Positions 1 through 64,000 of a stretch of DNA of 64,000 nt are shown here, piece after piece. How positions within the stretch are numbered: position 1 is the stretch's first letter; every line of letters begins with the position of its first letter. The notes beneath the pieces were generated by a model, which was not told the origin of the DNA, searched no databases, and was given only the letters and a program-made list of their open reading frames with translations. This DNA comes from Medicago truncatula (taxonomy: Eukaryota > Streptophyta > Magnoliopsida > Fabales > Fabaceae). The DNA lies in assembly GCF_003473485.1 (NCBI RefSeq), contig NC_053045.1:51378494-51442493 (forward strand), written 5' to 3'. The position numbers and the translations under genes were made by a program.

Positions 1-67
1 TAATCTTGTGTTTGGATTATCTATAATGGGTCGTCTTTTTGCTAGTAAGTATAATGTTTTTATTTTA

Positions 68-188
68 TTTTTAAGAAGTTAAATTAGTCCACTTAAATTG
101 ATATCGAGGTGAATCGAACCTGAGACCTTGAGAATGAGCACACTTCAAGTTCTCAAGTCAACACCACCAGACCAACTTAAGTGGGTCG
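68..188 (-). repeat. tRNA-derived SINE, family A
   Basis: Read on the minus strand, this has a Pol III A-box-like stretch (TGGTCTGGTGGTGTTGA) followed by a B-box-like GGTTCGATTCACC about 50 bases later, then an A-rich end. Related copies lie at about 5793-5905 and 48411-48540, in the same orientation with the same order of boxes. No clear target duplication was found. The family assignment rests on internal promoter likeness and on the copies matching each other. Confidence 0.6.
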
Positions 189-1729
189 TATAATGTTATT
201 TTTAAAATTCAATTTTGATGATTCTAGATATAAAATATAGAACTATTTAGTTTATAAATACGTAGATATTAATTCTAATTTTAACAAACATGAATCTCAT
301 CTTCGACCATGATACATTAAGATGAATCCCAAATGATTACCTAAACTTAGTCTAATGAGCCCCGTCGTCAATTTTTTATAGTCAAGCACATTTTGTCATT
401 TGATTTATAACTAAAATCTTATTATTTTAAGGTTAGTTGGTGATATATTAAATTGGAATTTTGTATTGTCGAATAGTTTCTCTTATAGGGGAAGACCTTA
501 AAAACTATAAGAGAAACAGCTAATAAGGATCTAGATATTAGTGTTTTTAATAAAATATTATGGCGTTGTTTGATTCATGTTGTTGCTTCTTTTTCCTTAA
601 AAAGAATCAGAATCATAAGATTTTATAATGACTGAAAACCAATTTGGTATACAAAAACACTCTCATTTGGATCATTTTACAAATATCACATTAAAAAGCA
701 ATACAATCCTTTCCTTAAAAAAGAATAAAGAAACAGGTTTTTTTTTTTACTAGAATAACACATCTTATTTGAAAGCAATACAATACCCTAAAGAAAGAAG
801 TATTCCTACATATTACTGCAGCAAAATCTGAACCGATACCTACAAGTTTTTCTGGTAATAAATTCTATAAAGCATGTCAGTAGTTTATGTTATATTGTTC
901 CAATAAAATCAATAAAGTCATTCAATTGTTCTCTCGTGGTTGAAAATGTATCGAGCTCGATGATGATTTTTTCCAACCACATATGATGCATGATGCTAAA
1001 ATTTTAAAGATATTGCACCATGCATCATATTCTATTCATTCATGACTTATGTGACTGTAAATTAATCATCATCGAGCGGAATACATTTCATACACCATAA
1101 TTGTTGCCGCATTCGGAGTGGTTTTCCTGAATTCTATGATACTTATCATCAACCGTTTTATCATATTCAAATTTTACATGTTTTAAACCTAACTCTATTG
1201 GCCACTTTATAGCCAATAATAGACCTAAATCTTCTCCTTTATGTACCAGAACCTTGAGCAACTGTCATAGTGCACTAGCTCTGAAAAAATGTCCAAATAC
1301 AAATTGCATTGCCCATAGTACTACTGGGATTAAATCTTGGTTGTTTTAGAAACTTTAAGAATGGATAGAACCAAATGAATATGACACAGTAGTGCTAAAT
1401 TGATATGAATTCGATCGGTATAACCTTTTCTCTATAATTTGTCTCCAGATAAAGGAGAAACGCCTTACTAGTGAAGTAGATATTAAAAAATTCTATGAAG
1501 TTATCTGAAAGATCAACTTTAATTAATAGAATGGTCTGAAATACATGTGAAATACATATGGCATCAACATAACTATTGCTTATACTAATCAGTAATCACA
1601 CCCTACACCGATGCACCGCAATAAAACCCAGTGCCTCTTGGACCAGCATCATAATACATGGGCTATCTGAATATGTAAGAAGCTGCTACTAATTCATTCA
1701 TGACTTATGTGACTAAATTAAATTCTATT
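189..1729. other. Intergenic, no gene seen
   Basis: AT-rich DNA downstream of the Di19-like gene. No open frame of note and no recognisable domain. It holds the foldback at 942-1092. A direct repeat (ttcattcatgacttatgtgact) occurs in that foldback near 1035 and again near 1692, next to the gene's stop codon. Confidence 0.6.
942..1092. repeat. Imperfect foldback (inverted repeat) of about 150 bp
   Basis: The outer arms pair over about 30 bases around the shared core CTCGATGATGATT, and an inner pair is built on ATGATGCATG. Arms are interrupted by short mismatched stretches. It could be a small MITE or a transcribed hairpin. No target duplication was found and nothing shows expression. Confidence 0.5.
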
Positions 1730-4501
1730 CTAAGAATAGTTTTCCTCGAATATGGTTGATAACATCAACTTTTGAACAAAAGTTGCTCTCAACCATTGTT
1801 CTTGTTCGTCCTGCTCAACACCATCAGTCCCAGACCTGCAGAGACAAAACCAGCATACAAGATTACATCTTAATATCGGAAAATGAGAATCTGAAAAACT
1901 TAAACACAGGCTAGAAATTTTTAATCGTGACGACGTCAGGATTGGAGTTTGATTCAAACTGTTAAGAGTCTAAAACTTCTTAATTGGTGGTTCAACACTC
2001 AACTATAATCTGCAAGGCTCCAAATAGGAACTTCTATGCTAGAAATATTTAATATATTCCTATCAAAAGGATAATATTTTAAGGATTTAGTCTTTTCTTC
2101 ACATTGATAGCCAGGTAATTCTGATACGAGGAATGATACGTTTATGCGAAGCAAATTAAACATCCTAAAATAACTAAGAAAAACTATCACGGCGTAGTCC
2201 TTCAAACTGCAAATATAATTATCATCATCATAGGTTAGTTGGCAAGGTAGAAAGCAAATCTTCCAAGAAACCATCAGAACCAAACCTCATAGCAAATACA
2301 AGCTAGCTGCATAAGTGCATATAATGCACATGTGCATAACTGGCATGCTTTGTATGTGATGCATTCTACGATATAAGCTTCTCAAGGTTTCTCTTGTTAT
2401 GCCAACTCACCACCACTTCAAAATCTCTAGGAGAAAAAGAACCGTACCTTTTTGCATTATGAATTTCTATATCCTTGTTGCTGAGGCTGGAGTTTTCATC
2501 TGGATGGTTATTGTTATAGTTAGGAATTGGTACATTGCAGATGAATGGTGACAAAAGTGGATCAGGTATCGATTCTTGTTTGTTTCCCCTAGCAGCTAGT
2601 TTCTTGCCAAACATTGCTGAGTTACCAGACCAGATGCTAGATTTCTCAGTCTTCCACCCCCACTGTATAAAAAAAATAAAAAAATACATTGAATTAAGTC
2701 AGACAATAAAGAAATGCCATAAAGTCAAAACATATGCAGGATTACGTTTTAGTACACAAGAATTATGAGATAAGCAAAATATACCTTTCGCGAGCTTGAA
2801 TGTGTAAATTGTGTGAATGCATTGTTCCCTAAATTTTCTTCACACACAGGACAAACCTGACGTACAAAAAATATGATCAGATATATTAAACATTGCTTAC
2901 TTGCATAAAATGTATGGAAAACAGATTACAACAAAAATTACTGCCGGACCAAAATTTATGGAAACAGAAAAAAAGGTTATACCACATTTTTTGGGGAAGA
3001 GCAATACTCCTCTTCAAAATCACTGCAGAGAGGAACTTGAATTTCAAAATCACAAAAAGGACATCGGAAATCAGATTGGTAGTCGTCATCCACGTCTGTG
3101 TAACGAATTACTGAGTAATTTTCTGTGGTATGAATGGGATCATTGTTAGAGAGCTTTTGCAGCACAAGCACAATGATTCTATATAGCATGACATACAAAA
3201 ATTTCTCAAAATGATTAAAGCGATAGGAAATATAAATTATACACACATAATATGCAGATACGGCATTACAAGTTCACAAAATACCAACAAGAATGATAAA
3301 CACAATGGAAGGCTCACTTATGCTCTTTAAAATCTTCCAAAAATGTCAAATTTATGACAATCATAAGCAAAAATGGAACTTAGTCATATTATTAATTAAA
3401 CAAAGTAAAATACCAGTAAACATTAAACATGAATCTTGTAGATGTAGTTCAAGCATGCATATGAAAATTGGTAATTCAGGACCTCAAGTCAATATCCTAT
3501 AAATTTGACTTTATGTATAAAGCGCAGACATCTTTAACTTATACTTCAAGTAGAATTAGGCAGTGTTTAGATACACAATTTAAGTAAGCTTTATAGCACA
3601 AGTGCTTATTGTAGAACCTTTCTTTTATAAAATGAGCACGGTACAACTGCAAAGGCACCATTATGAGTTAACTTACAACTCGACTTTTTTGCCAAAACAA
3701 ATTAAACTTGCATCTCAACTATGTTGGTACCCATTACCCAAGAAACTATGTAACTTAAAGCCTGATTTTTTTTTTCAAGAATGGAATAAAGACATGATAT
3801 TTGTAACAATATATAGATACAATTAGTTAGTTAGAGTTTGTTGATAGTTAGTTAGTTGGTTAATACTCAATTAGCTCTAAAGTTCATTCATATTGAAAAG
3901 GAATCTTTTCAATATGATTCCTTTTGAGAATTCTCTCTCACTTTCAAGCTCTCAGGCTTCTAAATTCAATGTCATTCAGATTTTTAAGAATTTCATCAAT
4001 TATAAACACTTATTACATAACTATTTTTTTTTTAACATAAGATAAAATAAAGTCAAATTGTTGTCACATAATATAAGCTATTTTCATAAGCTACTATGAA
4101 GAGCTTATGCAAATAAGATGGAAACAATTTATGGACATGTCATATGCTATTTCTATAAATGTTTATACTACCTAATGTTCAAATAATTCATGAATCATGG
4201 ATTCAAATGTCATAACTAATCAGTCCTAGGGGTGATGTTAAGCAAATAGTTATAAAGGATCTCATCAAACAGTTTTACAAGCCAACCTTAAACTAAGAAC
4301 TCAGATAGATAAAAACAAGGCTCAAACATGAGACAAATAAATGGAAAAGAAAAAAGAAACAAAAAAGGAGGGTACTCAAAGTAATAGTAGTAACTAGTAG
4401 GTAAGAAAACAAGTATAGTACTAACCAGAGTGAAGTGGAGCAGATTGAAGAGTAGAGAAGTGCTTTGTAGAATGAATACTGGCCATCATGTCCAAGTCCA
4501 T
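1730..4501 (-). CDS. Di19-like (dehydration-induced 19) protein with altered zinc ligands
   Basis: Five exons, all GT-AG: 4501-4426, 3122-2983, 2856-2785, 2662-2448 and 1835-1730, joining in phase to 202 residues. Di19 proteins are small nuclear zinc-binding proteins linked to drought, salt and light responses. The product starts MDLDMMASIHS. An acidic stretch precedes CPFC (residues about 46-49), CPVC follows at about 74-77, then a serine/asparagine-rich region with PDPLLSPF, and the end RATFVQKLMLSTIF is the typical Di19 C-terminus. Length is normal for the family. Odd: the expected histidines are missing. The first finger reads CSDFEEEYC where relatives usually have S-H-L-E-E-E-H-C, and the second finger is shortened near its QH pair. 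All introns look functional, so this may be a diverged working gene. The first ATG in the exon that fits was chosen as start. Confidence 0.85.
3889..3916. repeat. Short perfect hairpin in Di19 intron 1
   Basis: Two 12-base arms (CATATTGAAAAG and its complement) surround a 4-base loop. It lies in the 1.3 kb first intron of the Di19-like gene. No function can be assigned. Confidence 0.6.
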
Positions 4502-4967
4502 GATGATATACCTTCTTTCTTTGTTTCTTCACAAGAGTACTGTGGAAATGAACTGAAAGTGAAAGTGATGGTTTTGTTTGGTTGAGGCTTGTGGCAGTGA
4601 ATGAATGAATGAGAAAAGGTTTATGAGTCTGAATGAACTCAACAACTCCAAAAGAGACGACTTTGCTTGTCCATCATTAGTCAAGTCATCACCATTCACC
4701 AATGGCTTTGTGGCAATGTGATGTTTTGCTGAGTCATGTTTGGTTTCTGACACTGGATGCTTTTCCAACACACAAAAAGATCAACAATCATGACTCTGAC
4801 TCACACTTGTCCTATTTTCTATCAACATTTTCTTTCTTTCCCAAATTAATTACTTCCTCTGAAAGTCTTCTATGGTCACAAAGCTATATCAAAAAGATTT
4901 GGACACACTCATGTAAAATGAAAAATAATTAAAAGAGAATGAAATTCAATAATACTTACTAATGGAT

Positions 4968-5156
4968 AAAGTCTTGCTTAGGCACATACCCAACACTTCA
5001 ATTTTGGGCACATACTCACATAAAACTAACAAATTAAATAAAAAGTATTTCGTCACATCAAATGATATATTATAATTTTATTTTCTATTAACTTTTTCTT
5101 GCTTTTGTGTGTATGCCCAAAATTGAGGTGTTAGGTTTGTGCCCAACCAAGACTTT
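4968..5156. mobile_element. MITE with inverted repeats of about 46 bp
   Basis: The left end AAAGTCTTGCTTAGGCACAT and the complement of the right end, AAAGTCTTGGTTGGGCACAA, match with few changes for about 46 bases. About 100 bases of AT-rich DNA lie between. It sits upstream of the Di19-like gene. A third, weaker copy of the right terminus follows at about 5206-5257. No coding capacity. Confidence 0.7.
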
Positions 5157-6899
5157 CTCCTAATTGATGTGACTACATTAGTTTTGTTTTATTTTTTTTA
5201 GTTTATGTGAGTGTGTCTAAATATGAGGTGTTGGGTTTATAACCAAGAGTTTCTCTTACTTCCTAGGGTTGTATTTACAAAAAAAAAAAAAAAAATACAT
5301 TGAATAATGTATGTATGTAGTCATGAATCTAAACCAGATACATAAATATCCAATATATCTAAAAAATCAATTGTTTCTTGTAAATAGAACCGGATGGATG
5401 GAGTAATAAAAAAACAAATATAGTAGATATTGCATCGAAATTGTGTAATAAATTTTCAAAAGTTAAAAAAAAGTGTTTTTTTAATTTAAAATTTCAATTT
5501 TTTTGTTTTCTTAACTAGTGTTTGGGTACAACGGTTGGCATGACCCATTGATAATAACATCGAACTAATGTGAACTATTTTCTGTTTAAAGAAAATGTTA
5601 ATTAGTGTCTGGGGCATTAGTTAAGAAACTAAATCTTTTTTAGAATTTGTTTAATCAAACACTTAAAAGTTTAGAAAATATTCTTTTTAATATAAAACTT
5701 TTTGTTTATTTCTTTAATTAATTTCAGGGCATTAGTTAGCATGATCATTTTTTAAAATTTAGTATCCAATTCGAGTATCAACTAATTTAACTGTCATGTA
5801 TGAATTAATCAACCAAAATGACCTCGAGGTGAATTGAACTTAGAGTAACAGATTTCAAGTTTCCAAACCAATCTAACTAAAACACCATGGTTTTGAGTAT
5901 TTAATTGATCCCTCATGTAAATCATAGCAGACAATATATCTCTAATAAAATTACTAAATAAATCAACTAATAACTATACAACAGCACATTTCAACAACGT
6001 TAATTTATTTTAATAACAAAACACATGAGATTGTTGAGAGAGTGTTGTGTTTGCTCGTCGTCTTATTTGGCATTGTATAGGTTTGTTATCTTGAACGGCG
6101 TTTGTTGGTTTTCATCTTAATATAGTGTTTGTTGGTTTAGATTGACATTATCGTTTAAATTCATTGCAAATATAATGAAAACTTGAGCGAATGTTGTAAA
6201 TCCAAAAACATAAATACTTCTTTTACTTTTATTTTGTCATATTTGTAGGTATTATGATGTTGTCGTTGTATGTTATTAACTTAAATGTTACAAGATTGTC
6301 TGCGGATTCAGTTTTTTCGGTGGAAAAAAAATACAAAGCAATGTCGTGGCAGTGAGCACCATTGATAACGTAGGTGCTAAGCATCACACACACACACCTA
6401 TCCAAAGAGGCACCGAACCTCTAACATCAAAAGGTAGTTCAAACGTAAAGTAGTCTTTTGTGACCTTAAAGTAGTCTTTATAAACATGCATAAAAGCTAT
6501 GTTGAGAAAAATGATAAACACGACAAATTTTTCCGTCCTTTTTACATTCGAATATATTCTACTTGGTAGTGGTTGATGAAGATGTTCATGTGTAACTAGT
6601 AACGCCTTTACCTAATGTGAATCTTATGGATTAGTAGAAGCGACTAGGAATAAATAATTATAGGAGAATGCCAAGTGTTGTCCTCTAACAGCACTTGCGT
6701 TTGACAAATAATTATATGGATGCTTAATGCTTTGGTCTCTAATGTTCATTGTTTTAGCTATCTAGTTGAGGTGATATTTGCTGTAATGGAAAGTTAAGGA
6801 AGAAATTATCAACATTTTGTACTTCTTAAATGAAGTCTCAAGTTTTGGATGAACCTTTAATTAGGATTTAGTTAGATTGTTGAGATTGGTTTGAGTATT
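5157..6899. other. Intergenic with degraded repeats
   Basis: No gene seen. It contains a diverged family-A SINE at about 5793-5905 (minus strand, see 68-188) and a degraded stretch at 6035-6335 that resembles the retroposon at 35913-36440 of this window. Confidence 0.55.
6035..6335 (+). repeat. Degraded copy of the 36-kb retroposon family
   Basis: Two blocks match the insertion at 35913-36440 in the same order: a block around tcgtcgtctt, and a second around tttgtaggtattatg running to tctgcggattca. Similarity is patchy, so this is an old copy. Ends are not defined. Confidence 0.45.
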
Positions 6900-7130
6900 T
6901 AGGGTATGTTTGGATTGTCTTATTTTTTTAGTTTATAAAAAATAGTTTATGTAAATAAATAAATTTTTATGTTAATTCATAAGTTTTTCACTAACAAATA
7001 TTATATCTTGATAAATTGTTTTTTCGTAAACTACATTAACAACCTTATGAATAATACATAAAAACTTATTTATTTGCAGAAGTTGTTTTACTTAAGCTCA
7101 AAAATAAGTCAATTCAAACAGACATTTGTT
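6900..7130. mobile_element. MITE with long inverted repeats
   Basis: The left end GGGTATGTTTGGATTG continues through aaataaataaatttttatg. The complement of the right end reads AAATGTCTGTTTGAATTG and then the same kind of sequence. Arms run about 70 bases with several mismatches. No coding content and no clear target duplication. Superfamily not assigned. Confidence 0.6.
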
Positions 7131-8238
7131 CTAATTTAATTTAAAATTTAAACTGTATATATGCATGTTGCGCAGATTAATAAATAAAATTATTTTGTAT
7201 TTTTTTTGCTCATGATACATATTGTAATTTAGGGTATTTATTGTATGATGATTTCACGTAACAAAAAGATGAGAATATATTTTTTTATCAAAAAAATAGA
7301 GTTCAACACATATTGCTCCTTGAGTCTTGAGATTTAGAGTGGTTCACTTGCATCGTTCTCACTAATGCATTACATTCACTCCTAAAGATACACATCAATG
7401 GAGTTTTGTTGTTTATACTAATATTGCTCCTTGAGGCTTGAGATTTCAACATAAAACCCTACTCTTATATCAGATATTGATGTCGCCCTTAAATCATTCC
7501 TCACACGACTCAACGTCTAACCCTCAACTGTAAACACACTTGATCAACTAATGTTATGAGCCGATCAATCCGAGAGCCTGCTCAATCTTTCCATGACAGT
7601 GTGAGAAAGTGAAGTTATAAAATATTTTGTAAAAAAATTGAATGAAACAAAAGTGAGTCAATTCACAAAAACTTTATGGATATATGAAATAATTCACTTA
7701 AAAAAAATCAACAAAAACATTTTTCAAAAATAAGTGAAACGATTCAATATTTGAAGTGAAATGATTCACTCTTTTCTCTGACATTGTGAAACAATTCACT
7801 CTACATAGTGAAATGACTCATAAGTTAAAAATGTTCAAATTTCCAAAACCAACAATCTGTGAATGAATGCAGGGTTTCAAATATGCAACCTAGATATAAT
7901 TGTGAAGTTTTTTTTTTTTTTTTTGAGCAAATATAATTGTGAAGTTAAGATCATAGGAGATTCTCTTCTGCTCTTTCTCTCTCAAAAAAAAAGGAGCTAC
8001 CAATATTAACCTAACTACAAGAAATTAAACAAAAGACCAAATTATGCACTCGTAAATAATTTTTCATAAAAAATTATTTTGACTATTTCAACGTTTTGCT
8101 ATGACTTTTTTGGATAGTAAAATTTAAAAAATACTAAAAGTAAGAAGCTATTTTGAAGTTGTTTCTCGTAAAAATCATTTTTAAAAGATACTTTTCTAAA
8201 AAAATATTCAATTTTTATTTTGTTAAAATCTTTGAATA

Positions 8239-8241
<3 letters not shown>
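7131..8241. other. Intergenic, no gene seen
   Basis: AT-rich, with several short simple repeats. The only structured piece is the tiny insertion at 7894-7944. No open frame has gene-like composition. Confidence 0.55.
7894..7944. repeat. Tiny T-tract insertion bounded by a 14-bp direct repeat
   Basis: ATATAATTGTGAAG occurs at 7894-7907 and again at 7931-7944. Between the copies are only 17 T and GAGCAA. This is what a severely 5'-truncated LINE or SINE insertion on the minus strand would leave: a poly-A tail, a few element bases and a target-site duplication. Confidence 0.55.

Positions 8242-8306
<65 letters not shown>
8242..8306. repeat. (TA)n microsatellite, about 65 bp
   Basis: An uninterrupted TA run that directly precedes the inverted-repeat element at 8312. 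A shorter TA run follows that element at about 8971. Confidence 0.95.
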
Positions 8307-8308
<2 letters not shown>

Positions 8309-8311
8309 AAA

Positions 8312-8966
8312 GGATATATTGACTCCAAGAGTAACTCAATAGAGTTACTCCAGATCACTACCATCCATTTTATTTTAATCTAACAGTCTAAATTAATTAT
8401 ATGCTTGTGCACCGAATAAGATTCCACACCCGATCAACATTGGATTTTGTTAACAACAAAAAGATCAAGACTTTTCTTTCCTATTCATACCTTCAGCCAG
8501 AAAAATTGTATTAACAACAAGATTCAAATTAATGTTGCTTATTGGGAATATATCTCCATCATCAAAATTTTGGTTGGAAATATATCCTTCGTAATTGGGA
8601 ATATGAGATCTCTTGGGAATATATATCCATCATCAAAAATTAAATTGCATCAAAGTTTCTGATTGAGAATATATTTCAATTGCATCAATTTGAATTGGGA
8701 TTTTAATTGTTAATCTAATTTTTTTTTACAAGAATTGTTAATCTATTTAATTGCTTCGATCTCTTTGTTGAATTTTTACAAGGTATGAATCAGAAAGAAA
8801 TGTCTTTGATGGTTTTGTACAACAAAATCTAATGGTTCGATCAGGTGTGGAATCTTATTCGGTGCACAAGAATATAATTAACCAAGGCTGTTAGATTAAA
8901 ATGAAATGGATAGTAGTGATTTGGAGTAACTTCCTTCATTGAGTTACTCTTGGAGTCAATATATCC
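8312..8966. mobile_element. TIR element between TA repeats, arms about 150 bp
   Basis: The ends GGATATATTGACTCCAAGAG and the complementary right end match for about 150 bases, through a block around GTGCACCGAATAAGATTCC. The 350-base middle has internal repeats of a tgggaatatat motif. There is no transposase. TA runs flank both sides, so any target duplication is hidden. Confidence 0.75.
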
Positions 8967-9739
8967 CTCATCTATATATATATTATGAATCACGGTGAAT
9001 ATCCATGTTATTAATGTAAAAAAAAAATTAAGAAGGTTATTAATGTCAAATTACTTTTAAAACCAAAGACCGACTGCACTCTCATAGATTTGTTTTTAAT
9101 AAAAACCATTTTGAGTATTTCGTCATTTTGATATGACTTTTGTGGGTAGTAAAATTTAAAAAAAAAATGCTAAAAATGAGAAACTATTTTGACGTATCTT
9201 CTTGTAACAATCATTTTCGAGAGTTTTTTTTTTTTTAAATATTTAATATTTATTATATTAAAATCTCTAACAATGAATATCTTCACTTTTTAATGGCAAT
9301 GAATATCTATCATAATAATGTCAAAATTACTTTTCAAGAGATATTTGATCTATGTGATCATAACTTAGTTGACATAAATATTGCATATATATGTAGAAAC
9401 TTGGGTTCAAACTTTTGATCTCCATTTATTCACCTTAAAAGGGTGAAATTTTAGTTGCTACACTGCTTGATAAAAAAAAAATTGTCAACTTTTGTATTTT
9501 ATGAAACATCATTTAAAAAAATCATTACTTTTTTGGTGTGAATCAGGTGGGTATTCCTTGCATGTAAAACTAATAATGGATGGTAAGACTTTTATAGAGA
9601 GATATAACACGATTACACTCTCATGAGGAACTTCAAACACAAGCCTCTTATTAACCTTGAAAAGATCAATTTTTCATTGTTTTAGGCGAGAAACAAATAT
9701 TTTGGCATAAATCCACAATCATTTTATAATGAAATATAA
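8967..9739. other. Intergenic, no gene seen
   Basis: AT-rich, with a SINE-like sequence at 9345-9478. The stretch around 9060-9270 repeats, in diverged form, the DNA left of the TA element (about 8045-8235): both carry the block tgacttt-tgg-tagtaaaattt. Confidence 0.5.
9345..9478 (+). repeat. tRNA-derived SINE, family B
   Basis: An A-box-like part (CTTAGTTGACATAAATATTG) is followed by a B-box-like GGGTTCAAAC, a TTCACCTTAAAAGGGTGAA hairpin and an A-run. The layout matches common legume SINEs. Diverged, so the ends are approximate. Confidence 0.55.
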
Positions 9740-9748
9740 GAAAAATAA

Positions 9749-11217
9749 GGCTTAATACATCCCCCAGTCCTTTAAATTATTTTATTTTCTCAGTTTGGTC
9801 CCTTAACTATAAAGTGTTTCAATTTGGCCCCTTATGTATTCTTCTGTTATCTATTTCGGTCATCTCCGTTAGTATTTTAATGTCTAATATTTTTGATTTG
9901 ATTTCAACCATTTGATTGCAAGTCCATCGTATACAACACTGAACCACCAACATCTAATCTTTTTTGTATTTCTTCATCTTCTTCTCAGATCTTCTTCATC
10001 TTCATAAACATTCATAAAAAAAACAATAAAAACCAAGAAAAAAACCCTTAATCAGCCGGAAAGAGAAACGGCCAAGGACAAGATGACATAGCCATGGAGA
10101 AGACAGTTCAAACACACAAACAGAACCGTACACAACCCGGAAAAGTGTTGCCGGAAAACCCCAGCTCGCCGGAGAAATGTAAACGCTGAAGGAAAGCCAA
10201 CATAATCCTCAAACTAGTGTTACCTGTAAAACAAAAAACGCAAACAGCTAGAAAAACCAGAAAACACAGTCCAATTCCGAGCCAGATCTCGCCGGAAAAC
10301 ACCTGCACCGGAAAATGACGAGCCCAGAAAGAGAGGGATTACGATCCTGAGAAACACGATCATGTAGTAAACAGGACAAAGCTTCAAGATGGCGCAAACT
10401 ACCCATATCTCGCCGGAGTAAACCCTTCGGCGGAGATAAGTGAAAATAGTTGAATCCAAGTGGAATACAACCCAGATATGTGCGAATTGGAAGAAACAGG
10501 CCAGAAAACACAGAAAATCTTCAACCGCAACCTCACCGGAGAAGGCAGATCACGCCGGAGAAGAGACAGTGAGAGGAGAGAACAGTGCAGATCCGTTGAA
10601 ACCAAGGAAAATAGAGCTAAGCAGTGAAGAGAACGTGAAAAACTAGCCAGAGAACACAGCAAAACCTCACCGTACCATCACCAGAATCTCGCCGGAAATA
10701 GACCAGGAGGAGAGAGAACATAGCTTTCGGTCGAACATTCTTTGCTGGGTTTGTTTGAAGAAAAATATGATGAAGAATTTAATTTTCTTGTTTTGAAGAT
10801 GATAAAAAAAATTATATATATACATATTTTTTTTTATTTCTGGGTTTTAATGGTTGAAGATTGATGAAGGTATATATAGATGTTATTGAAGATGATGAAG
10901 AAATTAAAGGAAGAAGATGAAGAAAGGGGAAAAAATTGGTTGTTGGCGGTTCACTATACGATACAATAGACATGTATGATCTAACCGTTCTCATTAATAG
11001 ACAAAAGATCAAAGGGTTAAAATTAAAAATCTATTAAGATCTATGGTGGACCACCTATAATGTTGGTTCACCTTATACATTTATGGTTAAAAACTAACGA
11101 AATAGACCAAAATAGGTAACGGCAGAAGAGTTAAGGGACCAAATTGAGACACTTTATAGTTAAGGGACGAAACTGAGAAAATAAAATAAGTTAAGGGACC
11201 GGGAGATGTATTAAGCC
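9749..11217. mobile_element. Non-autonomous Mutator-like element with 9-bp target duplication
   Basis: The termini GGCTTAATACATC and GATGTATTAAGCC are perfect complements, and the arms extend about 130 bases. The 9 bases before (9740-9748) and after (11218-11226) are both GAAAAATAA, an exact 9-bp target duplication, which is the Mutator hallmark. The interior (about 10040-10760) is clearly less AT-rich than its surroundings and repeats a CGCCGGA motif many times. No transposase was found and no interior frame exceeds about 90 codons. Captured host DNA is possible but was not recognised. Confidence 0.85.
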
Positions 11218-11302
11218 GAAAAATAATATGTATTTGTTTAAACAAGCAAAAAAGTTAATCTATGTAGTTCAAAATTTAGTCTGTAGACATTAATTTTTTA
11301 TC

Positions 11303-12594
11303 GAGTAAATAAGCAATTATTCCTCGAAATTGTAAGTTTCGTCAATTATCCCCTGACGTTAACAAATCTTCAATTACCCCCTTAAATTGCACCACGTTAA
11401 TCAATTTACCCTCTCCTTCAAATTCTTCTATTAGTCACATTACGTTTTACAAATACTCCCTAAAGTTTTGCACTTATTGCAAAATGCCCCGAACTTTAAA
11501 ATTTATATATTTTTTTTCTTATACTTGACTCAAAAGATATTAAAGGCAAACAATTAACATAGTGGTTGATATTTTTTGTAAAAAATGTATAATTACAATA
11601 TTTTTCAACTTAGCTACATATTTAAATTGATATGCTTTGTTTTATAAATGGATTACATGACATTTTTTTTAACCAATGATTAGATGACATTGTTTCTAAT
11701 TGTTTGTCTCCAATACTTATCTGATTATGAAAATTATATCAAATGACAATATACACTATTATCATTTAGCAATATAATTCGTTACCATGTGGCATCATCC
11801 ACTATTTTGAAATCACAGAGATATGAAAGAATTAAATGAATAGTAAATAAATACACCTCTTAGATAAAGCAATAGTCTTGTAAATCTTGCTTTAGTTTTG
11901 GATTGCAATTGGAGATGCATTAGTGTGTCAGCAAAGTTAAAAACTCATTTTACATATTGTTGAATTTTGAGAGTTTTTTTGTGTCTCATTGTTGTTGTTT
12001 ATAAATAGCTAAACAATTTATGTATGCTTATATTCTTGTTTCATTCTTGCACATCTTCTGTTTGGATCTGGTTTAATAGTATAAGTATATTTTGCCTTTG
12101 CAAAAAAGAAGAAGCAATAGATAAGTAAATCTGTGAAGGGACTGAAGTTGAGCCTATTAAGTAGATCATGACAATATTGAAGCATATGAATGAAATAGAA
12201 AATTATACGTGCAGAAGAAACAACTATTCAATTTCAAACATAATCTAAAGAGACAACCAAATAGTCCATATAACATAGATGAAGAACCAAATATCAAGTA
12301 GAGATTCTAAAAGATTTTCATTAAAGCCAAATGTTAATTGTTTGCTTTTAATATCTTGAGTCAAGTATAAGAAGAAAAAAATATATAAATTTTCAAGTTC
12401 GGGGAGCATTTTGCACATAAGTGTAAAACTATAGGGGGGATTTGCAAAACGTGATGTTGACTAACAGAAGAATTTGACGGATGAGGTAAATTGATTAACG
12501 TTGTATAATTCTAGAGGAGTAATTTAAGTTTTGTTAACGTCATGAGGTAATTGTCGAAACTTAAAATTTCAGAGGAGTAATTGTCTATTTACTC
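11303..12594. mobile_element. Mutator-like TIR element, arms about 290 bp
   Basis: The left end GAGTAAATAAGCAATTATTC pairs with the right end for about 290 bases, as far as the block aatattaaaggcaaacaattaacat and its complement near 12330. ATTTTTTATC stands on both outer sides, a 9-10 bp target duplication. About 700 AT-rich bases lie between the arms. No transposase. It starts less than 100 bases after the previous Mutator-like element. Confidence 0.8.
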
Positions 12595-12640
12595 ATTTTT
12601 TATCTATCATTTTTACTTTTATTTCCTTTCGGATAGAGTA

Positions 12641-13204
12641 TACTCCCTCCGTCCCACAATAACTGATTCTTTTGCAAAAAAAAAATGTTCCAAAATAACT
12701 GAGCCATTTCACTTTTCAATACAATACATTACTTTTTTTTTCTTTATAACTCTAAATAATACTCCATCCGTTTCAAAATGAGTGTTGCTTTAAACTTTGG
12801 CACACAAATTAAGAAATGGAATGAAATAATCATTGGATATAATACTTTTACTAAATTGCTCTTACTTTATAAGAAAAAGACAAAATTAAAGTTGCATTGA
12901 ATATTGTGTGAGAGAAAACCTGGAGAGGGTAAAGTTGGAAGAAAAAAATTAAAGTTGTATGGGAAATGTAAAGTGACCTTCATTTTGAAACAAATATTTT
13001 TGGCTAAGGTGACACTCGTTTTGAAACGGAAGGAGTAATACTTTCACAACTTCCAATTCAATATATTTCATTTTGCATTTATGATAGTGGAGAATGTACC
13101 AATATTTGACAATAAAATCATTGTTCTCTCTTCTTCATTTATACATTTATCTTAATATGTGTGAAAAGAAAAAATGACTCAGCTAATTTAGGACCGATGT
13201 AGTA
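12641..13204. mobile_element. Stowaway (Tc1/mariner-type) MITE, outer copy
   Basis: The left end is TACTCCCTCCGTCCCACAAT, the classic Stowaway terminus. The complement of the right end reads TACTACATCGGTCC. It is interrupted by the inner copy at 12760-13037, so without it the element is about 285 bases. It lies just upstream of the first PPR gene. Confidence 0.6.
12760..13037. mobile_element. Stowaway MITE nested in an older one
   Basis: The termini TACTCCATCCGTTTCAAAAT and the complementary right end match well, with TA at both ends as expected for this superfamily. The inner copy has cleaner ends than the outer one, so it is younger. Confidence 0.75.
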
Positions 13205-13316
13205 TTTGGGAAAGAATTCAATTTTTTTACTTTTTATCGCGAGAAATATTCAATATTCACATTACCATTGATGGAGTACCGGTAATGCATTGCTCCGAAT
13301 TCCTAAACCTGCAGCA

Positions 13317-15203
13317 ATGAAAGCGTTAGAATCAGTTGCTCGTAATCTCAGATTCATCAACTCGTTACTCACCATCCGAGTCACTACAACTCGCTCACTC
13401 CACCAGGTTTCTCACTTCTCTCTCTACACCCCACCACCCCTTTTTATCCCCTCCCCGTTTCACGATTCACGTTTTCATCAAACACACTATGTTTCATCAA
13501 AACCCAACTCCATTGTTGAGCTTATTCAAACAAACGCTTGGTCTCAAGGGTTTGAAAAAGAGTTAGAAAATTGTTACCCTTCTTTGACCCATGAAACCGT
13601 TGTTTACATTTTGAAACAATTGGATAATGACCCATTAAAAGCTTCTTGCTTTTTCAATTGGGTCAGTAAGAAAAATTGGTTTTTGCCAAGTTCTTCATTG
13701 TGTAATTTGATTCTTAGGATTTTAGCTAATAAGGATACAATTGAACAATTTTGGATTCATTTAAGGATGATGAGGAAAAAAGGGTTTTATCTTGATCGAA
13801 TTACGTATAGGTCGATTTTGGAGGGTTTTAGACGAGAGAAAATGAACAGGGATTTCGCTTGTCTTAAAACTTTTTTTAAGAATATGGTTGAGGAAAATGC
13901 AAGGCAGGTTGTTTTCAACAAGGTGGTTAGTGTGATTTTAGGATCTGAGTGGGGTGATGAGGTTGTGAATGAGCTTGTAGAGCTTAAGATTCAATTTTCG
14001 GATAGTTTTGTGATACGGGTTTTGAAAGAGCTTCGAAGTTGTCCTTTAAAGGGTTACAACTTTTTTTATTGGGTTGGGAAGCAATCTGGTTATCAACATA
14101 ATGCTGTGACTTACAATGCAGTTGCTAGAGTTCTTGCTAGGATGGATTCAATTGAGGAGTTTTGGAGTATTCTTGCGGAGATGAAGAGTGTGAATTATGA
14201 ATTGGAGATTGATACTTATATGAAGATAACAATGCAGTTTGTAAAGAATCAGATGATGAAGGATGCTGTTAAGCTTTACGAGCTTATGATGGATGGTTCA
14301 TATGAGCCATCGGTTCACGATTGCTGTTTCCTTTTAAACGCTATCGCTACAAGTGATTCACCGAATTCGGATCTTGTTTTCCGGGTAGCCAAGAAATATG
14401 AATCCGCAGGGTATACTCTCACCAAGGAAATCTATGATGGAATACACAGGTGTTTGACAAGTGTGGGGAAATTTGACAAAGCTGAAAATATTGTTAAGAC
14501 TATGAGAAATGGTGGCCATGAACCTGATAATACTACATACAGTCAACTGGTTTTTGGACTTTGTAAGATGAAGAGGGTTGAAGAAGCATGTAAGGTGCTG
14601 GAGGAGATGGAATCTAGTGGCTGCATTCCTGATAACAAAACTTGGTCCATCTTTATCCAAGGGCATTGTGCTGCCAATGCATTAGATAAGGCATTACTTT
14701 GTTTAAGTAAGATGATTGAAAAAGACTGCAATCCAGATGCTGCTGCGATAGACGCTTTGGTTGATAGCTTTCTTAGTCAAGAGAAAATAGACAACGCATA
14801 CAAGTTTCTTGTAGAGATGGTTGAGATATGCGCTTCTCCTAGGCAATGTACATACGAGAAATTGATCCAAAACCTGTTAGGAATCGGAAAATTTGAAGAT
14901 GCACTTGACCTTCTTTGTTTGATGAGGAAACACAAGTACTCTCCATTCAACAAACCAATTGTGCAGTATGTTTCAAAGTTTGGGACCGTGGAGGATGCTG
15001 AGAAATTCCTGAAGGCATGGAGAAAGGGAAGTCCTAGGTCCCATTCCGCCTATCTTCATGTTTTGGAATCTTTCATCGGAGAAGGTAGACTCTCTGAGGT
15101 CAAAGATCTATTGTGCAAGTTTCCTTCGCAGATAAAGAGACATAAAAAGATCAATGAATTTTTTAGCTTCAGTGGAGACTCGGATGTTGCCAGTGCTACT
15201 TGA
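13317..15203 (+). CDS. P-class pentatricopeptide repeat protein, copy 1
   Basis: An intronless gene of 628 residues. PPR proteins bind organellar RNA, one base per repeat, and help stabilise, splice or edit transcripts. The N-terminus (MKALESVARNLRFINSLL) is rich in Ser, Arg and Leu with no acidic run, as in a mitochondrial targeting peptide. From about residue 150 on there are degenerate then regular 35-residue helical repeats, e.g. VTYNAVARVLARMDSIEEFW and TYSQLVFGLCKMKRVEEACK. No E or DYW editing domain follows, so P class. The frame extends further upstream, but this is its first ATG, and it aligns with MKAI in the other copies. Nearest relative in the window is the broken copy at 29870. 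The target RNA cannot be told from here. Confidence 0.92.
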   Translation: MKALESVARNLRFINSLLTIRVTTTRSLHQVSHFSLYTPPPLFIPSPFHDSRFHQTHYVSSKPNSIVELIQTNAWSQGFEKELENCYPSLTHETVVYILKQLDNDPLKASCFFNWVSKKNWFLPSSSLCNLILRILANKDTIEQFWIHLRMMRKKGFYLDRITYRSILEGFRREKMNRDFACLKTFFKNMVEENARQVVFNKVVSVILGSEWGDEVVNELVELKIQFSDSFVIRVLKELRSCPLKGYNFFYWVGKQSGYQHNAVTYNAVARVLARMDSIEEFWSILAEMKSVNYELEIDTYMKITMQFVKNQMMKDAVKLYELMMDGSYEPSVHDCCFLLNAIATSDSPNSDLVFRVAKKYESAGYTLTKEIYDGIHRCLTSVGKFDKAENIVKTMRNGGHEPDNTTYSQLVFGLCKMKRVEEACKVLEEMESSGCIPDNKTWSIFIQGHCAANALDKALLCLSKMIEKDCNPDAAAIDALVDSFLSQEKIDNAYKFLVEMVEICASPRQCTYEKLIQNLLGIGKFEDALDLLCLMRKHKYSPFNKPIVQYVSKFGTVEDAEKFLKAWRKGSPRSHSAYLHVLESFIGEGRLSEVKDLLCKFPSQIKRHKKINEFFSFSGDSDVASAT

Positions 15204-17883
15204 TGCCCAGAAAACTTTTCCTTCCTAGTGTCCAAAATGCGTCAAAAGTCAGAGGTCTTGGATTGGATTCCTGCTTGTGGTCTTTCAGAAATCTGTCATT
15301 TGTAAGCATCAGGGTAAGCTACTGATCTATGTATGCCATGATCTTGGATTCAGGCAAGTGACAACCTCCTTTCACTCTAGACTACTAATTGCAATTTGTG
15401 AGTTTCTCCAAATGATTAACTTTGATCAGGCTTTTAGGCATGTTTGGTTTTTGCACTGTGCAGAAAACCTCGTCTGAACCAGTAATTTCATCTCTAACAC
15501 AATGTTTTACAAGGTTTACCAATTACATCTTTTATGTTCATCTTTGAGAGACTGACCTTTGATGAGTACTGTTTTGAGGGTGAAAATAGAAGTAGGAATG
15601 CTGTTTTGGCTTCCGAGGATAGTTTTTATTTTATTTTTTTAATTTTTTGTTACAAGGCCTGCATCATTGTTCACTATGTTACAAGGCCTGCATCATTGTT
15701 CACTATTGTTCACTATTTCGACTACACTCACTTTGGAACTAAGAAATAAGAACGATGTTATCATTTTCAATGAATTACTGTTTTGTTTTGAAGCTCTTCC
15801 CCCGTTGATGAGGTAATGTTAACAAAGATGGCAGAATTATTGACAAAATCAGATGATAGTTTACGTACACTCTGCCTTATAGTCTTACTTGGTTAAAAAG
15901 GGCAAAAGAAGCGAGAGCTCGTAATCATATAAATACAATGTTACACTTCTAGTTTGGACCAATTAGTCTCAGTTTTACAGGATACAGATCTAATATTTTG
16001 AGCATAAAAATATTGTTATTAAGTTACAGTAAAACAAATTGTTTAGAAGGGATTCGTCCTTTTAGCACTTGGTAGCATTTAAAATATAGGTTTCTTATTT
16101 TCAGGTAAGAAGATATCATGAATCACTCATTAAATTATTTTTTTGCTTGGACTCCAGCTCTAGTAAGCAAATAAAGAGTATTATTATTCATGAACTATGA
16201 TTATGTGAGCAAAAATTAATTTTTTGCTTTGTAGCCTTGTAGGTGTGGAGGTACTTGCTGATAAGTTAATAAGAGTATGTGCTCTACATTCATTCATAAC
16301 TAATTGAATAGGATGGATACATTACAAAAACCATGTTCTTATGCCGACATCTACCATCATCTTATGTTAAGTAATTGTTGGATTCGGTTTCATCTTCTTC
16401 TTTTACAGAAAAATATACTTTATTTCATTAAAAACGAGCATTTAAACTGGCTGTTGCCTTAACAAATTGATGGGCAGTCGTGTTAGCTTGTCACCTAGTG
16501 AACTCGCAACATGATAGTTTAAACAAGATAACAAAAGGAGTCATTAATTTGGATAAATTTGTATTACTTGAATAAACTTGTATTCTATAACCAATGAACT
16601 GCAACACTCTCTTATTTAATAAAATTAATATTGACCTCATACTTTAGAAATGAGTCGCGCATGAATTGATGAGATCTACATTGATTTCACCTAATAAAAG
16701 AATGGGTGTTAGATCGAGTGTTAGAAAAAGAGTGTTCCTAATACTCCTCTCTTTGAAATATATAACTAGCTTTCAAGTAAATCGAAGTCTACGGCTATAA
16801 TTTTGGGAAACTCTAAATAATTAGTTAACAATATGACTAGCTAATTGCACATCAAATGCGACAAAAGCGTAACTTGATGACTTTTATGTGAACTTAGGGT
16901 TAGATGGAAAGAGTAATTTTCGCAAACAACCTTAACTTAAAGAATCAAATTGACAATTTTTATAGTTAATGGACTATTTGTAAACCTGTTTTATTAATGA
17001 TATTTTGAAAATGATAGTTGTTCTTGTTGGAGAATATAAATGTCCATGATTCGAAATGGCTTTTGCAATGATTTACACTAGTTGGCATCAATCTTTTATC
17101 AATGGCTCAAACATGATTTTAAGATCCTAGCTACGCCATACGTTCAATACATAATCTGGAAAGCTGCAGGGATGACAAAAAGAGGGCGCTTTCCTGTGTT
17201 GCACTGAAAAAAAAAAAAAGAAACCTAACTAAGTAAGAGAGAGAGAAGATGGATCATATCCTCTATATCGAACACTAAATCCTATCTAGATGAACCTACA
17301 AAGACACTCCAATATCCAAGTCGGTGATGTTTCAATGTGATTTGAGGAGATTTTATATAATTAGATTGTGTACCTTATGATCGTTTGGAGGGATCATATG
17401 GACTCTAAGAATGTTGTTTGGTGCATCACAATTTTTCATCAGTGTATGTAGTCAGCACTCAGCAACAATAGATAGACACTTTATTAGACCTTAGTTGTGA
17501 TAATTGAATGTGGATCCGAAGAGTTTCACCTTGATCTAGTCTTAAAAAAATAAAATTGTTTAGATATTTTTTGAGTGAAAATTATTTAGATTTTGTTTAT
17601 CTATTTCCTTTTAGCAATTATTCTATCAAATATGGTTTTTTTTCTTTATTACATTGGAATCTTGAGTAGTACTATAAATCTTGTCGTCACTTTGGTATAA
17701 ACAATGCATAATGTACACCACCAAAAAAAAGTCATGGAAATATAAACGGGTATGCAAGACAGTAGATCCATTAACCCATACCCACAAGACAAAATAATCC
17801 TTAAACCTTAAACCCTTCCCAAAAACACAACCTTATTAGCGTCGCGCAGCAATTTCTTCTCCGAAACAATCCAAACTTTTACG
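15204..17883. other. Downstream flank of PPR copy 1, intergenic
   Basis: No gene seen. Much of 15204-16640 reappears, diverged, after the broken PPR copy at 30706-31770, including the blocks ctcctttcactctagactac and ccatcatcttatgtta. A 29-base unit with core TTACAAGGCCTGCATCATTG is tandemly doubled at about 15649-15709. Just before 17884 the bases resemble the 5' leaders of copies 3 and 5. Confidence 0.6.
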
Positions 17884-19797
17884 ATGAATCGCATGAAAGC
17901 AATAACCACTTCCCTCAAATTCCTCAAATCATCATCATCATCATCACGCGCTACACAAGTTCTTGCAACTGGGTACCAGGTTTCTCATTTTTCTTCTTCC
18001 TCCTTTTCACTTCCTATGTTGAATCGTTCACACAATTTATTACCTTTTCACAACAGTCATAAAAAACACTATTTTTCTTCAAAACCCAACTCAATTTTAG
18101 AGCGTGTTTACACCAATGATTGGTCTGAAGAGTTAGAGAAAGAATTTGAAGAATGTCGTGAATCATTGACCCATGAAACTGTTGTTTATGTTTTGAAGCG
18201 ATTGGATAATAACCCTCTTAAAGTTTTCACCTTTTTCAATTGGGTCAGTGAGAAAGAGTGGTTTATGGCTAGTTCTTCGGCTTATAGCTTGGTTCTCAGG
18301 ATTTTAGCTAGGAATAAGAATATGAAAGAGTTTTGGATTGTTCTTAAGGCTATGAAGGAAAATGGGTTTTATTTAGATGAAGAGACACATTTGATACTTT
18401 CGGCAGATTTGAAAAAGGCGAAGATGAAGAGTGATGTTGTTGAGTATTCACGTTTCTATAAAGGGATGCTTGAGCAGGATGCAATGCAGAGTGTTGTCAA
18501 AAAGGTGGTTGGTATTATTTCAGGGTCTGATTGGGACAATGAGATTGAGAATGAACTCGAGAAGGTTAAAATTCAACTTTCGGACAATTTCGTGATTAGG
18601 GTTATGAAAGAGCTTCGAAATAGTCCTTTAAAGGCTTATAAGTTTTTTCATTGGGTTGGAAAGCAATCTGGTTATCTACAGAATACAGTGACTTATAATG
18701 CAGTTGCTAGAGTTCTTCCTAGAATGGAGTCAATTGAGAAGTTTTGGAGTATTCTTGAGGAGATGAAGAGTGTCGGTCATGAATTGGATCTTGATACTTA
18801 CATTAAGATATCGAGGCAGCTTCTAAATAATAGGATGATGGAGGACAGTGTCAAGCTTTACGAGCATATGATGGATAGTTCATATAAGCCTACAGCTCCG
18901 GATTGCATTGTGCTTTTAAAGAGCCTATCTACAAAGGATAAGCCAGATTTGGATTTAGTTTTCAGGGTAACTAAGAAATTTGAGTCAACAGGGTATACTC
19001 TTTCCAAGGCAGTCTATGATGGTATTCATAGGTCTTTGACAGGTGCTGGGAAATTTGATGAAGCTGAAAAGATTGTCGAGACCATGAAAAATGCTGGCTA
19101 CGAACCAGATAACATCACATACAGTCAACTTATTTTCGGATTTTGTAAGACGAGGAGGTTCAAAGAAGCACTTAAGGTAATCGATCATATGCAAGCTATC
19201 AATCTTTGGGTTGACATCAAGACTTGGACCATCTTGATCCAAGGGTACTGTGATGCCGGCGAACTAGATGGTGCGTTACTTGGTCTTTATAAGATGATGG
19301 AAAAGTCTTCCAGTCCAGATGCTGAATTGTTGGAAGTACTGGTTGATGGTTTTATTAAGCAAAAGAGAATAGACGATGCATACAAGTTGCTTCTAGAGAT
19401 ATCTGGCAAGTGTCATTTAAGTCCATGGCAAGCTACATTCGAGAAACTGATTGATAGTCTATTAAGAGTCAGAAAGTTTGAGGAGGCGCTCGACCTTCTT
19501 CGTTTGATGAAGTCTAAACAATGCTCTCCATACCATGAACCATTTGCATCATATATTTCGAAGTTTGGGACCGTGGAGGATGCTGTGGAATTCCTGAAAG
19601 CATTGAGTATAAAAAATTACCCATCTCAAACAGTTTACCTCCAAATTTTTGAATCCTTATTTCAAGAAGGTAGACTTTCAGAGGCCAAAGATCTATTGTA
19701 CAGGTGTCCTCACCATATCCGGGAAAATATTAAAATCTCCAAACTTTTTGATTCATCCAAGAGTCAGGCGACCGAGAGTCAAATGGCTGCTACTTGA
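17884..19797 (+). CDS. P-class pentatricopeptide repeat protein, copy 2
   Basis: An intronless gene of 637 residues starting MNRMKAITTSLKFLKSSSS, a Ser/Lys-rich leader typical of mitochondrial import. Then FSSKPNSILERVYTNDWSEE, shared across the cluster, and a run of PPR repeats, e.g. VTYNAVARVLPRMESIEKFW and TYSQLIFGFCKTRRFKEALK. It ends MAAT. The leader (cagcaatttcttctccgaaa before the ATG) is shared with copy 3, so the duplication included promoter DNA. Closer to copies 3 and 5 than to copy 1. No editing domain. Likely role: organellar RNA binding; the target is unknown. Confidence 0.93.
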   Translation: MNRMKAITTSLKFLKSSSSSSRATQVLATGYQVSHFSSSSFSLPMLNRSHNLLPFHNSHKKHYFSSKPNSILERVYTNDWSEELEKEFEECRESLTHETVVYVLKRLDNNPLKVFTFFNWVSEKEWFMASSSAYSLVLRILARNKNMKEFWIVLKAMKENGFYLDEETHLILSADLKKAKMKSDVVEYSRFYKGMLEQDAMQSVVKKVVGIISGSDWDNEIENELEKVKIQLSDNFVIRVMKELRNSPLKAYKFFHWVGKQSGYLQNTVTYNAVARVLPRMESIEKFWSILEEMKSVGHELDLDTYIKISRQLLNNRMMEDSVKLYEHMMDSSYKPTAPDCIVLLKSLSTKDKPDLDLVFRVTKKFESTGYTLSKAVYDGIHRSLTGAGKFDEAEKIVETMKNAGYEPDNITYSQLIFGFCKTRRFKEALKVIDHMQAINLWVDIKTWTILIQGYCDAGELDGALLGLYKMMEKSSSPDAELLEVLVDGFIKQKRIDDAYKLLLEISGKCHLSPWQATFEKLIDSLLRVRKFEEALDLLRLMKSKQCSPYHEPFASYISKFGTVEDAVEFLKALSIKNYPSQTVYLQIFESLFQEGRLSEAKDLLYRCPHHIRENIKISKLFDSSKSQATESQMAAT

Positions 19798-20927
19798 TCC
19801 CTATTTTTTTGTACGTACGGGGCAAAAAACACTTGTGTAAACCTGTAATTTCATCACAGAGAGCAATTTTTTTAGAGGGTTTACTCATCACAGCTTCTGT
19901 GTTCATCTAACAGAGTATGACCTTTCTGAGTGCTGTTTTTAGGTGACAGTTAAGCTTCAAAGGTTTTTGTTTTCATTTTTAATTCAAGCATGTATCATAG
20001 TTCATAATGTTACCGTTTATTTTGAAGTTGACTACCCACTTTGGAACTAAGAAATATGAATGATATGTCATTTTCAATGAATTACTGTTTTGTTTTGAAG
20101 TAGTTCGCTGTTGACAAGGCAATGTCAAGAGAAACGACTCTCAGATTTATAGGATACGGATTTCATCGTTTGAGCATAAAATAGTTATATATATATATAA
20201 AGGGCATTTTAAATGAGAGGACTTTTTAAATGAGAGGGTGAGAGGATGAAACTGTGGCCTTTAAATTATTTAGATGGCTGTGATTTAATTCTCACATTAG
20301 TAGGTCACGTGACACTAATTTGCTGAGCAATTAAACAAAACACGCGCGTCCCTCACAACGTTTCTTATTCCATCTTCTTCCCTTCATTCAACGTAAAACC
20401 TTTCTTTTTCTGCAAAAACCATCACTACTTCTTCCAACCAAATACAACCAAACGTTGCACTTCATGGATAAAGATACATTAATTTGATTTGGACAACTTG
20501 CACTTCTATTGAGTTACGTTCATCATTCTTCATGGACAAAGATACATCAACTTCTTTTCAAATTTCTCAGGTATATTATAATTAGTATGACTTAAATTCA
20601 TTTGTCATCTAACTATTAATCATATTCAACTATCGATCCCTAAAATATATATTTTTTCTATGAAATTTCATTTGCCTTGTTATATCACCTCATATTCAAC
20701 TATTGAGTTACGTAACTTTTTTTTTCTTTTCATGGGATGATATTGGGTTTATATATGGGTGTGTATTAGCTGGTTTTTTTTTTTCCTTTTCTATTTTCTT
20801 GTTGGTTTTATTGCTGTTCAATGGTGGGTTTGGCATGCGGTGAGTATGTGCATCATGACAGCCGCAATTGTCCCCAAAGATCATCTCCATAATTTTGGTA
20901 AGAAGCCCCTTTCAAAATGTACTTATT

Positions 20928-21027
20928 TTGATCTTTTTTGTGTTCATGTTTATGGTGCATTTGTTTTGATCTTTTTGTGCTCATGTTTATGGTGCATTTG
21001 TTTTGATCTTTTTGTGCTCATATTTTT
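20928..21027 (+). repeat. 39-bp tandem repeat, about 2.5 copies
   Basis: A unit with ttttgatctttttgtgctca and tgtttatggtgcatttg repeats in tandem inside the TIR element. Copies are nearly identical. Confidence 0.8.
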
Positions 21028-21145
21028 ACTTGATGTTTTTAGGATTGGAAGAATGACATAGAAGAAGGATGAAGGAAGTTAGACAAACCAGATGAATAAC
21101 ATAGAAGAATGAATGACACTTCCTGTTCTTTATGATATGATTTGA

Positions 21146-21256
21146 AAGTTTAGTTTTGTGATCATGCTAGCATATTTTTGTATCAATAACTTAAAATTGT
21201 AATGCAGAATTTCAATTTGTGATCATGCTAGCTTATTTTGTATCAGTAACTTATTT
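21146..21256 (+). repeat. Two tandem units of about 60 bp
   Basis: The block gtgatcatgctagc, then ttttgtatca-taactta, then aatgcagaatttt occurs twice in a row with small changes, inside the TIR element. Confidence 0.7.
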
Positions 21257-22543
21257 TGGTGAATGCAGAATTTTAGTTACCAAGTATCACTCCTATTATT
21301 ATGATGTGCCTACTTTTATGCAGCTCATAACAAAATGCCTATTTTTATGTCAAAATGAACTAGAATAAAATAACAGCATTTTGGTGAGTTTTGGTGGCTG
21401 ACAGTTTTGTGGTTTTATGTTTCTTCTATGTATCAGCAGCTGTATTTTGTTCCACAGTCATGTTTCATTCCTGTTTTTGTGCCACTGTCAACTAGAAAGT
21501 ATAACCAACAAAATATAATGCCAATTTTATTTCGTTCCATTAACTATAATGCCGTGTAAATGGCCTTATGGTCTCGAAAGTATAACCAACAATGAATACC
21601 AATTTTATTTCATATAGTATATAATTTGCTTTACAATGCAAATGTGAATTACATCACAAAATACACAAAATAGAAATTACATTTGATGTTGCAAAAAGAG
21701 TACAATTAAGGAGGGCCTTAAAACAAAGGGTGCCTCTCCACCAAAATCAAAACTCAACAAAAAAAACCCTGGAAACCTGCTAGAAACCAAAATAGCAATA
21801 AAAGCCAGCCAGAAGCAACTCCGAAACACGCTAGCAAGCCTCCCAAACACAACACCAAATCACAACTGCAGTGGCATCACGGAAAAACTGCAACTCTGCA
21901 CAGGACTGCTGTCAAACACAGCAGCACATAAAATCTATTTTTTCTTATTCTTCAAGTTCTTATTCTCTGTTTGTTGTCTAGCATATAAATTTCCTTGAGA
22001 AGCATCCATGCTTGACCATTTCACACATTGCCATCACCTTATTCACTGAAAATTGAACCTAAATCCACGTAAATTCAAAAAGTAGTTAATAGTTTTTTTG
22101 AATGATATTTAATCAGTATAACAAAAATCAAGCAAAAATCAAGCATTTTACTCCATCAATCTCTAATTATAAAACTTTTCTAATAAAATTAGGCATCAAC
22201 AAGTACATATATTACAACTAGTTAGTTAATTCCTCTTTAACATTAACAAAAAGGGACTGCCACAAGCAGAAGCAGTGCTGAAACTTACTCATATGAGCAT
22301 GACAAAGTTGCAAATGAATACTTGAATGACACACAGAAAGTACATGTGTTGCTTTGGTGAATAATTTAATTAGAAAAATGAAGAATGAAAAGCACTTAAT
22401 AAATCACAACTTTCAAATTCAATATTGCCCACACCACAATCTATGTCTACTAAAAGAAGTATATAATGGGAGAGGAATGTTCCTTTTAACAAGAAGAAAA
22501 TGTATGCTCCATTCACGCAGTTCATGCTTATATGAGCACTTAC

Positions 22544-22660
22544 GAAGTCAATAGCTCTGTACGGAAAGGAGAACCATCAGTGACAAGAATGTATATTAAA
22601 GTTCCAAGCATAACAACACCCAAAATGCTGAAAAGGATTTTTAAAGTCGCAACAACATAA
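22544..22660 (-). pseudogene. Captured exon resembling the start of a DUF1475 membrane protein
   Basis: On the minus strand the frame reads ATLKILFSILGVVMLGTLIY and then ILVTDGSPFRTELLTS: a membrane helix followed by DGSPFR-ELLT. From memory this matches the N-terminal region of plant DUF1475 proteins (small multi-helix membrane proteins of unknown role). The exon ends at TTC|GTAAGT, a perfect splice donor, and no second exon was seen nearby. It lies within a TIR element, so I read it as a captured gene piece. The family call needs a search. Confidence 0.45.
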
Positions 22661-23214
22661 CAAGATGTAAAAAAATTGGGGTAAACAATTTCCAACCTGT
22701 TAATAACCGAAATTGAGAAGTGGCTGTCGAGATATCGTCGGAATTGAGAAGTGGTTGTGGAGATATCGTCGGAATGACCGTTTTTGGAGTAGAACAATGA
22801 CTAAAGAAAGAATGGTGCTGAAACGATGAAGAAAGGAGAACTTTCAGAAATCGCGTGAGGTGAGAGAAATCAACGCGCGTGAAATTGATGAAAAGAGAGT
22901 CATGTGACTCATTAAACCTCTCTTTTAATCACAACCATCTAACTAATCCAATGGTCACAGTTTCACCCTCTCATTTAAAAAATTCTCTCATTTGAAATGC
23001 CCTATACACACACACACACACACACAAAGTTGTTTTTGACCAACTCATAAACTTCCTTTTTATTATTAACAACAATATCCTTCATATAAAAAAACAATAT
23101 TCTTATTTACTATACCACTTATATGGTCAAATAGCTAATTAATATGAAGAAGAAAAAAAACTAATTAACATTTGTAATTTTTAAAGGAAAAAAATTCTTC
23201 ATCATGTTCGTCGT

Positions 23215-23222
23215 TATATATA
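23215..23222 (+). promoter_or_regulatory. Likely TATA box of the secreted proline-rich gene
   Basis: TATATATA 62 bases before the ATG at 23284, at a fitting distance for a short leader. Confidence 0.5.
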
Positions 23223-23283
23223 ACAAGAAGTAGATCATATATGTTTCAATACAAATATATCATTTCTCTATTTCTCAAGTACG

Positions 23284-23682
23284 ATGGTTTCAATCTCCAA
23301 AATTGCTTTCTCAATTCCAATGTTACTAATTGTTTTTGTTGCTTTGCAGTTCACAAATGGTCAAATTCTTCCTCCGATTTTTCCTCCAATCATTCCTCCG
23401 ATTGTTCCTCCAGTAGGCGGGGTCATTTCTCCGGTTTTTCCTCCAATCATTCCTTCGATTGTTCCTCAAGTAGGCGGGATCATTCCTCCAGTCATTCCTC
23501 CGTTTGTTCCTCTGGTAGGCGGGGTCATTCCTCCGATTGTTCCTCCCGTAGGAGGGATCATTCCTCTGATTGTTCCTCCAATAGGCGGGGTCATTCCTCC
23601 GATTGTTCCTCCTGTAGGTGGTATCATTCCTCCGATTGTTCCTCCAATAGGCGGGAACACTCCTCCAAATTCCTCCATGTAG
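23284..23682 (+). CDS. Small secreted proline-rich repeat protein
   Basis: 132 residues. A signal peptide covers residues 1 to about 26 (charged start, hydrophobic core IPMLLIVFVALQF, cleavage near TNG-Q). The rest is built almost wholly from 10-13 residue units of the type GGVIPPIVPPV, about eight times, ending in NTPPNSSM. Almost no charge and no cysteine in the mature part, so this is not a classic eight-cysteine hybrid proline-rich protein. A cell-wall or apoplast role is likely (inference). The DNA repeat has a period of about 36-39 bases, which also keeps other frames open. A TATA box is at 23215. It begins about 280 bases after the end of the big TIR element. I do not recognise a named gene. 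Confidence 0.75.
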   Translation: MVSISKIAFSIPMLLIVFVALQFTNGQILPPIFPPIIPPIVPPVGGVISPVFPPIIPSIVPQVGGIIPPVIPPFVPLVGGVIPPIVPPVGGIIPLIVPPIGGVIPPIVPPVGGIIPPIVPPIGGNTPPNSSM

Positions 23683-24938
23683 GATTAAGGAGGCATCTTC
23701 AGAATGTTTTCCTTGTAATCGAAAAGTTGTTATGTAGCACATGCAACATCCACTCGAAAAGAAGAAAAAAAAAAACAATTTATTGATGAGAATATTACTC
23801 TTAACTTATACCTCAATTTACGTTGATTGAATAATAAAAATAAGGATGTAGCGCCTTATTATAAATTTTATTATAGTAAATCATCCTTTTTTTTTTAGTT
23901 AATTATCATATATTGATCGCAAGAATTATGAATTTAGTCTTCCTTTCTTCCTCATATTTTTCTTATCATTTATTTTGATATAACAAGTTTCATTCTTAGT
24001 GCAATTTTATTTGTTTGATACAAAAGGTGTTACCTTTAAAATAAGGCCGGCCTAATAGATAGAGGATCTTGCTAACAAGTGCCCTAAGGGCATTGTTTAA
24101 AAAATCTACAAGAAGAAACTTTGTCTTGAAAATACACACATGTAAAAGTCATGGTAAAATTTGCTACTTTTGATGCTTAAACAATGCTCTAAGGACACTT
24201 GTTAGCATTTTCCATAGATTAATAGGCCTAAAGAAATTTTTTATTTAGGCCTTTTAATAATTTTTTTTAACCAAATACTTATAAAAAGACATTAAAAGAA
24301 ATTGATTTTGTATTGACTAAGATGTTGATCAAGATTTGAATCTATGAGCAAGAGTACTTCAGGCTTTTTTCATAATCAATTAAGCTATGTAATGTCAATA
24401 AATTATCTAATATATTATAAATTTATAACCAAATTATTTTTGAACGCCCATTATTTTACCCAAAATTTTAAGGAGATTTTGGTTCTTGTCCCCCTCCTTT
24501 TGTTTTGTTTTCCTTTGGTTTTTAATATATCTTTTGGTAGTCTAGCTCTTTGCTAATGTTAGCTATTCTTTTGCTAAATTTTTTTTTCTCATATGAATAC
24601 ATAAAAATTTACATCGGCAGATATAAGCAAATAAAATCCTCAGCGAATGCAATGTAAATATTTAACAGATTTTTTTACATACAAAAAAAAAATATTTCAT
24701 AGAAACATTACATTTATCTTGACAATTTAATTTAATAGCTTTAAATAGTTCATCTGATTCAAAAGAAATATTGGACCTAAAATAAATCATAATTCGGTTG
24801 ATCACAAATAAAACATTGTTGTAGTTCATCAAATCTAGATAAATAGTATGAATTTATATAAAAGAATAATATTTAAAATATAAAAAAAATCATATGAATG
24901 GATTCATATTGCTTTATTTTAGAAATATTTATTATTTC

Positions 24939-24973
<35 letters not shown>

Positions 24974-25372
24974 TATTCCCTAAAAAAAAGATATACACAT
25001 ATAAATTGATTTTTTCTTTACTACAACTTTGATTACAAAACACTGCAAAAAAAAAAATCTCACAAATAACATATATTTTGCATTCCAAATCATGTTTTCA
25101 AAGAATTATTGGTCAATTGGTTAAGTTATATGATCGAAAGTGTGGGTGCTCTGGTTCGATTTCATGGGTGATATTTTTATTTTTAATGATTTTTGTAAAG
25201 CCATTCTTAATTGGAATGAATGCATGTCATTGTTCTTTGAATGGTTGAAGAAGATGAAGGATGAACCCAGATTTGAAAAAAAAAGGGTGGGGGTGGGGGG
25301 GTGAAATCAAATTAATTTGATGGTGTAAATTGTAAAATGTCATTAATTTAAAATGGGGTGAATATGCAAATA
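23683..25372. other. Intergenic with MITE and simple repeats
   Basis: No gene seen. It contains the MITE at 24064-24212, a TA/CA run near 24940-24972, and a SINE-like stretch at about 25098-25180 (A-box-like TCAATTGGTTAAG, B-box-like TGGTTCGATTTC). Confidence 0.55.
24064..24212. mobile_element. MITE of about 150 bp with 38-bp inverted repeats
   Basis: Left arm GGATCTTGCTAACAAGTGCC through GGGCATTGTTTAA; the right arm is its complement with a few changes (TTAAACAATGCTCTAAGGAC to GCATTTTCC). ATAGA flanks both ends, a possible 5-bp duplication. No coding capacity. Confidence 0.7.
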
Positions 25373-25926
25373 GAAGCAGATGTAAACCATCGTATTCAAG
25401 CTGGGTGATTGAAATGGAGAAGAGCCTCAGGTGTTTTGTGCGATAAGAAAGTGTCACTTAAGTTGAAAGGAAAGTTCTATCGGACAGCAATCAGACCGGC
25501 GTTGTTGTATGGTACGGAGTGTTGGGCGGTTAAGAGTCAACATGAGAATCAAGTAAGTGTAGCAGAGATGAGGATGTTGCGTTGGATGAGTGGTAAGACT
25601 AGACAAGATAGAATTATGAATGACACCATTAGAGAGAGTGGGGGTAGCACCTATAGTAGAAAAGTTGGTAGAAAATAGGCTTAGATGGTTTGGGCATGTA
25701 GAGAGAAGACCCGTAGATGCCGTGGTAAGAAGAGTAAATCAAATGGAGGAGAGTCAAGTTAAAAGAGGTAGAGGAAGACCTAGGAAAACTATTAGAGAAA
25801 CCATTGAAAATGATTTAGAGGTCAATGAGTCGGATCCAAATTTGATGTAGGATAGAACACTACGGCGTCATTTGATCCATGTAGTCGAGCCCACTTAGTG
25901 GGATAAGGCTTGGTTGTTGTTGTTGT
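25373..25926 (+). mobile_element. 5'-truncated RTE-type LINE tail with 14-bp target duplication
   Basis: It encodes the C-terminal part of an RTE-clade reverse transcriptase polyprotein: [48 protein letters not shown], then in another frame [13 protein letters not shown] and VKRGRGRPRKT. There is thus at least one frameshift, near 25625. The end is the GTT-repeat tail typical of plant RTE elements. TGAATATGCAAATA stands at 25359-25372 and 25927-25940. The catalytic domain is absent. Confidence 0.88.
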
Positions 25927-26014
25927 TGAATATGCAAATAATAAAATACATGCTAAAATTGTAAAATATAATAAATATTTTTATTTTGTTGATGGAGGAC
26001 ACGTGGCTGTTTTT

Positions 26015-26058
26015 TATTGGTTTGGGTAAAATGCCCACCAATTTTCAAAGGCAATTTA
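26015..26058. repeat. Fragment related to the 63321 MITE
   Basis: ttattggtttgggtaaaatgcccaccaattttcaaaggcaatt resembles the right arm of the 63321-63488 element (tggttggtgggtaaattacc and cttcaaaggtaatcta). One end only. Confidence 0.45.
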
Positions 26059-26062
26059 AAAA

Positions 26063-26230
26063 AGAGAAATGATATTTGTACAACCATTTTGCTACGAATA
26101 ACTTTATCTCTCATACTCACATGATGTTATTATTTTCTCTCTTCCTTTTTCTCTGTCCATTGTTTTTGACCAATCAAAAGATAGGAAAACAAAGTTGTCA
26201 TTAAATGGATGTACAAATATCATTGCTCTT
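26063..26230. mobile_element. MITE in the PPR copy 3 promoter
   Basis: The ends AGAGAAATGATATTTGTACA and the complementary right end (tgtacaaatatcattgctctt) match for about 26 bases. TTTAAAAA-like bases flank both sides (7-8 bp). It ends 160 bases before the PPR start codon, so it lies in or next to the promoter. Confidence 0.7.
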
Positions 26231-26389
26231 TAAAAAAAACCTATTTAATATATAATAATATAGTCGGGTTAAGCTAGATCCATATACCCACAAAACAAAA
26301 CCCATCGTTCAACCTTAAACCCTTCAAAAAACACAACCTTTGTGTCTGCACAGCAATTTCATCTCCGAAACAAACACAACACTTTTACG

Positions 26390-28306
26390 ATGAATCGCAT
26401 GAAAGCAATAACCTCGTCCCTCAGATACCTCAAATCATCATCACTTGCTACACGAGTTCTCGCAACTCGGAACCAGGTTTCTCACTTTTCTTCTTCCTCT
26501 TTTTCACTCCCTCTTTTGAACCGATCCAAAGATTTGTTATGTTTTCACAACAATCATCAAAAACACTATTTTTCTTCAAAACCCAACATGATTTTGGAGC
26601 GTGTTTTTACCAATGATTGGTCTGAAGAGTTAGAGAAAGAGTTGGAAGCATGTCGTGAATCATTGACTCATGAAACTGTTGTTTATGTTTTGAAGCGATT
26701 GGATAAAAACCCAATTAAAGTTTTTACCTTTTTCAATTGGGTCAGTGAGAAAGAGTGGTTTATGGCAAGTTCTTCGGTTTATAGCTTGGTTCTTAGGGTT
26801 TTAGCTAGTAATAAGGAGATGAAAGAGTTTTGGATTGTTCTTAGGGCTATGAAGGAAAAAGGGTTTTATTTAGATGAAGAGACGTATTTGACGATTTCTA
26901 CGGGTTTGAAAAGGGAGAATTTGAAGAGTGATATTGTTGCACTTTCACATTTCTATAAAGGGATGCTTGAGCAAAATGCAATGCAGAATGTTGTTAAAAA
27001 GGTGGTTGGCATTATTTCAGGGTCTGATTGGGATGATAAGGTTGAGAATGAACTGGAGAAGGTTAAAATTCAGCTTTCGGATAATTTCGTGATTAGGGTT
27101 ATGAAAGAGCTTCGAGATAGTCCCTTAAAGGCTTATAAGTTTTTTCATTGGGTTGGGAAGCAATCTGGTTATCAACAGAATACAGTGACTTATAATGCAG
27201 TTGCTAGAGTTCTTCCAAGGATGGAATCAATTGAGGAGTTTTGGAGTATTCTTGAGGAGATGAAGAGTGTCGGTCATGAATTGGATCTTGATACTTACAT
27301 TAAGATATCGAGGCAGCTTCAAAAGAATAAGATGATGGAGGATGCTGTCAAGCTTTATGAGCATATGATGGATAGTTCATATAAGCCTTCAGTTCTGGAT
27401 TGCATTATGCTTTTAAAGAGCATCTCTGCAAGCGATAAGCCGAATTTGGATTTAGTTTTCAGGGTAGCTAAGAAATTCGAGTCATCAGGGTATACTCTTT
27501 CCAAGGCAGTCTATGATGGTATTCATAGGTCTTTGACAAGTGCTGGGAAATTTGATGAAGCTGAAAAGATTGTCGAGACCATGAAAAATGCTGGCTACGA
27601 GCCCGATAACATCACCTACAGTCAACTTATTTTCGGACTTTGTAAGACGGGGAGGTTTGAAGAAGCACTTAAGGTAATCGATGATATGAAAGCTAACAAT
27701 ATTTGGGTTGATATCAAGACTTGGACTATCTTGATCCAAGGGTACTGTGATGCCGGCAAACTAGATGATGCGTTATTTAGTCTCTATAAGATGATTGAAA
27801 CTAAGGATGCAGATGCTGAATTGTTGGAAGTTCTAGTTGAGGGTTTTCTTAAGCAAAAAAGAATCGATGGTGCATACAAGTTGCTTTTAGAGATATCTAC
27901 TAAGTGTCGTACATGTCCACGTCAAGCTACATTCAAGAAACTGATTGATAGTCTATTAGGAGTCAGAAAGTTTGAGGAGGCACTCGACCTGCTTCGTTTG
28001 ATGAAGTCTAAACAATACCCTCCATACCATGAACCATTTGTGTCACATATTTCGAAGTTTGGGACCATGGAGGATGCTGCAGAATTCCTGAGGGTGTTGA
28101 GTTTAAAAAATTACCCATCCCATACAGTTTACCTTCAAATTTTTGAATCCTTATTTCAAGAAGGTAGACTTTCAGAGGCCAAAGATCTATTGTACAAGTG
28201 TCCTCACCATATCAGGAAGCATAGCAAAATCTCGGAACTTTTTGGTTCATCCAAGAGTCAGACGGCAGAGACCCAGGCGACCGATAGTCAGATAGCTGCT
28301 ACTTGA
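26390..28306 (+). CDS. P-class pentatricopeptide repeat protein, copy 3
   Basis: An intronless gene of 638 residues starting MNRMKAITSSLRYLKSSSL, a likely mitochondrial leader. The frame is open further upstream but without an ATG, and the chosen ATG matches copies 2 and 5. Shared blocks are FSSKPNMILERVFTNDWSEE, HWVGKQSGYQQNTVTYNAVA and TYSQLIFGLCKTGRFEEALK, then a C-terminus with LYKCPHHIRKHSKISELFGS. No editing domain, so P class. It is nearly identical to the broken copy at 32269 over long stretches, so that duplication is the youngest in the cluster. Confidence 0.93.
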   Translation: MNRMKAITSSLRYLKSSSLATRVLATRNQVSHFSSSSFSLPLLNRSKDLLCFHNNHQKHYFSSKPNMILERVFTNDWSEELEKELEACRESLTHETVVYVLKRLDKNPIKVFTFFNWVSEKEWFMASSSVYSLVLRVLASNKEMKEFWIVLRAMKEKGFYLDEETYLTISTGLKRENLKSDIVALSHFYKGMLEQNAMQNVVKKVVGIISGSDWDDKVENELEKVKIQLSDNFVIRVMKELRDSPLKAYKFFHWVGKQSGYQQNTVTYNAVARVLPRMESIEEFWSILEEMKSVGHELDLDTYIKISRQLQKNKMMEDAVKLYEHMMDSSYKPSVLDCIMLLKSISASDKPNLDLVFRVAKKFESSGYTLSKAVYDGIHRSLTSAGKFDEAEKIVETMKNAGYEPDNITYSQLIFGLCKTGRFEEALKVIDDMKANNIWVDIKTWTILIQGYCDAGKLDDALFSLYKMIETKDADAELLEVLVEGFLKQKRIDGAYKLLLEISTKCRTCPRQATFKKLIDSLLGVRKFEEALDLLRLMKSKQYPPYHEPFVSHISKFGTMEDAAEFLRVLSLKNYPSHTVYLQIFESLFQEGRLSEAKDLLYKCPHHIRKHSKISELFGSSKSQTAETQATDSQIAAT

Positions 28307-29869
28307 TCTCTGATTTTTTTTCTTAGTATCTATCTCATCTTTAATCAACCAATAACTTTTGTCAAGCTGTTGGGTGGATTTTTCTTTGCACTTGGAAAAC
28401 CATTAGGAGATAATATATGGTGTCAGTCAAGTTATTTTTTATTTTGTTAGAAGTTTTCATGTATGATTAGTACTGTTATCATTGCTAAGTTTTTATTTAT
28501 TTAAAAAGGTTTAATTAATCCAGTTTTTATATTTTTCTAAAGGATGTGGATGCATGTACATGCTTGATAAACAGAATATATTTTAGTGGCACCTGTTTCG
28601 CTTCCAATATGAGTTTCATAATATGTAAAATATGTTGGCTTTGATATCTCATCTCTTTTAGAAATCCTGGTTTGAATTTTCACATTGGAACAAAATTGTT
28701 ATTGTATCATTTTCAAGGATCACGGATCTCTCTATGTTAATACATATCAGTTGCATAGTAGTAAATCCCATATAGTGGCGCGTGGCGGCCAACCCCAAAA
28801 GTGGGATAGCGTATAGTGGTATGACCACCGCTTATTGATTACTTTTTGGACAAATTACAATGGATGATGCCAAGGATTCTAACCACATCTATATACTGGC
28901 CTATCATTAAAACTGACTTTTTTTAATTGAATCCTTGGCATTGTCCGTTGCTGCATACATTTCACCAATTGCGGGTTTTTTCTCATTATCAACCATTCTT
29001 ATCCATGGCTGTGTTGTACACAAACAAAACAACAAAAGACAAAAATAAGCAAAAGAGGAGCATAGGTAGAAGCATACAATAGTTTACGAAAATACATGGC
29101 AATTTAGGAATTGAGTGGAAACATAGTTTACAAAATTCTGCATAAGGATTTGAAAGTGCTTAGGAAGAGAACAAATGGAACAGATGGAACCAGTTACCAG
29201 AGGAAAAAAAATAAAAATAAAAACGGAAAACAAAATTTTGTGAAATTCAGATACAAAATTCTGCAATTTAGAAGTTGAGAACCGAGGAAGAAAATAAAAA
29301 TAACCTGTAACATAGTTTACAAAGGAAGAAACATAACGATGTAAAGGATCTGAAACTGAAAGTGCTTAGGAAGATTTGAAAGTGAAGAGATGAAGATAGG
29401 ATCTGCGACGGCAACCGAGGAAGAGACGAAGAGCTCGTGTGACTGTGTTTGTGTGTTATGCAGCGCAACAGAGGATCGTGTGAGAAGAGAAAGAGTTGGG
29501 AAAATTTAGGATTTATAAGAAATCCCCAAAATGGGTTTAAAATTAGGGTTAATTTGGAGTTTTCCTACTAAAATCAAATAGCAGATCTGAAACTGCTACA
29601 AGCTCCGCAACCTGCTACGCTTCCACTACCTGCTACAGCAGCCAAAGCGGCTGCTATCTTAGTACGCTCCGCTAAGCCACCGACCGTAGCGGTGGGTGGC
29701 CGCTACGCTAAGCCGCTATAGCGTGCTATTGACTACTCTGATTAGTTGCCTTGCTAAAAGATGTTTCAAACTATGCATGGCTTAAAATTGGACTTTAAAG
29801 CACCCTTGTGCTTGCCAACTAAGATTGTTTTGTTGTGATTAGAAAATCTCTGTTGATATAAATATGTAA
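28307..29869. other. Intergenic between PPR copies 3 and 4
   Basis: No host gene seen. It holds the inverted-repeat element at 28755-29742, and within that a small perfect-stem hairpin at about 28866-28948 (arms on TGCCAAGGATTC and complement). Confidence 0.6.
28755..29742. mobile_element. Non-autonomous TIR element, possibly hAT-like
   Basis: The left end GTAGTAAATCCCATATAGTG continues to gcgtggcggcc. The complement of the right end reads GTAGTCAATAGCACGCTATA and continues to gcgtagcggcc. GC-rich subterminal repeats of tagcgg type cluster at both ends, as is common in hAT elements. No transposase and no clear 8-bp duplication found. The interior is AT-rich. Confidence 0.5.
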
Positions 29870-30705
29870 GGAGATGTTGTCAAGTTGTATGAGCTTATGA
29901 TGGATGGTTCATAGTTCATATGAGCCATCGGTTCACGATTGCTGTATCCTTTTAAACGCCATCGCTACCAGCAATTCACCAAATTCTGATCTTGTTTTCA
30001 GGGTAGCCAAGAAATATGAATCTGCAGGCTATACTGTCACCAAGGAAATCTATGATTGAATCCACTGACGTGACAGGTGTTTGACCAGTGTTGGGAAATT
30101 TGAAAAAGCTGAAAATATTGTTAAGACTATGAGAAATGCTGGCTATGAACCTGATAATACTACGTACAATCAAGTAGTTTTCGGACTTTGTAAGATGAAG
30201 AGGGTTGAAGAAGCATGTAAGGTGCTGGAGGAGATGGAACGTAGTGGCTGCATTCATGATAACAAAATTTGGTCCATCTTGATCCAAGGGCATTGCTTTG
30301 TTTAAGGGCATACAATTTCTTGTAGAGGTGGTTAAGAGATGCGCTTCTCCTAGGTAATGTACATATGAAATATTGATTCAAAACCTGTTAGGAATCGATA
30401 AATTTGATGATGCACTTCACCTTCTTTGTTTGACGAGGAAACAGTACTTGCCATTCAACAAACCAATTGTGCAGTATGTTTCAAAGTTTGGGACCGTGGA
30501 GGATGCTGAGAAATTCCTGAAGGCATGGAGAAAGGGAAGTCCTCGATCCCATTCAGCCTATTTTCATGTTTTGGAATCTTTCATCGGAGAACTCTCTGAG
30601 GTCAAAGATCTATTGTGCAAGTTTCCTTCTCAAACAAGGAAACGTAAAAAGGTCAGTGAATTTTTTTGCTTCAGTGGAGACTCGGATGCTCCTAGTCCTA
30701 CTTGA
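29870..30705 (+). pseudogene. PPR pseudogene, copy 4 (C-terminal part of a copy-1-like gene)
   Basis: It matches copy 1 from about its position 14262 to its stop. The N-terminal half is missing. A short repeat (gttcatagttcata) breaks the frame near 29910, a stop lies at about 30057, roughly 150 bases around copy-1 position 14680-14790 are deleted near 30300, and smaller deletions follow. Two open pieces survive: one with TYNQVVFGLCKMKRVEEACK and one from LLGIDKFDDALHLL to the end. The 3' flank is also copied. Not expected to make a working protein. Confidence 0.88.
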
Positions 30706-32268
30706 TGCCCAGAAAACATTTCCTTCCTAGTGTGCATATAATTGTTTCTCAAATAACTACAATCATGCTGAAAAATAGATCCAAACTGCCTCAAAAGTCA
30801 GAGGTCTTGGGTTGGATTCCTGCTTATGGTCTTTCAGAAATCTGTCACTTGTAAGCATCAGAATATGCTACTGACCTGTGGTATGCCATGATCTTTGATT
30901 GAGGCAAGTGGCAACCTCCTTTCACTCTAGACTACTAATTGCAAGTTTCAAATCATTAACTTTGTGATCAGACTTTTAGGCAGGTTTGTTTTTTGCATGG
31001 TGCAGAAAACCTTGTGTAAGCCAGTAATTTCATCACCAATAGCAATTTTTTTTTTAGTGTTTTCCCATTACAGCTTCAGTGTTCATCTAACAGAGTATGG
31101 CCTTTGTTGAACCCTGTTTTGGGGTGGTAAACATTTAAGTAGGAGTGCTGTTTTGGCTTTAAATTTTTATTTTTATTTTTAAAATCAAGCAGTTCATAAT
31201 GTTACAGTTTATTTTGATGTATGCCAAAGTTGACTACACACTCACTTTGGAACTAAGAATATGTGATCTACATTCATTCATAATTATTGTAATGGACTAA
31301 CTGAATATGAGCAGGGATACATTACAAAATGTCAAAAACCGTGCTCTTATGCCAACATCCACCATCATCTTATGTTATTATAATTATCTCTAAAAAAAAA
31401 CTTATGTTATTATAATTGTTGGATTCGGTTTCATCTTCTATTTTATTTATAGAAATAAAAAACAATATAATTTATTTTTAGAAAAATTAAGTGTTCTGCA
31501 TTTACAAATTAATGAGCATGTTAGCTTGTTCTCTAATGAACTCAATACGAGAGCTTAAACAAAGTAAAAAAAGAAGTCTCGTACACTCCGCAATCAAGAG
31601 TTTCATTTATATAAAAGTATATAAAAGTATATATTTTGTTTAAATGCGTTGTTCGAATTCCGTATTTTATTCATTATTTCGGTTGGTAAATGTAATAATT
31701 TAGTTTCATTAATTTGGATAAATTTGTATTTTTATAGCCAATAAACTCTAACATTCACTATATTATTGGATGGACTTTATGTTTTTTTAATGATATTGTG
31801 CAGAAATGCGTAGAATATTATAAACATCTCGCAAAAAAATAGAATCTTATAACAAAAAATGAATTAAATATAAATTTTTAACTTCCAATGATATAAAAAT
31901 TCATATTTAATTCATGTTTTGTTAAAAAAAAATGGAAGAGATTCTTATAATATTATAAAATTTTCTGCAAAATTTTATTCAAAAATATAAATTTTACCTA
32001 TGAGTTTACTTGCAAGGAGGAATCAAAAGTGAAGAGAGAAAATTTTTGGGGACTAAATATCGAAGAAAATCTTAGAGATACTAAATGAAAAGTTAATATA
32101 TTTATAAGGATAAAAACATATTTAAGCCTTTTGAAAATAGTAGCATTACATATAATAAAATTATTTAAATTTTGACCACTAGACAAAACCCTTCGTTCAA
32201 CCTTAAACCCTTCAAAAAACAACGTTTGTGTCGCGCATAGGAACAACAAATCCCTCCAAGCTTTTACG
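30706..32268. other. Copied 3' flank, then AT-rich intergenic
   Basis: 30706 to about 31770 is the counterpart of 15204-16640 after PPR copy 1, with insertions and deletions. The rest is AT-rich. The last 80 bases before 32269 repeat the leader of PPR copies 2 and 3 (cttaaacccttcaaaaaac). No gene seen. Confidence 0.6.
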
Positions 32269-32742
32269 ATGAATCGCGTGAAAGCAATAACTACTTCCCT
32301 CAGATTCCTCAAATCATCAAAATCACTCTCTACTCCGAATCAGGTTACTCACTTCTCTTCTTTCACTTTTTCAATCCCTCTTTTGAATCATTCACACGAT
32401 CTATTCCGTTTTCACAACAATCATCAAAAACACTGTTTTTCTTCAAAACCCAACATGATTTTAGAGCGTGTTTACACCAACGATTGGTCTGAAGAGTTAG
32501 AGAAAGAGTTGGAAGCATGTCGTGAATCATTGACCCATGAAACTGTTGTTTATGTTTTAAATCGATTGGATAAAAACCCAATTAAAGTTTTTACCTTTTT
32601 CAATTGGGTTAGTGAGAAAGATTGGTTTATGTAAAGTTCTTCGGTTTATAGCTTAGTTCTTACGGTTTTAGCTAGTAACAAGAAGATGAAAGAGTTTTGG
32701 ATTGTTCTTAAGGCTATGATGGATAAAGGGTTCTATTTAGAT

Positions 32743-35262
32743 TTTTTTTGTTTTTGAAATAGCATATTCAATTGATAAGCCAAGCACAAGATGTGCAAAT
32801 GGCATAATGATACAAGAGTATAACAGGCAAAACCTTGCAAAGGAATAAGGCACAGGCAGCCCACAAAACCAACAGGCGCAGCCTAACAGAAGCAAGGAAA
32901 AAAACAAAAGACAGGGAACCTAGCATAAAACAATTAGCAGCCTAAAAAGCCAAGCCTGGAAGAGAAAACCAAAGAAGTGATGGCACTTATTTCAGCCGAA
33001 CCAAATCCAAACAGCCGGGGCAACCGTGGCAACACCGTCACCGTCGTCTAAGGCACTCTCTCGGATTCCAACACCACTCGTAAAAGAAGCAAGAAACTAT
33101 CCTCAATCTACTCAAAGACCAACACCAAGACACTGCTTTAATGTTATCAACCACCTCATCAAAATTCTGGAATTGATTCTTAAAAATCCTCGCGTTTCTT
33201 TCCTTCCAAATCATCCAAATTGAGGCATGCCAAATCATCAAAAAAGCTTTCCGAAGCTTCCGAGAATTCACCTCACCATTCCAACAAGCATAATGGGAAT
33301 GCAGGTTTTGGGGAGTGATGAAATTAATTTCCAACCAATCTAGCACCTTACGCCAAATTAACAACGACACCTCACAATGCAAAAAGAGATGAGACGTTTT
33401 CTCCTCCATTTCACCACATAGCACACAAACACAAGGTTCCCTGGGAGCCAAAACATTCCGGTGCCTAAGATTAGTCCTTGTCGGAATACGGTCCCTCAAG
33501 GCCATCCAAGAAAAAGCCACGACTTTGGACGGAGCCGGACTCTTCCAAAGATTGGAAAACACCTCCTCCTCTAAACCACTCAACCCTTCTTGGTGGAGCA
33601 CACCCTCCTCCAAAACTCTATAAGAGGAGCGCACCGTATACTTACCACCCTCCTCCGGCAACCAATCCCACCTATCCTCTTCTCCACCCAACGTAACACC
33701 ATCAATGAGGTCTAGTAAGTTACCAATAAGGTTTCTCTCCCAAAGGAAAAGTTGTCTTCTCAAGTAAAATTCCAAAACACCTCACCCTCAATAATACTCC
33801 ACAAATCTCCGACTTTTGCCTCTTTAAATGACGATATAGAGAAGAGTCAGGGGAAGAGAAGAGCTAAAGATTGCTCACCTATCCACTTATCTTTCCAAAA
33901 ACTAGTACCCCTCTCATTAGACACCTTACGCACCACATTGTTGGAGAACCAATTCGCCCCCAAACCAACTTCCAACGTCTTCAATTCCTTCCACCACCCC
34001 GAGGCAAAGCGCGGCCATCTAGTCCCTTCCTCGGAAAAAATCATGGATGTATTCTCCCCATATTTCTCTCTCAACACCGTTTTCCAAAGGGGTAGCTCAT
34101 CTTGGAGCATACGCCACTTCCACTTTGCCATAAGACTCAAATTCACCATCTTAACATCCCTCACCCCTAAGCCTCCCTTACTCTTAGGTTGGCAAATTGT
34201 CTTCCACTTCACCCAACAAATTTTCCTTCCTCCCCCCACCCCTCCCCAAAGGAAGTCTCTTTGGATACGGGTTACCTTCTTCACCACTTTTGTCGGAATT
34301 TTCATGAAAGACAAGTAGAAAATAGGAATAGCATTCAAGACGGAATTGAGGAGAGTAATTCTTCCTCCAAGACTCACATATTTGAAACCCCAAGAATTAA
34401 GTCTATTCCGTAATTGCTCCAACATAGGTTCCCAAGTGGACAACTTTTTAGAGTTGGCTCCCACCGGTAACCCCAAGTAATTAAAAGGGACACTTCCTTC
34501 GCTACAATGCAAGAATCTACATGCCGCCTCCATGAATTGTCTCGAAACATTCACTCCGATGAGAGAGCTCTTGTGATAATTCACCTTCAACCCAGACGCC
34601 ATTTCAAATCCCCTCAACATAGCCTTTAGGGTCCAAAGATTCTCCACCGTAGGCTCCCCTATGCAAAGAGTATCGTCGACATATTGTAAGTGGGAAATCA
34701 CGGATCCTTCATGTTTATCTCAAAACCTTTGAATAAATTCTGTTTCATCGCGTTTTCCATCAAGCCACCAAAACCTTCCGCCACTAGAAGAAACAAGAAA
34801 AGTGCAAGAGGGTCTCCTTGTTTCAATCCCCTTTTAACATTAATTTCCTCCGTTGGGCTCCCATTAACTAAGATTGACATATTTCCGCCAAACACACAAG
34901 CTTTCATCCATCTAGCCCATTTGTCACACATCCCCACCCTTTTCATCATATACACCAAGAAACCCCAATCTACGGAGTCATATGCCTTCTCAAAGTCAAC
35001 CTTGAGAATCAAACACTCGCTTTTTGATTTCTTTGCCAAGTCCACCACCTCATTCACCACCAACACCCCATCCACCAAATGCCTCCCTTTTAAGAACGCC
35101 GATTGGGATCCGGAAATAATGGAATTCATAACCTTAGCAAGCCTTGTGGACAATACCTATGAGAGGATTTTATAGAGGCCACCTAGAAGAGAAATAGGGC
35201 GGAATTCCTTCAAAGATGACGGGGCTTTAACCTTTGGGATTAAGGTCACAAAGTAGGAGCAT
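32743..35262 (-). mobile_element. 5'-truncated L1-clade LINE inside a PPR gene
   Basis: Minus-strand remnant of a non-LTR retrotransposon. Read along it: FRPISLLGGLYKIL, then FLKGRHLVDGVLVVNE, then KVDFEKAYDSVDW and GLKQGDPLALFLF, then the catalytic QYVDDTLCIG box, then the C-terminal zinc region CVLCGEMEEKTSHLFLHC. The endonuclease half is absent. The surviving reading frame has a few breaks, among them a stop near 35175 and frame changes near 34700 and 33775-33850. The 3' end is the T-rich stretch at 32743-32755 on the plus strand (the tail). No target duplication, but about 195 bases of host gene were lost at the join. Confidence 0.93.
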
Positions 35263-35912
35263 CAGCTTTTTGGAATAATTTCGTGATTAGGGTTATGAAA
35301 GAGCTTCGAGATAGTCCCTTAAAGGCTTATAAGTTTTTTCATTGGGTTGGGAAGCAATCTGGTTATCAACAGAATACAGTGACTTATAATGCAGTTGCTA
35401 GAGTTCTTCCAAGGATGGAATCAATTGAGGAGTTTTGGAGTATTATTGAGGAGATGAAGAGTGTCGGTCATGAATTGGATCTTAATACTTACATTAAGAT
35501 ATCGAGGAAGCTTCAAAAGAATAAGATGATGGAGGATGCTGTCAAGCTTTATGAGCATATGATGGATAGTTCATATAAGCCTTCAGTTCTGGATTGCATT
35601 ATGCTTTTAAAGAGCATCTCTGCAAGCGATAAGCCGAATTTGGATTTAGTTTTCAGGGTAGCTAAGAAATTCGAGTCATCAGGGTATACTCTTTCCAAGG
35701 CAGTCTATGATGGTATTCATAGGTCTTTGACAAGTGCTGGGAAATTTGATGAAGCTGAAAAGATTGTCGAGACCATGAAAAATGATGGCTACGAGCCAGA
35801 TAGCATCACCTACAGTCAACTTATTTTCGGACTTTGTAAGACGGGGAGGTTTGAAGAAGCACTTAAGGCATTCGATGATATGAAAGCTAACAATATTCGG
35901 GTTAATATCAAG

Positions 35913-36440
35913 TCGACGAATATACATGTGTTCACCAACAAGCCGGCCCTAGTTTTCTCTCTCTAGGTTTTCTCTTACAATTCCTTCATTGAGGGGTAGT
36001 TTTGGGTCAATTTTTGATCTGAAATCACCCATCTTCATCTTTTTCTCTTTATTTCAATCTAAATAAGTGATTTTCACATATATCTAGGTTTTTTTCTTTG
36101 TAATTTCATCATCTAAGTGTGGTGATTTGTTGTTCGTCGTCTTGTGCGGCGTTGTTTGATTTTCCGTCTACGTGCGGTGTTCATTTGATTCATATTGAAA
36201 GATCGATTGTTCAATCAAAGATATGGGCGTCAACGTTGCAGATCCGAGACAATGAATATTCCGGTCACTTTAATTTCATCATATATTTTTGTAGGCATTA
36301 TGCCGTTATATGCTATTAATTTGAATGCTGTGAGTTTGTTCGCAGATTCATCCTTTACGTTCTTAACGGTGTTGAATGATGTAATCTCTCAATTTGAATG
36401 AATGAATATCATTTTATTTTTGTCAAAAAAATAAAATAAA
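35913..36440 (+). mobile_element. Poly-A-ended retroposon, about 528 bp
   Basis: It interrupts PPR copy 5. ATCAAG or TCAAG flanks both sides (35908-35912 and 36441-36445). It ends in gtcaaaaaaataaaataaa, like a reverse-transcribed RNA tail. The first 100 bases contain ctctctctaggttttctctt, reminiscent of a LINE leader, and no long open frame follows. Either a LINE with most of its body missing or an independent non-autonomous family. A degraded relative lies at 6035-6335. Confidence 0.65.
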
Positions 36441-36520
36441 TCAAGACTTGGACCATCTTGATCCAAGGGTACTGAGATGCCGGCAAACTAGACGATGCGT
36501 TACTTGGTTATAAGATGAAT

Positions 36521-37653
36521 GTGTTAGATTAATTATTTAATTAATCAATTATGGATTGACAATAGTCAATTATTATAGGTTAATATTATATTATAAATTA
36601 TGGTCTATTGTGTTAAACACTCATTAGTTGATGAATATGTGCGATTAGACTATTCTTTCGGTTAAGCATTTTGAACAGAACTCTGAGAACCTAGCGCTAA
36701 ACAGAATGAAGGTAGTTATTCCGGTCATAACTTGGAAATCATTGGTTTCATGTTTGTTTCAAGCTTTCATAAATTTTGTCTAGGTAATTTTTATTCTTAG
36801 AAATTAAATTTACACATTACTTTCCCCTGTTATTCCCATGTTAAAGTATGTGAATCTTTTATTTCCATGAGAATGAATAAGAGGTAACCACCCATATTTC
36901 CTATTCTTACACTATTTTAACTTCTTTTTTTTTTGTTTTAAATTAAATATATTTAAAAATATTCCTGAAAAACTAAATTACTTACCAAACACTTATTATT
37001 CCAAGAATTGTAAATTTAATCCTTATATCAGAAAAACTACTAAGACATTGGCAAAAGAGTAAAAATAATAAAACTATCATTTTATAACTTTTATAAATCA
37101 TTACAATAAATATTAGTGAATATTTTTTCTTTGAAAATCAACTCGTTTATTCAATCCAAATTAAAAAAATTAATATTTGGAGATTATTTTAGCGTATGAT
37201 TGTTGGTTTTATGTATGTGTAACAGTGCTTCTTTCCTAAAAAAAAAAAGAAAGAAAAGGAAACAGTTCTTTCAACATGTCAATTCCCATCCACCACCACA
37301 ATTTCGCAACTTACAATTTGCACCTTTGAGACTGACGTGTATTTAATCACCAACCACCAAAGTTCAAATTCAAGATTGCTTAAAACATAATCTTCTTAAA
37401 TTATCAATTTATCATCATATTCACACAAATAATGTCCAATTATTTTATAACTAGCCAAATTGCCACAAACACTTGCATCACTTCTGCAGCTCGTAGTCAC
37501 AAAAATTAGGAGAACATAAACAAACAAAAAAACATAACCCCATCAACAAGAAACAAAAAGTTGAATCTGCCTAACCTTATCACTTCCCTTATGGTATTTC
37601 TGAGGCTATGAAGACTCAATGAAAACACACCATTTTCAGTGTCTCATGTCACT
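36521..37653. other. Intergenic, no gene seen
   Basis: AT-rich DNA after the end of the broken PPR copy. No repeat with defined ends was recognised. The last 150 bases before 37654 probably hold the promoter and leader of the next gene, but no clear TATA box is visible. Confidence 0.5.
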
Positions 37654-38088
37654 ATGAAGAAGAAGCAACATCATGAAAACCATAACCAAGATTTAGAAGT
37701 GTTGAAAGCTGTTGCACAAGCTTGGTACAATCACTCCGGCAGTGTTAAACCATTAAGTGAATTCGACGCGCGTCGAAGAAATTTCAGAGGTAAGCCTTCA
37801 AGGTTTAAGCTTGAAACATTAACCAAGTCATCATCAAGTAGGGAAACAAACTCTTCAACTTATTATTGTGACTTTCAACACTCACTTTGGGACCCTTATG
37901 AGCTTGTAACAGTTTCAAGAAGGATTGAAACAGGGTTAGCTTTAGATAACCCATTTGATGATTTTTGTGTCTCCAAATCAGTTCAACTAAAAGGTAAGAG
38001 GGAGAGTAAGAATAGTCTTAGGAATCTGTTCAATAACATGTCTTCTAGGCGATTTAATCTCCCTAAATTTTCCACTGAAAAATTATAG
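37654..38088 (+). CDS. Small plant protein of unknown function
   Basis: A single-exon gene of 144 residues, starting MKKKQHHENHNQDLEVLKAV. Basic and serine-rich, with no signal peptide or membrane segment, so cytosolic or nuclear. Motif-like parts: DLEVLKAVAQAWYNHSG near the start, a central LWDPYELVTVSRRIETGLAL, and a C-terminal KRESKNSLRNLFNNMSSRRF. These look like conserved blocks rather than random sequence, and I recall similar short uncharacterised plant proteins, but I cannot name a family. The frame is open upstream without an ATG; the first ATG was used. Confidence 0.7.
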   Translation: MKKKQHHENHNQDLEVLKAVAQAWYNHSGSVKPLSEFDARRRNFRGKPSRFKLETLTKSSSSRETNSSTYYCDFQHSLWDPYELVTVSRRIETGLALDNPFDDFCVSKSVQLKGKRESKNSLRNLFNNMSSRRFNLPKFSTEKL

Positions 38089-38423
38089 TACATGATTTTC
38101 TTCTTTTATCTCAAGAGTCATCTTAATTAATTCTTATTTTTGTTCAATACGTATTACATATCAATATTAGTTATACTGGTTTGTTATATTAGGATAATAG
38201 ATTCTACGGAGTTACTGTGTCAAACAGTAACTATTGTCGATCGTGCGATTAAAAATAAACGGTTGCGATTGAACTGTGTGAATTTTGTCAAATTACACTA
38301 CATAAATAAGAACCATTGGATTGATTTTCTATGACCGAGACTGGCTACTGCATGAAGTAGTAACAACATGCATGTTCATTATATTAGTTACACTAGTTAG
38401 TTGACATTCGGAAGAATGAAAAA

Positions 38424-38560
38424 AGAGTCCTAGCTCAACTAGCAAAATACCGAAATTATTAGACAAAATGTCATGATTGGGGTTCGAATCCCGATACCTC
38501 CACTTATATATGCGAGTTTATAATGACTTTGCTATTTCGTTTATCTAAAAAAAAAAATAC
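38424..38560 (+). repeat. tRNA-derived SINE, family C
   Basis: GAGTCCTAGCTCAACTAGCA (A box) and, about 60 bases later, GGGGTTCGAATCCCGATACC (B box), then cctccactt and a poly-A end. The order is typical of plant SINEs and not of a true tRNA, because the 3' acceptor arm is missing. Confidence 0.75.
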
Positions 38561-38881
38561 ATTAATTAGTTCCATTCGGGCACCACCCGAAACACATTTT
38601 GAAGTACCTATGTCTTCTATAAAAAATAGTGATAATAACAACCAACTATTATAACTAACTAATATTTAACAATAACAGAGGCCTCATATTCTAAGTAATT
38701 TTTTTTCTTTTAACAAATAACTTTCACTTTTTGGTAAATAGACGAAATAACAATAGCCATTAAAAATTTACACATAAATAGAGGAATGAAAGTTCAAACT
38801 TTGACCACGGTGTCCGGCATATCAATTTTAACATTATTATCAATTAAGTTAAGATTTTTAAACTAATAACTTTCACTTTGA

Positions 38882-39143
38882 TACTCCCTCCGTCCCGTAA
38901 TAAATGATCTGTTTGAAAATGTGCAATTTTGACCTAACTTACTTTGACCATATTTTTCTACTAATATACAAAGATAAATAATATCATATAAGATGTCGTT
39001 AGATTCGTCTCGATGAGTATTTTCAAAATATCAAATTTTCATAATTTTTTCCAATATATTATTCAAGATATTTAAACTCAAAATTACGCATTGGTATGCG
39101 TAAATGGGTCAACTGTGTCACTTATTAAGGGACGGAGGGAGTA
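38882..39143. mobile_element. Stowaway (Tc1/mariner-type) MITE
   Basis: Clean complementary ends TACTCCCTCCGTCCCGTAAT and its mirror ttattaagggacggagggagta, with TA at each end. 262 bases, no coding capacity. The best preserved Stowaway in the window. Confidence 0.92.
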
Positions 39144-40079
39144 ATAATGATGACATCGATGAGGATAACAATTCAAGCCACATGAGAGAATCTTCTTATA
39201 GTGCCAAATTCCCAAAATTACAATAATGTTTAACTAATGTTTAGATAGTGGATACAACACGGGTTAAGATCCTCTCTATTTAACAAAATAAATGGAGTTT
39301 GCAGAAAGATATACACAAAAAATAGATTGTGAATTTTATCACTAAGTAGTTTTTACCATCATTAATTATATTTTACTTTTTTCAAAATTTTTATGTGTCT
39401 TTATCTCTCGAAATAAAAGAATAGAGAAAGACATAAATGGGAGAGGATTTAACCCATACAACACAACCCAGGACAATGATGCACTAATTTAAAACAATTT
39501 ATTAAATTTTCAAATCAGAATTTCAGACATTAGTCATGAAGAATTTATTATGCATCGATATCGTGCTCTCTCATATGATGCAAAGGAGGCTCCATTACAT
39601 GACACAATATCCTTACTTTATATGACGCAGTTGAAAAAGCTTGTGATTTCAATTCAAAGTAGGTGAGTCGTTTTTCTATATTGCAGAAAAGATAATGTAA
39701 GGTCTTCTCAGCTTCAAAAAGAGATTTTTTTAAGGGATTGCGCTGCAAGAGACAAACGTAGTGAAATTTTTATTGAATTAAAAGGAAATAGAATATAGAA
39801 AAATGAGATAAAGGTTTAAGGGTTTTAAGGTGAGGTTTAACCGTTTAAGGGTGAAATTGAAACAAAAGATGAGAGAAATAGAAAATCCATTCCCTTTTTT
39901 AAGGTCTGTTTTTGGCTGAAAAATATAATTAGTCTTTGAAAAAAAATAAAAAAATATAATTAGTCTTGTGTAACTAACAGTTTTTTGACAAAAACAAAAT
40001 GATAGTCATTCATTCAACACTACGTAAAGGATGAATCTGCGAACGAAGATTTTTCTATAGAACTTTAAATGAGATTTTG

Positions 40080-40395
40080 CCTATTAGTGGAAAGCTCGGG
40101 CAGGAGTAGGACATTCCATAAAAATCTTTCTGATCCGCTAGCTCTCACTCCTTGCCCTATTCGGTCAAGCAGCTTCACTCCTCTCAAATCCTATTTTTTC
40201 ATCGACAGGTAGGGTTAATTCTAAGGTTCCTTATTCCGGTTGTCAAGCGGAAGAAGAGGGAGAAAGAATGGGCACAGCCCCACCAGCTGCCCGCGTTTTC
40301 GACCCGAAAGGAATGGAAAATGAAACAAGAATCTGTGTTCACTATCTATGGAGCGGAGTGACTATCCTTAATCTCCTCTTCCCTCAAGTATTTAA
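40080..40395. other. Possible organelle-derived insert
   Basis: Base composition is far less AT-rich than on either side, with sharp edges. The block tgatccgctagctctcactc and the stretch around gcccgcgttttcgacccg look like plant mitochondrial spacer DNA. No organelle gene was identified, so this is a guess from composition and style. Confidence 0.3.
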
Positions 40396-41081
40396 TCTAT
40401 TCGGTACAATTTTTTTAGATCATAATTTCAAAAAATATTCATAATTACAATAAGAAAAAGACATAATTTTTGAAAAAATATATGATCTTTTTAACATTAT
40501 CATAATGAATTTTTTTGACAAACATTATCATAACATTAACATGATCTTAAAGAGTACTAGTAGCATACCGTCTAATTTTCAAAAATAAAAACATGATCAT
40601 AAAACTTGTATCATATTGTCTAATTGTTTCCTTTGGAAAATATTGTAACACTCGTAGTAGTATACCTATTAGTATAACTTCGCTTGACTGCTTTCTAAAC
40701 AGAGCCTAACCAAAAAGGTATCGAAAACATGGCCAATCATGAGCACTCACCACTACCACAGAGTAGGAAGGAAATTTCTATAAGCATTCATGAGGAAAAA
40801 AGGTTGGTTCCAAATCAAGATAGAATGGCGTAGCAATATACACATACACACGTACACATGAAAAATACAGTCTTAAGTCATAGGTATAAATGATTAAACA
40901 GTCTTGTGTTGCATAAACACACAACATAAGATCGATCAAATTGTTCAATTGCAATGACATAGCACCACAACAAAAGATCAAGCAAAGAAACTAGATAGAT
41001 AGTAGTGTGCCTAGCAGCGATTATTTAGTGTTCTCATAGAACGTTTTGCCAACTAAACATATACTGCCATGTAATTAAAAG

Positions 41082-44000
41082 CTACTCTCCATTGAGTAAA
41101 TCCATAACAACACGTTTGATGCTTCCATCGTTTTTCATCAGTAGCCTCCTGTTTGTTTCTTTGTCACGGAAACCCTGCATTAATACCCCATCAGTCATTA
41201 AACAAAAAAGCATCCACAATAACAATAAAAGCAATACATTCATTAGATTATGAAGCAGCAAAGTAGGTGATGATAGGGAGGAAATGGAGCACGGATTGTA
41301 TACCGTGACAGTGTGTTATTGGCACTTATGAAAGTTGATCTCATAAGGTAACTAGCAATTAAAGTTATAGACTAGAGTATGAAATTTTATTGATTTGGTC
41401 TCTTTGTTTTCGATCAGTTCTTCTAAAGAATTTGTATCATAACAGGTATAAAGAATATGCTTCCTATTTTACTTTTTGTTACAAGAGGGCATATTCAATA
41501 TGCTTCATGTTTTAACTGTGACAGAAGATGTAAAGGAGTTCTTAATGTTTAAATTTGCACAGGGTGAGCTATAGTGGATTGAGTCCTTTAGATTTACTTA
41601 ATTAATTATTTTAGCTGTTAAAAAAATAAACCAAATGAAAAAGAAGTCAAGAGAACAATTTACCATTTCGTGTAGCTCTTGAAGGAGAGGATCCCAATCA
41701 AGAACACCGCAGAGTTCATCAATTGACTGCTCTAGATTGTAATCTGTCATTCTCAGAACCTCTTTGTTTAAATCAACCTGCTTAAAACCCATAGCCTCAA
41801 GCTCTTTAAGGAGAGCCTCTTCCACAAGATCATTATCCATGCTTTGAGATGATGAAAGTGCATCCAAAGTTGAGGTTTGCTGATTGGAGTGAAAAGCTGG
41901 GGCTGTGCCAGAGAAAGAGGGAGCAGCTGGGGCTGTGCCAGAGGAAGAGGGAGCAGCTGGGGCTGTGCCAGAGAAAGGCGTAGCAGCTGGGGCTGTGCCA
42001 GAGAAAGGCGTAGCAGCTGGGGCTGTGCCAGAGAAAGAGGGAACAGCTGGGGCTGTGCCAGAGAAATCAATAATGGGGTAAGAAATAGATGAAGGAGACG
42101 CTGAAATTGCAGGGGCTGAGGCAGCAGGGCCAACAAAGCTAGTTTCATTTGTAGGAAATTCATTTCCCAATTCCTCCCATTGTTCCTTATCAACCATTTG
42201 ATTCACAGGTTCAGGGGGAGCATTGGGATTTTGAGGTTGATGAAAAACATCATCCTCAATAGGTTGAACATTGATATCTATAACCCGAGGCCCTTCAGAA
42301 CTACCAACACCAAGGGGAATATTCAAGTTCAGACCTTGCGAGCTATCATAAAATGAGTCCTTGAGAGATGCATCGACCTTCAAGTATGGAGGAGCGAAAG
42401 AATATTATTAAACAATTAGGAAGAAAACTGCGAGTCAAAAATTTATACAGGAAAAACAAAACATCATCAAAACTGTCATTCTACCTGTATAAGGACCCAA
42501 ACACGTTGGCCAAATTTATGTCCAGAGAGAGATGCCATCCTCCAGTATGATATGTATCTGCCAGGTAACTGGGGTGCTCTAAAATCAACTGCAATGTCAA
42601 GTTCTTTCTCCACGGATACACCGTCCTCAGGAACCTGGGATATTCAATCAAAATATCAGATAGGTTATTCAAAAGATTAATAGGCAAAATAAGCCTAGTA
42701 TCAGATAGGTTATTCAAAAGATTAGCAAACCTCTAAGTCAACAGAAAGGGAGTCACTTAATTTGTCACCTCCAATCCAAACAAGTTGAGTTCCCTTTGGC
42801 CACACTGAAGTGCCATTGTTGCGCATCCGCCAGATCTTTGTGAATGCAGTAGACGGAGCCATCATTGTTCCATCTATGACATTAACATCCAAAATGAACC
42901 GACTGTCTAGCTTAGACTTTGCATGCTTTGATAGAGGACCTGTTTTAAAAATAGGGGGTGGTATCTTTGGGTGTCTCTGCACCATAAAAAAAAAAAAGTA
43001 TAAATAAATATGTGTAAAGTCATAAAAAGAAGAAGATATAATTGAGTTCAAACGAGCTTACAAATTCTTTGGTATTCTGATATGAACATCTTGGGGAACG
43101 AAAAGATGCAGGACGGTCCATTCTGATATAATCAATCTGATTACCCATTTCATTGAAGCAAATGATGCATAGATCATAGTTTTCTTTTCTGCATAATGGA
43201 CAACAAAATTAATGAAACACCCCTAGAAGCATTTTACAATATCAAAATAAAAAGAAGTGTACTCACACTTTGGATTTGAAACGAGGTCCGGTTATTGGAT
43301 ACACTCCACAACCATCACAACGGACCCCCTTGTGAAACATGCCATTCAATGCATCAGAGTGAGCATGGCTCCTTTTAAATGGAGAAATACGAAAGTTTCC
43401 CAGAGGAGGTGGCATTGAATGAAGAGTATGTGTCCCAGAAAATGGACAGTCAATAGGAGCACTGAAACCTAAAGTAGGGTTCTTGGTTGCATTGTTATTT
43501 GGAAAGACAAAATTGCCCTTGTCATCAATAGACGATTTACCCTTGTCATCACTAACAGGGACTGCTGATGAAGGTGATACTCTATTTACGTTAGTCGATG
43601 AATAGGGATCACATGGAAGAACATTGAGATCAACTGGGGCAACTCCAGTATTTTTAGACTCCACCTGTCCACTGGCATCATTCTTTGAGCTTGTACCAAT
43701 TGCAACAGGTGGCCCCCAGTAATGGGATTTCACAGTAGATTGTCCAGTCTGAGGAATCGAATCAGTGGAATTAGAAGGCACTTGTCTCGAAGATGCAGGT
43801 TTTGAAAGTGACAAATTAGAAAGAGCCTCCTGTAGCACAGAATTTGAAACATTAGTTTTAACAACATTCCCAGGAGATCTTAAGGGGATGGCAGTTCCAC
43901 TAGATCTAGCATAGTCACCGGCAATGGGAGCAGAATCCACACATGGAGACTGCGGACCTTTTGCTTTAGGAGTGACAGATTCACTGGGAAGGCCGTTTTT

Positions 44001-45209
44001 TGAGCTTGTACCACTTGCAACGTGAGATTGGCCTTGAGGGTTTAGAATGGACTGTCCAATTTTGGAAATTGAATCAGCAATATTTGCTAGCACTGGATTT
44101 GAAGATGCAGCCTTGGAAAATGATGAATAAAGAGCCTCGCGTATTGGCTCCGGCAGAGCTTGCAAAGCATCAGCTTTAACAAAGTTCAGGAAAGGGTCTG
44201 AGACAGGAGGATATGACAAAGGGGTGGCACTCCCACTAGAGCCACCAGCATCAGATTTAGCACCAGATTGATTGATCATCTGGACATCAATTTTCAAGAA
44301 TTTTAATTGCTGTCTCATCACATCATGCAAATCATCATCATCCACAAGATTCACCAAGTCGCCATCCTCATCAACATATCTCAGAGTTAGATTCACATCA
44401 GCAGGGAAATTGTAAATAGAACATATCTTAGACCTCAACCCAACCATGTTAAGATCCAACCGATTGTTCTCATCCACACGAACATTGAAGCGCCTAAGGG
44501 CATCTCCATATTTCGCCTGTACAACAATAATAAGTGACATGATATGAATTCAGGCCATTTTATACGTAAAAAAATGTAAAAAAATAAAATAAAATAATAT
44601 TACTTATTAGTAAAGTCTTGCAAAATGAATTCCAATTAAATGTGGATAGACATATAGAAACTGATCACATATCACACCAATAAAACCTACTGGAACCTTC
44701 AGTCTTCAATCGAAGATATACCCCTAATAAACTAATATTGAACCATAATAATCCATATCCTCATTCATGAAAGTTAATCTATATTCATGAGATAAGGTAC
44801 TCCTAAACAAAACCTTCAATTAGGAGTGTGTGAGAAAACAGAAACCTATAATAAATCCGATTATCATGTTAGGAGTAAAATTATAATTCATGAAAACCCA
44901 ACATGCATCACAATTCACCAGTTTCAGTTCCGATTATCAAAACATAAGCAAAATTTTTAAGCGATTAACATAAATTCTCATTCAAAGCAATCCAATTATA
45001 AAAAAAATCGACCAACAATTGAAAACAATATAATAAATATCAGACACGAAATCAAAACCGTCACAAACACAACGATTAATTTGAATTCCACATGGAAAAA
45101 CCAGAACCAGTGCATGACGCAACGAAAACAAAATAATGAAACAAAAATTGGAAAAAGAAAGGGAAAAATTGAGATCGATCGGTACCTTGATAACGAGAGA
45201 AGAATCCAT
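41082..45209 (-). CDS. NBR1: NBR1 selective-autophagy cargo receptor
   Basis: Seven GT-AG exons: 45209-45186, 44516-43267, 43188-43062, 42976-42731, 42634-42485, 42377-41664 and 41174-41082, giving 867 residues. NBR1 binds ubiquitinated or aggregated cargo and carries it to the vacuole by docking on ATG8. Domains: PB1 at about 9-95, with a basic K-Y-G-D start and the acidic YVDEDGDLVNLVDDDDL motif, so able to self-polymerise; ZZ zinc finger at about 403-450 (CDGC, CIIC); four-tryptophan NBR1 domain at about 480-597; two UBA domains at about 780-826 and 831-867. The ATG8-binding motif is WDPL at 827-830, between the UBA domains as in other plant NBR1 proteins. Odd: six copies of a 10-residue FSGTAPAATP repeat at 704-763. 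The exon-1 ATG gives MDSSLVIK, shared with the paralogs at 51-60 kb. Confidence 0.96.
41895..42070 (-). repeat. In-frame 30-bp minisatellite in NBR1 exon 6
   Basis: About six near-identical 30-base units (core gctggggctgtgccagag on the plus strand), each coding FSGTAPAATP or a close variant. The unit is a multiple of three, so copy number can change without shifting the frame. It lies in the linker before the UBA domains. Confidence 0.95.
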
Positions 45210-45387
45210 GGCTACGAAGAAGGAAAGCGAAGGAGGATTGAAAGAAAAAGCGTAGCGATTAAGCGAGAGAGGAAGAGCGATGAAACCCTAACCCTAACAG
45301 AATGAAAATTGTAATTCGGATGAGAAATTGAGAGAGTTATAAAAGAAGAAGCTTTAGCGTACCGGTGAGCCGCTATTAACGCTAAAT

Positions 45388-45420
45388 GAAGCGGAGAGTG
45401 AGATATATACTGCTCTCTTT
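45388..45420 (-). promoter_or_regulatory. NBR1 core promoter block shared with the PB1-only genes
   Basis: On the minus strand a TATATAT box (45409-45403) is followed by CTCACTCTCCGCTTCA. The same CTCT-GCTTC block recurs upstream of all three PB1-only genes, at about 52178, 58002 and 60279, and TA-rich boxes lie beside each. Confidence 0.6.
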
Positions 45421-45879
45421 GCCTTTGGGAACAAGAAATTTTCTTTTTTTGATTTTTTTTTCTTCATTTATTTATATTACTTCTTCGCAAAGTTTAGCTG
45501 TAGGACCCGCATATAGATATTATCCATTCAACTATATGATATTTATTTATTTTCCTTAATCCGTAAGTATTTGATTTTGTATATTGCATCCGACATAAAT
45601 ATGAGACCATTTTTGAATAAAAAATTGTCTCTTTTGATCGGATAATTTTGGTATTTTTAAGTACATTAATTAATTTTTTACCAAAACATCTTTATTTATT
45701 TTATACTAGTTTAGAGCTCCGGCGTTGTCCGGGTTAGATATTAAATAAGTTTGTATGCACGAATATATGTGTATTAGCTTGAATTTAGTTAAATTTACAG
45801 TTATAATAATATCTTAAAAATAAATATAAATGGTGAGATGAATATCCAATGTAAGAATAAAAAGTGTAACACAATCAAT

Positions 45880-46075
45880 TATGAATTGGTCCAAGTGGTA
45901 AGAGTTTTGGGTCCCTTTAAACATGTGGTCATGAGTTTGTTTCGTGGCTCATGTGTATGAGAAAAAATTTGATTGAAAGGAAATAACACATCTTTTATGC
46001 TCCATCGATTCTTGATGGAGATTAATCATCTCTAACGATGGTGAAATTTGTGAACCTATATCATGGTTAACAAAA
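45880..46075 (+). repeat. tRNA-derived SINE
   Basis: A-box-like TGGTCCAAGTGGTAAGAGTT, then a degenerate B box (ggtcatgagttt), a body with two catcgattc/gatggag pieces, and a final A-run before aagtataataa. Diverged; the ends are approximate. Confidence 0.5.
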
Positions 46076-47086
46076 AAAAGTATAATAAATAGACAAAATA
46101 CATATAAATTAACTCCTTAAAAAAAAATTATACGGCTTCACAATGGTTGTAGTTTTATGAAATATGATATATTAATATGAAGTTGGTTTAAATTTATGGT
46201 TGTTATTAGGAATTAAGATACTTTTTATCTCATAACATATTACATCAATCAACGCATATTGATATTTTTTTTTTATAATAACATAGATTGATATTTTGTA
46301 ACATTGTCGCCTCACACAATGCATTGAATTTTGATCTCCTAAAATATCACCAACAACAAAATTAAATAAATTTCTTCAAAAACAAAATTAAATAAATATT
46401 AGCATTGAAAAATAATTAAGTTAATGTGAAACCATTTTAGTAAAAGTTCACAAAGAAAAAAAATTGATGCATGCTCTATCATCCATAAAAATCACATCGA
46501 TTAAATATATGTGACCTCTTAAAGCGACAAAAATATTGAATATGGAAAAAAATTATTTAAATAAATTATGATAAAATTAAATTATACTTTTAATAATTGT
46601 ACAAAAAATATTATTTAATCAAATAATGAAGTAACGTATTTATTGAAAAATATCAATGTAATGTATATAGTTTGTTGAGAGAGAGGGGTATATGCTAAAT
46701 AGAAAGAAGAAGAAAATATTTTTAATGAAAGGAATTTTTTGTTGAGATAACTGTGCAAAATTAAATCTTCACGTAAAAATAGAAGATTAATAAAAAAAAT
46801 TAGAATAAACGTGGAGTCGAAACGTGATATAAAATACCTTATTTTATTTATATATTATTGATTGATTGACGTCATCATCAATGGAGTTAAATTTTGTATC
46901 CATAATTTTTTGAAAATAAAAATAAAAAATAGAATGATGAAATTTATGATCTGATTAGTTGGGAATCAAAATTGAATAAGGTATTGTAAATGTGTGTGTA
47001 AACATCAATAGAAGTGGTTTAAGATGTTTGCAAAAATAAAAAAAATAAAAATAACAAAAAGATGAAAACATGTTATATTAAAAAGT

Positions 47087-47088
<2 letters not shown>

Positions 47089-47134
<46 letters not shown>
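47089..47134. repeat. (TA)n microsatellite
   Basis: 46 bases of TA repeat with no TIR element beside it. Confidence 0.95.
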
Positions 47135-47137
<3 letters not shown>

Positions 47138-48410
47138 CATCTCTAAGAATTCGGAGGCTCGACTCTGGGAATGAAAAGAGGTCAGTGATAAAATCAAAAC
47201 GTATTATTTTTAAAAGAGCAATGTTCTATTTATATTTTTTAAAAGATAAATATAAGGTGCCGTATATATGCGGTACACCCAAAGGTGAAAATGACTACCG
47301 TATACATGAGGAACCCCCACCTAACACCGAAAGTAAGAGGACCTAATTCAAATAGGCCTAAAAGACTAAAACAAGGGGACAGAAAATGGCTGGGGGTATT
47401 AAAAAATTGGAGGGCAGTAATACTAGTGGCAAACACGAAGAAGGAAAAATGATAGATGAAAAGAAGGTTTGGGGTTTTCGTTTATGCTTAAAATATGTGA
47501 ATATGTGATTGACAAAAATTTCTTTATTTATAGTTAACATTTGTATTAAAATATGTTGCTAAAAGATAACATAATAACTAATCGAAACCTTTTTTTTCTC
47601 AAAAAGAAACACTAATTGAATGGTACGGTGCTAAAAGATTACTTGATAACTAATAGAAGTTTCTTTTCCTAAAATAAAAAAAATGCCTTTTTAAATTATA
47701 AAATAAGATCATATATGCAAACTTTGTTGAAAGTATTATTATATGTAGTTTGCAGAGATATTTTTGCTACATAAATATTAGAAATTCAATAAAAAAAATT
47801 AAATAAAATATTGAGTAGATAAGATCAAAAGTTTGTTGAGATATTCATTCCAAATAAAATATTGGTTTTAAAAATTAAAAATAATAAAAATATTAAGAAT
47901 GAATGTGGAAATGACACGTGGCATAAAAACCTTACTTTATATACATATATACTATTGATTTTTTTTCTTCCATCATCGTTAAATATTATATTGAAAACAT
48001 ACATTAACTCTCTCTTAAATTATAAAATTGTAAAAGCAATAACAATTACGAACAAATTTATTATCACTTTTAATTTTTTTAATCTCTATTATTTTTTCAA
48101 AAGGACCTATAATTAGGGACAAAGGTAGTACAAGGTATGCAAGGATCACGATTTGATGCACTTGACAAAATCATACAGTCACGTAGTCATGCGTCGATAA
48201 CTATTTGATCAAGATCGGACGACTCTGATTTGAGTTTCGTATTTTAGAATTAAACACTAAAAATTAAATATGTTTTTTCTGAACTGTGTATCAAGATCAG
48301 ACACCTAACAATATCTTAATTGTGTGAATGTAGGAAAAAAAAAAAAACAACAATGGGAAATCCTATTGTATTTTTATGCAAAATATTAACTTGTGCTCTT
48401 GAGCCAAAAG

Positions 48411-48540
48411 TTTTTTTTTTTAAGAATCTAAGTTAGTCCATCCAAATTGGCATCGGAGGGAATGAAACTTGAGACTTTAAAGAGGAGCACACTCTCATGT
48501 TTCAAGCCAATACCAGTGAGTTAACCCAAGTGAGTTCTCT
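48411..48540 (-). repeat. tRNA-derived SINE, family A
   Basis: Same order of blocks as 68-188: a T-run (tail), then aagttagtccatccaaattg, the inverted B box near gaatgaaacttgagac, and the A-box region at the right. Diverged by perhaps a fifth of positions. Confidence 0.55.
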
Positions 48541-48637
48541 TGAGCCAAAAGCTAAGAAGCTAAAGATATAAATATTTTGTTGAAAAATGTTCATTTAATA
48601 TTTTAAAATGTTTAAACAATAATGCAAAATTTATTTG

Positions 48638-48740
48638 AGTTTTTCTAGTAACACTCCCATGGCCATAATGATCTAGTTACACCCTAAAATGGCCAAAATA
48701 CCATTATTGTAAAATTAAATTTTCAAAATCAAACCCTCGT
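48638..48740. repeat. Solo end of a Mutator-like element
   Basis: GAGTTTTTCTAGTAACACTC and the following 90 bases match the complement of the right end of the 49152-50107 element better than that element's own left end does. Its own right end was not found. Confidence 0.5.
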
Positions 48741-49151
48741 CCACGGAAACCCATTTCTCGTTCTCTTCCTCTTCTCCTCTTTTCATCTCTACATTGCTTC
48801 TAACTTATTATAATGCTTTCAATGAATCAATTGTAGCACAAATTCTAGTTTGTAAACACAAGTTTTTTTATTTATTTAATGGATTTGGTTGCAATTCTAG
48901 CTTTTCAATTGTTCAAACTTCAAACATAAGAAAAAAATACAAAAGCAAAAAATATGCTTGTCATGACCTGAAGATTCTACAACATGGCAAGAACCAGAAG
49001 CCAAATTTCATTGAAAAACTCTCGAAATCAGCCTAGGCATTATGATCGTGCACAACAAATTCAGGGAGAATTAGTAAATTATAACACAATTATTGCTATT
49101 GATTTTGCATTTATTAGATTCCTTTTTCTTGATGGCTAACAATAATTTTTC

Positions 49152-50107
49152 GAGTTTTTCTATTCACACCCTATATATTTCTGGTTACACCCAGTTTTTT
49201 TAAAAAGTTTTTGATAATACCAAAATTGTCCTTTTATATAAATTTTCTTAAAATCTTATTTTCATTCATTGTCACTCTAAAATTTCACTCTCTTTCACCC
49301 ATCAACGATCAAACAATCCTGATGTTCAATTAATCTCTATGGAAGATTAAAGAGTGAATCAAAACATCTTTCATTCATACTCGATTGCATATAAATAAGT
49401 GAATTTTTTCTTCTTTTCCAATAGCGCTGGTTTCAATTTTCTTCTTTTTGTTCAACTGCACTATACGACAGTTTTAGTTTTACATTGTTGAGGTTAACAT
49501 AATCTACTTAAACTTAGTTTACATAACCTACTTAAACTGAGTTTAAGTATGTACACTTAAACTGAGTTTACATGACCTACTTAAACTAAGGTTACATGTA
49601 CATACTTAAACTGATATTACGTATAATCATTGAACAAGATTGAACTTTTAGATGTATACTTAAACTTAGTTTAAGTAGGTCATGTAAACTCAGTTTAAGT
49701 AGGTCATCTAAACTAAGCTTAAGTAGATTACATGTTTTTATGACCTACTTAAACTGAGTTTAAGTATGTACACTTAAACTTAGTTTACATGACCTACTTA
49801 AAATAAGTTTACATGTACATATTTAAACTGAGATTACGTAGGATCATTGAACAAGGTTGAACTTTTAAATGCACACTTAAACTCGGTTTACATGACCTAC
49901 TTAAACTGAGTTTAAGTATGTACACTTAAACTCAGTTTACATGACCTACTGAAACTAAATTTACATGACCTACTTAAACTGAAGAGGGATTTTAGGGTGT
50001 AACCAAGAAAAAAGGAAGATACTTTTTGAAAATTAAATTTTATGGAAGGGTAATTTTGTCATTTTGGGGTGCAACCATGATTAAACAGGGTGTAATTATA
50101 AAAACTC
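49152..50107. mobile_element. Mutator-like TIR element with a palindromic satellite inside
   Basis: The left end GAGTTTTTCTATTCACACCC pairs with the right end (ggtgtaattataaaaactc). TAATTTTTC stands on both sides (49143-49151 and 50108-50116), an exact 9-bp target duplication. No transposase. Half of the 956 bases are tandem repeats (49490-49985). Confidence 0.82.
49490..49985. repeat. Tandem array of about 23-bp units with palindromic cores
   Basis: Units of the type ACTTAAACTGAGTTTACATG, some turned into ACTTAAACTGAGTTTAAGT, which is almost its own complement. About twenty units, in both orientations, separated by gacctact or atgtac spacers. A longer block including gtttaagtatgtacacttaa repeats at 49541, 49758 and 49910. 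Confidence 0.85.
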
Positions 50108-50178
50108 TAATTTTTCTTTCATCATCTTCTTATGCATCTTGATTTATTTCCTTCTTTCATCAAGCTTCCATTACACAT

Positions 50179-50357
50179 AACCAAGTTGCTTGGGCTCCAG
50201 TGGCAAGAAGCTCATTCCAAGGACGTATTTGGGGAATACTGGATTCGATTCCCAGGAGGAAGAACGCTTGGCCAGTGCGCATGCCTCTACGGACGAGCCG
50301 GATTAGTCGTCCACCTTTGATGAGTCGGAAACCGTTGCGAAAGTCAAAAAAAAAAAA
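50179..50357 (+). repeat. Full-length tRNA-derived SINE with 14-bp target duplication
   Basis: CTTCCATTACACAT stands at 50165-50178 and 50358-50371. Between them: an A-box-like stretch (GGCTCCAGTGGCAAGAAGCT), a B box GGATTCGATTCCC, a body with gagccggattagtcg, and a poly-A tail. The same family, shortened, is at 59946. Confidence 0.92.
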
Positions 50358-50371
50358 CTTCCATTACACAT

Positions 50372-51165
50372 TAAGACAAGGGTGTGATAAAAAGAAGAGG
50401 GAGTAGATTAAGAATCAACCATGCAACGCGATCAATTTTGGCTGCAGAAAGTTACTCCTTTTGATTGTAGCACATACTTTTCACATTCCAACTTTAAACA
50501 AATACCAGTACAAGGAAGTAAACAAGTGGGAAGGATTTTTGAGGGTTTTTAAAGAGAATCGTTGAAGTTGCAGGGGAAATACAAATTAGTCATTATCATC
50601 ATAAAAACCATTTTTTTGGGTCCAATGCAGGACTTAGGAACTATGATTCTTTCATCACAGAAACTTCATATTATTTTCATTACACAAGTATGCTACTTCT
50701 AATGCAGAGGATATAAGTTAAGTTAAGATGGTAGACCAATAACAGTTTCATCATTATAACAACCAACTCAATTTCCTGCGTTAAAATCATTATTTTGTAT
50801 CAGTAACCTAGTATTCCTTTTACTATATCTTTGCTTATAAACAAAAAACATAGTCAAACAACACCTAATTCAAACAATGATCAAATCAGTAGCATGTATC
50901 TCATAAAGCATAAAATAAAGTAATAAAGATAACTAACTATCCAAACATAAAAACTAAGACAAATTCAAAGGAACCATTAACCCGCTAAACATTTATTTGC
51001 CTAGTAGTTTTTCATTGATACTTTCAGAGTTCAGACCATCCCACTCTCTTGATGTGATGATAGACTTGATAAGGAAGTTGGACACTGCTACTCAATTTTT
51101 ATAGACCCTATCTAAACTAACCTTTCCTAACGATGGGTCACGCTGGCTGATAGACCGCATCTAAA
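50372..51165. other. Downstream flank of PB1-only gene 1
   Basis: No gene seen. Blocks from here recur after the other PB1-only genes: tccaatgcaggacttaggaa near 55260, gatggtagaccaataac near 58868, and tatctcataaagcataaaat near 56583 and 58922. So each duplication unit included 3' flank. Confidence 0.65.
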
Positions 51166-52091
51166 CTAACCTTTCTTAATGACAGGTTGGCGGGGAGGAT
51201 GGCCATACAACCAACCTTTACTAATGGGTCGGCCGATGGATCGGATATTTGATTTACTGAACACAACCCGGCCACAAAAAGTAGAACCATAATATAACAC
51301 TTCTTCCTTCTGTAGTATTTTCCACACAGATTTACTGATCATTTTTCTCAATTGAAAGAATCCATTGCCATATTGTACTTCAATTCTCAAGTATTTTAAT
51401 TGCTGCCTCATCATGTCATGCAAATCATCATCATCTACAAGATTCACCAAGTCGCCCTCTTCATCAACATATCTCAAACTGAAATTTGCATTATCAGTAA
51501 AATTAAAATCAGACCGTATCTTAGCCCTCAGCTCAACCATCTTAAGATCCATTCGATTATTCTCATCCACACTAACATTGAAGCGCTTGAAGGTATTTTC
51601 AAATTTCACCTGTACAGAGTTCACAAGTGATATGATATGAAGTCCGAAAAACATAGCAATTTTGTTTAGACTTAAATGAACTTTTGGATCTATTTTAACT
51701 AGCTTAACCCACTTTTGGTCTCTCCATTTTACCATGAACAAGATTTTAGCCCCAATTTCAAAATACAGGTTGCTCCCAATTTGAATTTGAAAAGTGCTTA
51801 CAAAAAAGTATATTTGCGACCAAAAATCACCATTTATTGGGACAAAAATCAACATTTTTTGGGTTTAAATCCAAAGTCGCAACAATATGTGAAAATTATA
51901 TGTACCAAATATTTGGATTTTGAAATCTTACTTTTAGTTAAATTTGAAGAAATGACAATAGGCATCCCACATTTCAGTAGGGGAAAACAAATCATTCATG
52001 CAATGCAATTATTAAAAAATCACAACAAATTGAAAAAAAGAAGACAGAAATGAGAAAGATAAAGGACCTTTATCACCAGTTGAGATTCCAT
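51166..52091 (-). CDS. PB1-only NBR1 paralog 1
   Basis: Two exons, 52091-52068 and 51609-51166, giving 155 residues. Exon 1 codes MESQLVIK, as in NBR1, with the same 24-nt length and phase-0 junction. Exon 2 codes a PB1 domain: basic VKFENTFKRF at the start and the acidic YVDEEGDLVNLVDDDDL motif, so both faces needed for head-to-tail PB1 contacts are present. After LRIEV the sequence leaves NBR1 and enters a tail shared with the other two copies (KEEVLYYGST, FSKSN, SKGWLYG-PPR). No ZZ, UBA or ATG8-binding motif. Possible role: capping or mixing with NBR1 polymers (inference). Its promoter is split by a TIR element at 52212. Confidence 0.78.
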
Positions 52092-52211
52092 AGCTGAAAG
52101 AACGAAAGCGATGAAGGACGAAATGAAAAGCAGTGAAACACTAAGGTAACCGTTGGTCGCCATACACACTCACTCTCTGAAGCCGAGACTGACATACATA
52201 TATATATATAT

Positions 52212-53092
52212 GGGATGTATCAAATGAGAGGAAGTGTTATAATGAGAGGGTGAGAGGACCAAATAATAGCCATTAGATTTAAGTCATCGGTTGAGATAGT
52301 GTTTAGTTAATATGCACATGTTTCCTTTTCATTTAGTTTCACGGTTTCCCCACGCGCCATTCATTTCTTCGTCTCTTTCAACTTGCTCTCTAATCTCTAT
52401 AACTCTGTCCATGTTCTGGATGTTAAAGCATGATTTTATTTATTTTTAAATCTGTAGAATCAAACGTAGAGATATACAAATTCATCTCACATCTGGTTCA
52501 TATAAAATAAAATCTTCACTGTACTCTTGAAATTGAAATTGAAATTTCAAGGCTTCAGATCTATGTCCTATGATATGCCCTTTGAAGCTATGGATAATTG
52601 TTTTTGTTTAGGAAGCTTCACGTTTATAGTTCAAAGGAAGCTTCTTCATGTTTATGGTGGAAGACCAAGTTGATAAGGAGATTTATCCAATTTCATTTAC
52701 ACAAATTATGATTAATTTAAGAAACATATTTTTTTTAGTTAGAGAGTTAATTTGAGAGATAAATATGGATTTTCAATTTTGATAGAATGAAATTATCAAA
52801 ACCATCAAAAAGGGAACTTTAATCTAGCGTGTTGGTTATTAGTCTAGATTGTTGGGAGGAAAGCACACAAGAAAATCAAAGAACAGGAACATAAGCTAAC
52901 GCAAGTTTCTGAGAGTGAGAGAGAGATGAAGGAGGAAGAAGAAAGGGCAGGCAGCAAGCACGTAGACCAACCACAAAAGTCACGTGCATTGTTTAAGTGA
53001 ACCTTTTAATTTGGACTGTTCATTTTCATCCAAGGGTCATAATCTATTCCTCCCACCTTCTCATTATAACACTTCCTCTCATTTGATACATC

Positions 53093-53095
<3 letters not shown>
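52212..53095. mobile_element. TIR element inserted in the TATA region of PB1-only gene 1
   Basis: The ends GGGATGTATCAAATGAGAGG and the complementary right end match for about 110 bases. TATATATAT flanks both sides, so the target was a TA run. It starts 120 bases before the start codon of the gene at 52091. Beyond it, atactcgctttgcgactgtc resembles NBR1 DNA upstream of its TATA box, so the element split an ancestral promoter. Termini resemble those of the 20201 element. No transposase. Confidence 0.82.
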
Positions 53096-53123
<28 letters not shown>

Positions 53124-56100
53124 CTCGCTTTGCGACTGTCTTTGTCAATAAAATAGCGTAACCCAATTATTCGCGCTAAATAGTTTTTTGCTAAACAAAC
53201 TTAGCACAATTTTATACTAAATCTATTTTAAAATGAACTTGTTTAAAATTTCTAAACATATATTAATAAATGTAATGATTAAATAAAAGAAAGAAAAATG
53301 GTTTCCACGAGCATACCTCAGCTAGAAGATAATGCATTGCATTGTTATATGCAGGACTTAAGTTTAAACCACAAATAACTCACTTATTTATCTTAAAAAG
53401 TGAATTTTAATTTCTAGACTACTTGACAAACACGCTATTTCCTTCTTAACTAGTTTGTTTTTTCATTAAAGTAAAAGTAATATTCTGGAAGGAGTGTGCA
53501 TAGTAGAAATAAAAAGTACAAAATGTGAGTTGTTTAATAGTTGCATAATTATTTACCATTGAAACAAAATGTGTGAGTTAGCAAATCAATTAATTTTGAG
53601 TGGATTGTAAACTTGGGTAAAATTATGGTCATATTAGGAAAATGACAAAATATTGTTGTCACAAGGGAGAGGGAGTGAGCGCAGAACCCCCTTTGTTTGT
53701 TTTTGCTTGTCACTTGTTTCTCATTTCTCAACTACTTTAGTTTATAACGGTATGAATAGAATGTTGTTTACATGTCATAATTTGTTGATTATCTTCGTAT
53801 GACATGAAAGTCATATATGTTCCAACATCATTACACACATTTTTCCTTTCCTACGCTTCTTCCATAACAGATACAAAGATGCCAATATCATCATTGGACA
53901 ACAACACCAGGTTGAAATTCCAAAGATAAATTGAGAGCATTGTATGCGTTGGTGTGGAAATATTACAGATTCTTAGTTGATAGGTTTTAAAGGTACAAAC
54001 ATGTAGTTTACAATATTAGAAACACGTGAGTGCAAATAAAAAGTACAAGAAATGACAAATATATACACGAAGGCTGCAAAAAGTAAGAAATAAAGATAAA
54101 AAAGATGTGGTCATTATAAATAGAAATGAATTACATACATTATTCATTTTAACATCTAATAAGATGTTTTCTTACGAGGCGAATGCGTTATCTACCAGGC
54201 AAATTTTTATGGAATAGAAACGAGCTTCTTTGCTTGGATTTTGATTCTACTCTATACAGAAAAGAAAATAAACTAACTCAAATGATGCATATGTAACGTG
54301 TCGAATAACTTCTTTCCATGTAGTCTTCTTCGGCAAGTTTCTTCTTATACTTTGAATTTGGAATGTCGAATAATTATAAACAATTGGTGTAAAGACTTCT
54401 TTGACACAATTTGTATGGAGTTCTAAAAAGTTATGCATTTCAAATTTCGAATGATCTTGGATTTACTTATTTCGAACTTCCATGGATTAGTCTTCAAAAA
54501 ATGATCTTCGAGCTCTGGTATTCGAATTTTGACATTTTGAGGAAAGTTACAAAATTTCTTCATTATTAGGAGTATCATATTCCTTTGGGTATATTTCGTT
54601 CATAAAATAAAATAAATTCGCTCGAAAATATCTATTCGATGTATGCAATGGCAAGATAAGTTTGTATTGTAATACAAGTGATATGCAATGGCAAAGCTTG
54701 TGGCTTTGTTACAAGAATTTTATTGGAGGAGTTTGATGGCTTACGTCTCAAAGAACTTCAAATTCTAGAACAACAACTTCATTTGGCACTCAAACACAAT
54801 GGATGATTTAAATAGAATCTCTAAGAAACAAAATGGCAAATAAACCCTAAAGACAATTAGAAAATAGTTACAATGAGAGAAATAACATAAAAAAAAGTAG
54901 GAAACTACCCTAGCTTAAAGGAGGTGGTTCGTCGCAGCCGTTTTCACCATTGTGACCATCTTCAACCACAACAATTCGATCTCATTTTCAAGGAGGTGAA
55001 GTAAACGAGTGCTGAAAGAGGGTGCATGATCGAGACACTTGTGTTGTGATTATTTGGTCGTGGAGGAAAAGAGAAAAGAGGGGAATGAAGCGAGACTTGT
55101 GGGAAGAGAAAATAGTTTTAGATTGCAAAAGATTAAATTCAAAACGACACGTTTGTCCCTCTTATAAAGTCGACTTAACGAAACTTTCCCTCCCACAGTG
55201 TCCTGTATTTTGTTGCAAAATTGTGTTCCAATATCATTTCTGATTTTACCTTTTTTTTGCGTCCAATGCAAGACTTGGGAACTGTAATTTTTTCATCACA
55301 GAAACTTCATGCTATTTTCGTTACACAAGTATGCTATATATTCTATCCCAGTTGTTCCAGGCTTAGCAACCAACCCAAATTCTTTAGAGTATTAGAGATT
55401 TGAGAAGCTACTTATCACAAAAAATGTAGAAGATGTTTAAAGTTTTTGATAGTATCTGAAAATTTGTAATTCTTATATATTTGTTTCATGTTTTACGGCT
55501 CGGTGCTCCTTTGGTCACAAATAAAGCAGATGACGGACTAAATTTATGGATTTGTATATAAACCATTAATAACTTCTACGATGCTCTCATGTTTTACAGC
55601 TCATTGCTCATCTGATGAAGTATTCTTAAATATTGACTTCAAAAGGAGATAAAAAAAATCTTCACAGAAATTGAGTTCAACAAATTGTCATCCAATTTAC
55701 TACTTGTAATCGCCTTAGTTTCAATGCAGGGTTTAGTGCAAATGCTAAATGCAACATCTTTTCTAATAACACCAGTAGCAAAGAAATCGAAAGATATAGA
55801 TCTATAATTTATAGACCAATAAGAACTAAGAATGTTAGCAATATGTAACCTAATCCTGTTTTCCCGATAAGTGTAGCAACACCATTTAGTTTAAACCTGC
55901 AGAGGTGTCTCAATATACCTATCCAAATATGTTAATCATCGTAAGGATTGACTTCCTGCTGCAAAAGATGATCTATGCCAATAATTGTACTCAACTACTA
56001 GCCATTTCTGTTGCAAATGCATGCAACTTGACTCTAGATACCTTAATTGCACTTTATTCAATATAATTACAATTTAATCATTTTTCCTTTAATTACTCAT

Positions 56101-56842
56101 GTGCTTATTTAAGATCACACCCTCATCATCATGGATAGCTCTTCTTGCTCTCTTGTTGCTATTTTCCAGTTACATTCCGGTTGGTTTTATATATATATAT
56201 ATATATGGTAGTTTTTTTCTTCTAAATTTTCTATATAATCAAAGCAGAATGTAGATAAGTTACTAGAAGAATGGTTTCTGAGTTCAGATCAATGTGAAAA
56301 GCTTGCATCATCTGATCCATAGCAAAAAATGTCATTTTCGGTGACAGCAACAAAAGAAAACGGTACAATTTCATCACATTAACGTACAATTTCATCACAT
56401 TAGAAGCATCAAGTTTAAAGAAAACGGTAAAAGGAGGGACTTTTCGTAATCATAACAGCCAACTTAAATTTCCTGGGTAAAATCATTATTTTGTTTAGTA
56501 CCTTGTATTCCTTTTACTATATCTTTGCTTTAAAATAAAAAGCTTCAAACAGGCTCAATCAACATTGATCAAATTAACACCATGTATCTCATAAAGCATA
56601 AAATAAAATATGTTGATGTGTCAATGCACAAAAACATCCAATTAACCATCCAAACATAAAAACTAAGACAAATTCAAAGGAAACAATAATCTGCTAGACA
56701 CTTATTTGTCTAATAGTTTTTCATTGATACTTTCAGAGTTCAGATCATCCCACTCTCTTGATGATGATAGACTTGATAAGGAAGTTGGACACTGCAACTC
56801 TATTTTGATAGACTTTATAGACCTTATCTAAACTAACCTTTC
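53096..56842. other. Intergenic between PB1-only genes 1 and 2
   Basis: No gene seen. A block at 55256-55340 repeats 50625-50700, and 56440-56830 repeats 50750-51130. The stretch 54170-55250 has only short open frames without recognisable domains. A TA run lies near 56192. Confidence 0.55.
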
Positions 56843-57961
56843 CTAACGACGGGTTGGGCGGGGAGGATAGCCATACAACCAACCTTTACTAACAGATCGG
56901 CTGGGTACGCTGGATCGGACATTTGATTTACTGAAGATAATCCCTGAACACAACCCGGCCACAAAAGTAGAACCATAATATAATACTTCTTCCTTTCCAA
57001 TTATTTTCCAGAGAGATTTACCGATCATTTTTCTCCATTGAGAGAATTCTAATAGAAAGAATTCATTGCCATGTACTTCAATTCTCAAGGATTTTAACTG
57101 CTGCCTCATCACGTCATGCAAATCATTATCATCCACAAGATTCACCAAGTCGCCATCTTCATCAACATATTTCAGACTGAAATTTGCATCCGCATTAAAA
57201 TTGAAATTAGACCGTATCTTAGCCCTCAACTCAACCATGTCAAGATTCATTACATTATTCTCATCCACACGAACATTAAAGCGCTTGAAGGTATTTCCAA
57301 ATTTCACCTATATAGATATAACAAGTGATATGTTATGAAGTCCGACAAACAACATGATATTATTTAGGCTTAAATACACTTTTAACACTCTATTTCATCT
57401 AGCTTAATGCACATGTGACAGCTTTATTTTACTTGAAAAAAATTTAACCACCATTTCAAAACCTGAGTTGCCCCAGTTTTGAATTTGAAGAGAGCATACA
57501 AAAAAATTATCACTTTTTTGCAACAAAATATCATACCTCTTTGGGGTCAAAACTTTGGGTTAGGAACAAAATTGCCATAATGTGTAAAATTGGAGACAAC
57601 AAACACGAATTTTAAAATGGGAATTAATATTGTTTTAGGGGCATAATTTGATGAAATGACAATAGGTATCTAATTAACATGCAATGCATCTCTCTCATAC
57701 TCTTTCTCCCTCCGGTTGTCTCAAAATGATTGTACAAATATCATTAATTTAATCCCTATTAGACCTAAAAATTCAAATTAGTTGCAAAAAACGTAACGAA
57801 CAAAGAATGATCAATTTAATTTTGATCACATAAGCAATACCTCAATGATCAGTGCATGAAGCAGCTAGAAAGAGAAATGAATTGAAAGCAAAGTTATCAA
57901 ATAGAAATTAGAAAGAAAGGAGAAATTGAGATCAGGAACTTTATCACCAGATCAGATCCCA
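56843..57961 (-). CDS. PB1-only NBR1 paralog 2, splice donor altered
   Basis: Exon 1 begins at 57961 (MGSDLVIK) and exon 2 spans 57307-56843. The PB1 domain is intact: VKFGNTFKRF and YVDEDGDLVNLVDDNDL. The tail is VLYYGSTFVAGLCSGIIFSK, then SKGWLYGYPPRPTRR. Odd: at the exon 1 end the other copies read AAAG|GT, here AAAGTT, so one G of the junction is gone. Splicing as AAA|GTT would give an early stop. Using the upstream CTG|GTGATA would keep the frame and give MGSDL joined to VKFGN (about 159 residues). It could thus be a working gene with a moved donor or an early pseudogene. Same strand, flanks and promoter block as its neighbours. Confidence 0.62.
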
Positions 57962-59174
57962 TAGCTGACGACAGAACGAAAAGCTTTACACGCTCACTCT
58001 CTGAAGCGGAGACCGAGTTCCATAAATACTGCAAGCAGTGCTATATAATGCAAAATTTTCATTCATGAACAAAGCTAATGCTTACATGTAACAATTTTAA
58101 AAGAACCATTTGAAAATTCAAAATAGAATTAAAACTCCACATTTTGTGGAATTAGGAGGATGTGGTGTGTGAAATGGTCAAGTAGAGAGTTTGTCTTTGG
58201 GATTTTCTATTATGCTTACTTGTACATGTATAGATGTCAATTTTAGCATATATCATAATTAAATAATTTTGTCTTTGAGCACACGTTAGTTGGTAGAGAG
58301 TCATAACATTATATATGCAGCGGTAAGAGTTCGAATTCCAGGATACACGGTTAATTTCTAACCACTAGTCTACTTTACAAAATAATTTTAGTCTCTATGC
58401 ATTGTTGTTATCGGTGAGCTTAAAATGGAATCCATTTGTATATGCAGGAATAGTGCAAAGACACTCATTCTGAAAATGAGACCTTTGTTAGGGTCTTTGA
58501 AAAAGAACATTTAAGATATGCTCAATGTATGAGACTTGGAGTAACACCATATAGGTGATATGCCATACGACACAAGGGTTGCATGGGGATCTTAAGTTCA
58601 CAAAGAAGAAGCACCGTTAACCTAAAAGGAAGGTTTTCATCACATGGAAGACTACATAGGAGATGTTATTGTCATGTTAAAAATTAGTAGGGGTGTGAGT
58701 GAAATTTCAACCTACCTCTGAGCAGATCAATGTAATTTTCCCTTATTAATATCATCATATTATTAACTATTTGCATTTGTTTCTCTTGAAGATTAATTAC
58801 ATTTTGTCCAGGTCACAAACTAATAGTCTTTTTGGCCATAAAGCAGAGAATATAAGTTGATTTGAGATGGTAGACCAATAACGGTTGAACTTGAAGTGAA
58901 CATTAATCAAATCAATACTATGTATCTCATAAAGCATAAAATAAAATTATATAAAAACAAAGATATGTTGATGTCTCAAAGCACAAGAGCATCCAATTAA
59001 CTAGCCAAACTTAATAACAGACAAATTCTAAGGCAACATTAATAATCTCCTAAACATTTTTTTTTTCTAATAGTTTTTTTGTTACTTTCAGACCAGCAAA
59101 CTCTATTGAGTGATGATAGACTTGATAAGAAGGATGGAAACTGCAACTTCGATTGACACTATCTAAACCAACGA
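57962..59174. other. Intergenic between PB1-only genes 2 and 3
   Basis: It holds the promoter block of gene 2 (GAAGCGGAGACCGAG near 58002, TA box near 58042) and a SINE-like sequence at 58265-58385. From about 58840 it repeats the 3' flank of genes 1 and 2. No gene seen. Confidence 0.55.
58265..58385 (+). repeat. tRNA-derived SINE, diverged
   Basis: GAGCACACGTTAGTTGGTAG as A box, GTAAGAGTTCGAATTCCA as B box, then the tail-like actagtctac and an A-rich end. Layout like the family-B copy at 9345. Confidence 0.5.
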
Positions 59175-60222
59175 TTACTTTGATGAAGTTGATCCTCCGG
59201 ATGTGTGAACCTTTGGGCCGGATTCCGAGTTTCCAAAAACAAAAAACAAACCTTTGCTAACATGCTGGACGGGTTGGACAATCTGTTCTTTTGGTTTGCA
59301 GTAAATAATCGAACATAATCCAATCCACGACACAAAAAGAGAACCATACCAGAAAGCATCTTTGCTCAGTATCATCCCAGGGGAAGATTTGTTGATGGTA
59401 TTTCTCCATTGAGATAATTTCAGTGGAAACAATCCACTCCCATGTACATCGATTCTCAAGGATTTCAATTGTTGTTTCATCATGTCATTCAAATCATTAT
59501 CATCCACAAGATTCACCTGCTCGCCATCTTCATCAACATAGCTCAGAATGAAGTTTGCATTAGCAGTAAAATTGAAAACAGAACATATCTTATCCCTCAA
59601 CCCAACCATGTTAAGGTCCATGTGATTATTGTCATCCATACAAACACCGATCCGTCTGAAGGTATTTCCATATTTCACCTGAACAGAAATAACAAGTAAC
59701 ATGATTCCACAAATCCAATTCTTAACATACCCTAAAGTTCTAAAAGAATAATGAAATAGGTCAGAAGTATTGGTGCAGCAGAAGTTTCTTGCCGTGCAAG
59801 ATACAAATGGAATTAAGAAAAAAGAGAAAGTGATGCAAAAATTGTTGCAATGTGTATTCTCATTAAGCAAATGAAAAGTAATTACAACTTATTTATAGCA
59901 ATTAATATTGTACATGTAACTAACGTGCTAGCTAAGGAGTGCATGTCCTTCCAAGAACGTACCCGGGGAATACCGGGTTCGATTCCCAGGGGGAACAACG
60001 CTTGGCCAGTGCACATTTCTCTACGCATGAGCCGGATTAGTCGCCCACCAGTGGTGGGTCGGAGACCGGTGCGAAAGTATAAAAAAAAAACGGAGTGCAT
60101 GCAAAGTGGTAATAAAAAGACTATAAAGAAGAGAAACTAATTGAAAGCATAATAATAAAACGAAAATTAGAAAGAAAGTGGAAAATTGAGATTGGAACCT
60201 TGATCACCAAAGAAGAAACCAT
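59175..60222 (-). CDS. PB1-only NBR1 paralog 3
   Basis: Two exons, 60222-60199 (MVSSLVIK) and 59678-59175, giving 175 residues. The most diverged of the three, and closer to NBR1 in keeping VKYGNTFRR and DLNMVGLRDKIC. The acidic motif is YVDEDGEQVNLVDDNDL, with one site changed. The tail keeps the pattern of the others (LSQWRN, WYGSLFVSWIGLCSIIYCK, VSKG) but ends differently. The tail has a 17-residue hydrophobic stretch that might sit in or on a membrane. GT-AG junctions are good and a TATA-like box is at 60293. The intron contains a SINE. No cargo or ATG8-binding part, so it cannot act as NBR1 does; PB1 pairing with NBR1 is the likely role (inference). Confidence 0.78.
59946..60091 (+). repeat. 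5'-truncated SINE in an intron
   Basis: Same family as 50179: GGGTTCGATTCCCAG, gagccggattagtcgcccac and a poly-A tail. GGAGTGCATG stands on both sides (59936-59945 and 60092-60101), a 10-bp target duplication. The A-box end is missing. It lies in the intron of PB1-only gene 3, antisense to it. Confidence 0.88.
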
Positions 60223-60761
60223 AGCTAAGAAGGATGAAAGGAAGAGCAGCAATAAGACGATAAACACACTGACTCTGTGAAGCAGAGAGTGGTATATAAT
60301 GCTCTGTTTGGCTTTTCCAACAAGAAATTCTTTTCGTACTTTTTATATATTTTTTTTTTCTATAGAGTGAAGCAATTTAGTTTCTTATATTTTTCTTCTG
60401 TTGGCTTTGGGACCAAGAAAGTTCTTTTCTGTTGATAGTATTACTTCTTGCTTAGGCTAGCGTGCGCAATAGGCCATTTCAGCATGGAACCATCCATCAA
60501 CAAAAAAAAAAACATCTATAATTATGTCTATATTTATATCTATATTTGCACTGGATTTTTTCATTTACATTATTACACCTTTATTTAAACTATTTTATCA
60601 TTCCGTAATATTATTATTTAAATTATCAATTAAAAAATTAACTAATCCCAATAAAATATAAACAATACACAACGGTAGGAGAAACAATCCAAAATAATAC
60701 GAACACTATTTTCTAGAGGAATAATATAAACAATATTGGACGCTTAAAAAAAAACTTATTT

Positions 60762-62111
60762 GTCTTATGGTGGTCGCTTGATTCTCCTTAAGTCTGTCCC
60801 ATCTTCACTGCCTTTCTTTTTTCAGAGCTCCCACAGGTATAATCTCCTCCATTAAATCTATTTTAATTAATTTTTTTTGGGGTGGGGGTGAGGATCATAG
60901 AAAAATTGCATGGGTGGACTGGAACACTATTTGTATGAATAAGGGGGTTGGTGGTTTGGGGGTAAGGAGATTACAAGAGTTTAATATTGCTCTTCTTGAT
61001 AAATGGTGTTGGAGGTGTTTAATTAGTCGACAGGGAGGGCTTGTGGTATAAAGTGTTGTATTCCCGTTATGAGGAACACAGAGGGCGGTTAAGGGAGGGT
61101 GGCGCGACGGGGTCAGCTTGGTGGAGGGAGATTGTAAAAATTTAAAATGGCATAGGTGTGGAGGGTTGTAGTTGGTTTGAAGAAAGTGTAACAAAACGTT
61201 TAGGTAATGGCTTAAATACTTTCTTTTGGTCGGATTGTTGGGTGGGGACAAAGTCATTTATGGAGAGATTTAGGAGACTTTTTGACTTGTCGATTCATAA
61301 GGATTTGTCGGTGGGAGAGATGTTCGCATTAGGTTGGGATGAACATGGGGAGGCTTGGAGGTGGAGACGCCGCTTATTAGCTTGGGAGGAGGAGTTGGTA
61401 GTGGAGATTAGGAACTTGCTTACTAACGTTATATTGCAGGATAATCAATCAGATGTATGGCTTTGGCGACCTAATATTGGTGATGGTTACACCGTGAGTG
61501 GTGTGTATCAAATGCTCGTGTGGCAGAAGATACATAACCACGACGTTGTTTCGGATGCTCCTTGGCATAAGAGTGTTCCTTTGAAAGTTTCTATTTGCGC
61601 GTGGCGTCTTCTCCACAATAGACCACATAATTATTCATTATCCTATTTTTGGTGATCTTTGGCAACAAATTAAAACTTGAATTGGTGTGTTTTCCGTGGA
61701 TCCTCATCAGGTGTTGGATCATTATTATCAATTTGTTTTCTCTTCAGCTAGCCATGCTCCAAGAAAGTCTTTCCTTCATTTGGTTTGGCTTTGTGGTATT
61801 TGGGTTCTTTGGAACGAAAGAAATCAAAGATTATTTGTCAATACAGCAAAAACAATTGCACAATTACTTGAGAAAGTTATGATTACTTCTCTTAAATGGT
61901 TGAAAGCAAAAAATGTGTGCTTTCCTTTTGGTTACCATATGTGGTGGTAGCGTCTCCTTACTTATTTGGGGATTGATTGATGTAATTTTTCTTTGTTGTC
62001 TTTTGTGGTTTGATTGGAACTATTTGTAATTTTGTTTTGTTTCCTTTAGCACTACTTGTGTTAGGGATCAAAACTTTTTGTTAATATATCTCATTTTGAT
62101 TTGTTAAAAAA
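60762..62111 (+). mobile_element. 5'-truncated L1-clade LINE, 3' part
   Basis: Plus strand. Reading along: a GGR-LILLKSV-SSLP block from 60767, FFWGGG and HRKIAWVDWNTIC in shifted frames, then an open frame 61158-61655 with TFFWSDCWVGTKSFMERFRR and LWRPNIGDGYTVSGVYQML, then WLCGIWVLWNERNQRLF near the end. The C-terminal zinc region is lost in an internal deletion near 61625. The catalytic domain is absent, and several frame breaks lie between 60850 and 61150. The tail is a poly-A at 62106-62120. An A-run plus cttattt flanks both ends. Confidence 0.85.
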
Positions 62112-62120
62112 AAAAAAAAA

Positions 62121-63320
62121 CTTATTTTAAGCTTATTTGTTAAAAAAAATATATTTCTATATACAATTAATTGCTATAGAAAAACATATATACGAGCATG
62201 TTCTTTCCCCTAGTAGTAGTATATAATGAATGAACAAACAGTAGTGCTATATGGTATGCGACTTTTGTTCGCACAAAATGCACGACATCTTGTTTGCCTT
62301 ACAAAATCACCATATATGGGCTCATTTTAAACAAATTTAATATGCTCACAAGAGAATCCTATATATCTATCATTGCATATGATGTTAGTATCACCACCAA
62401 CCTCACCGCTTCATATTTGATATCATCATTGCATAAAAAAGAAGGTATAACAACACATGAGAAAGAGAGAGAAATGAAGCATACAAAAACTGAGAAGTGT
62501 TGGCAGATGGTGGTTACTACTTGTATACTTTATAGAAATTTAATCTAGCTTGCTGTGTTTTACAAATAAAATAAATAGTCACCATTCGTCTAAATTTGTG
62601 CAAGACTCTGTCGTAACATTAAGCATTTTCCATGAACAAATGCTATATACAGCGAATGAAAAAATCGCGAGCACACCACGAATAACTTGATGAAAGTAAA
62701 AGGGACCCACTGCAAATGCATTACAGGTGTCGTGATACTCTTGTGAGATGGTATGTCGCGCTATATATCATGAATCATGATCCATAAGGAATATTAAGTT
62801 TCGGTGTAATTTTTTCTTCAAATTTTACCGTCATTTTAAACTCATTTATTTACAATTCTATACTTCTTTATCTAATCAAATATTTGAATTTAATCATAAT
62901 TTTAAATTTGATATAATCTACCAATTGGGTTAGGTCCAATGGAAGATATTAGACTCTCACAAGATGGTGAGCCAAGATTCAAATTCTTATCAAGAGTAGT
63001 ATCCACATTTAGTGTGTGTGACACATTTTGAATATGATTATCTCTTACCGAGAAAGTTTGTGAGAAACCAAAAAAATTGATCTAATCCTAATATAAATGT
63101 TGAATGAAATATAATATAATCATTAAGTTAATCTTAACAAATTAAATATAAACTAATCACAATTTAAATTTGAAAAGTTAATGTAAATAAATAAAACAAA
63201 AATTACAATACTAAATGTAATTAACTATTATTATTTAAGCACATTTACTTGTTTACTGAGTCAAAACAGTTATATTTTCTTTCAAATGTGCGCAATTGAA
63301 TAGCTATTATTAGGTGACAA
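62121..63320. other. Intergenic, no gene seen
   Basis: AT-rich. A weak SINE-like sequence lies at about 62930-63070 (ggttaggtccaatgg as A box, a degenerate B box near ccaagattcaaattc). Otherwise nothing recognised. Confidence 0.5.
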
Positions 63321-63488
63321 CTAGGGTATCCATGGAAGAATGGTGGGTAATTTACCCCAACCAATACACATTAGCCACATAATCACATTTTTAAGTGGTA
63401 TCCATGAACTATCTTGACCACACCAATAAATTGTTCATTTTCATTGGTTGGTGGGTAAATTACCCACCATTCTTCAAAGGTAATCTAG
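63321..63488. mobile_element. MITE with about 50-bp inverted repeats
   Basis: The left end CTAGGGTATCC and the right end GGTAATCTAG are complementary in part. The arms are strongest at GAAGAATGGTGGGTAATTTA and its mirror. About 70 bases lie between. A fragment of the same family is at 26015-26058. Confidence 0.7.
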
Positions 63489-64000
63489 AAAAAACCCTAT
63501 TATTAAGGCTTTATTTTTGCATGACAAAATATTCTTTTACTTGCTTAGAAAAAGTCTTTTTACGGAAACAAATAGGAGTGAAGCTTTTTCTTAATGAGCC
63601 TTTCATCAGTAGCAAGAGAAACACTCGTCTCCCAAAAACATAAACAAAAAATAGTTTTCTCTCCTTTCAAAAAATATTGACTTTCTTGGGTTACATCTGC
63701 TGCTATTTTGAGATAGATTCAAGCTGTTCTGTCACCTCTGATGTGATTAGATCTGGGAAGAACATGTTGTATCCTAGGAGGATGCGTGCTTATGAGGCGA
63801 ATAAATCCCTAAGGACAGTGATTTTGTCACACCTCATGTTATTCAACGGTTTACTACTGTGCAGGTCATCACCGTTAATGACTTATTTGTTTATTTCAAC
63901 ATTACCGACTTCGAATCACTATCCCTCTTATTTATTCCCTTAAATGTTTAATTGATGATTTTATTTATATGATGATTATTATTTATAGAGATAATTTATT
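63489..64000. other. Window end, no gene assigned
   Basis: An open frame of 88 codons starts at 63677, but it has no recognisable domain and no gene-like context. An exon running off the window cannot be ruled out. Confidence 0.4.

Follow-up and report, generated by a model that had tools for sequence, protein, structure and literature searches.

Three PB1-only paralogues of NBR1 lie beside the full-length receptor gene in Medicago truncatula

Three short copies of the autophagy receptor gene NBR1, here called A, B and C, adjoin the full-length gene in Medicago truncatula, all on the same strand. Are they genes whose products could act on the receptor, or are they what is left of a duplication? 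Coordinates are positions within the window, a 64,000-nt stretch of NC_053045.1, and every feature lies on its minus strand unless indicated. NBR1 itself is intact (41082 to 45209). Its seven exons yield a spliced coding sequence of 2,604 nt with a single terminal stop, for a protein of 867 aa, and Pfam found PB1, FW (PF16158) and NBR1-type UBA (PF24932) domains in them. Exon 1 (45186 to 45209) encodes MDSSLVIK, and the PB1 part of exon 2 comprises 79 codons (44280 to 44516).

The 24-nt first exon is kept in all three copies. It encodes MESQLVIK in A (52068 to 52091, donor GTCCTT), MGSDLVIK in B (57939 to 57962, boundary devoid of a GT donor) and MVSSLVIK in C (60199 to 60222, donor GTTCCA). 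The second exons, stop codons included, span 51166 to 51609 in A, 56843 to 57307 in B and 59175 to 59678 in C; each is made of PB1 (51373 to 51609, 57071 to 57307 and 59442 to 59678, respectively) and a tail. The conceptual products have 155 (A), 162 (B, if spliced) and 175 (C) residues, with PB1 as the sole recognized domain. The amino acid identities to the PB1 of NBR1 are 67%, 68% and 63% for A, B and C, with E-values of 7e-25, 4e-33 and 2e-31, and Pfam scored PB1 in the three second exons at 40.1, 42.2 and 32.4 bits (cut-off 23.6). Judged by these alignments, homology to NBR1 is far beyond chance.

When the 867-aa protein was used as a tblastn query (E up to 10), its matches to the copies were confined to residues 4 to 87. 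Pfam detected no domain besides PB1 in the second exons at E up to 1, and ZZ, FW (four-tryptophan), UBA and LIR were not found in any copy with full-length NBR1 tblastn and Pfam. A first, sequence-only reading of this DNA had described three same-strand copies that retain exon 1 and PB1 and lack the other parts of NBR1, and both points were borne out. Outside NBR1, the only further tblastn match was a weak one at 13455 (E of 0.13). A scan of viral_contigs for relatives returned 20 pattern matches, with no relative among them.

According to the available text of PMC6978347, residues 1 to 94 of Arabidopsis NBR1 (AtNBR1) form filaments by themselves via charged interface residues, and the seven residues that we compared were taken from there. 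K8 of M. truncatula NBR1 is the equivalent of AtNBR1 K11, the numbering of the AtNBR1 chain being shifted by 3, as seen with copy C. Charge is kept at seven of seven positions in every copy (basic at 8, 16 and 17; acidic at 57, 59, 61 and 70), confirming the claim that both PB1 faces are retained. With an N-terminal location and both basic and OPCA acidic residues present, the three PB1 domains are of type AB. They match the AtNBR1 PB1 structure 6TGN with E-values of 1.5e-19 (A), 2.3e-19 (B) and 1.1e-21 (C), and they share their domain type and interface charges with the Arabidopsis structures (6TGN, 6TGP and 6TGS). Unlike AtNBR1, in which PB1 is the N-terminal part of a full receptor, A and B carry K for R19, so that the double arginine becomes K-R, and have F at the position of Y14. 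An AlphaFold model of the copy C exon, computed from a 4-sequence alignment in which the first GTG was read as M, had a mean pLDDT of 39 and was uninformative either way. Together, these comparisons support A, B and C being NBR1-derived paralogues in which PB1 is the only recognized domain and both interaction faces are kept.

A filament cap requires a PB1 domain missing one face. The suggestion that the copies cap NBR1 filaments was thus a poor fit, and we rejected capping as the default since both charged faces are present in all copies. Their retention suggests instead that the copies should co-polymerize with NBR1 and dilute it. In the accessible part of PMC9582228, human NBR1 and p62 are PB1 relatives that differ in their sets of domains and assemble together; the PB1 of human NBR1 has no tandem arginine and is monomeric, whereas the copies keep both charged faces, so that capping is not expected. 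The same part reports that AtNBR1 bodies and the autophagic degradation of AtNBR1 require a polymeric PB1. Since both faces are kept, binding to other plant PB1 proteins (kinase, Phox, NLP or ARF types) in place of NBR1 is conceivable, and K in A and B at R19, a main NBR1 contact, would be in line with it. However, among PB1 domains with solved structures, that of AtNBR1 is by far the closest to the copies in sequence, a likeness that does not bear directly on binding, and we regard such partners as very improbable.

All three copies have an intron at the position of NBR1 intron 1, with NBR1-like sequence beside the acceptor. Because this intron is kept and upstream sequence is common to the copies and NBR1, an origin as processed (retro) copies was rejected. 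The region upstream of copy C (60278 to 60360), a putative core promoter, resembles that of NBR1 (45387 to 45465; 75.3% over 85 columns, E of 3.4e-11), and a TATATA motif is visible by eye near 60293 to 60300. GT and AG are present and the frame is intact in A and C. Only in these two is the phase-0 junction, earlier ascribed to all three, intact: exon 1 of B ends AAAG/TTCCTG, with no GT donor. An overlapping AA/GT site in B would lead to an immediate stop, and a TAG stands in frame before exon 2, as read from the sequence. An in-frame GTGATA/GTGATC site also lies 9 nt inside exon 1 of the copies. An element of about 0.9 kb with 65-bp terminal inverted repeats (52194 to 53112, no strand; arms 93.8% identical) sits about 100 bp upstream of the ATG of copy A. 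The NBR1-derived copies are real, but calling them three genes was too strong, because B lacks its splice donor and because of the element near A. In our best reading, C is the best surviving gene candidate; A is doubtful as a gene, and B is probably decaying and becoming a pseudogene. At least one copy could make a small protein that joins NBR1 polymers, and the evidence for A, B and C as maintained genes is mixed.

It may be that all three copies are now debris: truncated products of tandem duplication that either never had a function or have since lost it, and whose PB1 frames are open by chance. The 87 codons of exon 1 plus PB1 contain neither indels nor stops in A, B and C. In neutral simulations, which counted an indel of any length as failure and excluded three ambiguous sites from the branch counts, all three copies stayed intact with a probability of 0.15 under substitutions only, 0.0057 at 0.05 indels per substitution and 0.00035 at 0.1; at 0.2, none of 20,000 runs left all three intact. 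For single copies the result at 0.1 indels per substitution was weaker (A, 0.026; B, 0.059; C, 0.036). The simulated probability that all three copies kept all seven interface charges was about 0.03. For comparison, 47 gaps against 133 substitutions separate the non-coding stretches of A and B, a summed and alignment-dependent count. By simulation, the PB1 frames look better preserved than expected of unselected DNA, and their joint intactness, rare at 0.05 or more indels per substitution, argues against debris.

Substitution patterns point the other way. Over 79 codons, omega was 0.60 on the copy branches versus 0.40 for NBR1, and fixing it at 1 on the copy branches cost only 1.16 lnL units, so that it is not distinguishable from 1. 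A dN/dS near 1 had been named beforehand as a mark of gene debris; the outcome, an estimate of about 0.6 that is not significantly lower than 1, is ambiguous. For the B-NBR1 PB1 pair, one of six, two compensating 2-nt gaps placed by the aligner were replaced by an ungapped codon alignment. PB1 differences between A and B fall 10/6/8 on the three codon positions, with no excess at third positions. The A-B divergence of PB1 (0.109) is similar to that of the tail (0.113), putative intron 2 (0.107) and the 3' flank (0.073 to 0.128), as debris would have it, and lower than that of the poorly aligned intron 1 (0.254). The lost donor of B and the element upstream of A also favor debris, to which we give a substantial probability that stays clearly under one-half. 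Overall, the evidence for selection is mixed, with intact frames set against an omega of about 0.6.

Within the tail, frame 0 is open in A, B and C alike, whereas each of the other two sense frames has 1 to 5 stops, a further point against debris. In a near-ungapped alignment of the B and C tails, codon-position differences were 20/23/28, the same residue occupied 23 of 61 codons, and dN/dS was about 0.8 (0.52/0.67), which again favors debris. A gapped alignment has 43 mismatches and 9 gaps, and frame keeping in the tail is therefore alignment-dependent. Same-frame protein similarity was highest in frame 0 for B-C (100 versus at most 82), but an antisense frame outscored frame 0 for A-B (159 versus 155) and frame 2 did so for A-C (54 versus 45). 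In a tail simulation, the probability of no stop was 0.051; the mean of 52 mismatches was below the 71 of the near-ungapped alignment, and its score comparison (0.84), unmatched in divergence, was not used. The tail was rejected as conserved coding sequence on the near-neutral B-C dN/dS, the alignment-dependent frame and the higher scores of other frames in A-B and A-C.

The tail of copy C contains a hydrophobic stretch, FWYGSLFVSWIGLCSIIYC (59298 to 59354), with a counterpart in B (56930 to 56986). In B and C, such a tail could tether PB1 to a membrane and bring NBR1 polymers to an organelle, and the tail frame is open in all three copies. Its 19-residue Kyte-Doolittle maxima of 1.49 in C and 1.47 in B speak for this docking, although such values are marginal for a membrane-spanning segment; the stretch is absent from A (0.56), the B-C tail evolves near-neutrally, the C tail has no PDB match, and Pfam recognizes nothing beyond PB1. 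We consider membrane docking very improbable.

Downstream, a block common to the three copies (A, 50980 to 51084; B, 56687 to 56791; C, 59036 to 59140) may be UTR or a third exon. A possible intron before it would begin at AAAG/GT (A, 51216; B, 56884; C, 59252) and measure 131, 92 and 111 nt in A, B and C. The would-be acceptor CAG precedes 51084, 56791 and 59140, by eye with no pyrimidine tract. Read in the frame that follows on from exon 2, the block stays open for another 29 codons in A, against just 14 and 11 in B and C, respectively; a different frame gives B and C roughly 30 open codons. A third exon is possible, and we did not adopt it.

Similarity to NBR1 stops at residue 87 in all three copies. 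This common breakpoint suggests a single truncation followed by tandem duplication as the likely origin, and the divergences among the copies fit ((A,B),C). A truncated duplicate made of exon 1, the PB1 part of exon 2 and a new tail would have arisen beside NBR1 and been copied in tandem, with C branching off first and A and B splitting later. The ancestral product would have been a short type AB PB1 protein whose frame was constrained for most of its history. Its PB1 would most likely insert into the head-to-tail PB1 polymer of NBR1, as a plant microProtein might. Because the copies lack LIR, UBA and FW, the polymer would then carry its ATG8- and cargo-binding sites at lower density. That the locus holds such an NBR1-derived, PB1-only gene, long functional and microProtein-like, now best represented by C, with A doubtful and B probably decaying, is our tentative account, to which we assign slightly less than an even chance. 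The stronger proposal, a receptor-linked family of PB1 microProteins in tandem beside NBR1 (C with an NBR1-like promoter region) that co-polymerizes with it and sets the ATG8- and cargo-site density of filaments as a stoichiometric brake on autophagy, we consider unlikely.

If the account holds, a short PB1 partner would exert endogenous dominant-negative control over NBR1 polymer composition, the microProtein idea would extend to a selective-autophagy receptor, and the copies would offer a ready means of probing how cargo uptake depends on filament valency. Should they instead be debris, the locus is a commonplace remnant of tandem duplication. The earlier remark that no description of such a locus is known agrees with the literature searched, as far as its accessible texts go: they contain no NBR1-derived PB1-only gene, most subscription papers being outside that search, and in the available parts of two legume ATG surveys NBR1 appears solely in the reference lists.

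The closest known kinds are plant microProteins and the plant 'Kinase-derived' PB1 family. As defined in the available part of PMC9162457, microProteins are small proteins with one domain, related to a larger protein whose other domains they presumably lost, and act as dominant negatives. Like LITTLE ZIPPER with HD-ZIPIII, as far as those texts describe them, A, B and C are conceptually small and pair one interaction domain with a larger multidomain parent. Here, in contrast, the parent is a polymerizing autophagy receptor, and the copies stand in tandem beside it and carry an added tail, and a dominant-negative action of theirs is a prediction. The 'Kinase-derived' family, in the accessible portion of PMC7051960, has PB1 as its only known domain, is kinase-PB1-like and apparently arose by duplication in angiosperm ancestors. 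The copies likewise have PB1 as their only known domain and come from duplication, but they derive from NBR1 and not from a kinase PB1, and lie in tandem beside their parent. They are presumably younger than that family; their PB1 dS to NBR1 is 0.36 to 0.46 (NG86).

The NBR1 gene (41082-45209, minus strand), coding for the full-length selective-autophagy receptor, is intact, with seven exons and a 2604-nt coding sequence that specifies 867 residues without internal stops. Pfam assigned PB1 to exon 2, and FW (PF16158) and the NBR1-type C-terminal UBA (PF24932) to later exons; from the translation, we take a ZZ domain and a WDPL motif to be present as well. A short tandem repeat of SGTAPA units (41893-42081) precedes the UBA. 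Three shortened copies follow beyond NBR1, also on the minus strand, and are named by increasing distance A (exon 1, 52068-52091; exon 2, 51166-51609), B (57939-57962; 56843-57307) and C (60199-60222; 59175-59678). Each has a 24-nt exon 1 ending with LVIK and an exon 2 starting with PB1. The sequence-only reading that they keep PB1 and lack the other NBR1 parts was borne out: whole NBR1 protein matched the copies by tblastn only at residues 4-87, and PB1 was the sole Pfam domain in all three second exons, with no Pfam match outside it. Between NBR1 and copy A, 49493-49982 holds a short-repeat array of ACTTAAACTGAGTTTACATGACCT-like units, direct and inverted.

Every copy leaves the NBR1 sequence at an identical residue, contains an intron where NBR1 has its first, and carries a tail (the part of the second exon after PB1) that resembles those of the other copies but is unlike NBR1. 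A 3' flank of approximately 1.06 kb is common to A and B (77.7%), and one of approximately 0.8 kb to B and C (71.5%). Together these features point to a single truncation and fusion event, with tandem duplication afterwards. Judging from PB1 synonymous divergence (NG86; A-B 0.16, C versus A or B 0.35 to 0.40, copies versus NBR1 0.36 to 0.46), the A/B split is the most recent, and the truncation dates from roughly the same time as the split of C.

In the PB1 filament of Arabidopsis NBR1 (AtNBR1), the chief contacts link R19-R20 to D60, D62, D64 and D73, with K11 assisting; mutants without the double arginine did not bind, and residues 1 to 94 polymerize by themselves, as reported (PMC6978347). 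K11 corresponds to the final codon of exon 1 (numbering offset of three), and thus the tiny exon matters. Its lysine is present in every copy, the double arginine is K-R in A and B and R-R in C, and the acidic residues read D-E-D-D (A), D-D-D-D (B) and D-D-E-D (C), so that interface charge is retained at 7 of 7 positions in each. Longitudinal contacts involve two residues: N28, which all copies retain, and Y14, which only C keeps, A and B having F instead. A PB1 domain with both faces should join and lengthen the polymer; a cap requires the loss of one face. Of the roles suggested earlier for the copies, diluting NBR1 filaments is therefore likelier than capping them, as all copies retain both faces.

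The conserved interface and the self-polymerization of AtNBR1 1-94 suggest that the ancestral product most likely diluted the NBR1 polymer in the manner of a microProtein. The ancestral short gene would have supplied a PB1-only partner co-polymerizing with NBR1, and LIR, UBA and FW density would be lowered in the co-polymer. A precedent for interference, in a different system, is truncated human NBR1 without LIR and UBA, which keeps its p62 interaction and, when overexpressed, delays p62 turnover, as reported (PMC9582228). MicroProteins are described as small one-domain proteins related to larger ones, believed to originate through the loss of domains and to be dominant negative in action (PMC9162457), and a plant PB1 family of kinase origin with no further known domain has also been described (PMC7051960). 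No NBR1-derived PB1-only gene was found among the matches listed in the open-licence literature.

A close rival to dilution is that all three copies are plain gene debris, and it has to account for exon 1 plus PB1 being free of indels and stops in A, B and C. We ran neutral simulations on parsimony branch counts (AB 12, A 16, B 10 and C 26 substitutions, 3 ambiguous sites excluded), counting an indel of whatever length as a failure. Without indels, all three copies stayed intact at a frequency of 0.15; with 0.05, 0.1 and 0.2 indels for each substitution, the figures were 0.0057, 0.00035 and 0 of 20,000 runs, respectively. At 0.1, single copies stayed intact at 0.026 (A), 0.059 (B) and 0.036 (C). 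Non-coding A-B stretches showed 133 substitutions versus 47 gaps, a figure that depends on the alignment. In the simulations, all interface charges were retained in all three copies at a frequency of approximately 0.03. The dN/dS test proposed for debris was less decisive: in a codon model, omega on the copy branches was 0.60, below 1 yet without significance (lnL -661.88 versus -663.04 at 1). Omega was 0.53 for the whole tree (-662.09 versus -664.70), 0.64 for the A and B tips (-661.98 versus -662.39) and 0.51 for C (-662.09 versus -662.88), and only the whole tree differed significantly from 1 by the usual chi-square reading, done by hand. A-B differences fell 10/6/8 by codon position, and A-B divergence in PB1 (0.109) equaled the divergence seen in the tail, in putative intron 2 and in the 3' flank (0.073 to 0.128) and was below that of the poorly aligned intron 1 (0.254). 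The frame has thus been retained, but amino-acid constraint on the copies is weak or relaxed, most of all in A and B.

The splice junction claimed for all three genes held for A and C, with GT and AG in place, but not for B, whose exon 1 boundary lacks GT. By direct reading, an overlapping AA|GT site in B leads to an immediate stop, and an in-frame TAG lies just before exon 2. Splicing of B is still conceivable through GTGATA, a candidate donor 9 nt within exon 1, read from the sequence alone, which would keep the frame and lose residues VIK. Copy B probably does not act in dilution today. Copy A, with a conceptual product of 155 aa, possibly does; its tail has lost the hydrophobic part through indels. 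About 100 bp upstream of its ATG lies an inverted-repeat element of approximately 0.9 kb (52194-53112) with TA-rich ends and 65-bp terminal inverted repeats 93.8% alike; related stretches occur at 20172-20288 and 22924-23006. Copy C, with a conceptual product of 175 aa, may act in this role. Its upstream region (60278-60360) resembles that of NBR1 (45387-45465; 75.3% over 85 columns, E 3.4e-11) and contains, by eye, a TATATA motif.

Each of the three tails is open in frame 0, and the remaining two sense frames carry 1 to 5 stops apiece. A borderline hydrophobic stretch occurs in the tails of B and C, and the C tail had no PDB match. Protein similarity favored frame 0 in B-C, not in A-B or A-C; B-C tail dN/dS was approximately 0.8, in an uncertain alignment. 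The tail may be coding, with little constraint visible. Past the open frame, two blocks of 26 nt (50894-50919 in A) and 19 nt (51055-51073 in A) are identical in all copies. B-C divergence in a 105-nt block containing the latter is 0.175, below PB1 synonymous divergence (0.35), and this block could represent conserved 3' UTR sequence, gene conversion or a third exon.

Elsewhere, a 145-bp repeat pair (50212-50356 and 59946-60090, 84% alike), presumably SINE-like, has one member within intron 1 of copy C. Beyond copy C, the plus strand carries pieces of a presumably LINE-type reading frame (60782-61950). Four large repeated open frames (13272-15203, 17812-19797, 26273-28306 and 32176-35966) we take to encode pentatricopeptide-repeat proteins, the last broken by a presumably LINE-like reverse-transcriptase stretch (33038-35156).
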